Of a DNA stretch of 64,000 nucleotides, positions 1 to 64,000 are shown one piece after another. How positions within the stretch are numbered: the first letter of the stretch is position 1; the number at the start of each line of letters is the position of its first letter. The position numbers and the translations under genes are program-made. Origin of the DNA: Liolophura sinensis (taxonomy: Eukaryota; Mollusca; Polyplacophora; Chitonida; Chitonidae); the NCBI RefSeq assembly GCF_032854445.1, contig NC_088307.1:22940001-23004000 (forward strand), given 5' to 3'. Below the pieces are notes generated by a model. The model searched no databases, was not told the DNA's origin, and saw nothing but the letters and a program-made list of their open reading frames with translations.

Positions 1-3000
1 CCGTGCCATGGAGGCTGCCATCTTGAAATAAGTCCGAAGTGCCACCTGCCGGCAGGATGAAGAGCTGGACATGTAGCCGAGAGACGATTGGTCCACATCC
101 CTTGAAACTTTTTAGGGGTCAAGTTAAAAGTGACAAATTTTGTTGAAAAGCAAAACAAAACCTATGGGCATTTATGAAAATAAAAAACAAACAATCGAGC
201 AGATATCATAAAACTAACACATTTAGTACTAATTAATCCTCAAAAATATAATTGTGATCCGTTATTACAACATTTGAGATATAAAACCGTCATGTTAAGA
301 ACAGATAGTCCCTTCACATATGGTAGCAATCTGTGAAAGTCGCGTTGGTAAGTTCACACGACCAACGGAATGTTCGGGAAGTACATAAACATGTAGTCAC
401 TAAAATTTACTTAGCCAGCTGAGAGGTCGTGACCCGCAAGCAATACGTGGCACATCAGCCATCTTAATTTCCTGTAGATACTTTCTTGGATGACAACAGA
501 AAGCTTTAGATATAATATATAAAATGGAATATACTTAAAATGGAATAATTAAAGGTTTAGAATCATACGTAGGCCTATTGTAGACATCATATGGGTAGAG
601 CTGAAAGCGGGTTAATAGACGCTTTGAACAAACTTTAACATGGAAGTGTGTGAAAATGTCTGCGTTGTATATATAGAACTAATACTGAAATGCTTGTTTC
701 ATGCCACCATTGACTAATTTCCCGAAAGTCAATAGACAAAGGAAGCATGCATTAAAAAAAAAAAATCTGAAATGCATTACGTGGTTCGAGCCGTTGTGTT
801 CTTTTAATATCTTCTTGAATTCAGTTTTCAATAATACAAAAGAAAAAAAAGGAAGAAATCCATAACTTTGGTCATTTATAAAAAATATACCTAAAAGTAC
901 GAAGATGTTAAATACATTTATTTATACTTCCATGGCGAGACAAACAGTAAATGAAAGCTTCATCATCACATGTTAAGAATTTGAGAACGTGACTTGAAAT
1001 TGTGGATATGCAAATCGTACGAATTTAAACTTCCCGCGTTATTGCCAACTCCAAAGGAGTTATCGCCCGTGATCAACTCTTCTGTGACGGGTTGCTTGGC
1101 AAAGGCTTGGCTTGCGACTGGAACTTTAATCAATTGTGCTGAAGATTGTGCGTTGAAAACGCTCCAAAGAGAAGCCATGGGGTTTCCCAGGACAAGCTGT
1201 GCATCCTATTTGATCAATGTTTAAATGAAAAATAGCTAAAAAACAGGTCGCTACTTTTTGTTTTTGCTACAAACGGCCGAAGAGCTGCTTGCGTGTCTGG
1301 GAGTGGGAGTATACATGTCAACAACAACATAGTCGATATTGAAATTTGAAGGTCAGTGTGGGTTAAAAATGGTCACACGTCTACCCTGATTGATTCAGCT
1401 TACCCGACTCTGTTAAAAAATCAGCGCATAACGTCAGTAATTCCAATGTTTGCACTGATGATACAAATGAATAATTTAAATTTACTTGGCGTAACACAAC
1501 TATCATTAGGCCTATACATGTATTCTGGTTTGATACATGGACTGATAAGCCTAATAAATTAGACGTTTTATAGGAGGCGGCATCTTCAAGTTATGTCCAT
1601 GGTAAACTTTTACATCAGTTTATGGTCACATTAAAACTGATCTCTGCTTGTTCATTCATTCACAGAGGTATATTCTACCGCCATGATTCATTCAAGGGGG
1701 ATTGTTAACACAAGGTTGGTGCCCATGTTGGTGGCTGATTCACTTCTCAGGCGTTCATTATAAAAAGGAGATTCGATAATGAACTGACATCTCTCTACAA
1801 TGTGATAACAACATAGACTTTTCACCTTCTCATTTAAGTCCAGCCTCTTTTTTCAGCTTAGACAAACAAGCTTCATGTACTGTTGGCCTGCTGTGGGACC
1901 GCCAAACAGTTTGAAATACAGATGAAACTTTATGGCATTCGTTTCAGCTTCTGTATTTTGAACTGTACTTTACTGTACTAAATTTGGAGATCCGATGGAT
2001 AACGGGCGACCATCTTCTCCATACCAAGTATTAGCCTATTCCTAGCCATACAGAGAAGCTCTCTGGTGTTTGTTTCCTACTAGGTTATCAAATAAACAAA
2101 AATCTGAGTGTTGTAAGAGTGGTATGACCACCATTTATAGGCATGACTGTAAGATATTTAAATCGTCCTCTCAGTGCCTAGATTTAATTCCGACCATTTC
2201 TTCCTTTGGTGGGACTAAATATAGTTAGTGTATGGTCCATGAACTCAAAGGCGCGTACAGTAAACATTAAAGAAACAGTATTCACACATTGACTTCCATG
2301 GCTGGTAAACTAGGTACCCCCTTCCCTGAGAAGTAAGCTGTCAAAATGGAGAGTAATCTATAAATGGCACCTCTATCCAGATTTATGCAGAAAACAAAGG
2401 GGCATAATTGAAATCAATGGCAGATTTGAAAAATCAATGGAGGGACCATACATATTTCACCAGAAATACAATAATCTCCATTCTACTTGCAGCTGTAAAA
2501 TAAAGACAAATAGCAGTAAGAATATAAGACCCCTACTAGAATAGATTGCCATCTTTGATTTTGGCATGCTCTAGTCCATATTTCTAAACAAAGGACCGGA
2601 GAAGACAAGACAAGGTAAGACAGCTCTTCTGATTGTCCAATTTCATTCTATTTCATATATGCTTATTGCTGTAAAAGACGTATTTAAAAGCATGTCACTT
2701 CAAATTCTGGATCTTTCTCCATGTATAAAGGCACCCAACTTTCAATTTGGGATTGTCCGAAAATGTCGTGTTCATTTTGACTTTTGACAATGTGTGGTAA
2801 GGATGTGTAATGGCTACCACCATGCATATGCCCATTGACTAAGCCTCCACTGCTTGATGCAGACCGTTGTGGTCTTAACACTCTGCTACCCATTTGGCTT
2901 CTCATCAGGTGAAAAGATAACAAATACTTTAAGCTTTAGTTGTTGTGGAAGAGAGGTGGAATTAGAATTATACAGCCAAAGCAATTTTGCTCTGACGTGC

Positions 3001-4623
3001 TTGATAGATCAGCTAATAATCTGGAATATTTACCATGCCATGGGACATGCCAAGGATAACATCATAGGGCTTTTGATTTTCTCCGTGTGAGCAAGTTTGC
3101 TTTATGCCTTGAATTGTGGTATCTTGGTTATGCAACATCACAGAAAAAAAAGGCTGGCTTTTTAACCATTTCATGGGATACATTATTTATGCATATTGCA
3201 TACATTTGGTCCATTGTTGTCTTTTCTTTTCAGCTGACAGGAACTATTTGACAGGGATGTTTTTCACTTCATGAGCACTACTCGTGGAGTACCTTATTCT
3301 GACATTATTGTTGGTGCAGGTCTTTTGTTTATCAGCCGACTTTTTTAAAGGTTTTATGTGTCTTCTGATTTGTATTCATCTGGAATTGTAATAAAACTAT
3401 GGAAATCATATTCATGTATCTTCAGATAAATATAATTATAAAATATAAATATAAATATAATATAAATATAAATAAATATATATTCAGATAAACAGACCTT
3501 CCCCTCAACCTTAAGAAAGGGAATAGGTGACATTAACAGTCTGAACTGAATGAATATGTTGATGGCACCCTGTCATTTTCCTGACATTTTCGTGTAGCAA
3601 GATGACAATCGCACTCTTAACCACATTGCCTTGCAAGTAATACATCCAGAGGTAAATAATTTTTTTTGAGCAGAATGGGTCGTGGGTGTTATTTTTTTGA
3701 ATTGTTCTTAAACAACATGGTCATTCTAATTTTGAAAAATGAGAAGAAAGACAGAAAGGTCTAAAGTACCTTAAAAGCTCACTGTGCCATCAATGTTTCA
3801 AAATACATGTATGATCTGGTATAGCTCAATAGAATGACTGAACCAAATTTTATATGGCTCTCCTGCACTGTTGTCAGGTTCACCTCTTTTGTCTCCTAAA
3901 ATTGTCGACATTTTTATGTATAACATACTTGAGATTATGATGGCTGATTGGCTATGACCCTGTCAATTATTATATGCCACTTATGGCGCATGGTTTCATA
4001 GCTCCACTCAAAATGTCTTCATATTGAAGACTTCTTCCATACGAAATAAGTACTTCGGGATTGAAGCCTGTGATTAACTGAAAACATATTATAATAGACA
4101 TACAGCTTAGAGATTAAAACCAGGCCCTCGTCAATTTACCTCAGTAATCCATAGCCAATCTTTAGTCTAAAAGAATTTCCAGCAACAGTAGCTGAAACCT
4201 AAATCAGTCAGTGAATTTCACTGTTTTAAAATTTAAGTTGATTTCTAGCTTGAACTACTCTCACAAACACCCAACACCCTTGAAGTCACCTGTGCTACTG
4301 CTATATGTTGCTGATATGCTGAACTGGTTTCTCTCCTGTTTTTAATCCTGTTTCATGTTTGCAAAAGGTGTTTTTAAAGTTGTTAAATATAAATAATATT
4401 ACCATGTATTTTTGTTCTAGTATTTGCCGTAGACATCAAATCATGGCCCTGTTTGATGACATTTAACCTATTTACCCTATTTAATAGCGAAAACATTCCT
4501 GCCAAACTTGGTAGGCCAGTTACAAAATGATGAAATGGACTAGGATCCAGCATTCAGTGTTTCATCTATGTCACCAGGAACAATAGCATTTTAATCCTAG
4601 CTATTACAACTGTTTTACTTCAG
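1..4623. other. Non-coding flank or 5' introns of the RING gene
   Basis: No convincing coding sequence on either strand; the few short frames lack coding character. There is an AT microsatellite-like stretch (aaatataaatata) at 3430-3482. Non-coding 5' exons and the promoter of the RING gene may lie here, but I could not place them. Confidence 0.5.
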
Positions 4624-4645
4624 GTGAGGTCCACAGACCCAAAGC

Positions 4646-7008
4646 ATGTCTGACACAAATGAGAATTCAAGTGATGGAACTGCAGCACCAAATGCTGGAA
4701 TGACTTCTTCAGAGGACGGATCTACACCAGCAGTTCATGCTACAACACCATCAAATGCCAAAAATTCTCCAGGCGCCCATGGTACAGTGGCTCCACCTAC
4801 TAGAAATCCTTCGGGTAACAATGCTGCATCAAATGCCGAAAATGCCTCAGCAGCTCAGGCTTCAACACCACAAAATGCCAAAAATCTTACCGCAGCCAAT
4901 GGCTTAAGTGCATCAGTTAACAGGAAACCTTCCAGAACCTGTCCTAAAACAACAAATTCTAGAAATCACACAGGAGGAAAGCGAAATGGAACATCTTCTT
5001 TGACCACCACAAAACCCTCAGGTACAAATGCTACAGCAACAAGCACCAGAAGGGTTTCAGGATCCAACTTTTCCCCAGCTCACTCATCAACAACATCAAC
5101 GACAAGTAATCAAAAACCATCAAGAGCTAGTGTAGCATCCAATGCTATAAGAAGAACAATGGGAGCAGCACCAGTGGCAGCATCAAGTTCTCGAAAACTG
5201 CCAGGGGGAAGTGATGCAGTTCTTAGAGATGAAAATGGTCAGGCATTAGGGGTTAAGAGGACAATCTCAGGAAGTGAAAAGCGTATTCCCATTGGAGCCC
5301 ATGGGCTTGGGCGTGGAAGGGGTGTTACAAGTTCCCTAGGATCTCTTGGCACAGAAGGTGGAGCAGTGAGCACCGTAAGGCCTATAACTGTTAATCGAGG
5401 AGCCGAAGGTTACTTCCCTTCTGAAGAAATGTCACACTCTGGTTTGGGGAGAGGGATGTCTTCAAGCCAAGTGGCTCCCGTTGAGCAGCAGGCATCAGTG
5501 TTTGGTAGGCCCGGAGCTGGTCCTGTAGCAACTGCGCGACACAATGAAACTGTGTCACAAAGGGGTAATGCTGCTGATCGTACAAGGAGGCCTCCTGTTA
5601 TCAATTCTACATCAAGTTTGAACTCGGCCGTGCCAGGTTCACTCAGTCGGGGAGTTGCTGGCAACTCGAACTCCACTGGCTATGACCGTTCACTTTTCGA
5701 GGAGGCTATTTCAACTCCAGATCAAGGATATGTGAGAGGTAATCAGGGGGAAGAAGTCTCTTCATCTCAACCTGCACGAAGTGTAAATGAAAGTAACCAG
5801 CAGGAAACTGTGGAGAGCAGCATGTCCCATGATGGAAATGATGGTGCTATCTTGAACAGGCTACCTGGCAGCAGCGTATTGCCAGTTCCAAGGCAGTCTC
5901 ACACGATGTCTTTCTCCAGTAATGTGAGACCAAGACCTGGAAGTGCCACAGGCCGTTCCTCATCTATATCTCTGACAAGAAGAACTCCGTCGCCACTGAT
6001 GCGTTCTCCAAGTGCAATTCCTCGCCCAATTTCTCGACGTCTGCAAAGGATGCAAAGATCTCAAATGGATGAGTGGCCATTACCAAACGCGTCCAGTTCA
6101 TCTTCACTTCTGCCATCTTTGCGAGCGTCTGCTGGTTTGCCAGTTGGACAAAGGTCACTGTCCGGATCCCGACCGTCGTCTGCTTCATCAGATGCAGTTT
6201 CTTTTGGTTCCTCACAGTTCAGTGTTCAGTTGCCATCAGTGTTAACACCTATGCAAACTGAAACTTCAGCTTCAAGGAATCAACCACCATCTGGCAGATC
6301 GTCACCTTTGGAAACACGGCGTACAAGGATGGTCCCAGGGCCAATGTCCAGGGGGACAACACCTCCACATGTGCACTCAACCATGAGAACTCTACCTCCC
6401 CGTTCAACATCTGGACGTCGACTGTCTCAGCAACCACCTGTAGGACACCTAGCATCTCTTCAAACACCGCCGTCTGGATCACAACATCCTGATTCATCAG
6501 CTCGCAACGAAGGTGTACCTTCTGAAGGAACCGAAACAATCTGGCATCTGCTTTCAAGGCCACCATCAGCTCGACAATCGCAACAGCAACAGCCACTTTC
6601 CACCAGTGATGGGTTGATGCCTATGGACCTTCCTCATCCTACATCTCCAAGACCTTCCGCACCATCAGTGACCAGAATGTACAGTGGGCTGCCAGCTGCT
6701 CAGTCCTCTCTGGTGCAGGAAAGATCTGAAGAACAGTCTGTTGCAAACATGGCAACGATAACTCATTTGGAACCGCCACATCCACTGTCTGCCGAGGAAA
6801 GTTTACCTAACGGGTCATTTGTCAGACCGTCCCCAGACTTTCGATCAGTGCCATATCGGTCGATGTCATTGGCTGAGACAGCGATGCCTGCACGCCGTTT
6901 CCTTGATGACATGGAGCCGAGACAGTTTGATGCACAGCCCTTCAGTGCTGTTCTTCGGGTAGGCTCTAGGGCTAGTAATGCCCAACTTATGCAAAATATT
7001 GGGGAATG
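4646..7008 (+). CDS. RING-H2 ligase coding exon 1 (disordered region)
   Basis: One 2363-nt exon encodes the first 787 residues and two bases of the next codon. It begins with Asn/Ala/Thr-rich degenerate repeats such as SNAKN, SNAEN and QNAKN at about residues 36-72, then long Ser/Arg/Pro-rich sequence. The donor is GAATG|GTATGT at 7008/7009. Reading through the donor adds only 19 residues before a TGA at 7064-7066, so the splice is needed to reach the RING. Confidence 0.88.
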
Positions 7009-10000
7009 GTATGTGGCTCTTGTTTCAGTCTTGGTTTTGGACAGGGAATTTCTGCTGTGTCGTTGATCATGGGCCATGCCAACAATAAGAAAACTTTCAT
7101 TGAAAACTTCTTGTCTTCCAGTAATATGACTTGCGAATCTGTATATCACTGATGAAAAACTTCATTAACTTTGTAAAAGTTGGTGGTTTATGCTGGGCTC
7201 TGCTACTGTATAAACTTAAGTTTTCAAAATTTGTTGACAAAAAACAAATAACAAATAGATTTGAATTGGCAAATATATCTGGACTGCAAGGACAACTTGT
7301 CCAATGAAATGGGTTCTCTACATTTGAATGTTTTCTATTGTCATAAAATTCTCTCATTCAACAATAAGCAAGAACAAAGTTCTTTTTAATTACAGGAAGT
7401 GTAGGAAAACGATAAAATATAAAAAAAAAAAAAAAATACCACGCTTTTGTTTGTTTAAGGGGTAGAAAGTTTCTATATACTTGTACATGTACTACCAAAT
7501 CTTAGCCAGGTAGCTACCTAAACAGATACATTTAGTTCTAGTAGCAGTAATTTGCTATATCACCCTTTGCACTCGAACAGATGGATAGATGGATGTGTCG
7601 ATGCCTAAGCCAATAATACATACAAGTTTATTAACACTAATGTGAAATGTGAATAGTGAAAGAAATGTACTCAAGTTTAAATGGGAAAGTTTAAAAACAT
7701 CTCCTTTTTGTTTTCTTTAGCTCCATGTTGTAAGGAGAGATGCCAATGACAACGTTGCTGCAGAAGGGGATACCAATGCTGAGGAAAGTGAGGGGGCCAT
7801 GGGTGGTGAAACAGGGGTGCCCACATCTGGGGTCCCACAGGGGGCCACAGGTGGCGCAACTGCTGGGGTCATAGGTGGTGCAACAAGGGGACCCACTGCA
7901 GGGGCCACAGGGGGGACCACATCTGGGGCAACAGAAGGTGCTACAGCTCCACTACCCCGCTCACCCGATCCACTGCAACGTCTTATCTTTTTTTCCAACA
8001 TTGTGCAGTCGACATTAGGTAAGTCTCAAGGCAACCTATTTTGCATACAGATTTTCTGTTCAAAAAGAGGCCTTCGTGGCATAGTGGTTAGTTTGCTAGC
8101 GCAGCAGCATAATGATCCAAGAGCCTCGCACCAATGCTGTCTCTGCGAGTTCAAGTACAGCTTCTTCTCCAGTCATATACGGATGGTTGTGAGTTCCCCC
8201 TGGGGCTGTGCTTAGTTTCCTTCCACCCTATTGTAAGCTGAAATACTCGTGACGACAGCATACATCTCCAAATAGATAAAACACTTTAAAATGGTTTGTA
8301 ATCATCTCTTCAAAACACAATACTCATTTATCACCCATGACCAAAATAGACGTAGCGCCATCTGGATGTCATCTAAGGGAAGATAACTCACTGCTGTAAC
8401 CCACTGCTCAGTGATGTAGTCCATTGAGTTATACTACTGTTATCCCTCTATAGACAACATCCAGATGGCACTATGAGTGCTGATCTTCATCAGGGGCCAT
8501 AACTGAGTATTGATTACGACTGGCATTATTTTAAAAATTTATTTCATAAATGGACAGAATGGAATCGTAAGACACCAATAATCTATTGTTTTTTTGTTTT
8601 TTTTTCTTTAGCTGCTCAGGCAAGCATGGAAGAAGTCAATTCAGGAGGTGCCACATCAAGACGAGAAGGCTCCCAGGAAAGAAGCCCCATTCAACGTTTA
8701 GTGGTGAGTGTAGTTACTGATGTGCGCGTTTGAGGTTAGGATGGCATTTGAACAGAGTTACATCCCTTTGTTTCTTGGCATGGTGGGATCAATTTTAACA
8801 TGGGGTGGTATATAGATAAGAATACATACAGCTAATTTCAGGATTACATTTGTCAAAGTAGGCCTGGCCCAACTGTGTGGCTAAATCATTTTGCACTTAA
8901 AAAACGTTTTTTGAAAGGGGCTTAACCAGCTGAAGTGCAAATTCAGCGCTTAGCTGAATGTGGGAACCTGTTGTGGTTATAAAGAGTTGCCTCCATTTTA
9001 GCAGTGTTTAACCATTGTTCCTCTCTTTGTGTAAAAAAAGAGTTTGATTTACATTAAGTATTTTGCCCGGTGAAGTATGGTAGTGTTCTAACAGCAGCAA
9101 TTCTGTCATATTTCCCTGCTGTTTCTGTTCTTGGCACCTTGATAATAAAGCAGCCAATAGCAGATGACACTTATGTAGACTAGCATGTACTTGAGCCTGT
9201 TGTCTGTTGTTTTTGACAGAACCATCAGATGTTCCAGCTACTACTCCTGATAGAGGACAGTCTACAGCTGGAAACATTGCATCATGCTGTGGATTTAGAT
9301 GACTATGAGGTAATGTGGCATGTAGTAACTGACATCTTCACCAGTAATGCTGTAGATGTAAGTTTTGCTAAGGACTCTTCGCTGAGGCGATACCAGCCTG
9401 CATCATTTACATGTACCAAAGATATTCCAATCACGCTGAACTGGTTCAGAAGTTTCTTTAGTTTGTCAATTTTTTACCACAGGCTGTTGGTTTATTCAGT
9501 ACTGTAATTCTTCAACCTGTTTGCATGTTTGCAGGGTGTTTCTTCAAGCATATTCTGAAGGCATTATTGTGTGTAGACTGAGAAAATTACACTTTTTATT
9601 CAGCCCTGAAATTGGCCAATCCAGAAAGTTTTAATGTCAACTGAAAAGTGTGCATAAATTGCATTGAAAATAGCTCTTTCATGTGTGAAAAGGTTGAGGA
9701 ATGAGGGTAACTATCTCCACCCATTACATTGACAATCATTTGTCTATTGGTTGATCAGTCAAATTTTTGACACCCTGCGGGTATCTTATGACATGGATAG
9801 GGCCTCTGTGGCCAAGGCACAGCGCAATGACTCAGGAGCCTCTCACCAATGCGGTCGCTGTGGCTTCCTCTCCAGGTATTGATGAGAAGGTCTAACAGCA
9901 ACCTGTGGATGGTCGTGGGTTTTCCCCGTGCTCTGCCCGGTTTCCTCCCACCATGATGCCGACTGCTCTTGTATAAATTAATTGTCATGGGACACATACA

Positions 10001-11813
10001 TGCATACAAATGTGTGCTTGTTCCTGCACCATACAGTAAAACTGAAATTAATTTTGATGATATTATTATTTATAAGATGTAGTGACTCCAGTGAAATGAA
10101 CAAATATTTTGATGTTTTTTTCTCAGTCCCTGTGGAATTTGTCCGAGCAACTGGGTGAGGTGAAAAAGAGAGGCATTAGCGAGGAAGAAATAGCAGAAAT
10201 CCCGACACGCGAGTTTCGGGGTTTGTGTGATGAGAAGGAAGAGTGTCGTATATGTCTGACAACATACGAGACACCTGACTGGCTAAGGACTCTCACCTGT
10301 AAACACGAATTCCACATGGCCTGCATCGACAAATGGCTACTGGTAAGCCCCTCTCTTCCTTCAGTTAACTTCAGAATGCTGAAAGCTGGGGCTTGTTTCA
10401 CGAAAAAGCATGTACGGTAAATGACCGAAAATTTAGCCTGCAAAAGTCCATTTTTAAAGACAAATAAATGCCATAAAATATGATATTTTGTACATTTTCC
10501 AGTAGTGTATCATTGTACATTACAACCAACCCTCAGAATGCCTTTGGAAGATCATTAAAACTCTGCTGAGACAGACAAAATGTGTAACCTAATCATGGGT
10601 GAAAGTTGAGGGCTTTTACAGTAGTGTTATGTGGAAGTAATCATGGCAACCAATACTGTAGGTATTATGTTGGCGTGGTAGCCACATGCATGTATCTCTC
10701 AGGTACACTTTGTCAAACAGAGTCACAGGTCTGTAAGTGGGAATCCAGCGCTCTGGTTCTTCTCATGACTCCTCTAAGGCAAACCTACCAGAATCTTTTT
10801 GGCTTGCCGTAAAAAAAAAAGTTTCATCCAAACTTACATCAATTTTTGTAACCAAAGAATATACATTTTTTCACATCGTTAAAGTTATCAACACAGAAAC
10901 TTGTAAATCTTTTCAGTGTTTAATGTGTGTATTAAAATCTTCCCTTGGAACAATATTATAGTACAAGATTTGTGTTCATTTATATAATTAGTGAGTGAGT
11001 GTGTGCTTGGGGTTTAATTTAATTTTATCAATTTATCAGTCATATGACGACGAAGGAATCCTTAGAGTGCATGTAATGTGCCTCCAGGATTGACTCTGGA
11101 TCTACCGCTCCCGAAGCGGATGCTCTACCAGCTGTGCTATCGGGGCCGGTTTTATATAATTAGTGTTCTATGCCATGCTCAAGAATTTTTTGACTGCTTC
11201 AGTGGATTAATGGTTAGAGTGCCAAAAGTCTGTCAAAGTCGGGAGTCCTCGGGACGAAGCCCGGGTCAGGCGATACCAAAGACTGGTTCTTGCTGCTGCC
11301 TCACTTGGTGCTCAGCACTGAGAGGTTAGAGCATGGAAACTGGACTGGTTGGCCTACTGTGAGAGGTGTGCGGTTTCATGTCTGGTGTCTTTGGCATGAT
11401 GCTTCAGTGATGGCAGCACTTTGGCGGCATGGACTTGCCCTGCCATAAGAAGACACAATATATCTATACTCACTTAATGCCTCCTGGTGATGGTATGACT
11501 GAGAAATTGTTAAGTACGACTTCAAGCCCCAAGCATGCATACAGACATACAAGAATATTGAACGGAAGGCATATAGTGGGAGGAAACCTGCTAGACTTGA
11601 ACTATATTCTGCTGATTTCTGATTTTGATTATCATTAAAAGAAAATGATGAAAATTAAGGCCTGGAAAGCATAGGAAAAAATCGTTAACTCTCTAAAAAT
11701 TGAACTGTCATGTCATGTTGAACTTGGTAATTATTCAAGCTTTTTTTTTTGTTTTCTGTTTTCAGGTAAATGCCACATGTCCCATTTGTAGACATTCTTT
11801 AGCCAAAGCATGA
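4646..11813 (+). CDS. RING-H2 E3 ubiquitin ligase, six coding exons
   Basis: Coding exons are 4646-7008, 7735-8018, 8612-8703, 9220-9309, 10127-10342 and 11766-11813. Every intron is GT..AG and the phases join to 3093 nt (1030 residues plus TGA). Residues 1 to about 880 are low-complexity Ser/Pro/Thr/Ala/Arg-rich and likely disordered. A leucine-rich helix follows in exon 4. The C-terminus is a RING-H2 finger with C983, C986, C1001, H1003, H1006, C1009, C1020 and C1023. It binds two zincs and recruits an E2 to ubiquitinate substrates. The segment before the RING (LGEVKKRGISEEEIAEIP) and the RING at the extreme C-terminus are the layout of the RNF38/RNF44/RLIM type; that assignment is inferred, not proven. 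The ATG is the first in the long frame. A 'cttcag' acceptor at 4618-4623 suggests an upstream non-coding exon. Substrates are unknown. Confidence 0.9.
7735..8018 (+). CDS. RING-H2 ligase coding exon 2 (Gly/Ala/Thr repeats)
   Basis: The frame requires the acceptor 'gttgtaag' ending at 7734. The better-looking 'ttttctttag' ending at 7720 would bring an in-frame TAA after three codons. The exon encodes a Gly/Ala/Thr-rich imperfect repeat (GATGG, GATAG and GATRG-like units), then PLPRSPDPLQRLIFF. The donor is TTAG|GTAAGT. Confidence 0.82.
8067..8283 (+). mobile_element. SINE family 1, degenerate
   Basis: tRNA-like head (gaggccttcgtggcatagtg), then diverged body and tail in intron 2 of the RING gene. 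Weak match to the family tail. Confidence 0.75.
8351..8476. repeat. Foldback repeat
   Basis: The left arm has gcgccatctggatgt...aagataactca at 8351-8390. The inverted right arm is at 8424-8476, with tgagttat...acatccagatggcac. Imperfect hairpin, about 126 bp, in intron 2 of the RING gene. Confidence 0.7.
8612..8703 (+). CDS. RING-H2 ligase coding exon 3
   Basis: A strong pyrimidine tract precedes the acceptor 'tttcttta g' at 8610-8611, and the donor is GTG|GTGAGT. The 92-nt exon restores phase 0 and encodes a polar Ser/Arg/Glu-rich stretch ending SPIQRLV. Confidence 0.85.
9220..9309 (+). CDS. RING-H2 ligase coding exon 4
   Basis: The exon is 90 nt, phase 0 on both sides, with acceptor 'tttttgacag' and donor GAG|GTAATG. 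It encodes a leucine-rich amphipathic segment (MFQLLLLIEDSLQLETL) and an acidic end (DLDDYE). Confidence 0.85.
9799..9985 (+). mobile_element. SINE family 1, internally deleted
   Basis: Head 'gggcctctgtggccaaggc' and body 'ggatggtcgtgggttttccc' are present. About 40 bp after the B-box region are missing. Lies in the intron before the RING exon. Confidence 0.85.
10127..10342 (+). CDS. RING-H2 ligase coding exon 5 (most of the RING)
   Basis: The exon is 216 nt, phase 0 on both sides, with acceptor 'tttttttctcag' and donor CTG|GTAAGC. It holds the pre-RING helix and six of the eight zinc ligands (CRIC...CKHEFHMAC), ending IDKWLL. Confidence 0.93.
10990..11150 (-). mobile_element. Short tRNA-derived SINE
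   Basis: The minus strand has a tRNA-like head with anticodon-loop-like TTCGGGA (Pro-CGG position) at 11084-11149. A tail ends 'aaaccccaagcacacactca'. The acceptor stem does not pair, so this is a SINE, not a tRNA gene. Confidence 0.7.
11195..11550 (+). mobile_element. SINE family 2, near full length
   Basis: tRNA-like head 'cttcagtggattaatggtta'. The body has 'catgtctggtgtctttggca' and 'catggacttgccctgcca', and the tail 'gtacgacttcaagccccaag'. Lies in the last intron of the RING gene, opposite in orientation to the short SINE beside it. Confidence 0.85.
11766..11813 (+). CDS. RING-H2 ligase coding exon 6 (last two RING cysteines)
   Basis: A 48-nt terminal coding exon after 'ttctgttttcag'. 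It encodes VNATCPICRHSLAKA and TGA, supplying the last CPIC pair of zinc ligands. The RING is therefore complete only after the 1.4-kb intron 10343-11765 is removed. Confidence 0.92.
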   Translation, partial: VNATCPICRHSLAKA

Positions 11814-11919
11814 TGACCAGACTTCGTTGGCTTGGAAAATGGATACAAGTTTTTGGTGATTAATATAAATGTGCTGTAAATGAATGGATGGGGATCCATC
11901 TGTTACAGTGATGAGGAAA

Positions 11920-12460
11920 TGTGCAAGCTGATACATGTATGGTGAGAAAGTTTGCTCATTTCAAAGTGTGCTGATACATGAATGCTGTAATTGTAAAAGT
12001 GTGTTCATACATATATGCTGTAATTGTAAAAGTGTGCTCAGCACAAAGTGTGCCGATACAAGTATGCTGTAATAATGAAAGTGTGCTCATCACAAAATGT
12101 GCCACCTAATTACTCCTCATCGTCATAGGACTGAAAAATTGTTAAATACAACATTAAACCCTAAGCATACATACATGTACATCAGAAAGTGTGCCCATAC
12201 AAGTATGCAGTAATAGAGAAAGTTTGCTCGCCAGGAAGTGTGCTGATAATGCTGTAATGCATTTATTTGAGGAAGTGTGTTGATACATGTATGTTGAAAT
12301 ACAGCATGTATGCCAATGAGGAAGTGTGCTACATGTATCCACTGTAATATTCATGTAGTGAATGTACTCAAGAGAAAGTGTGCTGTAATATACATGTACA
12401 TGTAGCAAATGTCCTTGTGGAAAAAGAGTGTTGATATTCTGTAAATAATGAATAGTAAGT
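11920..12460 (+). repeat. Degenerate tandem repeat in the RING gene 3' flank
   Basis: Imperfect units of about 40-45 bp built around 'gtgtgctgatacatgtatgc' and 'tgtaat' recur about ten times after the stop codon. A SINE tail interrupts them at about 12106-12178. Confidence 0.75.
12106..12178 (+). mobile_element. SINE 3' tail fragment inside the tandem repeat
   Basis: 'ctcatcgtcataggactgaa' then 'acattaaaccctaagcatac' matches the family 2 tail; the repeat resumes on both sides. Confidence 0.75.
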
Positions 12461-13068
12461 GTCATAATATAGAACACTCAAGAAGAGAACTTTGTTTGCC
12501 TTCAGTTTTATACATTAGATTATTAATAACACCTTCACGTGAACTGTTAAAATCTTATGGTGACACCATGTTTGTATCAACATTCACACAGTCTTTCACA
12601 CAAAACTGTGATAATAATTTGTTGTAATTAGTACCATGTGGATGTCCATATTAAACATTGATGTCTTATATTGATATTGCATGCTTTGCATTAAAGCATT
12701 TATAGCTTTATTCGGTGTCACAGTGATGGCCTGTAGTATTTTGCTCAATTTGGCAGTGTCATTTTGTTGCAAACACGATGGTGTCAGGTAACACCAAATT
12801 TGCAATTACAGTATTGTACAAGTAGCTGTGATATGTTCAGACAGTATTCCAAAAATTTTGGATTAGAATTGTCATATTTGTAATCAAAACTCTCAGTGTT
12901 TTGCTTTAATTTGTGATGAACAGAAAATGTGATACTTTCATGTAACGATGATTTGAGCAGATATTATGAGTGGACTTGTAGGTGTGCTTTATTTGTGGAT
13001 GGAAAATGACTCCTTATCATACAGCATACTGGTTTCCTTTGACACTAAAAAAAGGTGAAACCTATGAA

Positions 13069-13074
13069 AATAAA
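13069..13074 (+). promoter_or_regulatory. Candidate polyadenylation signal AATAAA of the RING gene
   Basis: An AATAAA hexamer lies 1.26 kb after the stop codon and just before the 62-bp satellite begins. It is a plausible 3' end for the transcript, but other sites are possible in this AT-rich flank. Confidence 0.4.
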
Positions 13075-13139
13075 AGTGGAAGAATATTCAGTGCAAAACG
13101 GTTTATATGCTGTAAAGATGAAGATATACCAATAATGCA

Positions 13140-14776
13140 ATGAACTGTTCGGTGAAACAGAGAACTGATTTGTCCCATGGTCTAGGTTGTATTGTGATGC
13201 CATGAACTGTTTGGTGAAACAGAGAACTGATTTGGCCCATGGTCTATGTTGTGGTGTGATGCCATGAACTGTTCAGTGAAAGAGAGAACTGATTTGGCCC
13301 ATGGTCTATGTTGTGGTGTGATGCCATGAACTGTTTGGTGAAAGAGAGAACTGATTTGGCCCATGGTCTAGGTTGTGATGTGATGCCATGAACTGTGTGG
13401 TGAGAGAGAGAACTGATTTGGCCCATGGTCTAGGTTGTGGTGTGATGTCATGAACTGTGTGGTGAAAGAGAGAACTGATTTGGCCCATGGTCTAGGTTGT
13501 GTGATGCCATGAACTGTTTGGTGAAACAGAGAACTGATTTGGCCCATGGTCCACGTTGTGGTGTGATGCCATGAACTGATGGTCATCAACTGAGACCAAA
13601 CATGGTCTAGGTTTTGGTGTGATGCCGTGAACTGTTTGGTGAAGCAGAGAACTGATTTGGCCCATGGTCTAGGTTGTGGTGTGATGCCATGAACTGTGGT
13701 GGAGCAGAGAACTGATCTGGCCCATGGTCTAGGTTGTGTAGTGATGCCATGAACTGTTTGGTGAAAGAGAGAACTGATTTGGCCCATGGTCTATGTTGTG
13801 GTGTGATGGCATGAACTGTGTGGTGAAAGAGAGAACTGATTTGGCCCATGGTCTAGGTTGTGGTGTGATGCCATGAACTGTTCGATGAAACAGAGAACTG
13901 ATTTGGCCCATGGTCTATGTTGTGGTGTGATGCCATGAACTGTTTGGTGAAAGAGAGAACTGATTTGGCCCATGGTCTAGGTTGTGATGTGATGCCATGA
14001 ACTGTGTGGTGAAAGAGAGAACTGATTTGGCCCATGGTCTATGTTGTGGTGTGATGCCATGAACTGTTTGGTGAAAGAGAGAACTGATTTGGCCCATGGT
14101 CTAGGTTGTAATGTGATGCCATGAACTGTGTGGTGAAACAGAGAACTGATTTGGCCCATGGTCTAGGTTGTGGTGTGATGCCATGAACTGTTTGGTGAAA
14201 GAGAGAACTGATTTGGCCCATGGTCTAGGTTGTGATGTGATGCCATGAACTGTGTGGTGAGAGAGAGAACTGATTTGACCCATGGTCTATGTTGTGGTGT
14301 GATGCCATGAACTGTGTGGTGAAACAGAGAACTGATTTGGCCCATGGTCTATGTTGTGGTGTGATGCCATGAACTGTGTGGTGAAAGAGAGAACTGATTT
14401 GGCCCATGGTCTATGTTGTGGTGTGATGCCATGAACTGTTTGGTGAAACAGAGAACTGATTTGGCCCATGGTCTAGGTTGTATTGTGATGCCATGAACTG
14501 TGTGGTGAAAGAGAGAACTGATTTGACCCATGGTCTAGGTTGTGATGTGATGCCATGAACTGTGTGGTGAAAGAGAGAACTGATTTGGCCCATGGTCTAG
14601 GTTGTGGTGTGATGCCATGAACTGTGTGGTGAAAGAGAGAACTGATTTGACCCATGGTCTATGTTGTGGTGTGATGCCATGAACTGTGTGGTGAAACAGA
14701 GAACTGATTTGGCCCATGGTCTATGTTGTGGTGTGATGCCATGAACTGTGTGGTGAAATAGAGAACTGATCTGACA
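13140..14776 (+). repeat. 62-bp satellite array
   Basis: About 26 head-to-tail copies of a 62-bp unit containing 'gatttggcccatggtctagg' and 'atgccatgaactgt'. Copies differ by a few substitutions. Irregular units with indels lie at about 13495-13620 and 13690-13740. The unit is not a multiple of three, so the many 60-residue minus-strand frames are by-products. Confidence 0.97.
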
Positions 14777-15480
14777 CATGGTCCAGTGTTTTGCTGGAAA
14801 ACTGAACCAACCAACTGTGCAGTGTAACTGAACCAGTATGACACATTGTCCAGTGTTTTGCTGGAAAATTGCTCCAAAACTGAATCAACCAACAGTGCTA
14901 TGTGAACTGTGAACCAATGTGACATATGGTCTAGTGTGTTACTGGAAAACTGAACCAACCAACTGTGTGGTAAAACTCTGAACTGATGTGACACCTGGTC
15001 CAGTGTTTTACTGGAAAACTGAACCAACCAACTGTGCATTGTAACTGAACCAGTATGACACATGGTCCAATGTTTTTCTGGAAAAACTGAACCAACCAAC
15101 TGTGCAGTGTAACTGAACCAGTATGACACATGGTCCAATGTTTTTCCGGAAAAACTGAACCATCCGACTGTGCAGTGTAACTGAACCAGTATGACACATA
15201 GGCCAATGTTTTTCCGGAAAGACTGAACCAACAAACTGTGCAGTGTAAATGAACCAGTATGACACACGGGCCAATGTTTTTCCAGAAAAACTGAACCAAC
15301 CAACTGTGCAGTGTAACTGAACCAGTATGACACACGGGCCAATGTTTTTTCCGGAAAAACTGAACCACTCATCTGCGGTGGAGGTGTGAATCGATGTGGT
15401 ATATGGTCCAGTGTTTTACTGGAAAACTGAACCAACCAACTGTGTGGTGAAACTGTGACACGTGAACCAGTAGTGTGCTA
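14777..15480 (+). repeat. 68-bp satellite array related to the 62-bp one
   Basis: About ten copies of a ~68-bp unit with 'catggtccaatgtttttc', 'aactgaaccaaccaactgtg' and 'aaccagtatgaca'. It shares the 'catggtc' and 'aactgtgtggtgaaac' blocks with the 62-bp unit and continues it without a gap. Confidence 0.92.
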
Positions 15481-16260
15481 GAAAACCCATGCAACCAGCC
15501 AGAAAATGTCTAATAAACAACAAACTGATTTGACGCAGGTTCAGTGTTGTACTGGAAAATTGATGCATTGAGCTGTATGAAACTGTGACCCGATGTGGAC
15601 ACATGATCCAGTGATTTGCTGGAAAACCGTTCCAACAAAGTGTCGTGTCAGCCAAACTGAAAGTGTCAGCCAAACTGAAAGTGTCAGCCGAATCAACCAA
15701 TGGATAACGGATTCAACCAACTTTGTGATGGAACTGTACCTGTGTCACACATGGTCCAGTTTTAAGCTAGAAAAACCAATCTAACCGAACATGTGCTGAA
15801 ACTGAACCAATGTGACACATGTTTTGCTTCAAAAACTGATTCAACCAGTAATGCCAAAAATGTTATGCTGGAAAATTGATGCAACCTGTCACATGTAAAC
15901 TAAAAATAGTTCAGGTCTCTGGTGAAACAAAGAACTGATGTGACACGAAGTCCAGTATTTTGCTTGAAAAATGTGGTGCGATCAGTGGTTCCATGAACTG
16001 TTCATTGAAAACAAAAGAACTGGTATGAATGTGACCCCCATTTTCCATGATTGCTGATGTAAGCAGTGGTTTTGGTGAAAGAAAGAACTGATGTCTGACA
16101 TTGTGCTATGTTACCGTGAAATGTTAATGTAACCAGTGATGCCACAAACTGTTTGCTGAAACTTTTTCTGGTGCAATTGAACTGGATTACTGACACACAG
16201 TCATGCCAGAGATTTCGTGGCACATTCAATGTAGCCTGAAGCAAAACCGTCCTGTTTGGT
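15481..16260 (+). repeat. Decayed satellite remnants
   Basis: Recognisable but scattered blocks (tgctggaaaa, tgtgacacatggtcc, gaactgatgtgacac) persist to about 16.2 kb. Three near-perfect 18-bp copies of 'gtgtcagccaaactgaaa' lie at 15640-15690. Confidence 0.7.
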
Positions 16261-16480
16261 GACGCATGGAAAGATCAGGGATTAGATCATGATACATGTA
16301 AGTAATTCATTGTGGGATTGAGGAGGCATGTCAAGTGGACCTGATCCAGTGATGTGTAAGTCTGGTGAAGAATTTGGATGAGTGCGTAACTAAGGTGGCA
16401 AAGGTAACAGGAATTGCTGAAACTCTTTACTCGTCACATTATGTCATGAAGCTTTTGTGAAACTATTATGCAAGTGTTAA

Positions 16481-16805
16481 TGGGGCTGTGGCCCAGTAGT
16501 TAAGGTGATTGCCTCTCAACAGCTAGAACATACAAGGTAGGAGTTCAAGCCCAGTCTTTGCCGGGTAATTTGTGGATACTCCAGCTTTCACTGTCGTTGA
16601 AGCCTAGGTGACAACAAGGGTGGATGAAGCGGGTTTAGCCATTTATACAGTCTAACCATTGTTGAAGACCTCTTGTTTTCCACCAGTTTGGCGTGTGCGT
16701 CACACCTGGGAAAGTTTGTTAGTTACTTGCCATAGATTGGCACCTGGTATTACCTCAGGCACTCTTGTTTCCGCTACCCAAAAAATAACTTTCATCATGT
16801 AAGTG
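16481..16805 (+). mobile_element. SINE family 3 copy
   Basis: tRNA-like head 'ggggctgtggcccagtagtt', B-box-like 'aggagttcaagcccagtc'. The body has 'gcacctggtattacctcagg'. No protein potential. Confidence 0.65.
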
Positions 16806-19455
16806 GAAAATTATTCAGCAATCAAATAAATCAAGGGTGTCAAAAATGGTTATTATAATACAAGGCCGAGGAAAGTTTATTTTATGTTTTAAGAGCAAGC
16901 CGATACTAAAAAATCCATATATGTGGAATAGAAATATAAGTGAAAACCCACTTTTATTTTGTTCCGATCTTGATGTTTGTATAATTTTTCGTGTTTTTCC
17001 GTGGCTTTCACATCTTGGAAATATGTCTTTAACATGAAAAAAAGCTCTTGGGATAGTCCACATTTCTCACACAGTAGATGGTTTGTAAGTTTTGCTTTTA
17101 TTTTTACATATTCAGACATCATTGAAAAAAAGATTCATTTTTGCTTGTAAAACAACAGTTTAAAATGGTGCGACCTAAATGTATATGTACATCAAATTCA
17201 GGCCATACTTCTCCATATTAATGAAATTTCAATCTTTTGTTTCTGTTTTGTTTCAGTTTAACTTGTCAGATTTGACTAGTCAGTACTAGAAACAAAGTAC
17301 ACACTTATTATATATTATTTGTCGAGGAAAAAGAAAACACTTTCATTTCCGTGATATAAACTGAAATATTCAAAAGAGTCCAGATCTTCAAGTTTGCAAT
17401 ATGTTTTTTTTTTTAATTGATTTTGCTAATTTTGTTTTAATAATGCATCAGTCATAAGATGAAAAGTGAGTATTTCAGGCATGTAACAGCAAAATGTCAG
17501 ATGTATAATTATGAAGAAAATCCTGATATGTCACTTTCATGTCAGCAAAAAACAAAACAAAACAAAAAAACAAATTAATAAACATGTTGAAAATGTAGTA
17601 TTCTTTAAGCTGGTTTTGTGCTTTTGGCCTAATGTTGAGAAACTTCACTGCATGTTTTTGTTTTGCTTTAATATTGGAAATGTCACCATTGATAAATGCC
17701 TTATCTCACTATGAATAATCTTCCTGTTTATATAAGATAAGATGGTCATGTATGTATAGTCCTCACACAAGCTTAATTTCACATGGCTTTTCTGGAGTTT
17801 GACAGTGCTTTTTGAAAGTTAAAAGTCAAGAGCTGTGATAATTGTTTTTTTGGGGGGTTTTTTTTTCAATTTTTTTGTTGATACTATTATTTTTGCCGAA
17901 TTGTTTTATGTTCATAAATAAGAACATTGTGGTGATTTGTAAATGATAATTGTATGTCATATAGAAACAAGTTGATATGATAATATATTATTTTCCCAAA
18001 TATCGCTTAGTGCTTTTATGGCTGACTTTCAGTTACATTAACAACTTGGAGATATTCACTGTATACCCTAAGAACTAAATGCTGTATTTCACCTACAATT
18101 TGACCTTTTTCATAACACATTTTATTTGATTTTGATTGATTTGTCTACTTTATAGGGCCACTGTAGTTTTTTGGTGTGAAATTTAATCAATTCCTTATCA
18201 GTGTGGGCATGTAAAGTATCATTTTAAGGCCTTTATTTGCTTCTAAAAGTGTTTTTTTACATGTCAAACTTTAGGAGATATATTGTATAAATTTCTGCAG
18301 ACTCGTGAAGGGAAGCAACTCTTGGAGTACAAAATTACAAATCGATTCACCACACAACGTAAGTTTTTTTTTTACCCCAGTAGCTTAGTTTTTGTCACAT
18401 GCGCTCTATGATGAAAGTGCCACAATCCAGCATCCTGTCAGCATGTGAAAAGAGACTTCAGCTACAGTTGCTGCCTTGCTGAATTCTATTTTGCAGCACG
18501 ATTATTTAAAGAAAAGACAGTGAAAACACAAAATTGACATCTTAAAGACAGCATCATCTTAAAGATTTTGTTTTGAATAAATGACAAATAAACCATGACA
18601 CTTTAGAGTGAACATATGGGATTTTGTTTCGCTTTGTTTGGGCTAGATTCGTTGACGTCAGATCACCTTTAAAGATCTAAAAATGACTGGTTTATAATAT
18701 AATGCTACACGTCTTAATACTACACGTCTTAATAAGTGTAGCCCAGCATGTGCATATAGGCTAGTTTGAATGTAGATATACGATATGATGAAAAAAAATT
18801 TGTAGCTGAAACACGGTGCCCTCGTGTCGTACGTGGCCCCAAAGGCCCTCCATAGAACTTTGTCTATTTCTTTATATTTATTTTTTATTGTTTGAGCCTT
18901 GATAGATAATGAAATATTACGAATTAGAATAGGACGATTTCTCAGCTGATGTCAGCTTTATATTTTTGCGTGTCTTTTTCGTTTTAAAAGATTTCATCAT
19001 TTGTTTAAAGTGTTGAATATTTGCACTTTCACGTATACATACATGAAGGATACACTGTAGCACCACACATCCGATATATGCAGATTTGGTTGTGACAAGG
19101 TACACTTTAATTAGGCCCTACTCCTTATATAAGAATACTATACAAAACTCATTCTCCAAAACGATATCAGTATTATTATTAGTATTTGTATATTTGATCC
19201 CTTTGATTTGATTTGATATTAAAATGTGTGACACGCCTCTTATGTGTTGGCTTTTTTGTTGGTATTATTGTTAGTCGATGTAACGATGTGAAATCCGCAC
19301 TGAAAAACGGCAAGTTGTTATCCAAAGTTGTATGACGACAGTCACAAAGATGTCTTATCATTCACCACTGAGAAAATCTTTGAGTCAAAATCTGTGCTAG
19401 TTGTGAGTGGATACACATGTTGCAATTTTGCTGGAATACCTGTAAATTCGATTTC
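16806..19455. other. AT-rich non-coding stretch
   Basis: No gene, RNA or clear element seen. A 15-bp direct duplication (ctacacgtcttaata) lies at about 18706-18735. Confidence 0.5.
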
Positions 19456-19694
19456 GGGGGCCCTCTTTGGCCGAGGTGGTTAGAACGCCAGCGCGGGGGA
19501 ATGGTGTAGGAGCCTCTTATCATTGTGGTCGTTTTGAGTTCAACTTTGGTTCATGCTGACTTCCTCTCTGGCCGCAGGTCTTCCAGAAACCTGCGGATGG
19601 TCGTGGGAATTTTCCGGGCTCTGCTCGGTTTCCCTCCACCATAATGCTGCCCTCCGTCGTATAAGTGAAATATAATTCAAATAAATAAATCAAT
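19456..19694 (+). mobile_element. SINE family 1 copy
   Basis: Head 'gggccctctttggccgaggt', body 'cctgcggatggtcgtggg' and tail 'cgccgtcgtataagtgaaa'-like with AAATAAAT end. Confidence 0.85.
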
Positions 19695-19724
19695 ATAAAC
19701 TCGATTTCAGAGTGACGGATCGTT

Positions 19725-20560
19725 TACTCTTTTAGTTCAAGTAGCTAAGATGCTTGTCTCATTCGTTAGAACGGGGAAAGTGTTAACTGGCAACCCTTGC
19801 AATTTCCGCGCCTCCTCAGCGCTCTGATCCTTGGTTCCAATAAGCTGTCCACAGGACTTGCGTAACGTGGGCACACTGGTTGACTTCACCGATGGATAAA
19901 AATTTACCAGTGTCCTATAACTGAATGTTCTTCAGCACTGTGTTAAATCCCAACCACAGGTATCTGCAGTGGCCAGAGAGAAATGTCGAGTTCCGTTCTC
20001 ATCACTGTGTCAAAGTAGACAACCATTATATATGCAAAAATATGTAGCCTTAAAACAGGACTGGCTGGCCCGGTGTCAGCACAATGGGACTGAGTGGGAT
20101 GTCGTGTCCAGTGTCTTCAGCTTGATACTTCAATGGCGGCAGGGACTCGCCCTGCCACGAGTATGACACAGCGTATGTACACACACCTAATGCCTCTCGT
20201 CCTCGTATATATGACCGAAGTATTGTACAACGTTAAACCCCAAGCATTCATTCATTCATTCTTCAGCAGTGTGTTAAATACCGCCCGTATATCCTCAGTA
20301 GACCAGAAGGGAGATAAATTTGAGTCTTACGTTTTATGTCAGTAGAGCTCCATTCTCCTCACTATGTCGTCATGAAGGAAAGCAGACAACCGTAATATTT
20401 ATATATACATGTATATGTAGCCCAGAGGCCAGATGAACCTCTTCGGTGACCTAATGGTTAGACTTACAAAATGGTACTTGTTGCCTCGCTGGTGCCTCGC
20501 TCAGCACTGAGAGATTAGACAGCATGGACTCACAAGACGACACAATATATGCTTATATAT
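19725..20560 (+). mobile_element. Duplicated cluster of SINE pieces
   Basis: A tRNA-like head (caagtagctaagatgcttg) and a tail ending 'cttcagcactgtgttaaatc' are followed by a family 2 tail (20045-20258). A second diverged copy of the same succession follows (20258-20415, then a truncated family 2 piece at 20440-20560). Confidence 0.6.
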
Positions 20561-21681
20561 TTATATGTATATAGCTCATCGTAATATTTTCATAAATTTC
20601 CTACAGGGCCTGAAAAATTAATTAGCATTCAGTTCACATCATTGATTTGCACTCATGTTCATGAAGTAGAAGGACAATATTGTATAACCTTCATGAAAGT
20701 AACAGATAAACCTCGCAAAATGTGTTATAAAATAGCAGTTATGTTTATTCAAGCACCAAGAGCAATCGTCGTCTTTTATAATGTTAAAAGGTTAAGATTA
20801 AAATGCAAGGGAGAATACACTCGTACATCCAGTGTGATGCATAATGACATTTACACCGGATTACTTGTTCCCCGTCAGAATATTTTGGAAAATTTGGTGC
20901 CGTCGGTGGAACAGTTTTCATTTTTCATTATCATTTTTTCGGCTATTTTTTTAAATGATAATCTCACCTTTTGTGACAATTTCTGACCAAAAAAACGAAA
21001 TAATGATGCACAGAGACCGGATGTCCAAAGAGTCAATAAATGTCATGTGTATGCAAATGAATTGTTCCAGATTTATTGTTCATCTGCATGTCATGTCGGG
21101 CGACAAAATATAGTCACGATGTACAATACTAAACAACGTCACAATCGACAGGCCCTGGCAATTTTTATATTCACTACTTCTTGTTTTAAAAATGACTTAG
21201 CTGGATATAAGGAATGGTCAATGGAACAAATTGCACTGCATTTGCAATTCCCAGGCCAATGTAACGTACAAATGAAAACACAATTACAAAACTGTTTTAG
21301 TCTGAATCCGTTGGATTAATGCCTCGTTTATAAATGAATAGTTTGAAATACGAAATAAGGTTCACGATGTTCTGAACCGATTTCTTTGGACACAATCAAA
21401 TGAAACTGTTATTTGCATATCAGGTGATGGATAGCAGTCTGCCATGTAGAAAATGTGAAACAGTTTGCAAAGATATCAATTTGTAAGGGTTCCTCAATTC
21501 CCAACCACATCAATTTGCAATCGATCCTCAATTATGCTTGATTCACACCAAGTAATTTATACTTTGAAAACTTTCCAGTAAGAATGAAATAAAATCCCCC
21601 TCTTCTTTTATAAATTATCTTTGTTCGCATATGTGCCACAGCCGTCGGTTTTATGTTTGTGTCATTTTTTCTGGGTTTACC
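20561..21681. other. 3' flank of the WAP gene
   Basis: AT-rich, no gene seen. On the minus strand an AATAAA at 21072-21077 is a possible polyadenylation signal 605 bp after the WAP stop codon, and a CATAAA-type hexamer lies nearer. The choice is not resolved. Confidence 0.4.
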
Positions 21682-22766
21682 TCATGACAACACGGGGGCC
21701 AGGCAGCGGAAATCGCCACAGCGTGTTTTGCAGCACATGGTTTGACCCGTGCAGTTAGTGTGTTGCTTGCAGGTTGGGTTTGAAGAATACACAAAGCTAC
21801 AGACTAACATGTTCATGATGTTGAGTTGGGAACCCGGTGTTTGCGTGGGCATTAAGGTGACCGCGGGACATGATGCCAATTTGGGGGGCACACGCACGCG
21901 GTCCGGCCGGTCCGTTACAGGGTCTGGGGCATCCTGTACGAACAAGGGTCTACTGCTTTCTCTGGACAAAAGTGGGGTCTTGCATTCGTTGAGATTACAC
22001 CTTCCGGGACAGCATTTCTTTACTTCCGGACATGTGGCGTCGATCTTGCAGTCATTGATTTTTGCCCTAAGATAAGGACAGAGGAACTGCCAGTGTTGAT
22101 CCTCAGGCGGGCAGGTGCCGGGTTTCCGGCTGCTTGGTTTGGATATGACAACTGGCGGGATCACATTAGAGGGTGGCTTGGTCCCTGCAATAGCTACGAT
22201 TGTAACATTGGGTTTATTGGTGGGCACAGGTGGGCCTGCAGACCCCGTCACCGTGGCGTTAGGTTTGGTTTTAGTGTTGGCAGCGTTCTCATCGGGCATT
22301 GTGCATTCCTGAAGTTCACAACGGCCTGGGCAGCACTTCCGGTCTCCTAAGCAGTCTCTGTCCGTTTTACAGGTTGTTATCATACTTGTTAGGAAAGAGC
22401 AAACGCTGTTAACCCAGCTAGATTTTGTAGGGGGACAAGTTCCAGGTTTGGAAAATCGGTGGTTGGCGCGAGAGATAGCCTTGTTGATGTACAACTCGTT
22501 CGCTTTGCCGCCCCCGGCTAGAAGTAGAACCGGAGCAGGAGATGTATTTTGCTTCTTTCTGGTGGATGTTCCTAAACGCACGATAGCTGGTTTCTTTTTG
22601 AAGATGGTGTTTTGGCATTCCTTAAACCGACACCTCCCTGGGCAACACTTTTGGGTGCCGCTGCAGTGGTTGTCTTGGTAACAGTTAGGTAGGAACTCTG
22701 CCAAAGCGTCACAGTCCATACCGATGGCCGTGCTTGGTGGCGGAGGGCATCGTCCTTCTTTTCTCA
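21682..22766 (-). CDS. WAP gene exon 4 (four WAP domains)
   Basis: The frame is open upstream to 22779, but the 'gttatccag' acceptor places the exon start at 22766. WAP1 runs from GRCPPPP to CRFKEC, WAP2 from GTCPPTK to CELQEC, WAP3 from GTCPPED to CNLNEC and WAP4 from ASCPAVT to CGDFRC. Each has the C-C-C-C-CC-C-C pattern with x5 between C3-C4 and C4-C5. The C1-C2 gap is longer than in vertebrate SLPI-type WAPs, most of all in WAP4. Confidence 0.93.
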
Positions 22767-25700
22767 CTGGATAACACATACAGTGACAGATATAAGAGAA
22801 TAATGTTATTTAAAGCCATACACTCAAAAAAATCATCTGTTAATTTTAACAGAAAGTCTGTTAAGTGATGCTAGAATGTTTTCTATTACAACAGAATACT
22901 CTGTTAAATATAACGCACATATTCTATTAATTTAACTTAAAGATTTGTGAATCAAGAATTATTCATTTATACGATGGTGATAAGTTTTATGCGTGGAGGA
23001 AAACCGACCTTTGACATGTTTCAGATAAACTTTCCAAGGTGTTGGGTCCCAGACATGCACAACATTCTGATGGAAGACAAATGGTCTTCAACGAACGTTA
23101 GATTGTGCCAACGCCCACTCAAACTTCGCCGGCCGGTTATTGTCAACAAGGCACCATGAATGGTGGGATAATTGTGCACAAGAGAATATTTATTTATTTA
23201 TTTATTTCATTGGTGTTTTGCGCCGTACTCAAGAATATTTCACTTATACGACGGCGGTCAGCATTATGGTGGGGTGAAACCGGGCAGAGCCCGGGGAAAA
23301 CCCACGACCATGGGTCATAACGCTATGCTAGCGCGCTAACCAACTGAGCCACGGAAGCCCCCACAAGAGAATAAATTACAAAGCGACATACAAGTGATAA
23401 TATTTTTTTCTGTAACATCTTGGGTTGGTGTTTTGATATCAGTATTACTTTTTCAAGCTGGCTTACTCTCTGTTCGTACGTGGGATTGTGCTTCAGCAAC
23501 CTGCGGATGGTTATGGGTTTCCCCCGGGCTCTGCCCGGTTTCCGTCCGCCGTAAAGCTGGCGACGTCGTATTCTTCAGTATGGCGTAAAACATCAATCAA
23601 ATACATAAATATGTATTACTTGTTATTCTTTCACTGGTGGCATTCAACCCTAAATGAACTGTATGAATTCCAGTCTTTGACATGGTTAGGTCTGCGTATG
23701 GATGTCTGTTTTAGTTTAGGTTAACCTCTTAATCTAAAATATAATGGTTCAGACGCAGTCTTTGACAAGGAATTCTTAGATATCCCGCTCTTTGGTGGTT
23801 TATCACGTGCACTCTGGTTTCCACAACCCATGAGACTGATCGCCATGTATGTGAAAAACTCTTAATTATGTATGTCGTTAAGTAACAATCAAATATATAT
23901 TAACAAATAGTCCGCGGGGTGAGGTAGCGAAGGTGTTTATAATATGACCTATAAAGGTTACACATGCACATGTGTTTTACGCCGTACTGAAGAATATTTA
24001 ACTTATACGACGGCGGCCAGCATTATGATGGGAGGAAACCGGGCAGGGTCCGGCGGAAACCCACGACCATCCACAAGTTGCTGACAGACCTTCCGAGTTA
24101 CGGCCAGAGAGGAAGCCAGCATGAGCTGGACTTGAACTCACAGCGACCGCATTGGTCCTACACCCTTGGAGGTTACCAAGGTAACAAAATACTATGACTT
24201 CACTTCCTGCAAGCACAGTTAAAAAAATGCTGATCATGCAAGGTTAAATTTTCTAGAAAAAAGTGCAAGCAGCATGTCGTGGTATGACATGGGTTAGTTG
24301 ATATATGTTATTGACGTTGAAGTTGACAAACTTTACTACATACATATTAAGGAAAATCAATGCGCTCGTGTGACCTATAAAAGTGGACTACTTACCAATC
24401 GGCACGCAGGCCACTTTTAAACAAGGTCGTCCTAAGCACGTGGCATTCCGGAAGTCACATGTTTGTGATATGTTACATCTCAAGTCCTGGAACCAGAAAA
24501 ATCATCATTCATACAGAACTACATGTATTCCAATTCCAGTCAATCTAATTCGCTGCTGTAATGCTGTACTGATTTGCGGTATATGGAATGTATTCTTTAT
24601 TCTTAGACGTCAACCATTATAACGGAGATGGTTAGCGCGCTAGCGCAGCGTAATGACCCAGGAGCCTCTCACCAATGCGGTCGCTGTGAGTTGAAGTCCA
24701 ACTCATGCTGGCTTCCTCTCCGGTGGTAAGTGGGAAGGTCTGTCAGAAACCTGCGGATGGCCGTGGTGATATTGTCATAATTTGCCACGTGCATTTGTTT
24801 ACATCATAGCACATGTGTATGTTTACATCACATGACCAGCTCCCCTATATTAATATTCATGACGATGCAGCATAGCGATTGGATAATAATACGAAAGTAA
24901 CATACTGCGGGACTGCTCAAGGTGATGAACCGAGTGGAATAGAGTGAATGTCTGAAAGGAGACGCTGATTCGAATCCTTTATTTATTTATACTTTCTTAC
25001 GTCAAAAGACGGTAACATAAAAGTATTACATGGTGTCAGACGTTCAGAAGAACCCTCGAGATGGCAGCAAAAGTGAAACAGATGTCTTCCATGGATTTCG
25101 ACAGCGGTAATGATAGAGACATATGCAGAGCATGGCGTTCTTGTGGTGAACTTTCAGAGGAAGATTCCAAGAAGCCAGAGAAACTGTTCGAACTTTTCGA
25201 GTGCTACTGCAACGCGAAAAAAAAAAACACGTCAGTACAATGTAAGTTATTTTATCACCAGGTCAATGTCAGTCAGAATCGATAGACGAATGGGTCACTC
25301 AGTTAAAACTCATTGGCCGTGACTGAAGTTTCATGATCTAGACGACATGATTAAAGACAGGATTCTTATGGGCTCAAATTCATCTGCAATTCTAGGAAAA
25401 ACTCCTCTTAGAAGATGATCTGACTCTAGAAAAAGTAACAAAAATTGCCAGGGCTCATGAAATATCACGTGAACAATTGAAAGTGTTGAACAAAACTCCC
25501 GATGAAGTCCACGATGTAAAATATGAACATAAGAAGTCAGAAACTTGCCCAGCAATGGGAAAAAAAATTGTATGAAATGTGGCATCAAAAGTCATTTCAG
25601 GAGAATGTGTAGGTCTAAATCAGCCCATGCTGTTTGTGAAGATAATCATAACACAGATACTGACACTGAAAACAATGTGGTGTTTTTGGTACAGTTAACA

Positions 25701-28700
25701 AAACTGAAAACAACGGAAATGAAGCTTATGCAAACATTGAAATAGGAAACACAGGCAAAACTCTCAGGTGTAAACTGGATACTGGAGCACAGGTAAACTG
25801 CATTCCCACAGAAACATACAAAAAGACTACTGTCAAGCGAATTACCTCTACAAACACGCTTTCTCCCCAAGTTGTCAGGATATGGTGGTAATCAACTCAA
25901 AGTCACAGGTAAATGCATGGTACCATGCAAGTACAGAAACATTATTCAGAACTTAGAGTTTGTAGTTGTGAATAGTCCAGCGAAACCCCTCCTAGGTTTC
26001 AACGCCTGTAAGTGCTACACCTGGTGAAAGTGGTTATGACAATTGATCAACCAATCACAAATCAGTTTTTGAGAAAGAATCAGTGGTCAAGGAGAACAAG
26101 GATATCTTCACAGAGCTTGGTTGTCTTCCAGGAAAAGCCAAAATTAGACAAAAGAAAAAAGACAACACACTAGCAGTTGTGCACGCACCACGGCGTGTCC
26201 CCGTAGCATTAAGGGATCGTGTCAAAAATGAACTAAAACGTATGGAGTCAGTGGGCGTTATCATGGCCATTGACGAGCCCACAAAATGGGTAAGCTCAAT
26301 GGTGAAAAAAGACAACACACTGCGGATATGTATCGACCCGAAGGATTTGAACGAAAACATAATGCGCGAGCACTATCAACTTCCTACATTGGAGGACATA
26401 ACACATAAACTGCCAGGTGCGAAGTACTTCAGTCGGCTCGATGCAAAATCCGGGTACTGGCAGATCCAGCTAGATGATGAAAGTAGTAAACTCACAACAT
26501 TTAACTCTCCCTTTGGCAGGTGGGCATTTACACGCTTACCTTTTGGTCTTGTATCAGTCCAGGAAATATTTCAAAAGAAAGCACATGAAGCTCTGAAAGG
26601 TCTCAACGGGGTTGAGGTCTTGGTTGATGACATTCTGGTCTACGCACCAACCAGAGAACTGCACGACGAGCGACTCAGAGAACTACTTCAGAGATGCCGT
26701 GACAAAAACCTTCACCTGAATTCTGCAAAAATGGAAATTGTGGTCACAGAGACAAAGTTCTACGGACACACTCTCACGTCGGAAGGTCTGAAACCTGACC
26801 CAGGCAAGATTAAAGCGATTGAACAGATACCGACCCCTACCTCGAAAAAGGAACTGGAAACGGTGATGGGTATGATCAATTACCTCACCAAGTTTGCCCC
26901 AGGACTTGCCACAGCCACAGCTCCAATAAGAGAACTCTTAAAAGAAGATGTGGAATAGCTATGGGACGCAAATTGTGACAAAGCATTTGAACAGGTGAAA
27001 TCCATCATAACGCGAACACCAGGACCGGTGTTAGCGTACTATGACGTCACCAAGGACGTCACCCTCCAAGTAGACGCGTCATTCTTCAAGAAGGCAAACC
27101 AGTTGCCTGCGCCTCACAAGCACTTACGCCGACACAGCAAAGCTATGCACAGATAGAAAAAGAAATGTTGGCAATTCAGTTTGGGTGTGAGAAGTTTCAT
27201 TCTTATATCTAGGGAAAACAAGTGACAGTGCACAGTGATCACAAGCCCCTTGAGATAATCATGCGCAAACCACTGGCTTCAGCACCACCCAGACTACAGC
27301 GCATGATGCTGCGCTTACAGCTCTACGATTTGAACGTAGTTTTTCGCCCCGGAAAGAAAATTCCGATTGCGGACACACTGTCGAGAAATTACAAATCTGG
27401 ACATGACGCACATGAAGATCCAACTCTGGAAGAGCACATTCATGCAGTATTTGAACGGATCCCAGTAACTGATCAAAAGCTGGAAAAAATCAAATCGGAA
27501 ACACAGAAGGATCAAACTCTCATCAAACTTAAATCTGTCATTCACAGAGGCTGGCCACAGACTAAACAACAAGTAGACGCTGATATGAGAGAATTCTGGC
27601 ATGTGCGAGACGAACTGACTGTTTTGAACGGCATAGTTTTCAAAAGTGACAAAATTGTGATTCCAGCATAATTGCATGCCGGCATGCTGCAACTTATACA
27701 TGCAGGACATTTCGGCATGGAACTTTGCAAACGACGTGCTAGAGAATTTCTCTACTGACCGCACATGTGTTCACAAATTGAGGACTATGTGAACAGATGT
27801 AGCACATGTCTTGAACACAGATCCTCCCTACCGAAGGAACCGATGATGTCACCGCCGATACCAAACGGGCCATGGAAATTGTTAGCCACAGACCTGTTTG
27901 AGTGGCACAACCATAATTATCTCATTGTGGCTGATTATTATAGTCACTATTCTGAGATCAGCCTGTTACCTAATATCACCGCCAACAGTGTCATCAATCA
28001 CATGAAATCAATCTTTGCCCGGCACGGCGTATGTGAAGAACTGATATCTGACAATGGAAGCCAATACACATCTGCAGAATTCAAAAGATTCGCTGCAGAA
28101 TGGGGTTTCAAGCACACCATGAACAGCCCCTACCATCACCAATCTAACGGACTTGCTGAAAAGTATGTTGGTATAGCAAAACAGATCATGAAGAAAGCCC
28201 AGACCGATGGTTCTGACCCGTACATGGGATTGTTAGTCTACAGAAATACACCCACTGATTTAACCGCTACACCAGTTCAACTCCTAATGAGTCGTCGCCT
28301 TCGAGACAACCTCCCAGTCCAACAGAAACGGCTCGGTCCATCTGTACAAAACGTAAAAGATGTACAAAGGCGACTTTCACATAAACGGATGAACAGTAAG
28401 ATATACTACAACCGTAACACCCAGTCTCAAAAACCATTAAAGGAAAGAGAGGATGTCTACATGCAACAACCCAATGGGAAATGGAAACCAGCGATAGTGA
28501 GAAAAGTAGCCGAGATACCACGATCATATATTGTCTCCACATCTGGTGGTGGAAATTATCAACGGAACCGTCGTCACATCATTCCGTCCAAACCAGCCCC
28601 GCTAGCCAACAGTCCGAACAACAAATCAACAGGTTCGACACCTCCGCTGCTGGAAAACCCAACTCCTCCTGAGACTCCGAAACCACCTGACACATCTCCA

Positions 28701-31700
28701 ACTTCACAGTTCTCACGTTATGGTCGACGTATTAAGCCCAAGACTTTATCTGATTTCATAACTGGATAAAGTGGAAGTCTGTGTGTGTTATTGTGAGCAC
28801 AGTTTGTTTTGCTCTCAGTTTTAGATCTCAGTCAGAATTCCAGCTCCAACAGTGAATTTGTGAATCAGTGATTAATGTGTGCATTCTGTTCAGTTCATTG
28901 GATTCTATCATTCCACGGCATTGAAATGAGTGATGCATTTACAGATAGGTTCAGTTTTTCCATCACTCAGATTCATGGATTTGTATGATTCAAAGTGCTA
29001 TGATAATTTTATTTGCTATGTTAAATTGTTCCGAGTTGTGTGATCTTGACATTCTTATGAAAGTTTAATGGATGGATAAATTTGTGTTTAGCTTTAAAAC
29101 CTGGTGAACCCTGGATATCATTTGACAGTTTACTCCAACTCAAGTTTTAAGTATCAAACCGACTCTACAAATACTTACAGTTTGCAGTGTATTCTATTTT
29201 GTTTTAAATTGAAATTTGTTGCATTTGAAAAGTATACTTGGGAAATCCTTTCGAAGCGAAGTTTGTTAAAGAATGTAATACCACTAGTTTTTCTTCAAAA
29301 GAAGGGGGATGTGATATTGTCATAGTATGCCACGTGTATTTGTTTACATCATAGCACATGTGTATGTTTACATCACGTGATCAGCTCCCCTATATTAATA
29401 TTCATGACGTTGCAGCATTGCGATTGGATAATAATACGAAAGTAACATACTGCGGGACTGCTCAAGGTGATGAACCGAGTAGAATAGAGTGAATGTCTGA
29501 AAGGAGACGCTGTTTCGAGTCCTTTATTTATTTATACTTTCTTACGTCAAAAGACGGTAACATAAAAGTATTACAGATTTCCCCCGGGCTCTGCCCCGAT
29601 TTTCTCCCACTATAATGCTGGCCGCCGTCGTATAAGTGAAACATTCTTGGGTACGGCGTAAAACACCAATCAGATAGATAAATATAATGGAGGTTACGTG
29701 CATGAGGGTGGTGAAAATCACTCAGTGTTGAATTGTACAAAAGTACGTTCTGGAATTGGTGGCGTTCTTGAGACTTAACATCTCTCCTTTCAAAACAAGA
29801 AAACACGTTGTCTTAAATTCAATATCTTTCCTTAGTCAAGCCTGAATAAACTAAAATGTCATGTGGAAAGCAAACGGTACAGTAATCAGCAGCCAATTCT
29901 ACATTGCTGCCTGTATACAGATAATAATGCCACAAAACGTTCTCCAGAAAACGCCATATTAAATAACTCCCCGATTACGTTTCTGAGGTATAAGTGAAAT
30001 GGAATGGTTTTGTAGCCTATTTCCTTAATTTAAGAGATTAAGAAGATTAAGATTTTCCTTAATTTAAGAGATTAAGAATGAATGAAAAGAATGCTTGGCG
30101 TTTAAGCTCGTAGTTAACAATTTTTCAGTTATGTGACGACGAGGACTCATTATGTGCGTGTACATATACTGTGTCTTACTGTGGCACCAAAGTGCCGCTG
30201 GCACTGATATATCATACCGAAGACACCAGACATGACACCCCAGCCAGTCGCATTACACCGAAATCGGCTCAACTAGTCAAGTTTCCGGTCGGCCACTGCT
30301 ACCATCGGAAATACGGGGGTGATTTAGCGTACGTGGTATTAAAGACTGAATATGTATGGCATCCGTGATTTGTTGTATTGCATTCATTTTTTTTTTTAAA
30401 CACAAACTTTGTAAATAAACCGAGGAAAATAATCTTAGTATTTATTGCAGTATTATCAGAATTATCTTGTAATCGTGTGGATTCAATTTTGTACGCACGT
30501 GGGAAGGTCTGGCAGCAACCAGTCAGGGGTTTAACGCTTAAACTCTGCTTTGTAAAATGTTTCGGATACTCTTTAGGAGTAACACATACTTACCCCACAT
30601 TGTTCCATGGCCTCTGTAAACTCCAGCATAGGCTGCATTTGGCGCTGGCCATAAACACCCTTTAAGAAGGAAAAAAAAGACACAAATTAGGATTTCATTA
30701 TTGTCAAAAATGCTTTTACCAAGGCCCTTAAAAATAGCATGATGGCGGCCAATTCACGGACGGAGGACACAGTTGTAAACCATAGACCTTTGGCAGGTAA
30801 CTCACGAGCTTTCCCACTTGTGACGCACAGTTTTTCTCCAGCGGAGCAAGCTTATATAATATGTATTGGTGGAAGCTAAGCAGTCGGCATGGAAGCTAAG
30901 TGGTCGCCATAGAAGCTAAGTGGTCGCCATAGAACGACAATGTAAGACCAGATAAAACAGGAATATGAAATACTGTGAACGGTTTTTTGTTGTTACTATG
31001 GAGGTTACGTTCTTGATTTCGTTGTCGGCACCCTTCATTCTCATATCACTACAATGAAAACTCCGTGAGAGCTGCTTAGTGCTGCTGGAAAAAAAATAAA
31101 TAAACATGAATTTATTTATTTATTTATTTGATTGTTGTTTTACGCCGTACTCAAGAATATTTCACTTATACGACGGTGGCCAGCATTATGGTGGGTGGAA
31201 CCAGGCAGAACCCGGTGAAAACCCACGACCATCCACAGGTTGCTGACAGACCAAACAAACATGAAGAATACACACAAAAACATTTGTGTTGAAATCTAAC
31301 ACAACAACTTATGTTGTTTCACTCAGCATAGAAATGTGTTACCCCAACACAAACACACATATGTTAAATAAATGTGAAGTACACATGTTTGTGTTACAAA
31401 ATAATAAGACACAAACAAGATCGTGTGTTAATTCAACACAAGACAGAGTTGTACAAATATGACTGACACAAGATTTGTGTTGGAAAGAACACGAGTTTGT
31501 GTTCACAAGTGTTTTTTGTGTGTTCCGTAAATAGTAATCGGTAACAGCAGCAAGAAAATTAAAAAAAGAATCTACCCCCTGCCCATCCCCCCAAAAAGTA
31601 AAACAGAAATTAAAAATAACAACTTAGAACGGCAACTTTAATTTGGGTACCCCGAGCCATCTATTGCAAGATACTAGTATATACAAGAGCCATGTCGAAT

Positions 31701-33644
31701 AGATAGCATTACAGATTCGACAACTGCCTCTCACATTCAGCGATGCATCATCTTTCATTATGAATAGTTATAGCTACTAGAAAATATTAATTAATAAGTA
31801 ACAGAATAATGAGTACAGTATTATATTAACCATCTATCAAATGCATATATTAATAATATTATTCTGATATCTCATTCTGATATACTAACTGGTATGTCGC
31901 ACGTGCCGTTTTTCCCTTTTCCTAATTACAAGCGTATTAATGAGTTGTCGCCCTTGAGAATAACGTCAATCTGACGTCAATGGACAAGATGTCATAAGTA
32001 TATGGATGCATTCTGTACATCTGCTTTCTTGTGTTTCCGGTTTTTTTGTGTGAAAATATTGTTGACCGGAAGTGTAGGTTATTTGTTTGTTAACGTCAGC
32101 CCTATAAATGTCCATCAATCAACAAAGGTGGATTTATTTTTTTTTTCGACTGGTGTTTTGTGTCGTACTCAGGAATAGTTTTCTTACGATGGTCAGCATT
32201 ATGGTGGGAGGAAAATGGACAGAGCACGCAGGAAACACACGACACCAAAATTGCACTTTAATATGTTCAACTTAACATGGTCAAAGGATATAAGGCAGTC
32301 ATTCTGTATTTATTGAATTTATAGAATTTGTGGTCAGCAAATCAAATCAACACCATTTTAATGTTAAGTTGAATAAAACACTAACACTATTGTTTAAGAT
32401 ATATACCGAACTCTACTATTTTGTGCATAACCAGAAACATCGAGAGTTCGAATCCAGCTCTCGCCCCGGGGTTTAGTCCGACGGTTTGTGGAATTGCGAT
32501 GTTTCCCCTAGATTTCATCTATTGATAAATCTGAAGTTCAACAAGTACTGTGCATTTATTAATGTACTGAGCTCATTATGCGAAGGAAATTAAGAGAAAG
32601 TGAGGAATATAGATTGAAAAATGAGTGTAAAGAACTTATCTGGGAAGCGGTTGATGGTCAAGATATCTTTGTTACTGAGATACAAACATAGGCCTATACT
32701 TCGTGGCAAATGACAGTTACAAATGATGAATAAAGCCTACAGATATAGCCTCTTGTCTATTATCCCCCGAAATTGAAACTGAAGATTGAAACAAGACTGA
32801 TGGTTTAAGCATATAGCGGGGTACACCATGCAATCAGAGATCTATTACAGTGCGACCTCACTGCTCGCCCCTAGTGCCTCAAGGAATGGGATCGGGGTTC
32901 ACATGGAATGGAGAAACAAGATCCCAGGCATTTAGACAAAATAAAACTCTATTGTTAAGAGTCATTTATTGTTCGTTTTTTTTTATATAATGTGTACGCT
33001 TTCTTTTCAAAGAGAAACGTTTCAGGTAAAGTTGTTTTCGATCGTTTAATTTTTTCTTTTCAGTACGAATTATAAATTTAACCGAAACACGGAAGCTTTC
33101 TAAATATATACAAGAGGCTATTAGCTTCGCTGGGAAGAACCGTTTTCTCTTTCCTACAGACCATTCTGTGAAAAGTAGCTTATTTTCAGCACCAACTATC
33201 GTCAATCAAAACGATTTAAACGGATAGCGTTACGAAAAAATACATTGATTCAAGGTTTTAATAAAGAAAAGTTGCAGGTAAATCCTTAACATTCATGTTA
33301 ACACAAAATCATTGTTGTAAATTTTACACAAGTTAAAATTGCTCTCTGAAATCAGTTTATTTCAAACTTTGAGGAATGAAAGCCTCGCAAAGCTCAATAT
33401 AAACCTTCATTTGTTTTTCTGTGTCTTAGTTGTGTATAAACATAAAATGAAGCTACACCCTGATTTCTTCTATCAAAAATTTCTAACCGCTATCGTGTAA
33501 ATGGAAGCGCCTTAAGGAAGGCGTTAAATAATCAATCAACCAATCAGTCAATCATAAAACGGTGTTAGTTTCAATTAGTATCAAATAGGCCCATAACTAC
33601 GATGTACTCACGTAAATGGCAATAAAGATGAGGATATACTTCAT
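21682..33644 (-). CDS. Secreted four-WAP-domain protein, four coding exons
   Basis: On the minus strand the exons are 33644-33612, 30659-30594, 24486-24396 and 22766-21682 (33+66+91+1085 = 1275 nt, 424 residues plus TGA). All junctions are GT..AG and phases match (0, 0, 1). The start MKYILIFIAIY plus GVYG of exon 2 forms a signal peptide. A six-cysteine module follows (CGDLRC...CVPI), then four WAP domains, each with eight cysteines and the core KCCPGRC or MCCKTRC. They are separated by Thr/Pro/Lys-rich linkers. WAP proteins are typically protease inhibitors, antimicrobials or, in molluscs, shell-matrix components. Which of these applies cannot be told here. The protein is probably extracellular and disulfide-bonded. 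Confidence 0.9.
22825..22940. repeat. Short inverted 'CTGTTAA' cluster
   Basis: Repeated ctgttaattttaacag-type palindromic motifs next to the last intron's acceptor in the WAP gene. Confidence 0.5.
23188..23362 (-). mobile_element. SINE family 1, internally deleted, with target-site duplication
   Basis: Both ends are intact (tail 'cgccgtactcaagaatattt', head 'gcgctaaccaactgagccac'). About 100 bp are lost between 'cacgaccat' and 'gggtcataacgc'. Flanked by cacaagagaata at 23177-23188 and 23362-23373. Confidence 0.92.
23453..23610 (+). mobile_element. SINE family 1, 5'-truncated
   Basis: Begins in the body (tcaagctggcttactctc) and ends 'cgtaaaacatcaatcaaata'. Confidence 0.85.
23971..24160 (-). 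mobile_element. SINE family 1, lacking its head
   Basis: Tail 'gttttacgccgtactgaaga' through 'cagcgaccgcattggt'. Ends before the A-box region. Confidence 0.88.
24396..24486 (-). CDS. WAP gene exon 3 (six-cysteine module)
   Basis: A 91-nt exon with acceptor 'tttttctggttccag' and donor ATTG|GTAAGT on the minus strand. It starts in phase 0 and ends in phase 1, matching the TG-starting acceptor of exon 4. It encodes DLRCNISQTC then CLGRPCLKVACVPI. With the Cys of exon 2 the spacing is C-x4-C-x5-C-x6-C-x4-C-x4-C. Confidence 0.85.
24620..24766 (+). mobile_element. SINE family 1, 5' half (split by the LTR element)
   Basis: Head 'ggttagcgcgctagcgcagc' to body 'acctgcggatggccgtgg', where the LTR begins. 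The other half resumes at 29576. Confidence 0.92.
24767..25030 (+). repeat. 5' LTR
   Basis: Starts TGATATTGTCATA and ends TATTACA, so it has canonical TG..CA ends. It contains TATTAATATTCATGA and a pyrimidine/AT-rich 3' end. Confidence 0.92.
25061..25745 (+). pseudogene. Retrotransposon gag, broken
   Basis: The frame starts with ATG at 25061 and breaks at the A-run near 25217. A gag-like segment (SIDEWVTQLKLIGRD) continues in another frame but hits stops. A CCHC zinc knuckle (CMKCGIKSHFRRMC, C-x2-C-x4-H-x4-C) lies at about 25565-25610. Several frameshifts and stops make it non-functional. Confidence 0.8.
25745..26080 (+). pseudogene. Retrotransposon aspartic protease remnant
   Basis: A retropepsin active-site motif (KLDTGAQVNCIP) is encoded at about 25770-25806 between the zinc knuckle and RT. 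Frame breaks flank it and no continuous protease frame remains. Confidence 0.7.
26083..26958 (+). pseudogene. Retrotransposon reverse transcriptase, truncated by a stop
   Basis: 291 codons cover most RT motifs: LRICIDPKDLN, FSRLDAKSGYWQI, FTRLPFGL, the catalytic LVDDILVY (position usually [YIV]VDD), and YGHTLTSEGLKPDP. The frame ends at TAG 26956-26958 where a tryptophan is expected. The downstream sequence LWDANCDKAFEQVK continues the same domain, so the stop is a mutation. Confidence 0.92.
26959..27400 (+). pseudogene. Retrotransposon RNase H, broken
   Basis: TLQVDAS at about 27060 starts the RNase H domain. About eight residues expected next are missing and the frame shifts near 27083. 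QSYAQIEKEMLAI and VTVHSDHKPLE follow, with an in-frame TAG at about 27210 between them. Confidence 0.82.
27400..28769 (+). pseudogene. Retrotransposon integrase, with two internal stops
   Basis: The zinc-binding N-terminus spans stops at 27669-27671 and about 27758. The catalytic core is open from 27765 to 28769: D in ATDLFEW, D in SDNGSQYTS and E in HHQSNGLAEK. The C-terminal part is Pro-rich, ending with FSRYGRRIKPKTLSDF. The core is intact, but the N-terminal breaks mean no full-length protein. Confidence 0.9.
28770..29309 (+). other. Retrotransposon 3' untranslated leader to the polypurine tract
   Basis: No ORF of note. AT-rich spacer ending in the purine run aaaagaaggggga used to prime plus-strand synthesis in this class. 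Confidence 0.6.
29312..29575 (+). repeat. 3' LTR
   Basis: Same length and ends as the 5' LTR, with about 96% identity counted by eye. It may begin two bases earlier (TGTGATATTG at 29310). Confidence 0.92.
29576..29683 (+). mobile_element. SINE family 1, 3' half (split by the LTR element)
   Basis: Starts 'gatttcccccgggctctgcc', exactly where the left half stopped, and ends 'cgtaaaacaccaatcaga'. Confidence 0.92.
29684..30089. other. Intron sequence, no feature seen
   Basis: AT-rich intron 2 of the WAP gene. A partial duplication of 'aatttaagagattaagaa' lies near 30025-30075. Confidence 0.4.
30090..30270 (-). mobile_element. SINE family 2, partial
   Basis: Contains 'tgtacatatactgtgtctta' and 'gacaccagacatgacacccc', the reverse of the family 2 body, with a diverged tail. 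Confidence 0.75.
30594..30659 (-). CDS. WAP gene exon 2
   Basis: A 66-nt exon, phase 0 on both sides. On the minus strand it has acceptor 'cttttttttccttcttaaag' and donor GGG|GTAAGT. It encodes 22 residues beginning GVYGQRQMQPM and ending EQCG, giving the end of the signal peptide and the first cysteine of the six-cysteine module. Confidence 0.78.
30775..30850 (-). mobile_element. SINE family 3 fragment
   Basis: 'ggcaggtaactcacgagctt' and 'cccacttgtgacgcacagt' are the reverse complement of the segment seen at 16680-16745. Confidence 0.55.
30871..30930 (+). repeat. Three copies of a 20-bp unit
   Basis: 'ggaagctaagtggtcgccat' repeats three times with few changes in intron 1 of the WAP gene. 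Confidence 0.9.
31111..31252 (-). mobile_element. SINE family 1, head missing
   Basis: Tail TTTATTTATTTATTTG then 'cgccgtactcaagaatattt' to 'atccacaggttgctgacaga'. Confidence 0.88.
31260..31525. repeat. Cluster of inverted AACACA/TGTGTT motifs
   Basis: More than a dozen alternating 'aacacaa' and 'ttgtgtt' motifs over 265 bp, able to form many small hairpins. Directly abuts a truncated SINE. Confidence 0.6.
32132..32246 (-). mobile_element. SINE family 1 fragment, diverged
   Basis: 'ggtgttttgtgtcgtactca' to 'gcattatggtgggaggaaaa'. Older and more mutated than most copies. Confidence 0.75.
32247..33600. other. Intron 1 of the WAP gene, remainder
   Basis: AT-rich. A SINE-like 3' tail (aggcgttaaataatcaatca) lies near 33515-33535. 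Nothing else recognised. Confidence 0.4.
33612..33644 (-). CDS. WAP gene exon 1 (signal-peptide start)
   Basis: The 33-nt coding part encodes MKYILIFIAIY and ends at TAC|GTGAGT in phase 0. The context 'ccatcaccATG' is a good start. It joins in frame to exon 2, whose first residues GVYG complete a classic hydrophobic leader. Confidence 0.8.
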
Positions 33645-34780
33645 GGTGATGGTACAACAGATCCTGTTTCGGCAATGGGTAGATAAAGAAGAAAGAAACG
33701 TGCCTAACAAAATAGCCCCCAGATCGAACAACAGTCAGTTAATTGATTTAACCTCTAACACTATTGATTATTTATTTCCATTCCGCCCAGGAAATAAGTC
33801 TTCATTAACAACCGCATGCAAACCAGTCGAGCTCTACACAGTCTGCACTAACACAAACAGAAAACTTGCGAGTCATCTTTTTGGGGACGTTTTTGTAACT
33901 TCTATATTCATCCGAGGTTTTGCTACATCGTGCGAATAAATCTGGTAAAAGGAGTTTGGTGCTAAACATAGGTACTATTCATCTGTATCTGTAAAAGAAG
34001 TTTCATCAGACTGTGGTTGCTTTGTGGCTGCACAGAACGTGAAGAGAGTGAATAATTATCGATGCCCATACCTAATTAGGCTACCTGATATTCGTCCCCC
34101 AAAACAATGGGCAAGGTCAATGGAAGATTAAAGAGCGTTTAGTGCATCTTTCCTGCAGAGGATGAATGCGTCAGACTCGGTTTATATTTGGACACATGCG
34201 TAAAACTGGATTGGGATAAATCTCCGATTTTATTCTGGTCGACAAAAATATAAAGGCCTATAGATTATACCACGGTCTTTTTATAGTACTATTGGGCTTA
34301 CGAAGTGCATTAAATATACATTTACATGTATGTATTTTAAGTATATTGCAACAATTTTTCGTTTTTAATGTTAAGGTTCTACTTCTTTTCACCTTAATTG
34401 TATAACACTCAACATCCGTTATTTCTATTATTATTAGAAAGGATTATTAAAAGACGAGTTAATCCTTTAACACCTAATCTTTCTAAGACGACTATAACAG
34501 GCGCTATAGGTGATAGTCGCAGATCTGTTACATTTAGAAGTGATGGACGGTTTGCTAATGATGTGGATATCACAGTTTTGTTTCACCTGTGAGCAAAGTG
34601 CTAGTGTGAACTGGTGTATTAAAGTTCGACAAGGATGCATCTGTATATATGTGTTGTGTTTGATCAAGAGAGTGCTTTTGTAGTTCCGGGTTGAGTCCTA
34701 GAATGGACTCTTTGCTTGGAGACAAGCTGAGGACAAAGCTAATGTTCATGGCTGTTCTGGAGGGATAACTGGTGTTTCTG
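33645..34780. other. Upstream region of the WAP gene
   Basis: The WAP promoter should lie here on the minus strand. A TATA-like 'aaatataaacc' (minus strand, near 34175-34190) is only a possibility. No other gene seen. Confidence 0.35.
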
Positions 34781-34786
34781 CTGAAG

Positions 34787-34860
34787 ATTGGAATGAATGA
34801 GTTTGCTTAACGCCACATGGGCGATATTTCAGCCATATCGTGGCGAGGCTGAAGACTAAA
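34787..34860. mobile_element. SINE-end fragment (other family)
   Basis: 'gtttgcttaacgccacatgg' and 'gatatttcagccatatcgtg' resemble a common mollusc SINE end; a diverged relative occurs at about 52075-52125. Confidence 0.5.
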
Positions 34861-34949
34861 ATGGTGTCCGTATTTCTGTGGAGACGGAAAATGATGTTCA
34901 CAATATCATGAATAGCATATTGTACACAAAAGTAAATGTCATGGGTTGT

Positions 34950-36040
34950 CATATTAGCTTATTGTACATGCCTGTGGATATCACGAGGCATCATGTTATC
35001 CTGTTATATGTGCATGTGATATCATGAGATGTCATGTTATCCTGTTTTATATGCATGTGATGTCATGAGGCGTCATGTTATCCTGTTTTACATGCATGTG
35101 ATGTCATGAGGCGTCATGTTATCCTGTTGTACAGGAATGTGATATCATGATACGTCATGTTATCCTCTTGTACATGCATGTGATGTCAGAGACGTCATCT
35201 TAATCCTGTTGTGTATGCATGTGACATCACGAGGCACCATGTTAGCCTGTTGTACACTCCCATGTATGTGATATCACGAGGTGACCCGTGATGTGGTCGC
35301 TGTGAGTTCAGTCCAGCGCTGGTTTCCTCTCCTACCGTACGTGGGAAGGGTTTGCAGGCCACCTGCGGATGGTCGTGGGTTTCCCTCGGACTCTGCCTGG
35401 TTTCCTCCCACCAGAATGCTGGCCGCCGTCATATAAGTGAAATATTCTTGACCACGGCGTAAAACACCCTTCAAATAAATAAATAAATATTTTTGATATC
35501 ACGAGACGTCATGTTAGCATATTGCACCGTACATGCATTTGATTTCACGAGACACCATGTTAGCAATATTGCACGTACATGCATTTGATATCACGAGACG
35601 TCCTGTTCATGTATGTTATATCAAGAGAGGCCACGTTAGCCTATTTTGCATGTACCTGATATCCAAAGACGTCAGGTTAGTCCATTTTACATTTATGCGA
35701 TATCCTGAAATGTCATATTTGTTTGTAACTGACTATATATACGTGCGATATCCTCTGGAGTCATGATACCCTACTACATGTGTTAATTTATGTGATACCT
35801 TTTTTAGTAAAGCTACCTACTGTACCTACAATAATACGAGATTCCGACATTTATGTGATATCTTGAGACTTTATGTTGGCCTTGTTTTCACGTAAGTGAT
35901 ATCCTGAGACCTCATGTTGGCCTACTTTAAACGCAAGTGATATTCTGAGACGCTATATATTGGCCTACTGTACACGTGGGCCTACTGTACCCCTATGCGG
36001 ATATCCTTAGGAGTAAAGTTAGCCTACACTACAAGTATGT
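34950..36040 (+). repeat. 41-bp monomer satellite, interrupted by a SINE
   Basis: About 41-bp units built on 'gtgatatcatgaggcgtcat' and 'gttatcctgttgtacatgca'. Units are tight at 34950-35280 and increasingly degenerate at 35490-36040. A SINE (35281-35489) sits between. Confidence 0.88.
35281..35489 (+). mobile_element. SINE family 1, head deleted, inside the 41-bp satellite
   Basis: Body 'tggtcgctgtgagttcagtc' through tail 'acggcgtaaaacacccttca' and AAATAAAT. Confidence 0.9.
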
Positions 36041-36429
36041 AACACAAATCTATGCGTCGAATCAAACATCACATACCAGCCGTCAACCAATACGTACATT
36101 ACACGTCAATAATCGCCAATTCCCAAAATGACGCCTAACACAATGAACCAAAGAACTGAAACAGTATATTAAGGAGGAAATTAGGACGGGGAAAAGCAGC
36201 TAACAGTTATCAATGATGTTGGATGCTGTAGGTGAGTAAGTGAAATCAGTATTAAAATAAAAGTTAAAAAATTCAAATAATAAAATATGAATCTCAGTTG
36301 CGCTTTGATTGCAATTGCTCATATAGCCAATGTGGCGATCTAATACAACACGATGAATAAAAAAAACCCACCCCCGGGTTAAGCGGAATTTAGACACAAC
36401 CGTAAAGCAGAGTGCCCGAGATACTGGAC

Positions 36430-37560
36430 GCTCTGTGCATATTTACTGGTAAAGTGTAAAACTTAAGAAATTGAGAAAGAAGGTGTTTGATGGAATAACC
36501 TCGACACATTAATTTTCACAGTAATAACTTGTGACGCTGATTGAAATCGTCACACAAAACACAGGATAGAAAAAACGCTACAAGGTGCGATACGTACACG
36601 CCATATGCAGGACCCTGCGGTATATTGTTGTCCAAGTAAGGGTAAATTATGATGTCAGATTTGAAACTATCCCCTTTATCGAAAAGTCTGCTAGAGAGGT
36701 AACCGCTTTGGCTCTTGTACAAATTTAGGTCTTGAAAAGATTTAGAATCTGGAGAGTCTGCGGTTTCCTTTGAAATCAGCGAAGGTGGGTAAATGTCTGG
36801 TATGTATTCTATATACTGACTGTTTAAAGCTGCTAGATCACCAGTATACTGCTTAGTGAAGGAGGAAGATCGGACCTGGTGAGGAGAACTCCTTAATAGT
36901 TTCTGCAGCTAGTCGTATGCAAACAAGGAACAGGCATTTGTCGAACAAAAGGGGGTCACAATTTGTACCCATCGGAATACCTATACACTCCTGATATATG
37001 ATTACCCCGAATTTCAAGTACGGTAAATGTTATAAGTGAAAAATTCCAGCAACTCGATGGACAAAAAAATATCCTGTCAACGAAATATACCCATGTAGTG
37101 GAACTGCAGAAGGCTTTGTTGCCTTTGACGTTAACGTAGCGGTGACCAGTTTTGTTAAACACCGATGCAGTTAGTGATGAAATTCTATCTATTAAGTCTG
37201 TTTGAGGAATAGTAGTATAGAGGGTAGAGAAATCTCAAGTAGAGATGCCCTTGTATTGTCTGTGTACATGTATATGAGCGTCTAGTTCTTCAGTCAGATA
37301 TTTTGGAGTTTTTAAGAATCCATATACAATTGACGAATGATTTTTTGGCAATTGCTTAAGAGCGCTTTTTACAGAATGGCTGTACTTGTTGCACTGCCTC
37401 CGTTAAGTGAGTTTTCTGGTACAGGTTTTGGACATCGAAATGAAAGGAACTTTGTATGGAGATATATGCCTTAGTGGAATCCAGTAAAGTTGTATTATGT
37501 TGGTGTGACGAGAAGGTCCGGATATACTCCTCTGTGTGAGAAATGACTGATACCGTACAT
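36430..37560 (-). pseudogene. Reverse transcriptase fragment, multiply frameshifted
   Basis: Minus-strand pieces in different frames: WILKNSK near 37310, FSTLYTTIP near 37200-37235, VFNKTGHRYVNVKG near 37130, CIGIPMGTNCDPLL near 36945-36985 and NIPQGPAYGVYVSHL near 36585-36630. CRGYSIKHLLSQFLKFY lies near 36465-36510. Order and motifs (STLYTTIP, GIPMGTN, PAYGVYxSxL) fit a known metazoan retroelement RT of Penelope/non-LTR type. Exact family is not resolved. It lies between the two satellite blocks and is dead. Confidence 0.75.
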
Positions 37561-37671
37561 TTATGCGATATCTTCAGGTTAGGGTGGCACTGGAACATCC
37601 ATTGTGGTGCATGATTGGTATACGACTGTACATTTTGACGCCTTGATGCTAGCGTACTGTACACGTAGCTG

Positions 37672-38325
37672 ATATCTTGATGCACCGTGTCATTGTACTC
37701 TACTTAAAGGTAATATCTTGATACGTCATGCCAGCGTACTGTACACATAGCTGATATCTTGGTGCACCATGTCATCGTACTCTCCTCAGAGGTAATATCT
37801 TGATACGTCATGCCAGCGTACTGTACACATAGCTGATATCTTGGTGCACCGTGTCATTGTACTCTACTTAAAGGTAATATCTTGATACGTCATGCCAGCG
37901 TACTGTACACATAGCTGATATCTTGATGCACCGTGTCATTGTACTCTACTTAAAGGTAATATCTTGATACGTCATGCCAGCGTACTGTACACATAGCTGA
38001 TATCTTGGTGCACCGTGTCATTGTACTCTACTTAAAGGTAATATCTTGATACGTCATGCCAGTGTAGGCCTACTGTACACGGAGCTGATATCTTGATGCA
38101 CCGTGTCATTGTACTCTGCTTAAAGGTAATATCTTGATACGTCATGCCAGCGTACTGTACACATAGCTGATATCTTGGTGCACCATGTCATCGTACTCTC
38201 CTCAGAGGTAATATCTTGATACGTCATGCCAACGTACTGTACACATAGCTGATATCTTGGTGCACCATGTCATTGTACTCTCCTCAGAGGTAATATCTTG
38301 ATACGTCATATCAGCTTACCGTGTT
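37672..38325 (+). repeat. 82-bp dimeric satellite
   Basis: About eight copies of an 82-bp unit. Its halves 'gtaatatcttgatacgtcat...' and 'gctgatatcttggtgcaccg...' are each about 41 bp and related to the monomers at 34.9-36.0 kb. Confidence 0.93.
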
Positions 38326-38394
38326 ATTGTCCTATTGTTGTTTATCAAATGTGATGAGAGCATATATATACATGTAGCATATTAAATAATTCTG

Positions 38395-38625
38395 AATCTG
38401 TCATGTCTAATAAATTGCTATTAACACCACGGACATTTTTTTTCTACCTAACTCTGGGTTAGCTAAGGTGAAAAGCGGGCGTATAAGTTGCTATTATTTA
38501 GCAATTTACATGTCACTGAACATTTATAGAATAAAACCTTATAACTGATGTAAATCTACAAGAGGCTGGATTTCACTGGTTACCTATGACTACGTGTACC
38601 AACCATCAGAGTTCTAGTCTTTTGT
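38395..38625 (+). repeat. Dispersed repeat family copy, left part
   Basis: 'taataaattgctattaacac' ... 'aggctggatttcactggtta' matches 52600-52790 and 57760-57960. Confidence 0.6.
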
Positions 38626-38629
38626 ATGC

Positions 38630-40320
38630 AGGTAGGTACAGTACCTCTGGTTCTCACATAACCACAAGCCCCGAGGCTATGTAGAATTATACGTAACTGT
38701 ATTAAACAGAACAAAGCTTGGTGTTTATGTTAAACAAAAATGTGAAAGTTTAACGGATGACTAAATTAAGTTGTACTTAGTGACATATGTCTTATTCTGA
38801 AAACGGGATAACGGAGAACACCCGATAGCCTTCAAATATCAGAGCCAATCAGAATTATTCTTTATCTTTTTTCTTCCGTGCACGTAAGCCTAAATATCAA
38901 AGTAAGTGGGTGGAAATTGATGACATATATCATTAATTTATGAATAATATATATATCTATATGTGAACGATGGAAAGAAATGGATTAGGTATCGCCCTCA
39001 ACTCATCAAATACCCGATTAATTACGATTTATATAATAAACATAATGGAAATATGATACAGGACACGCATCCGTCACGTGACTTGGTGTTCTTTGCAAAC
39101 GGGTGAATGGGTCATTGTTGATAGCGAATAACAACATACTAACTTCGTGGTGGAATTCCATTTGGTAATGGACGTTGATTTTATTGAGACCTAGCTATCT
39201 CCTGTTTGCAGTTTGACCGATGAGGGCACTTATTTTCTGTTTGATTGGGAGAGTGGGCAAATGATGAATGGTCATAATTCTCTGTGTACAAAAGGGTTAT
39301 ATCACGTAAAATCAACAGAGAAAGCACACATCCGTATATCAACCTCAACAGGATAAGAAGGTTATGAGGATAAGCGTTCACAAATACTGAATACGGACCT
39401 ACGGGATGGACAGGCCGACACGCCGACTAGTGTATATAGTGGTATTGTACACCGTGATAGATAAGCATGTTTTCTTGGTCATTTTGACAAAATTGTAGTT
39501 GAGGAAACACATTTTGAAAGAAACTACGGTAAAGCAGTGTAATCAGGGGAATAGGGCAAAAGTTTCGGGTTCGCCTTGCCGATGTCCTATGGAAGGGCGA
39601 TAACTCTGTTAATAACTGATGCAATGTAACTCTGTAATCGCACATAGGCCTACACTTCTATATACATTCCTCAGAACAGTCTTTATGTGAAAAGACACAC
39701 TCTTTTAAAATTGAAATTTTTTTTAATAAATTTTCTTAAAACAAAATTACATTATTTGAGTTTTAAAGAACAGTGTCTGAGTTATGAGACACATGTATTT
39801 AAATCTGTACAGAGAAGTCTCCAGGCACTTGTTTTCTGTCTGGTATAAGCTGCTCTGGAATTATTTAGCACTGTTTGATCTGAAGACAGAAAAAGACCGC
39901 CAAATTAAATCAAATCAGTCAAAGAATAAATCAACTGATTAGTCAGCTAGACAGTCTGTGAGTCAATCGCTCAATCAGTCAGTTGCAAAGTCGATTATTA
40001 AAGTAATCCATCTATCAGTCAGAAATTCAGTCAGTCAACAAATAAATCAGTCAACACATTGCTCAAAAACCCCACTGAAAACAACCAGTTAACAAAAGAG
40101 TAATAACATAATCTTATAACCATATATGGATACACTCCTCATGCAGAGGCTAGTAGACAACTGTTATGGCTACTACCTCTGCTGAGAGAGCTCACAAGTC
40201 TAATAAGAATGGCTACGTAACATAGTGCAGAATGACCAATGGAAACGACCGTACTATCGTAACATGTTGGTGTTGGGAAATCACCGCGACTGAACGAAGC
40301 GGAAAGGTGAATACCAGTTT
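38630..40320. other. AT-rich non-coding stretch
   Basis: No gene seen. Low-complexity 'aatcagtcag' repeats at about 39905-40075. Confidence 0.45.
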
Positions 40321-40323
40321 AAT

Positions 40324-40618
40324 AAATTTTGTCGATAGAGATTAGGCTTAAGTCTAGAAACCCGATGGAGTTAGCACGCCAACGCGGTACAATGACCCAG
40401 GAGCCTCTCACCAATGCGGTCCCTGTGAGTTCAAGTCCACTTCAAGCTGGCATCCTCTCCGATCGTAAGTGGGAAGGTCTGTTAGCAAACTGTGGATAGT
40501 CCGTGGGTTTCCCGCGGGCCCTGCCCGGTTCCCTCCCACCATAATGCTGACCGCCGTCGTATAAGTTAAGTATTCTTGAGTACGGCGTAAAACACCAACT
40601 AAGCAAATAAATAAATAA
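40324..40618 (+). mobile_element. SINE family 1 with 5' extension, left arm of an inverted duplication
   Basis: Extension 'gtcgatagagattaggctta' then 'cccgatggagttagcacgcc' and a full SINE body to 'cgtaaaacaccaactaagca'. Reverse-complement match at 40726-40950. Confidence 0.88.
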
Positions 40619-40725
40619 CTATAGTCAGCGCTTATTTAAGCCGACACATACTTATTTACCTAGATGGGAATAAATATTGTCATATTCTGTGACGAATAAT
40701 CAAATATTTTAAGTGAAAAAATATT

Positions 40726-40950
40726 TTATTTATTTATTTGATTGGTGTGGGTGGAAACCCACGACCATCCACAGGTTGCTAACAGGCCTTCCTACATACG
40801 ACCGGGCAGGAAACCAGCATGAGCTGGACTTGAACTCACAGGGACCGCATTGGTGAGAGGCTTCTGGATCATTACGCCGCGTTGGCGTGCTAACTCCATC
40901 GGGTCTGTAGACTTTAACCCCAATCTCTGTCGACTAATTTTATAGACCTG
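40726..40950 (-). mobile_element. SINE family 1 with the same extension, right arm
   Basis: Reverse orientation. Carries the same 'ccgatggagttagcacgcc' head and upstream 'gtcgacagagattggggtta'. The tail region between 'gattggtg' and 'tgggtggaaacccacgac' is deleted. Confidence 0.88.
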
Positions 40951-41036
40951 AACTTGAACTCGCAGCGACCGCACTGGTGAGAGGCTCTTCATTGTGCCGC
41001 TTTGGCACGCTAACCACCTCGGCCACGGAGGCCGCC
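40951..41036 (-). mobile_element. SINE family 1 head only
   Basis: Reverse of 'ggcctccgtggccgaggtgg' to 'cgctgcgagttcaagttcag', directly next to the preceding SINE. Confidence 0.85.
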
Positions 41037-41152
41037 AAGTGAAAAAATACGATAAATAATTAAAAACCTACGTCTGTATTGGCAAGAATCCCACAATGCC
41101 ACCGTAAGCAACAACCGAAGAAGGGGACCACCATGATCTTAGTATGCATGCT

Positions 41153-41429
41153 TACGTCTGCGGAGTCGGTTAGCGCGCTAGCGGAGCGTAATGACCCAGG
41201 AGTCTCTCACCAATGCGGTCGCTGTGAGTTCAAGGCCAGCTCATGCTGGCTTCCTCTCCGGCCGTACGTGGGAAAGTCTGCCAGCAACTTGCGGATGGTC
41301 GTGGGTTTCCCCCGGGCTCTGCCCGATTTCCACCCACCATAATGCTAGCCGCCGTCGTATAAGTGAAATATTCTTGAGTACGGCGTAAAACACCAATCAA
41401 ATAAATAAATAAATAAATACGTCTGCGGA
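41153..41429 (+). mobile_element. SINE family 1 with 12-bp target-site duplication
   Basis: Flanked by tacgtctgcgga at 41153-41164 and 41418-41429. The body is near consensus, with AAATAAAT tail; the first few head bases are missing. Confidence 0.95.
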
Positions 41430-42049
41430 TAATACAAAAGTCACTTATTACATCCTCTATCTTCATCTCCTTTAAAAAAATAATGCATTTACTATAAGAG
41501 TAAATTAAACGTTGGGAAGAACACATGGTGCACCTATGTGTGCTCTTCTTATAAGCCGCACGATATCATTGAATTGTTGTCACGGTTCATCGCGCAAAAT
41601 ACTAGTACGTATGCGCGTTGGGTTAATGAGCCTGTCTTACTCAGTATATTTGATGTTAATCCGGCAGTTAATTAATGCGAGCAATGTGATTGGTCAGCTG
41701 TGGCCATTCGTCGAACACAGGCCATGTTTTCATTAAAGGGTACTTTTATCATGTCTTATGCACCAGCTTACCTGTTTCTTCATCAGCAGTTTTCGTTTTG
41801 TCGTGATAAGTCATTTTCCTTGCGTACTTCCTGGCTTTCGTTGACGCTAGCAGTTAGCCAACTTTTTTTGCAATGCTCGTGTGTCTGTTTCAGTCAGTAA
41901 ATGCAACTTTGACACAAGTAAACGTTTTTGTAACAATCGCGGAATGTGCACTCTCCTATTTGTTTCTATTTTGATAAGTGTAAGTCTTCAAAAGATATTT
42001 GTATTTTAGGCATATATATTTCCAGACAAAGTTTTGAATAAATTTTTAA
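41430..42049. other. No feature seen
   Basis: AT-rich; the short frames present have no recognisable domain. Confidence 0.4.
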
Positions 42050-42382
42050 TTTATTTATTTATTTGATTGCTGTTTTACGCCGTATTCAAGAATACTTCAC
42101 TTAGAGCACGCCCGCCAACATTATGGTGGGAGGAAATCAGGCCGAGTGGCAGGGGAAACCCTCGACCATCCGCAGGCTTTTGCAGACCTTCTGGGTCGTT
42201 GTGCCCCGCTGGCACGTTTAACCACTAGGCTAGGGAGGCCCCTGCCTTAGTGAGAGGCTTCTGGGTCGTTGTGCTGCGCTAGCACGCTAACCACTAGGCC
42301 ATGGAGGCCCCCTGCCTTAGTGAGAGGCGTCTGGGTCATTGTGCTGCGTTAGCATGCTAAATATTAGGCAACGGATGCCCCC
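42050..42382 (-). mobile_element. SINE family 1 with a triplicated tRNA-like head
   Basis: Normal tail and body, then three consecutive 70-bp head units each reading, in reverse, 'ttctgggtcgttgtg' ... 'ctaaccactaggc' ... 'ggaggcccc' and 'ctgccttagtgagagg'. Confidence 0.93.
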
Positions 42383-42570
42383 ACTCACTAATTAAATTAT
42401 TCAGTACGTGTTCATAGCGAATTACTGTCATCTGGTTTTTCATTATCGTTTTCCATACTGTCTGTAGAAAACGTTTGTAAGCATAGTTTCTGTGTGCCAA
42501 ATGAAATCGTTAGATAACATTTATCAGGAACAAAAAATTGCCCAACCTTCCTTTTTAACATTTATATTAT

Positions 42571-42815
42571 ATTTATTTATTTGATTGCTGTTTTACGCCA
42601 TACTCAAAAATATTTCACTTATACGACGGCGGCAGCATTATGGTGGAGGAAACGGGCACAGCCCGGGCGAAACCCACCACCATCAGGTTGCTTGTAGGCC
42701 TTCCCACGTACGGCCAGAGAGGAAGCCAGCATGAGCTGAGATGAACTCACATCGACCCCATTGGTTTTTGGGTCACTACGCTAGTGCGCTAACCAACTGA
42801 GTCACGGAGGCCCCC
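42571..42815 (-). mobile_element. SINE family 1, full length
   Basis: Tail to head complete. Near-duplicate flanks atttatattata and attcatattata suggest a target-site duplication. Confidence 0.92.
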
Positions 42816-43261
42816 ATTCATATTATACGTGTCTCCGTTAATTGGCTTTGCTTTGCACACTGGGCGATCTGTCTTTTCATCATCAGCGATATCAACCATT
42901 TACATGTAGGCCTATATTTCAAAGCTTTCGTTGACGCAGCTGTTGATTTTTATCAGTAATGGTTCAGCGAGATGCAATTACAAAATCTAGCACAAGTATA
43001 TAGTGCTTTTGCAGAGGTCAGCCAGTTTTTAACAGGTGCTCTGTTATCTTTTTCATTCGACAAGTGTATTTGTGATTCATATAACCCCTCTTCCCCTCTC
43101 CCCCCTCTTTCCCGCTCTTTATCATTGCCACCATGAATACATCAAAAACATATTTAACGGCTTTGGCGTTTCAGACCTTGAAAATTTCCAAAATGTCTTT
43201 ATGAAAACAAATTATCTATACTTTCAGGTCTGCTTGATGCTAAAAAGTAGAAAGCGTATGA

Positions 43262-43462
43262 TATTTATTTATTTCATTTTATGTTTACGCCGTACTCAAG
43301 AACATTACACTTATACGACGGCGGTCAGCATTATAGTGGGAGGAAATCGAGCAGAGCCCGCAGGAAACCCACGACCATGCGGAGGCTGCTGTCAAACCTA
43401 CCCAAGTACGCCGGAAGAGAAATCCGGCTAAAATGACCTGGAGCTAAACTCACAGCGACCAG
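43262..43462 (-). mobile_element. SINE family 1, head missing
   Basis: 'acgccgtactcaagaacatt' to 'aactcacagcgacca'. Confidence 0.88.
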
Positions 43463-43934
43463 GCAACGTTTAATAAATGTAATCTGACTACAAAAGTTTA
43501 CATCGTGAAATATTCAAATTATTTCCAGTTTTCAGTTAATGCTCGTACGAGTCGTATAAATAAATTTAGCTCGTACCAGTCGTATACAAATCAAAACGCA
43601 ATTCTAGAGATTCGACGTTACGTCAACAAAGTGACGTTCATTTGAGACCTGACATCGTCGCTTTATGGTATGCACTATAGGGTTAACTCGTCATTATAAA
43701 CATCTTTTAGAATGTAGAAACTATTTAAACATGATTGTATTAATCTTCTAAATTATATATTCAACGTGATGGCTAACCCTAGCCCCAGAATAAGCATATC
43801 ACCAGATACACAGGACACTCCGTCCAACTTTGCTTACAAGAGAGTTAGACTCACTGTGAAATTTAAGAATTTGAAGATTAAATGCGTTTGATAAACACTA
43901 CTGCTCTCTAACTTTTGTAGTAATAAATTGTGGA

Positions 43935-44185
43935 GGGGCCTCCGTGGCCGAGGGGATAGCGCGCCAGCGCAGCGCAATGACCCAAGAGCCTCTAACCAAT
44001 GTGGTCGTTGTGATTTCGTCCAGCTGATGCTGTCTTCCTCTCCGGCCGAACCTGGAAAGTTCCCCCAGCAATCTGCGGATGGTCGTGTGTTGCGTCCAGG
44101 CTTGCATCATAATTCTGGCCGCCGTCGTATAAGTGAAATATTCTTCTTGGCGAAAAACATCAATCAAATAAGTAAACAAATAAAT
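43935..44185 (+). mobile_element. SINE family 1, full length
   Basis: Head 'ggggcctccgtggccgaggg', altered body (cgtgtgttgcgtccaggctt), tail 'cgccgtcgtataagtgaaat'. Confidence 0.92.
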
Positions 44186-44978
44186 TAATTAATTGTGATA
44201 ATAGCATATGGTCACACTTATTTGTGAAGCAGCGATGCCAGTGTGATGATCTGGTCACACATGACGGACAAAAATGGCCACTCATACTTGCTTTTCTTCA
44301 GAGTTTTATACTACCTGTTCCTAACAACGCTTGGGTATATAGGCCTTAAGGTAATAACAAAAACAGAATTGTTAAAAAAAAAAAAATACCTATTTCAATA
44401 CACATTTGTTAGAAATGGGTTAGACGATTAAATGTACATATAAGACAGAAGGACGACCAGTACGTTCAAGTGCACAAAAAAATCAGCCTTTAAGCAAATC
44501 AGCCTTTAAGCAACACCAGTCGTGCATTAATGGCATGTTTCATGCCAAACCACACGTAGTTTCGACATGCCTTCAGGCATCTTTAGAATTCAAATGGTAA
44601 TTCTGATATTAAACATTGTTTGACAATGACTGGCTCGGATGTTTAAAACTAAGTTGCAACTGAAGCGCCAGGTCGCAGTTTGCTGGGCGCTGATTGGTCC
44701 ACTGAGCGTGACGTCCATCCACAACTTCTTCCTCTGAAAATATTGGTATGTTCATTGCCTGTAACAAACTGTAATAACTAGTTGTCAGGAAGAAAAACTG
44801 TTATGACATGCTAAAAAAGGAGTGTTAACCTTAAATCTGCTGAATATATTTACGTTCAAATTCTTTAAAAAAAAAGAAAACTAAAAATAAAGATAAGTTC
44901 ATCAAGCGGACATTTGAAAACTACGCGCAAGAATAATGTATATGTTTTTAGATTGTTTTAAAGAAGTTAAATATAGAC
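44186..44978. other. No gene seen
   Basis: AT-rich. An 18-bp direct duplication (atcagcctttaagcaa) lies at about 44480-44512. Confidence 0.4.
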
Positions 44979-45238
44979 AGATGTTTGATTTATTTATTTA
45001 TTTATTTGATTGGTGTTTTACGCCGTACTCAAGAATATTTCACTTATTCGACGGCGGCCAGCATTATGGTTGGAGGAAACCGGGCAGAGCCCGGATGAAA
45101 CCCACGACCATCCGCAGACCTTCTCACTTACGGCCGGAGAGGAAGCCAGCATGAGCTGGACTTGAACTCACAGCGACCGCATTGGTGAGAGGTGAGAGGC
45201 TAACCGACTGAGCCACGGAGGCCCGGAAAGATGTTTGA
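44979..45238 (-). mobile_element. SINE family 1 with 10-bp target-site duplication
   Basis: agatgtttga occurs at 44979-44988 and 45229-45238. Complete tail and head; a short deletion removes part of the B-box to A-box spacer. Confidence 0.94.
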
Positions 45239-45436
45239 ATTATGCGTTTTATGGACGATACTGTTAGTGACAGTGTGCTCTTGTGTCACATCACCTTGGT
45301 TCATTATAAATATTTATAATGAGTATAATGAGTACCGCGTGAAACACCGATTAACTAAGTAAATAAATAAGTAACTAAATAAATCGTTTCCTTTATATTT
45401 GTCCAGAAACACACTGTACAAAATAGCTAAAGAATT

Positions 45437-45680
45437 CGGGGATCTTCGTGGCCGAAGTGGTTAACCTGCCAGATCACCAATGTGGTCGGTGTGAGTTCAA
45501 GTCCATTTCGTGCTGGCGTCCGCTCCGGTCGTGCGTGGGAATGTGTGCTGCAACGTGCGGATGGTCGTGGGTTTCCCCCGGGCTCTGCCCGGTTTCCTCC
45601 CGCCATAATGCTGGGTGCCGTCGTATAAGTGAAATATTCTTGAGTACGCTGTAAAATACCAATCAAATAAATAAATAAAG
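45437..45680 (+). mobile_element. SINE family 1, full length
   Basis: 'ggggatcttcgtggccgaag' head, with a head deletion before 'agatcaccaatgtggtcgg', and intact tail. Confidence 0.9.
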
Positions 45681-46215
45681 AACTAAATATTAGAGTAATC
45701 TTTTATTCACTGTTTTCCAATGCTCACCATGTGTTTTGACTGGGAAGAACGTTTGATGACATTAGAGTGCCTAGACGGCGGCAATATGGCTAATAACGTT
45801 CATCACTATACGTTTGAAAGTATTTAACTCTCTTTCTTTAGCTTCATTACATTTAGTCTGATTATGCCAAAATAAATACAGTTCATGTTGTGAAAGCATC
45901 TGTTAGATCTTGTGTCTTATGTGACATTGATTTAAATCCTTATTACTGCAAAGACTATTGTCTCAGGGTTATCGGTCAAACGTCTTCACTATAAGTTTCT
46001 TAAGTTTTGAAAAGACTATAATTCTCTTGTAAGTAAACATGAACAGAGCGTTCAGAATCTCTGGCGCTCTGTTTCGTTATTGTGTCTAATTCCACTTAAC
46101 CTGGGGGCTAGAGCTCTTATATTCATCGTGTTGAATTAGGCTACAACGTTGGATATACAAACTGCTGCAATCGAAGCGAAACTGAGATACGTATTTTATC
46201 ATGGACTCCTTATAT
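45681..46215. other. No feature seen
   Basis: AT-rich non-coding sequence. Confidence 0.4.
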
Positions 46216-46217
46216 AC

Positions 46218-46415
46218 AAGCATGGTGCACGATTTGAATACTGATTTCTCTCATTCGCCTAGAACAAACCTTGTGCCTTTCCAACCTTCGAAATTCCATA
46301 CTGTATATACGCTCTTAGTTCTTTGGTTAAACGTCATTTTAGGAACTGGCCTTGTGATTATTGACGCTCATGTTGGTTGACGGCAGGTATACGAATGTCT
46401 GTTGCGACGCAAACA
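46218..46415 (+). repeat. Dispersed repeat family copy, right part
   Basis: 'cacgatttgaatactgattt' to 'gttgacggcaggtatacgaa' matches 52860-53040, 62095-62240 and 63655-63900. Confidence 0.75.
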
Positions 46416-46860
46416 TGCATACGTTTCGTTGTATAATGATGTTTATATCTTTTTAAATTTGATCGGGTTAGCGTGACATACACTTTTATTTATATAGACC
46501 GTGCATAGAAGAAAACAGCAATATCCGCTGGCCACATGAACGGTTAAAAAATAATGTTTATGTGTATAAAAACATATTGTATTGCACAGAACGATTAGTA
46601 AATGACACAATAAAATCCCTGTTGGATAGATTAGTAGTAATAAAGTAACCTTCATATTTAAAAGGAAATATACTTTATCGCATATCATGTACGATTTTTA
46701 AAGAAAATTGTATTTTATACATGTAGTTTTCATTTTACTCCATTTTAATTGCTAATTTTTTTGCCATGCTTTATTTTAATGAAATCTCTGTGATACGCGA
46801 CTGTCTCGATAAGTACGAAAAACTGCAGCATGGAACGCAACGGCGACAGTGTTGATAAAC

Positions 46861-47100
46861 GGGGCCTCCGTGGCTCAGTTGGTTAGCGCGCTAGGGCCTC
46901 TCACCAATGCGGTCCTGTTACTTCAAGTCCAGCTTATACTGTTTTCCTCTCCGGCCGTAAGTGGGAAGGTCTGCCAGCAACCTGCGGATGGTCGTGGATT
47001 TCCCCGGGCTGTGCCCGGTTTCCTCAACCATAATGCCTGGCCGCCGTCCTATATGTGAAATATTCTTGAGTACGGCCTAAAACACCAATCCAATAAATAT
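46861..47100 (+). mobile_element. SINE family 1, full length
   Basis: Head 'ggggcctccgtggctcagtt', small head deletion, tail 'cggcctaaaacaccaatcca'. Confidence 0.93.
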
Positions 47101-47109
47101 CCAAATGAG

Positions 47110-47405
47110 ACGTGCTGCATAGAGAGAAAAACCAGAGCAGTGACGACGGTTGTGATAGACGTACAGCATAGAGAATAATACCAGAGCAGCGATGATAGAC
47201 GTACAGCATAGAGAGTAAAGCCAGAGCAGCGACGACAGTGTGATAGGCATACAGAATAGAGAGTAAAATCAGAGCAGCGTCGACAGTGTGACAAATGTAC
47301 AGCACAGAGAGTAAAACCAGAGCAGCGACGACAGTGTGATAGAGGTTCAGCATAGAGAGTAAAACAAGAGCAGCGATGACAGTGTGATAGCTGGCAAATG
47401 GTCAT
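47110..47405 (+). repeat. 48-bp tandem array
   Basis: About six units of 'catagagagtaaaaccagag' + 'cagcgacgacagtgtgatag' + 'acgtacag'. The unit is a segment of the dispersed repeat family seen singly at 47625, 47915 and 55790. Confidence 0.9.
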
Positions 47406-47499
47406 ATGTAAGCGGTGAAATCTGGCTGTTACTTGTAGCAAATTTTGTACAGGCACCATGAAGAACGCAAAGGTCAATGAGGTCACTGTTCCGTTTCAT

Positions 47500-48060
47500 A
47501 ATGATTCCAGTGGGCACTTAAAGTGAAATACTCTTTATAGTCCCGCGCAAAGATAGTCGGCTAGACTAATGCCGAACCTTTGCAAATGAAGTTGTATTAG
47601 TGATAATCTGAGACAACATACCAAGAGTAAAACCAGAACACTGACCACCGCGTCACAGCTAGTAAATGGCCACACGTATGACCGGTGAACTCCGGCCACT
47701 TGTCAGTTTACCTTATGGAGTTATGCTTTTATTCGAACTATTCACGTATAGGCTTAAGTGTGGCGCAGTACACACCCCTTAGCACCAAGACTTAAGCATA
47801 TTTACATAAAAATGCAGTGATGATTAAAACAAAGCAATTGGACCAGACCTCGGGAAGCTTGGTACACCAGAAGAATCCCGGCCTTTGCAGGAATACAACA
47901 TAAAAGACTATAACATAGAGAGCAAAACTAGAGCGGTGACGACAGACTGACAGTTGGGAAATGGTCACAGGTAACTGGTGGAATCCGCACACTTGTCAGT
48001 TTGCATCTCAGTTGTGTGTAAATCTTTATATAAAGCAGTTAATATAAATCTGACTTGTAT
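47500..48060 (-). repeat. Dispersed repeat family pieces, reverse orientation
   Basis: 'agtgtgatagctggcaaatg'-type blocks followed by 'cacacgtatgaccggtgaa' and 'cttgtcagttta'. They repeat at 47630-47715 and 47935-48010. Confidence 0.6.
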
Positions 48061-48084
48061 CATATTCCGCTTGACGCTGGGCTG

Positions 48085-48360
48085 TAGGAGAGATATGCTG
48101 TAGGGGAAATAAGCTGTAGAGGGAGATATGCTGTAGCGGAGACGTGCTGTAGGAGAAGATATGCTGTAGGCAGACATGCTGAAGGGGAGATATGCTACAG
48201 GGGAGATGTCCTGTAAGGGAGACATGCTGTATGGGGAGATATGCTGCAGGGAAGATGTACTGTATGGAAGGCATGCTGTAGGGGAGACATGCTGTAGGGG
48301 AGATATGCTGTAGTGGAAATATGCTGTAAGGGAGATATGCCTTAGGGGAGACATACATCC
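48085..48360 (+). repeat. About 17-bp minisatellite
   Basis: About 16 copies of 'ggggagatatgctgta' with variants 'gagacatgctgtag'. It leaves two overlapping minus-strand frames open by repetition only. Confidence 0.92.
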
Positions 48361-48504
48361 AGTGGATGTATGAACAGTTGTAATAAAAGCGCATCGGCGA
48401 TACATAGTTTTGATTAACGACAATTTAGCAACTGCATCAACATGGTATAAACTTAAGGTACTGATATCGGCATTATTCGAAACAGTTTACTGTCTCTCTT
48501 GATA

Positions 48505-48664
48505 TTTATTTATTTGACTCATGCTTTAGGCAATACTTATACATGTACGTTGGTGGTCAGCGTTGTCGTTGCCAGCATGTGCCGGATGTGCGACCGATTT
48601 GGTGAGAGATGTTTGGTTCATACCACTGCAATAGGACGCTAACCACTAGGCCACGGAGGTCACC
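48505..48664 (-). mobile_element. SINE family 1, old copy
   Basis: Tail 'atttatttatttgactcatg' diverged; head 'ctaaccactaggccacggag' clear. Confidence 0.7.
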
Positions 48665-49496
48665 CAGTTTTTCTTGATAAAACTCGGTCCAGATTTTATT
48701 CTATACATGATATTATAAATCTCTGTATTTGTATACAATATTTGACTGTATTTAATAATGTAAACGTTTTTCAGGGACATACTGATTCTTTGATTGAAAA
48801 GTGTTTTTGACAGCTTACTGACGGGCTTTCCCACATGTGGCCTAGATACAGGCAAACCATATTGGTGGAAGATTGCGCAAAACGGTCACACGACCGCTTT
48901 TTGCCACCTTGACTCCACCAATACACAGTGAGAGATTGCGGAGGGCGTTGGCAAATTCTCTGCCAAATGCTAGATTTAGGCCTAAATCCAGTCCGCATCT
49001 CGTGCACCTTAGAGACGAACACTGTGAACTTAAATATACAAAGCTTAACACACGATGAAACATTTCTGAGAGTAAAAGGTCATCTGATATGTGACAACAT
49101 CAACTGTTCATATTACTGATAGCCTCTTTCTCAGCAGACGTTCGGTGTGGCGTTAGCATGACAGATGGTCTGAAGATGCAACGTACCGTGAAGTATGCAG
49201 GCGTGAAGATCAAAGTTCTATTTCTTATTGTGTAGCTACAGAGCCTAGCAAAGATCTTGTGCCCGGTACGCAGAGCACATTGTTCACCATAGAATTCAGC
49301 ACAGGTTTTCTTTGGGTAGGCCTACATGCCGTAAGGTGTCGTACAAATGCGTGTAAAGACATAAATTTGGATTCTAACAAAGCCACCCTTCAAAATGGAG
49401 GATATCCGTGCTGGGACCTCACAATTGCACATTAAACTCTGTAATATGCTCAGACAATTGCAATAAGATGATTAATTAAACAGCGGCCATACAATG
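48665..49496. other. No gene seen
   Basis: A short 'actgacgggctttcccacat' block (48817-48838) resembles the SINE family 3 reverse strand. The rest is unassigned, including a GC-richer stretch at 48830-49030. Confidence 0.35.
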
Positions 49497-49499
49497 TTT

Positions 49500-49588
49500 C
49501 TAGTGCTTCCGTGGCCGAGGTGGCACGTGGCACGTCATCGCTGCGTAATGACCCAGGAGCTGGTCTTGAGCTCACAGCGACAGCATGC
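49500..49588 (+). mobile_element. SINE family 1 head, fragment
   Basis: 'gcttccgtggccgaggtgg' and 'gcgtaatgacccaggagc', then breaks down. Confidence 0.65.
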
Positions 49589-49689
49589 ATTTCTAAGATG
49601 GTCCTGAGTCATTTTTCTGGGCTAACACTCCAACCACTCGTAATCCCCCACCTCCCTCCCCGTTCCGCCATTACATGAAAACAATGCAC

Positions 49690-49960
49690 AGAGACCCGGC
49701 CTCAGGGATTCTTAGTCCACAAGCAGAATCCTGGTTTACGGAGGAATACAATATAAAAAACTACAGCGCAAAATTATATGTAAGTATGGTATAATTAAAA
49801 CCAGCGAGGCGACGACGGTTTAATATCTCCGGCCTCGCGCTAATTTACTTCAATTAGGGTTATATTCTAACTGTTCATGTAAATGCTTAAACAGTTACAG
49901 TTTACATGTCCCTAGCATAACTGCTTAATCAGAAATAGGTAAAGAAAAATAATTTATTAA
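49690..49960 (-). repeat. Dispersed repeat family copy, reverse orientation
   Basis: 'attctaactgttcatgtaaa' and 'aattaaaaccagcgaggcga' recur at 47.6, 52.7, 55.8 and 57.8 kb. Confidence 0.6.
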
Positions 49961-50399
49961 ACGCCACTGGTTTAGAAGAATTACTCCAAATTCTGCCATG
50001 TCACCACATTTAATATACAAAAATATTAAAACAATGGGACTATAGAACATTCTAGAGACGATACCGCGCCCACCACACCTCAGAGCTTAAGGATAATCGG
50101 TAGTTCGGTATTTCGAATAAAGGATCGGTCAGAGGTATATGCGCAGATATACTTCCATATAAAAATATTGTGGTTTTCCGTTATACTGGAACTGTCGTAT
50201 TTTATATGACTACATGCTCCATTTTAATTCTGTCAAATGACGTCACAGTTGCATTAGCCAATGAGATGGAGTGAGTGAAATTATGAATTTGGGGTTTTCC
50301 AAGCCCTGAAAAGGGATGATGCACTCCACACTTAATTGCAAGAGTAAATCTATACTACGTTACTAGAGATAGCACTCAAATAAACGGGATGAGGGTTGG

Positions 50400-51510
50400 G
50401 GCGACTCAAAATCGCCTTGAATTAACAGTAAAATTGGCCACTTCATTGAAAACTTTAACTCTGTTTCGTGGAGGTCACAGAACTGCATGTAATGTGTGCT
50501 GAAAAATACCATAATGTGATAGCTTTGCTAGAGTTCTGACTACATTATATCTGGGACATCTTAAAAGAAAATGTACTTCGGACTGATCTGCATCACAAAA
50601 ATCACACCAGCCTGTTGGTTTTGAAAAGGCATAAGTTAAGAGGTAAGGCACCAGACATTAATCTGAAAAATAAGACATCGTGTCGTCTTGGAGACAGGCT
50701 TACATAACCACTGGAAAGAGAAGGCTGAAATTGAAAATGGAAACGACTATTATTCGTTATATCCCACTCTGCCAAAGCGAGTAGAAATGTGACTTAACTT
50801 CATTGAGCATCTCTCGACATGATAACGTGTAAGAGACAGATATATTATTCAGCAGGAGCGCTTGTTTGGCAGCCTTGTCCGCTTCTTCACTACCCGCTAT
50901 TCCCACGTGGGTTGGTACACATGCCAAACAAATCTCTATCCCCTGAATGTACAATGAGGTTATCAACCACAATAGCTCCAAATCACAGGAGATACAGTTT
51001 GCTAGAAGTAATTGCTTAAAGCATTGCTAACAACTCACATGTGAAGACCGACAATTTATTAGACACTCTAAATGATTGGCATAATTTTATATCCGGTACT
51101 GAAATCCCAATACCACACTTCCCTGTCTCTAGGCACTTTGATGCATCTGAAAATAGTTTTAAAAAGCAGAGCAGTTGTTAGAAACATAGTCTTTAAAGGA
51201 TAAGCAGATAAGGTAAGGTTGGTCAGATTTGTGGGTTTACTCACGTAACGCCATGCAAGCATTAGGTACTTGGAGGAGCCGAGGGGAGTACGGAAAAGGA
51301 GTAACTTTTTCCAGCTTGGTCAGGTCAATACCCACGTCATCGAGGATTTCTCTTGATCGTACGCTAAAGTTTCCGGAATGGGGTCCATTGTACAGAAAAT
51401 CATAATAAGAAGGCTGTAACAAATGAGAAGTAGAATCGTCTAATCGACAAGGGAAGCTCACCGCAGGCCGCTTGCAAACAACATAACGAGGTTCCTTTAA
51501 TTGCACCGGT
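50400..51510 (-). pseudogene. LINE ORF2 fragment with RNase H and C-terminal zinc motif
   Basis: Minus strand: a post-RT segment (SREILDDVGIDLTKLEKV, open at 51506-51237), then a broken stretch. The RNase H tail follows (CVPTHVGIAGSEEADKAAK, about 50920-50860), then a CxxC...H...C motif (WCDFCDADQSEVHFLLRCP, about 50615-50560). This order is typical of RNase H-bearing non-LTR elements. Frameshifts and stops show it is dead, and the RT core is missing, lost at the poly-C/CA tract. Confidence 0.8.
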
Positions 51511-51519
51511 TTTTATCTG

Positions 51520-51562
51520 CCCCCCCCCCCCCCCCCCCCCTCACACACACACACACACACAT
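51520..51562. repeat. Poly-C followed by (CA)n
   Basis: 21 C then about 10 CA repeats, abutting the LINE fragment. Confidence 0.98.
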
Positions 51563-52555
51563 GAAGTTCGAGAGATGGATCTCATTAACAATGAGACGGA
51601 GACATTTGGGATACAGGTGAAACACTGATTCGGACGTCAATTAAGCGCTCAAAAAGACTAAAATAATTTCCCTTCGCACAATACCCTTCAGATAACGACG
51701 TAATATGCTAACGTAAAGATCATTGAGTCACTTTCTTCTTTGGTATTTTGTTGGAATAAACCCTAACGGAGGTAAATTGGCAAGAGGCTCAGAAATCCCT
51801 GACTTGCATTCATGACTGATTGAAGTAGCGGGATCTTGAATCGACCCCATTGTCTGATTGGTCATGGTGGCGAGTGGATAATCGTCTACTACACTAATCT
51901 ACCTATCCAACCTTAGTTCATATATTATTTACCTTACAATCTAATTTCTTGATTGTAGTAAAACTTCTAAGAGGCCATTTCTGAGTTTCTGTATTCAATA
52001 ATGACGAAGCTGGGTGAAATGCTAAACTCTCCATTCCAATAAATGCTACATGATATTAAAGAATGAATGAATGAATATTTAAGGTTCAATGCCATATAGT
52101 TTTATCCATATCGTGGTGAGAGCGTTTTGGAACCAGGAAACAGTTGTCTTTCGTCTTGAGAATGATGAAGATCCAAAATCAAAACGAATAGTAAACCGAC
52201 GATTGTATAATAAGCTACCATACTAAAAAAATCAGATAAAATTCGAAAATCACATATATTTCTAATATACAGTATTCACATGTGTTTAAAGAATTGTGTA
52301 AAAGAAAAGGATGCAGTGATGTTACATGCAATTTACTGGACTTACTCAAAATACAATGTTGTCATAACATTTAATAAGGAATAACATGAAAACATTGCAA
52401 AGGATCGAGGCCTTGGGGACACCACACACGTTGGGTCATAGCAGGCACCAACCCCCCCAAAAATTATGGTTTACACGTCAAGGCTAAATTCTGTTTGCCC
52501 ATGTTCAAACCGAAAAATTATATAGGTTTATAGTCGCCTTTTAGGCCAAGCTTTC
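51563..52555. other. Unassigned sequence with repeat fragments
   Basis: A SINE-end-like block at about 52065-52130. Reverse-oriented pieces of the dispersed repeat family at about 52310-52460. Confidence 0.4.
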
Positions 52556-52559
52556 ATTA

Positions 52560-53045
52560 ATTTTATGCGTATATTTATATTCTTTTTGAGTAATTCTAGA
52601 CCAGTGACGCCTAATAAATTGCAATTAACATCACTGCATTTTTTTTGTCTAATTCTACTCAAGCCTTGCTGCTAGTGGGAGTGTAATTTATGTATTTAAA
52701 TGAACAGTTAGAATAAAGCCTTAATTGAGGTAAACTGACAACAGGCCGTATTTCATAGGTTAAGTGTAACCATTTGCCAACCACATCCATCATATTGTCG
52801 TCGGCGCTCTTGTATTTCTCTCTATGCTATACGTCTTAATTATATCATCACAGAAAACTGTTGACTGCTTCTCTTTGCATGAATCCGTCTCTATTTCATA
52901 CTTTAATGTACTTCCTTAGTTCCTTAGTCGTTTTGTTAAAATTCCTTTTGAGAATTGGCCTTGCGATTATTGGCCTGGGACGTCCATTTAGTTGACGGCT
53001 GGGATCGAAATGTCTGCTTTGACGCCCAGATTTATCGTGCTATTT
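52560..53045 (+). repeat. Dispersed repeat family, most complete copy
   Basis: Left part 'agaccagtgacgcctaataa' ... 'cagaaaactgttgactgctt' runs directly into the right part 'ggccttgcgattattggcct' ... 'gttgacggctgggatcgaaa'. It has no ORF. Confidence 0.75.
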
Positions 53046-54925
53046 GCCTTTTAAATGCCAAGATCAAGGCTATAATGATTAACATAAGGAAGTTATTCGT
53101 CTGACCAAACTAGGGTTTGAACCTATAGCATTTTTATGTTAGTAACGGTCAATTTATTTTTATTTCGAAAAACATATAAGCTGTAAGACAATTCTATCAG
53201 GTGGCTTCGGTACAGGGGTTGTTTAGCATGTTTAAAGTGCTGTGTTATTGTCAGTGAGCTTGATTACTGAGGTTATTTAAAGTTCACTGTTGCGTGACGG
53301 TTCTCTTCACATCGTGTTTTATTTAGAAAATGACTGAATGTTTAGAAAACGGAAAGTCAACCTAGGTATAGTAGGTCTGAAGAAAATATCTCCCCTCGTC
53401 TATACAACATCACGCTTTGTTTAGGAAAGAGGAAATAACTGAGTGATGAAAAGGTCAAATTGGAGTCGTTGATTAGTTGGCTGAGCGGCATGGATGGATA
53501 AAAATATAAAAAGAACTTAACTAATGAACTTTTGCCTTAGTTTAAACATTGAACACATCACGAACATTTCTCTGACAGTAATCTCGTGTATTCACCCGGA
53601 TGTGGATTTGAAATGTAGCAATGTCATGAATGCCCTTGGACTGTTTTAAAAATTTGGATTTTAACGGATGTATTTTCAAGGTAGATCAACAGATATATCT
53701 ATAAACTGTATTACACAGTTTTAAGTCACCCTGAGATACCACCCCGATCTAATTTTAGATCATTTGGATGACGTTGTCGCCGTGTCAGCCAATGAAACGG
53801 GTTTACTGTTTTGATGTCACGCACTACACGTCACTGATTCGTCACAACTCATCATTCTCATTCATAGAAATATACATTGAGAATACATCATAGATTGTTA
53901 GGAACTTACAAACTCATATAGTTGAGTAGATTATGTTATAACAACGGATAACTATGCATGCTGTGGATAACACAATAAGGGGTTATAACAAGAAAAGCAT
54001 TCTGTTGAAATAACAACACAAGTCTGTATCTTCTGTCACTACTCTTACACATTTAACGGATTAGCTTCTAGAGTGATCCAGATATTACATTATTTGAGAG
54101 CAGGAAAATTTGTAAACAAATACATAAAATGCTATAGATTAATTCTTAAAAAATAAACACAGCAGTATTTTTTGTACACAATTTTTTTTAAAAAATCAGA
54201 GTATTATTCTGTTTATGACAATGCACTGAGCTTGCCACTTAGCACCACTTAAACGCAGTGTAAAGAAAGACCCTCGTCACCATTGCTCGAACAAAGAGCA
54301 ATTGTTTAAAGATAGGTAGTCACCAAAGACCCATGTATTCTCCAGAGTTAACCCAGACTGAATTAGCAGGAATAATCGCTTTTTCATGCTATATATATAT
54401 AGATACTGTAAAATAAAAATAGCAAAGTGATTTAAACTACATCAGCGGTAACAGTGAGAAACCTGTTGTTTAGTCACACACGTGACATGTACGTTTATTG
54501 GCGTCTAGCGGACAGTCATCTAGCAAAGCAGTAAAAATGTTTCGAATACAACACCATACACGTGACGTCATTAAAAAATGATTGGCTCTTCACAGCATGA
54601 TTCGTACTCAAACGTTTCCTATACTCTCTGCTTCCCAAATATAAACAATTTAAACCAATAAGCCAATGAGATTTCTCTTACGTCAACGTTATGATCCGAC
54701 GATAGTTCTTTGGGTTTTAGATACTTTGTCATAGCTCCGCTACCAGACGGTCAACCGAAAGCCAAATGACACAAATCAGGCGAGGCAAGAATGCATCAGA
54801 CGACTCCAACTAACGTTCACGTTCCTCTGATTCATTTCATGTAAGGGTTGCCAATAAAAGGTAAATATAAAGGAAAAGGTGAGGGTCATTAGAATTCTTT
54901 GGAACTTTCGCCACTAAACATAATG
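53046..54925. other. AT-rich non-coding stretch
   Basis: No gene, RNA or element recognised in 1.9 kb. Confidence 0.45.
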
Positions 54926-55067
54926 ATTTATTTATTTATTTGATTGGTGTTTGGCGTACCCAAGAATATTTCAATTATACGACGGCGGCCAGCATTATAA
55001 GGAAACCGGGTGGAAGGAAACCGGGTGGAAGGAAACCAGGTGGAAGGAAACCGGGCAGAGCTCGAGG
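54926..55067 (-). mobile_element. SINE family 1, head missing, with 15-bp internal expansion
   Basis: The tail is normal. 'ggaaaccgggtggaa' is repeated four times at 55000-55056, where the consensus has one 'ggaaaccgggcagag'. Confidence 0.88.
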
Positions 55068-55371
55068 TACAGCAAAATATAATGAAATTCTGGGTCACTT
55101 TTGCTATTAAATATGATGAATGAATAAATGATTATGATATAGCGCCGCATCGTCGATAGATCAAGCCAAGAAGTAAGATTAAATTTCTATATCACATTTC
55201 CAAAGAAGTTGTATGTGACACGTAATCGCAGTAGCATTGTCTTTATCATGAATGTGTTTACACGATTGCCAAACAGACTGAAAAGAACCATGCGAAGATC
55301 TATAAATCATGTCACACCATCAAATCTTACATGCAGTGAAATAATGGATATTATTCTATTAATGTACATAT
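55068..55371. other. No feature seen
   Basis: Short non-coding spacer. Confidence 0.4.
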
Positions 55372-55693
55372 ACTTGGGGTTTTTCTCCGTACTTAACAAT
55401 TTTTCAGTCATATGACATCGAAAAATCAGTTCGAGCGTGTACATATACTGTATCCTTTAGTGGCAGAACGAGGCCACAGCCACTGAAGTATCATGCCAAA
55501 GACACCAGACATGACACCTCACCCAGTCACATTAAACTGACACCGGGCCAACCATTCTTGTTTCCTTGCTTTAACCTCTTAGTCCTAAGAGCCAAGCGGG
55601 CAGCAACAAGTCCCATATAACCCGACCCGTGTTTGATCCCTGATCCCCCGACATCGAGGCGAACGCTCTGACCATTAGGCCACCGAAGCGGTC
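55372..55693 (-). mobile_element. SINE family 2, full length
   Basis: Tail 'cttaacaatttttcagtcat', body 'gacaccagacatgacacctc', head 'tctgaccattaggccaccga' reading in reverse as a tRNA-like start. Confidence 0.87.
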
Positions 55694-55769
55694 CGATTCT
55701 ATTAAAAATGTAATAAACGTAACAGGGCATCTATCATTACGTTTTACTTTTCCATGAAGAAAAGAAGGT

Positions 55770-55960
55770 GAAGCGTAACAGGGCTACAACAGCGACAACA
55801 GTGTGATAGTTGGCAACTGGTCACACGTAACCTGTGAAATACAGCCTCTTGTCAGCATATTTTACTTATAACTGTTTTAGACAAACTGTTAACGTAAATG
55901 CTTAAAAAGTAACAGCTTGAACACCTCCTACAGCATAAGGCCACAGGCAGAATTAGGTAG
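55770..55960 (-). repeat. Dispersed repeat family copy, reverse orientation
   Basis: 'acaacagtgtgatagttggc' then 'cttgtcagcatattttactt' and 'acaaactgttaacgtaaatg'. Confidence 0.65.
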
Positions 55961-56524
55961 AAATGAATGATAAATCTGAGTTTGCGAAGGTTAATTAGGG
56001 AGCTGTGACGAACTGCTTACACAATCATGCATGTATATTACATTGTTTCTCACCGGCAAACCTTTGTCTCTAAGTTCGCCGGAGGTACAGTTTTGAGACA
56101 ACACAGCTGCTTATGTTCTATACCGTCCCACTTGAACGAGCAGGTAAAAGCAGATATTCTGTGAACCATGACTTGTAAACTTATGACGTGCTTAAGCCAC
56201 AGGGTGGCCTGGATGAAAACATTCGTATGAAAGCGTTCTGATGATGAACTTCAAAAAAAAAAAATTAAAAACTATCCAGAACAATTTAAAAAGAATTTAA
56301 AAAGTTTTCTGCGATGGATCCAAGTGATGCATATTTGAAAAATATTAAAAAGTCTCGGCACGCAGCCAACAGATGGGGAGCTCTGCTGGAGGAAGATGAT
56401 TTTTAAAAAGAGACCAGGTATTTAAGAAAATGCGGAGCCCGGCAAAACCATTTCACACTTTTATCAACGTGCCACAGATGATATACGTCCTCGAAACGCA
56501 TTTTTTTTTACCTCAAGCAGCAAT

Positions 56525-56557
56525 ATGCTGATGTCACTAATAACCCTTTGCCTGCTG
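56525..56557 (+). CDS. Small secreted gene exon 1 (leader)
   Basis: Encodes MLMSLITLCLL before GTAAGT. A second ATG at 56531 could also serve. The hydrophobic run fits a signal peptide. Confidence 0.55.
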
Positions 56558-56709
56558 GTAAGTACTAACTTTTAATGTCTGTTATAAATTATCTCTATTT
56601 AGTTGAATATATAATATTTATTTATTTATTTTTATTACTTATTTAATTAATATAGTGTTTTTTATCCTATATAATAGGATGATTGCATGTAATATACTGA
56701 TTTATATTG

Positions 56710-56785
<76 letters not shown>

Positions 56786-59159
56786 CAGTATATATCAGTA
56801 TATTACATGCAATCATCCTATTATATCGGATAAAAAAACTATATTAACTAAATAAGTAATAAAAATAAATTAATAAATCATTTTATTATATAGTTCAATA
56901 CTGCACAATTCTTACTTTTAGTTTACATACCTGATGTACTATATCTCGGCTCTAAATTAATAATGCCCCATTTGAAACATAACACAGTGAAATTGCAGAT
57001 GTTGTTAAATAGTATAAACAGTGTAATAAGCCTTCATACTTTCATGTTAGATCTCTGTGGTCATATCTGTGTACAGTTTTGCAAAATATATAGTTATTTA
57101 TTTATTTGATTGGTGTTTTACGCCGTACTCAAGAATATTTCACTAATACGACGGCGGCTAACATTATGGAGGGTGGAAACCGGGCACAGCCCGTGGGAAA
57201 CCCACGACCATCCGCAGGTTGCTGGAAGACCTTCCCACGTACGGCCGGAGAGGACGCCAGCATGAGCTGGACTTGAACTCACATCGACAGCATTGGTGAG
57301 AGACTCCTTGGTCATTACGGCAAAATATATAAGGATATATATATATAATATACATGATATGAAAGTATATAACATTAGTCGAGAAGCCTACACTGTTCAT
57401 TTACATGAACAGAAGGTAACCTGACAGAAGGCCATATTTCACCGGTTACGTGTGACCATTTGCCATATTTCACCGGTTACGGGAGACTATTTGCCAGCCA
57501 TCCTCCGTCGTCGCTGCTCTGGTCTTACTCTCCATGCTGTGCGTCTTAATTATATTATAATTGATGTGCTTATATATGAAATGTGTTGGCACGAGTGACG
57601 TCTAATGACTTTGAGTAATTCGAGACCATTGAGGCCTAATGATTTTGACTATTTCTAGTACAGTGACGTCTAATGATTTGGAGTAATTCTAGATCAGTGG
57701 CGTCTAATGATTTTGAGTAATTCTAGATCGGTGACGTCTAATGGCTTGGAGTATTTCTAGACCATTTTTGTATATTGCAGTTAACATCATTGCATATATT
57801 TTTTTACCTAATTCTGCGTAAGCCACATTGCCAGGTGGCGTGTAATTTGCTACTGTATTTAAGCATTTACATGAACAGTTAGAATAAAAACGTTGACTGA
57901 GATAACTTGACAGAAGCCATATTTCACCGGTTACGTGTGAACCATTTGCCATATTTCACCTGTTACCTGTGACCATTTTGCCATATTTCATTTGCAGCGA
58001 TCGCACAGTCGTCACTGATCTTATTGCTGGGTAAGAACAAACACCTGATTTCAAAAAGCGTACACATCTGGGTTCTCGACTCGCCTGGGAAGTGGGGATC
58101 CGGCGGCGAGGTAAAATATATAACAATCGGAAATCACAGTATGCCAGACAACTGACAATAGGTACAGCATTATGTCAATTGTGAACAGAGTTTTGTGTTA
58201 ACCTCCAAGCAGGCGTCTGTCCGGATGTTTCCGGTCTGAAATTACGTTCACTTTTGACAAATCCAACTCCCTCAATACCTTGTACTGTTACCGCGCTAAC
58301 TACTTTAACTGTTATTAAAAGTTTCAGGAACACTGAATTGGCTAAATGTCATATCACATGGTCCCTAACTAAACTTCTTCCTGTTTCGCAACATGAGCTC
58401 GTACATTTCACCAGCTAAAGACAATCATTACTTCTTAACGCTTTTACTAACACATCGCTAAAATCAATCCAATCAAGTCCAGTCAATCAATCAATCATTT
58501 AACCATCAGTCTTTGAATACACTCTTTTAATAAGTGATCATTTGTCACGTCTCTGTAGAAGTCAACAGGTACAAACTCTCACCTTCGCCTACTTTTCTTT
58601 ATTCATACATACATATTTATACAAATATTTGTCGTTAAGACAAATGCCTGCTATGTTTATACACGAGAGAATAGCTGAGTCAAGATCTTCCCAACCTAAT
58701 TATCCAGGAAAATACCGTTTAATATGCATCTATCATAATCATTGGTTCGAAGAAAATCTGTACCTATATACAGTCTACATGCATGTTAGTTCAATGCTAT
58801 GTGTACCACTAACTATCGTCACGCCCTAGGTGATCAGGATTATATGACTTAACGTTACACTAAGTGTTCACATGAGCAGTATGAAGTATTTAGTTATAAG
58901 AATACAACATGTTATTCCTGGGCCCAGTTTTTCAAAAGTGCATTAGAACTTATTCCCTGTATTAACTTTAGTCCAGACTAAAGTCTTGGGATGAGGCTGA
59001 TATTAAGATTTAAACATTTTGTTAAACTTAATAAACTTTTGAACAACTGGCCCTGTTGTAAACTGATTTCTCTGTATTAATATTGTCATTATTTTCAGGC
59101 AGTACACCTTTCAGGTGAATGATTCAATATTGTTGTTGTTGTTGTTGTTGTTGTTATTA

Positions 59160-59205
<46 letters not shown>

Positions 59206-62037
59206 TCAGGCAGGTTCATTTTTCAGCAGGTCAATCATTTTTATTATTATTATTTTCAGGCAGTACATTTTTCACCAAGTCAATCATTCAGTCCTCCCGC
59301 TTCAATGTGTGGTAAGTCATTAGTCAGTGAGTCACTGAATCATTTACAAATGAGTCATTAGTGAGTCAGTCATTAAATCATTCATGAATAAGTCATCGAC
59401 CAAGCATTGATCAAGTGTTTCATTTGTTCAATCAGTCCTTGGTAAATTAATGAGTCATTAGTCTGTAAGTCATTGGTCTTTCGTCAGTCAGTCTTTGGTC
59501 ACCGTCTTTCATCTGTGAGTCATTGGGCACTGAGTCTTTTATTATCCTGGTACAACCAGACATGGCATAGTTCCTTCGATTTACTTCAATGACCGGTATT
59601 TTTACTCAACCTTAGATAGGGAGTGTGTATTTAGACAGAAAACATTGTCTAAAACCAACCCCAAGTCGGATCATGACGGTAGCCTACATTAAAATCGGAA
59701 ATATGGGTGCTTTGTTGGCATAATGCTTAGCGTAAGGATATAGACTCGGTGTCAGTATAATGTGAATGGGCGAGACGTCATGGGTAATGGCTTGGGCATG
59801 GCGTTTCACTGAGACAGCACTATCACTACTCACAGAATAATGAAAGCAACGTTAAACAAACTAAAGACAGTGACACATCGGCATGCCAAGTGAGATCGCA
59901 TGGTCACGCATATACGCGAATTTTAGCCACAAAGGGGGGGTTCCCCGATTTTATAAAAAAAAATGTTCCAGCCCTATGAAAAAGCCTTATCGGCCTATCG
60001 CCGTGAATTTAATTACGAGCGTATGGATGTATTTCGTTCAGCAGGACAATTTCCCCGTGGGTGTATTAAGTGCATGCTTCAGCACATGACCCTAGATGTG
60101 TAAACTATGTTACAAGTCATCATCTCTTACTGATACTTCATTGGCCTGTCTTAGAAAAGTGCCTCGCTGCAGTTAGAGAAAATGCTTGTGTGTGTTGTTC
60201 AGATTTACCAGTTTTGTCCAACTATAGGTCAGCTGAGATTACATTTGTTTTTTATTGTCTGTAATTTTTTTTTACCTGAAAGATGAAAACCTCAGATGTG
60301 AATAAATTTTTTACATGCAGTTATCTGCAGAGTTAGTATTTCTTTTTATATCTGAAATACAACAACAAACCCTTCTAGCACAAACAAATTAAAACATCTT
60401 ACTCTAATTAACAATTGACCGACTAAATCAACCAGTCATAAACGTCGCAGCATTTGGTCTATGAAGACATAATTTTTAAACCAAATATTTTGCTGATCTC
60501 CAACTTTCTATTTTTATTTATTTTTAACCGTGCGGTTATTTAAAATTTTTGTTTTGTCTTTTGTTTTTTTTCTGTAACCTGGATATTTCTTTTTGTTAAG
60601 AGTTTGTTTCAGTCAGAACGCTTACAATATCTTTCTGCCTAATGTGCCCATCTTCATAATGATTCATTTTATAGCCTGGGGCGTGTCGGCAACACCGTCG
60701 CCTGCACTTCACTGATATGACATCTTTAACCGCTTATACCATGCGGTTATAAATAATGAGAGTGTACACAAAAATGACACACATAATGACACAACGCTGT
60801 ACAAGTGATGACAATGTACCAAAAATACACAGTACACTTAATGAGACAATGCTGTACAAGTGAAGGCAGTGTACCAAAATACACAGCACACTTAATGAGA
60901 CAATGCTGTGCAAGTGATGACAGTGTACCAAAATACACAGTACACTTAATAACACAATGAGGGCCTCCAAAGGCGAGGGGTTAGTACGCCTGCACGGTGC
61001 AAGGATCTAGCAGCCTCCCATCAATAGGGTCGCTGTGAGTCCAGCTCAGGCTGGCTTCCACTCTGGCCGTACCTGGGAAGGTCTGCCAGTAACCCACCGT
61101 TGTGGATTCCCCTCGGGTTCTGCCCGGTTTCCTCCCACCGTAATGCTGGACGCCGTCGTGTAAGCCAAATACTCTTAAGTACGACGTAAAACACCAGTAA
61201 TATAAATAAATACATAATGACAAAATACAGCATACACAATTACACAGTGCACTAAATGACACAATGCTGTACAGCTGGCGACAGCATACACAATTACACA
61301 GTATATTAAATGACACAATGCTATACAGGTGGGGACAGTGTACACAATTACACAGTACACTAAATGACACAATGCTGTATTGGTGGTGGCAGTGTACACA
61401 ATTACACAGTACAGTAAATGACAAAATGGTGCACAGGTGGCGAAAGCATACACAATTACACAGTACACTAAATGACAATGTTATACAGGTGGGGACAGTA
61501 TAAACAGTTACACAGTACACAAAATGACACAATACTGTACATGTGGCAACAGTATACACAACTACATAATACACTAAATGACACAATGGTGCACAGGTGG
61601 CAACAGTGTACACAATTACACAGTACAGTAAATGACACAATGCTGCACAGGTGGCGACAGTGTACACAATTACACAGTACACTAAATGACACAATGCTGT
61701 ACAGGTGGTGACAGTGTACATAATAAAGAAAACACTCTAAATGACACAATGCTGTACAAGTGGTGACAGTGTACACCAATAAACAAATAAACAAATGTGT
61801 TGATGGCGATGCCATAGAAACATCCCTTTTATCGTACTACTAGAAGGGGGCTTCCGTGGATAAGTTGGTTAGCGCGCGGTCGCTGTGAGTTCAACTCCAG
61901 CTCAGGCTGGCTTCCTCTCCGGCCGTACGTGGGAAGGTTTATCAGCAACCTGCGGATGGTCGTGGGTTTTCCCCCGGGCTCTACCCGATTTCCACCCACC
62001 ATAATGCTGACCGCCGTCGTATAAGTCAAATGTGTCC

Positions 62038-62085
<48 letters not shown>

Positions 62086-62427
62086 ACACGTATATGTATG
62101 CTCTCATAGTTCTGTTGTGATTTGTTATACACGTCGTTTTGTGAATAAGTGCCTACACCTTCTGATTATTGACCTGGATCGTTCATTTTGATTGACGGCT
62201 CGTATACCAATGTTTGTTTCAACTCCCCATAGATCCTTGAAATAGTCGGATGTAAAACTCCCTGTTTACTGATGTGTCAATATTTCCAGTTATTATTTAT
62301 GTATAATTTCATATCACAAAGAAAATTCTCATTTGTTTTTATTAATTACTTTTACAGGGCGTGAGTTGTCGAGACGACTCTATATGCGTAGTGAACGACC
62401 AACTGGAAGGAATCTGCAAACCTATAT
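56525..62427 (+). CDS. Small secreted cysteine-rich protein, partial (two exons, continues past the window)
   Basis: Exon 1 coding 56525-56557 gives MLMSLITLCLL and ends at CTG|GTAAGT in phase 0. Exon 2 at 62358-62427 follows 'attacttttacag', encodes GVSCRDDSICVVNDQLEGIC then KPI, and ends at ATAT|GTAAGT in phase 1. Joined, they make a signal peptide and a short cysteine-spaced module (C-x5-C-x9-C). No further exon is evident before 64000, so the gene runs out of the window. The layout (11-codon leader exon, then an exon starting Gly-Val) matches the WAP gene at 33.6-21.7 kb. Function is unknown. The main doubt is the 5.8-kb intron; extra exons could lie within it. Confidence 0.55.
56617..56882. 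repeat. Long inverted repeat around (AT)n
   Basis: About 95-bp arms (e.g. 'ataggatgattgcatgtaat' left, 'attacatgcaatcatcctat' right) flank about 72 bp of pure AT at 56712-56783. It lies 60 bp inside intron 1 of the small secreted gene. Confidence 0.93.
57094..57320 (-). mobile_element. SINE family 1, near full length
   Basis: 'cgccgtactcaagaatattt' to 'cattggtgagagactccttg'; the extreme head is missing. Confidence 0.92.
57395..57565 (+). repeat. Dispersed repeat family copy, partial
   Basis: 'gccatatttcaccggttacg' occurs twice, then 'gtcgctgctctggtcttact' and 'gcgtcttaattatattata'. Confidence 0.7.
57594..57755 (+). repeat. 34-bp tandem repeat
   Basis: Five units of 'gtgacgtctaatgatttgga' + 'gtaattctagatca'. 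The unit is the left edge of the dispersed repeat family. Confidence 0.88.
57756..58025 (+). repeat. Dispersed repeat family copy, left part
   Basis: 'ttgcagttaacatcattgca' to 'catttcaccggttacgtg'-type blocks; matches 38395-38625 and 52600-52790. Confidence 0.7.
58026..58918. other. Intron of the small secreted gene, no feature seen
   Basis: Low-complexity 'aatcaatcaatc' near 58480. Nothing else recognised. Confidence 0.4.
58920..59054. mobile_element. MITE-like foldback element
   Basis: Terminal inverted repeats 'gggcccagtttttcaaaagt' (left) and 'acttttgaacaactggccc' (right). An inner palindrome 'actttagtccagactaaagt' is present. 135 bp with no ORF. Confidence 0.8.
59093..59300 (+). repeat. 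Triplicated 'tttcaggcagtacatttttc' block with (TTG)n(TTA)n
   Basis: Three copies of a ~40-bp block, each preceded by pyrimidines and 'cag'. A TTG then TTA triplet microsatellite (59130-59204) lies between the first two. Confidence 0.8.
59301..59560 (+). repeat. Low-complexity 'gagtcatt' region
   Basis: Quasi-repeats of 'gtcattagtcagtgagtcac' type; no coding sense. Confidence 0.6.
59745..59870 (+). mobile_element. SINE family 2-related fragment
   Basis: 'ctcggtgtcagtataatgtg' and 'gcatggcgtttcactgagac' resemble the family 2 body, diverged. Confidence 0.5.
59871..60740. other. AT-rich non-coding stretch
   Basis: No feature recognised. Confidence 0.4.
60745..61775 (+). repeat. 54-bp tandem array interrupted by a SINE
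   Basis: Units of 'acacaatgctgtacaggtgg' + 'tgacagtgtacacaattaca' + 'cagtacactaaatg'. About four copies lie before 60957 and about ten after 61213. Long minus-strand frames here are repeat artefacts. Confidence 0.95.
60960..61213 (+). mobile_element. SINE family 1 inside the 54-bp array
   Basis: Head 'gggcctccaaaggcgagggg', body 'ggctggcttccactctggcc', tail 'acgacgtaaaacaccagtaa'. Confidence 0.92.
61846..62036 (+). mobile_element. SINE family 1, head deleted, followed by (CA)n
   Basis: 'gggggcttccgtggataagt' to 'cgccgtcgtataagtcaaat'. The normal A/T tail is replaced by the CA repeat. Confidence 0.9.
62040..62089. repeat. (CA)n microsatellite
   Basis: About 24 CA units with one TA interruption. 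Confidence 0.98.
62095..62240 (+). repeat. Dispersed repeat family copy, right part
   Basis: 'ctgattattgacctggatcg' and 'gattgacggctcgtataccaa'. Confidence 0.7.
62358..62427 (+). CDS. Small secreted gene exon 2
   Basis: A 70-nt exon between a strong acceptor (tttacag) and a consensus donor (GTAAGT). In phase 0 it reads Gly-Val-Ser-Cys then DDSICVVNDQLEGICKPI. The other open frame lacks the cysteine pattern. Confidence 0.6.
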
Positions 62428-62766
62428 GTAAGTATAATACGTGCAGTTATCCACATGTAATTAAAGGGATACAGAATCCATTCTTATTGGCTGGTGTGAG
62501 AGATAGGCAAGTCCACGATATGCCTAGACTAAGATGAAATTTAGGTATGGTACATTCATTCAAGCGTGACCAAGGCTGGAGGTTTTAACCCAGGAAATCC
62601 TATCTCTACTATCAGCCAATCAGCGAATATTCTGTATTAACATTTTAGAACATTTACCTAATACATGGCGTAACTCTCTTTTTTGTTTCATCTGTTTGGG
62701 TCTTTTTTAACGTTTTAGCATTCTTAAATGATCCAGTATGAAATGAGATTGCACAATTGAGAACTC

Positions 62767-63042
62767 TTTTATCACTAAAGGGGGCTTCCGTGGCTCATTC
62801 GGTTAGCGCGCTAGCGCAGCGTAATGACCCAGAAGTCTCTCACCAATGCGGTAGCTGTGAGTTCATGCTGGCCGTAAGTGGGAAGGTCTGCCAGCAACCT
62901 GCGGATGGTCATGGGTTTCCTCCGGGCTCTGCCCGGTTTTCCTCCCGCCATAATGTTCACCGCCTTCGTATAAGTGAAATATTCTTGAGTACGGCGTAAA
63001 ACACCAATCAAATAAATAGGTAAATAAATTTTATCACTAAAG
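62767..63042 (+). mobile_element. SINE family 1, young copy with 14-bp target-site duplication
   Basis: ttttatcactaaag flanks it exactly at 62767-62780 and 63029-63042. Near-consensus head and tail, with a short deletion between 'gagttcatgctggc' and 'cgtaagtgggaagg'. Confidence 0.96.
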
Positions 63043-63076
63043 GTACTAAAAGCCATTCTGTATAATGTGACATGGC

Positions 63077-63268
63077 AAAAATGTTAGGCAACTGGTGTTG
63101 ACCTTAATTTACTGATCACCTAGCTCACCATGTTCCGGAGGAACAAATGAAGCCACTTTCCTTCACAATCGCTCAGGCGCTTAATCTTCTCCATCGACTG
63201 TCCACTCCAAAAAGCTATTGTAATGCTTTTGTAGTACATCTAACCGAAAATAGTTGCCTAACATTTTT
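63077..63268. mobile_element. MITE-like element with perfect 17-bp inverted ends
   Basis: aaaaatgttaggcaact at 63077-63093 and its exact reverse complement at 63252-63268. 192 bp, no ORF, no relative elsewhere in this window. Confidence 0.78.
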
Positions 63269-63653
63269 GACCGGTCATATGATGCAATAGGATATTTTTT
63301 ACCTTTAGCAAGATAAGAGTTCGAACTCGAAACTCGTCTATTGGTTTGTATCAATGACGGCTCAATCAGCTGTAAACCTGACTCACGTGTCACGTCGGTA
63401 TATCTCGTCTGTTAACTTTGAGTGCCTTTCAATGCAAATCAAATTAATTATAAAAGATCATACAAGTGTTTTTAATAATACATTTTCACTGTTAAGGTTA
63501 GCGCTTCATGGGTCGTTTAAGCAGTTTTTTTTATTGGTTGAAAACCACTTATTTTGCATCAAGAACGCTTGGAACTCTAAAGGTGACCCTATCTTGTCAA
63601 CGTTTTGTTGTTTACATCGGACACAAATTTGTCTTTATCGACAACTGATATTC
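63269..63653. other. No feature seen
   Basis: AT-rich. The next exon of the small secreted gene was searched for here and not found. Confidence 0.4.
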
Positions 63654-63905
63654 TAGCAAGATACACGATTTGAATACGGATTTCACCCAGTCACCTAGAA
63701 CATATCTTGCGTCTTTCAAACTTTATTGAAAACTGTTGACTGCTTCTCTTTGCATGATTCCGTCCTAATTTCGTACTTCATATACTTTCTTAGTTCTTTG
63801 GTGGTTTGTGTTATACGTCGTTTGGGAATTGGTCTTGCGATTATTGACCTGGAACGTCCTTGTTGATTGACGGCTGGTAGACGAATGTTTCGACTCCAAT
63901 TTTCT
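63654..63905 (+). repeat. Dispersed repeat family copy, right part
   Basis: 'acacgatttgaatacggatt', 'aaaactgttgactgcttctc', 'ggtcttgcgattattgacct' and 'gattgacggctggtagacga' in order; the best match to 52860-53040. Confidence 0.8.
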
Positions 63906-64000
63906 ACACCCATATACAACTAACCGTCAACGTATGAATGAAACATTCTTGTGCGGGCGTTTGAAAGCATTAACAACAACAAATCAATGATATTCTTTAA

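What the first reader, a model, noticed from the sequence alone, without database searches (positions are those of the whole stretch)
21682..33644. A four-WAP secreted protein gene assembled from micro-exons over 12 kb
A 33-nt leader exon, a 66-nt exon and a 91-nt exon are far smaller than ORF finders detect. They join in phase to the long WAP exon with consensus splice sites, giving 424 residues. Simple annotation would start the gene in the wrong place (22779), lose the signal peptide and miss the six-cysteine module.
Basis: partly seen in the sequence, partly recalled or inferred. Interest (0 to 1): 0.7.

Follow-up and report, generated by a model that had tools for sequence, protein, structure and literature searches.

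The report
Ordinary spliced gene, four-WAP secreted protein

Summary
Minus-strand coding exons 33644-33612, 30659-30594, 24486-24396 and 22766-21682 join in phase into 424 residues plus a TGA stop. The two inner exons are the only open internal exons (30-250 nt) on that strand reaching their splice-site score; the plus strand has six. Under strict thresholds, set after seeing the sites, theirs is the only chain with a hydrophobic leader; 0 of 19 control stretches and 0 of 100 simulated sequences give any chain. At looser thresholds other first exons compete.

Corrections: these are not micro-exons; '33 nt' is only exon 1's coding part. Three WAP domains pass Pfam's cut-off alone; the fourth (18.9 against 20.8 bits) keeps the cysteine spacing. 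A 4.8-kb LTR retrotransposon, inserted in a SINE in intron 2, inflates the 12-kb span.

Multi-WAP proteins are known in molluscs. The N-terminal six-cysteine module matched no Pfam family above cut-off and no PDB sequence. No transcript or relative was available, so function is inferred. New member of a known kind; low interest.

The parts
33612..33644 (-). Coding part of exon 1: MKYILIFIAIY, start of the signal peptide; donor GTGAGT
   Evidence: donor score 6.5 bits
30594..30659 (-). Exon 2, 66 nt, phase 0-0: GVYGQRQMQPMLEFTEAMEQCG (end of signal peptide, first cysteine of the N-terminal module)
   Evidence: top-scoring open internal exon on the minus strand
24396..24486 (-). Exon 3, 91 nt, phase 0-1: DLRCNISQTCDFRNATCLGRPCLKVACVPI (five more cysteines)
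   Evidence: second-best open internal exon on the minus strand; skipping it gives TGA at the junction
21682..22766 (-). Exon 4, 1085 nt: four WAP-type modules with T/P/K-rich linkers, stop TGA
22603..22761 (-). WAP domain 1
   Evidence: Pfam PF00095, 34.6 bits, cut-off 20.8
22291..22455 (-). WAP domain 2
   Evidence: PF00095, 37.8 bits
21970..22131 (-). WAP domain 3
   Evidence: PF00095, 33.3 bits
21685..21885 (-). Divergent WAP domain 4
   Evidence: PF00095, 18.9 bits, below the 20.8 cut-off; cysteine spacing C2-C8 identical to domains 1-3
21072..21077 (-). Candidate polyadenylation signal AATAAA about 600 nt after the stop (position counted from offset 604)
   Evidence: motif match only
24767..29575 (+). 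LTR retrotransposon inside intron 2, antisense to the gene (boundaries good to a base or two); not part of the gene but the reason for its length
   Evidence: LTR pair 24766-25030 / 29311-29575, 255 of 265 identical; reverse transcriptase and integrase matches above cut-off, RNase H below cut-off
24626..24766 (.). Left piece of the SINE-like repeat interrupted by the LTR element (approximate outer boundary)
   Evidence: joined flanks align across the junction to other copies, best 41161-41411 at 90%
29576..29690 (.). Right piece of the interrupted SINE-like repeat (approximate outer boundary)

Best explanation
A normal four-coding-exon animal gene on the minus strand (from its repeats and relatives, probably a mollusc; this is recall, not a test) encodes a secreted, disulfide-rich, basic protein. 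It has a signal peptide split across exons 1-2, a short six-cysteine module split across exons 2-3, then three clear and one divergent WAP four-disulfide modules in one long exon, joined by T/P/K-rich linkers. Shown: the open, in-phase, splice-consistent structure and the WAP matches. Inferred: transcription and secretion. Inferred and less sure: that it acts outside the cell as a stable multi-knot protein of the perlwapin-like kind (shell or mantle matrix about 0.4; defence or protease inhibition about 0.35; mucus, adhesive or other about 0.25). An LTR retrotransposon landed in a SINE in intron 2 and lengthened the gene without touching an exon.
For: Exon junctions and 424-aa frame. The two inner exons are the only two on the minus strand at their score. 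One hydrophobic chain in the region, no chain in 19 control stretches or 100 simulated sequences. WAP in Pfam, E 2.6e-19, with 4 stretches counted at E up to 10; 3 of 4 domains pass the cut-off alone. Cysteine spacing 10, 6, 6, 1, 4, 5 from C2 to C8 is identical in 4 of 4 modules. Skipping exon 3, or exons 2 and 3, gives TGA at the junction. Multi-WAP matrix proteins occur in Lottia and Haliotis (passages). Split SINE around the LTR element: 21 of 29 aligned pieces cross the junction.
Against: No transcript, orthologue or genome was available. The leader donor and exon 4 acceptor are unremarkable, the chance thresholds were set after the fact, and at looser thresholds other leaders join in frame. 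WAP domain 4 is below Pfam's cut-off alone. The fold predictions for domains 3 and 4 were poor (mean pLDDT 46.1 and 45.2) and give no support. Nothing tests the function.
Confidence: 0.83

Rival explanations
1. The WAP exon and exons 2-3 are real, but the true first coding exon is elsewhere upstream.
For: At looser thresholds, up to 46 kb, other in-frame leaders with a hydrophobic stretch exist. The clearest is an ATG at 41149 or 41134 with a donor at 41071, joined to exons 2 and 3. 14 of 39 hydrophobic chains have six or more cysteines at thresholds 6/6/5, and 83 of 329 at 5/5/5. The leader donor is only 6.5 bits.
Against: At the two strictest settings the proposed leader gives the only hydrophobic chain (1 of 8 chains; 1 of 18). 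Of the 12 chains printed of the 14 at 6/6/5, 9 use an exon inside the LTR element (26.7-26.9 kb). The proposed junction also completes a normal cleavage site (VYG|Q).
Confidence: 0.1
2. The gene is a decayed copy, with some exons kept only by chance.
For: No expression evidence; the fourth WAP domain is divergent.
Against: 1275 nt are open with all 32 WAP cysteines in place and splice sites intact.
Confidence: 0.04
3. The product is mainly an elafin/SLPI-type serine protease inhibitor.
For: WAP domain 3 is nearest in sequence to elafin among solved structures, weakly (E 0.013). WAP domains in mollusc proteins are often discussed as protease inhibitors (passages).
Against: In the C2-C3 stretch the four modules lack elafin's CAMLNPPNRC loop (seen in the alignment); they read CDALAEFLPNC, CSFLTSMITTC, CPYLRAKINDC and CSFVYSSNPTC. 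That this loop carries the reactive bond is recalled.
Confidence: 0.25

Closest known systems
Lottia gigantea shell-matrix WAP proteins (Lotgi1|143247, 201804, 239125; PMC3374290, passages read)
   Same: Multi-WAP proteins of a mollusc; 143247 is described with four complete WAP domains after an N-terminal partial WAP with four cysteines.
   Different: The N-terminal module here has six cysteines, no CC pair, and does not match WAP. 201804 and 239125 also carry antistasin-like domains; none matched here.
Perlwapin (Haliotis; PMC2989941 passages read; the original paper was not held)
   Same: Tandem WAP modules.
   Different: Three WAP domains against three clear plus one divergent here; no evidence here of presence in a shell.
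Elafin / SLPI / nawaprin
   Same: WAP four-disulfide core; weak sequence matches to elafin and nawaprin.
   Different: No elafin-type LNPPN loop; four modules and a separate N-terminal module.
Mammalian trappin genes (PMC2831891, passages read)
   Same: A separate first exon encodes the signal peptide, followed by a WAP-coding exon.
   Different: Here four WAP modules share one exon, and two small exons lie between it and the first exon.

Membership tests
WAP four-disulfide core proteins (PF00095) | Profile match above Pfam's curated cut-off | tested here: met
   Whole protein 69.6 bits against 20.8; single domains 34.6, 37.8, 33.3 and 18.9, so 3 of 4 pass alone
WAP four-disulfide core proteins (PF00095) | Eight cysteines with the CC pair in WAP order | tested here: met
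   4 of 4 modules
WAP four-disulfide core proteins (PF00095) | WAP fold | tested here: inconclusive
   AlphaFold2 on 4-sequence alignments, mean pLDDT 46.1 and 45.2
Perlwapin-like shell matrix proteins | Secreted tandem-WAP protein | tested here: met
   signal peptide by hydrophobicity and the -3/-1 rule only
Perlwapin-like shell matrix proteins | Found in the shell; inhibits growth of calcium carbonate crystals (from the title of the original paper as cited in PMC3374290) | not testable with these tools
   needs proteomics and an assay
Perlwapin-like shell matrix proteins | Orthology by sequence | not tested
   no mollusc sequence collection was on hand; no genome was held
Elafin/SLPI-type inhibitors | Elafin-type inhibitory loop between C2 and C3 | tested here: not met
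   compared by eye with the elafin alignment; 0 of 4 modules carry it
Microexon genes | Internal exons of about 30 nt or less (limit recalled) | tested here: not met
   internal exons are 66 and 91 nt

The most novel reading that the evidence does not exclude
The six-cysteine module encoded by exons 2-3 (cysteine steps 5, 6, 7, 5, 5) is an undescribed, lineage-specific disulfide module fused to an in-exon expanded WAP array. Only Pfam and PDB sequences were searched for it; no literature search was made for the module.
Probability: 0.15. Interest if true: 0.3.

Novelty: new member of a known kind. Interest (0 to 1): 0.12.

Why it matters
It matters little beyond annotation. It shows that a signal peptide and a small cysteine module split over two short exons can be recovered from raw sequence, and that much of the long intron is a transposon. 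If the N-terminal module proved to be a recurring, undescribed fold in mollusc matrix or defence proteins, it would be a modest find.

Tried and rejected
Searching the window's own genome for paralogues: none held. Relatives in viral contigs: 2 stretches matched a pattern, none confirmed. Naming the host by its SINE sequence in full texts: 0 papers for 4 strings. The mollusc assignment therefore rests on recall of such SINEs and on the mollusc literature for multi-WAP proteins. Folding WAP domains 3 and 4: too poor to use, so no fold search was made. ARAGORN (bacterial code) and Rfam at gathering scores: nothing in the window. A target-site duplication around the LTR element: only short matches of 4-5 bases at shifted ends, none convincing; the empty-site join into a SINE is better evidence. 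TATAAA motifs starting 641 and 542 bases before the ATG were not used as evidence. A bacterial promoter and terminator scan is not relevant to this genome. I considered that the N-terminal module resembles follistatin-type or other invertebrate six-cysteine motifs; that is recall only and untested. Literature searches for WAP proteins and exon definitions: (listings; passages read only).

Full report
Observation. Reading the minus strand at the stated places gives coding exons 33644-33612 (33 nt), 30659-30594 (66 nt), 24486-24396 (91 nt) and 22766-21682 (1085 nt), with GT-AG junctions throughout. They join in phase (0, 0, 1) into 1275 nt, that is 424 residues and a TGA stop. One search printed four trial joins with other exon-4 starts (22767-22770): three showed stops in the printed part; 22769 stays in frame but has no AG before it. 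The open frame runs back only to 22809, and only one AG in it (before 22766) has the right phase, as read.

Chance. Exactly two open internal exons of 30-250 nt on the minus strand of the whole window reach the summed score of the weaker proposed exon, and they are the two proposed ones; the plus strand has six. The 91-nt exon is the only one at that score, on either strand, of 120 nt or less with five or more cysteines. A chain search (leader, two inner exons, phase-1 exit) over 36000-22767 found 8 chains, 1 with a hydrophobic start, which is the proposed one. 19 control stretches (13 plus, 6 minus, overlapping one another) gave 0 chains and 100 first-order Markov sequences gave 0. These thresholds were chosen after seeing the observed scores. 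Extending to 46000 with looser thresholds gave 1 hydrophobic chain of 18 chains (7/7/6), 39 of 323 (6/6/5) and 329 of 2305 (5/5/5); of these 1, 14 and 83 have six or more cysteines, of which at most 12 per setting were printed. No controls were run at the looser settings. So exons 2-3 are strong, and the leader is likely but the least certain part. The leader donor (6.5 bits) and exon 4 acceptor (4.7 bits) are matched or beaten by 85 of 3932 GT and 484 of 3415 AG sites on the minus strand, themselves included.

Exon-skipping logic. Skipping the 91-nt exon, or both inner exons, puts TGA at the junction; skipping the 66-nt exon keeps the frame but loses the signal cleavage region and one cysteine; reading into intron 1 stops after four further codons.

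Protein. Pfam finds WAP in the whole protein (E 2.6e-19, four stretches counted at E up to 10). Alone, domains 1-3 pass (34.6, 37.8, 33.3 bits) and domain 4 does not (18.9 against 20.8). All four modules share the C2-C8 steps 10, 6, 6, 1, 4, 5; C1-C2 is 12, 12, 11 and 23. The part from residue 16 on (409 residues, 38 cysteines) has a calculated pI of 9.0, and six N-glycosylation motifs were found in the whole protein. The N-terminal six-cysteine module matched no Pfam family above its cut-off (only match: DUF5965, 12.1 bits, cut-off 25) and no PDB sequence at E up to 10. NCBIfam was not searched, since one search failed on my coordinates. The nearest solved sequences to the whole protein are elafin (E 0.013 and 0.015) and nawaprin (E 0.24), all weak. 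Structure predictions of domains 3 and 4 failed (mean pLDDT 46.1 and 45.2).

Why 12 kb. Introns are 2952, 6107 and 1629 nt. Intron 2 holds an LTR element: LTRs 255 of 265 identical, no gaps, with reverse transcriptase (6.2e-23), an RNase H match below its cut-off (19.6 against 24.8 bits), and integrase (7.3e-12) on the plus strand. Joining its two flanks restores one SINE-like repeat; of 29 aligned pieces elsewhere in the window 21 cross the junction, the best at 90% over about 252 bases at 41161-41411 (counted on the 24767 boundary). So the element entered an existing SINE. Without it the gene would span about 7 kb (arithmetic).

What it is and does. This is an ordinary secreted multi-WAP protein. 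WAP proteins are reported from shells of Lottia (three proteins, one with four complete WAP domains and an N-terminal partial one), Haliotis (perlwapin, three WAP), Lymnaea (one protein with two WAP) and Cepaea (one WAP) (passages read), and a limpet adhesive-mucus protein carries WAP plus antistasin-like domains (passages). I give shell or mantle matrix about 0.4, defence or protease inhibition about 0.35, and mucus, adhesive or other about 0.25; these cannot be told apart from sequence alone. The elafin-type loop is absent in all four modules by eye (alignment).

The assembly was right and careful. 'Micro-exons' is not the right term, the 33-nt exon is only the coding part of exon 1, the fourth WAP is divergent, and much of the length is a transposon. 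In my judgement nothing here would surprise a specialist.

Noticed in passing
24767-29575: LTR retrotransposon with 96% identical LTRs, plus strand, pol split over several open frames, inserted inside a SINE-like repeat in intron 2 of the WAP gene.
   Followed up: yes
window-wide, e.g. 41161-41411, 57095-57319, 40370-40617: Many copies of one SINE-like repeat: the joined flanks gave 29 aligned pieces in the masked window at E 1e-5 or better, some of them parts of one copy.
   Followed up: partly
10103-10417 (+): RING-finger exon (Pfam zf-RING_2, 35.7 bits); a long serine/proline-rich open frame without Pfam match at 0.01 lies upstream at 4631-7063 and may be the same gene.
   Followed up: partly
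36519-37234 (-) and 50760-51026 (-): Fragments that look like retroelement reverse transcriptase and RNase H by eye; no Pfam match at 0.01.
   Followed up: partly
13368-15712 and 60734-61836 (-): Internally repetitive open frames that look like tandem repeats read as protein rather than genes.
   Followed up: no
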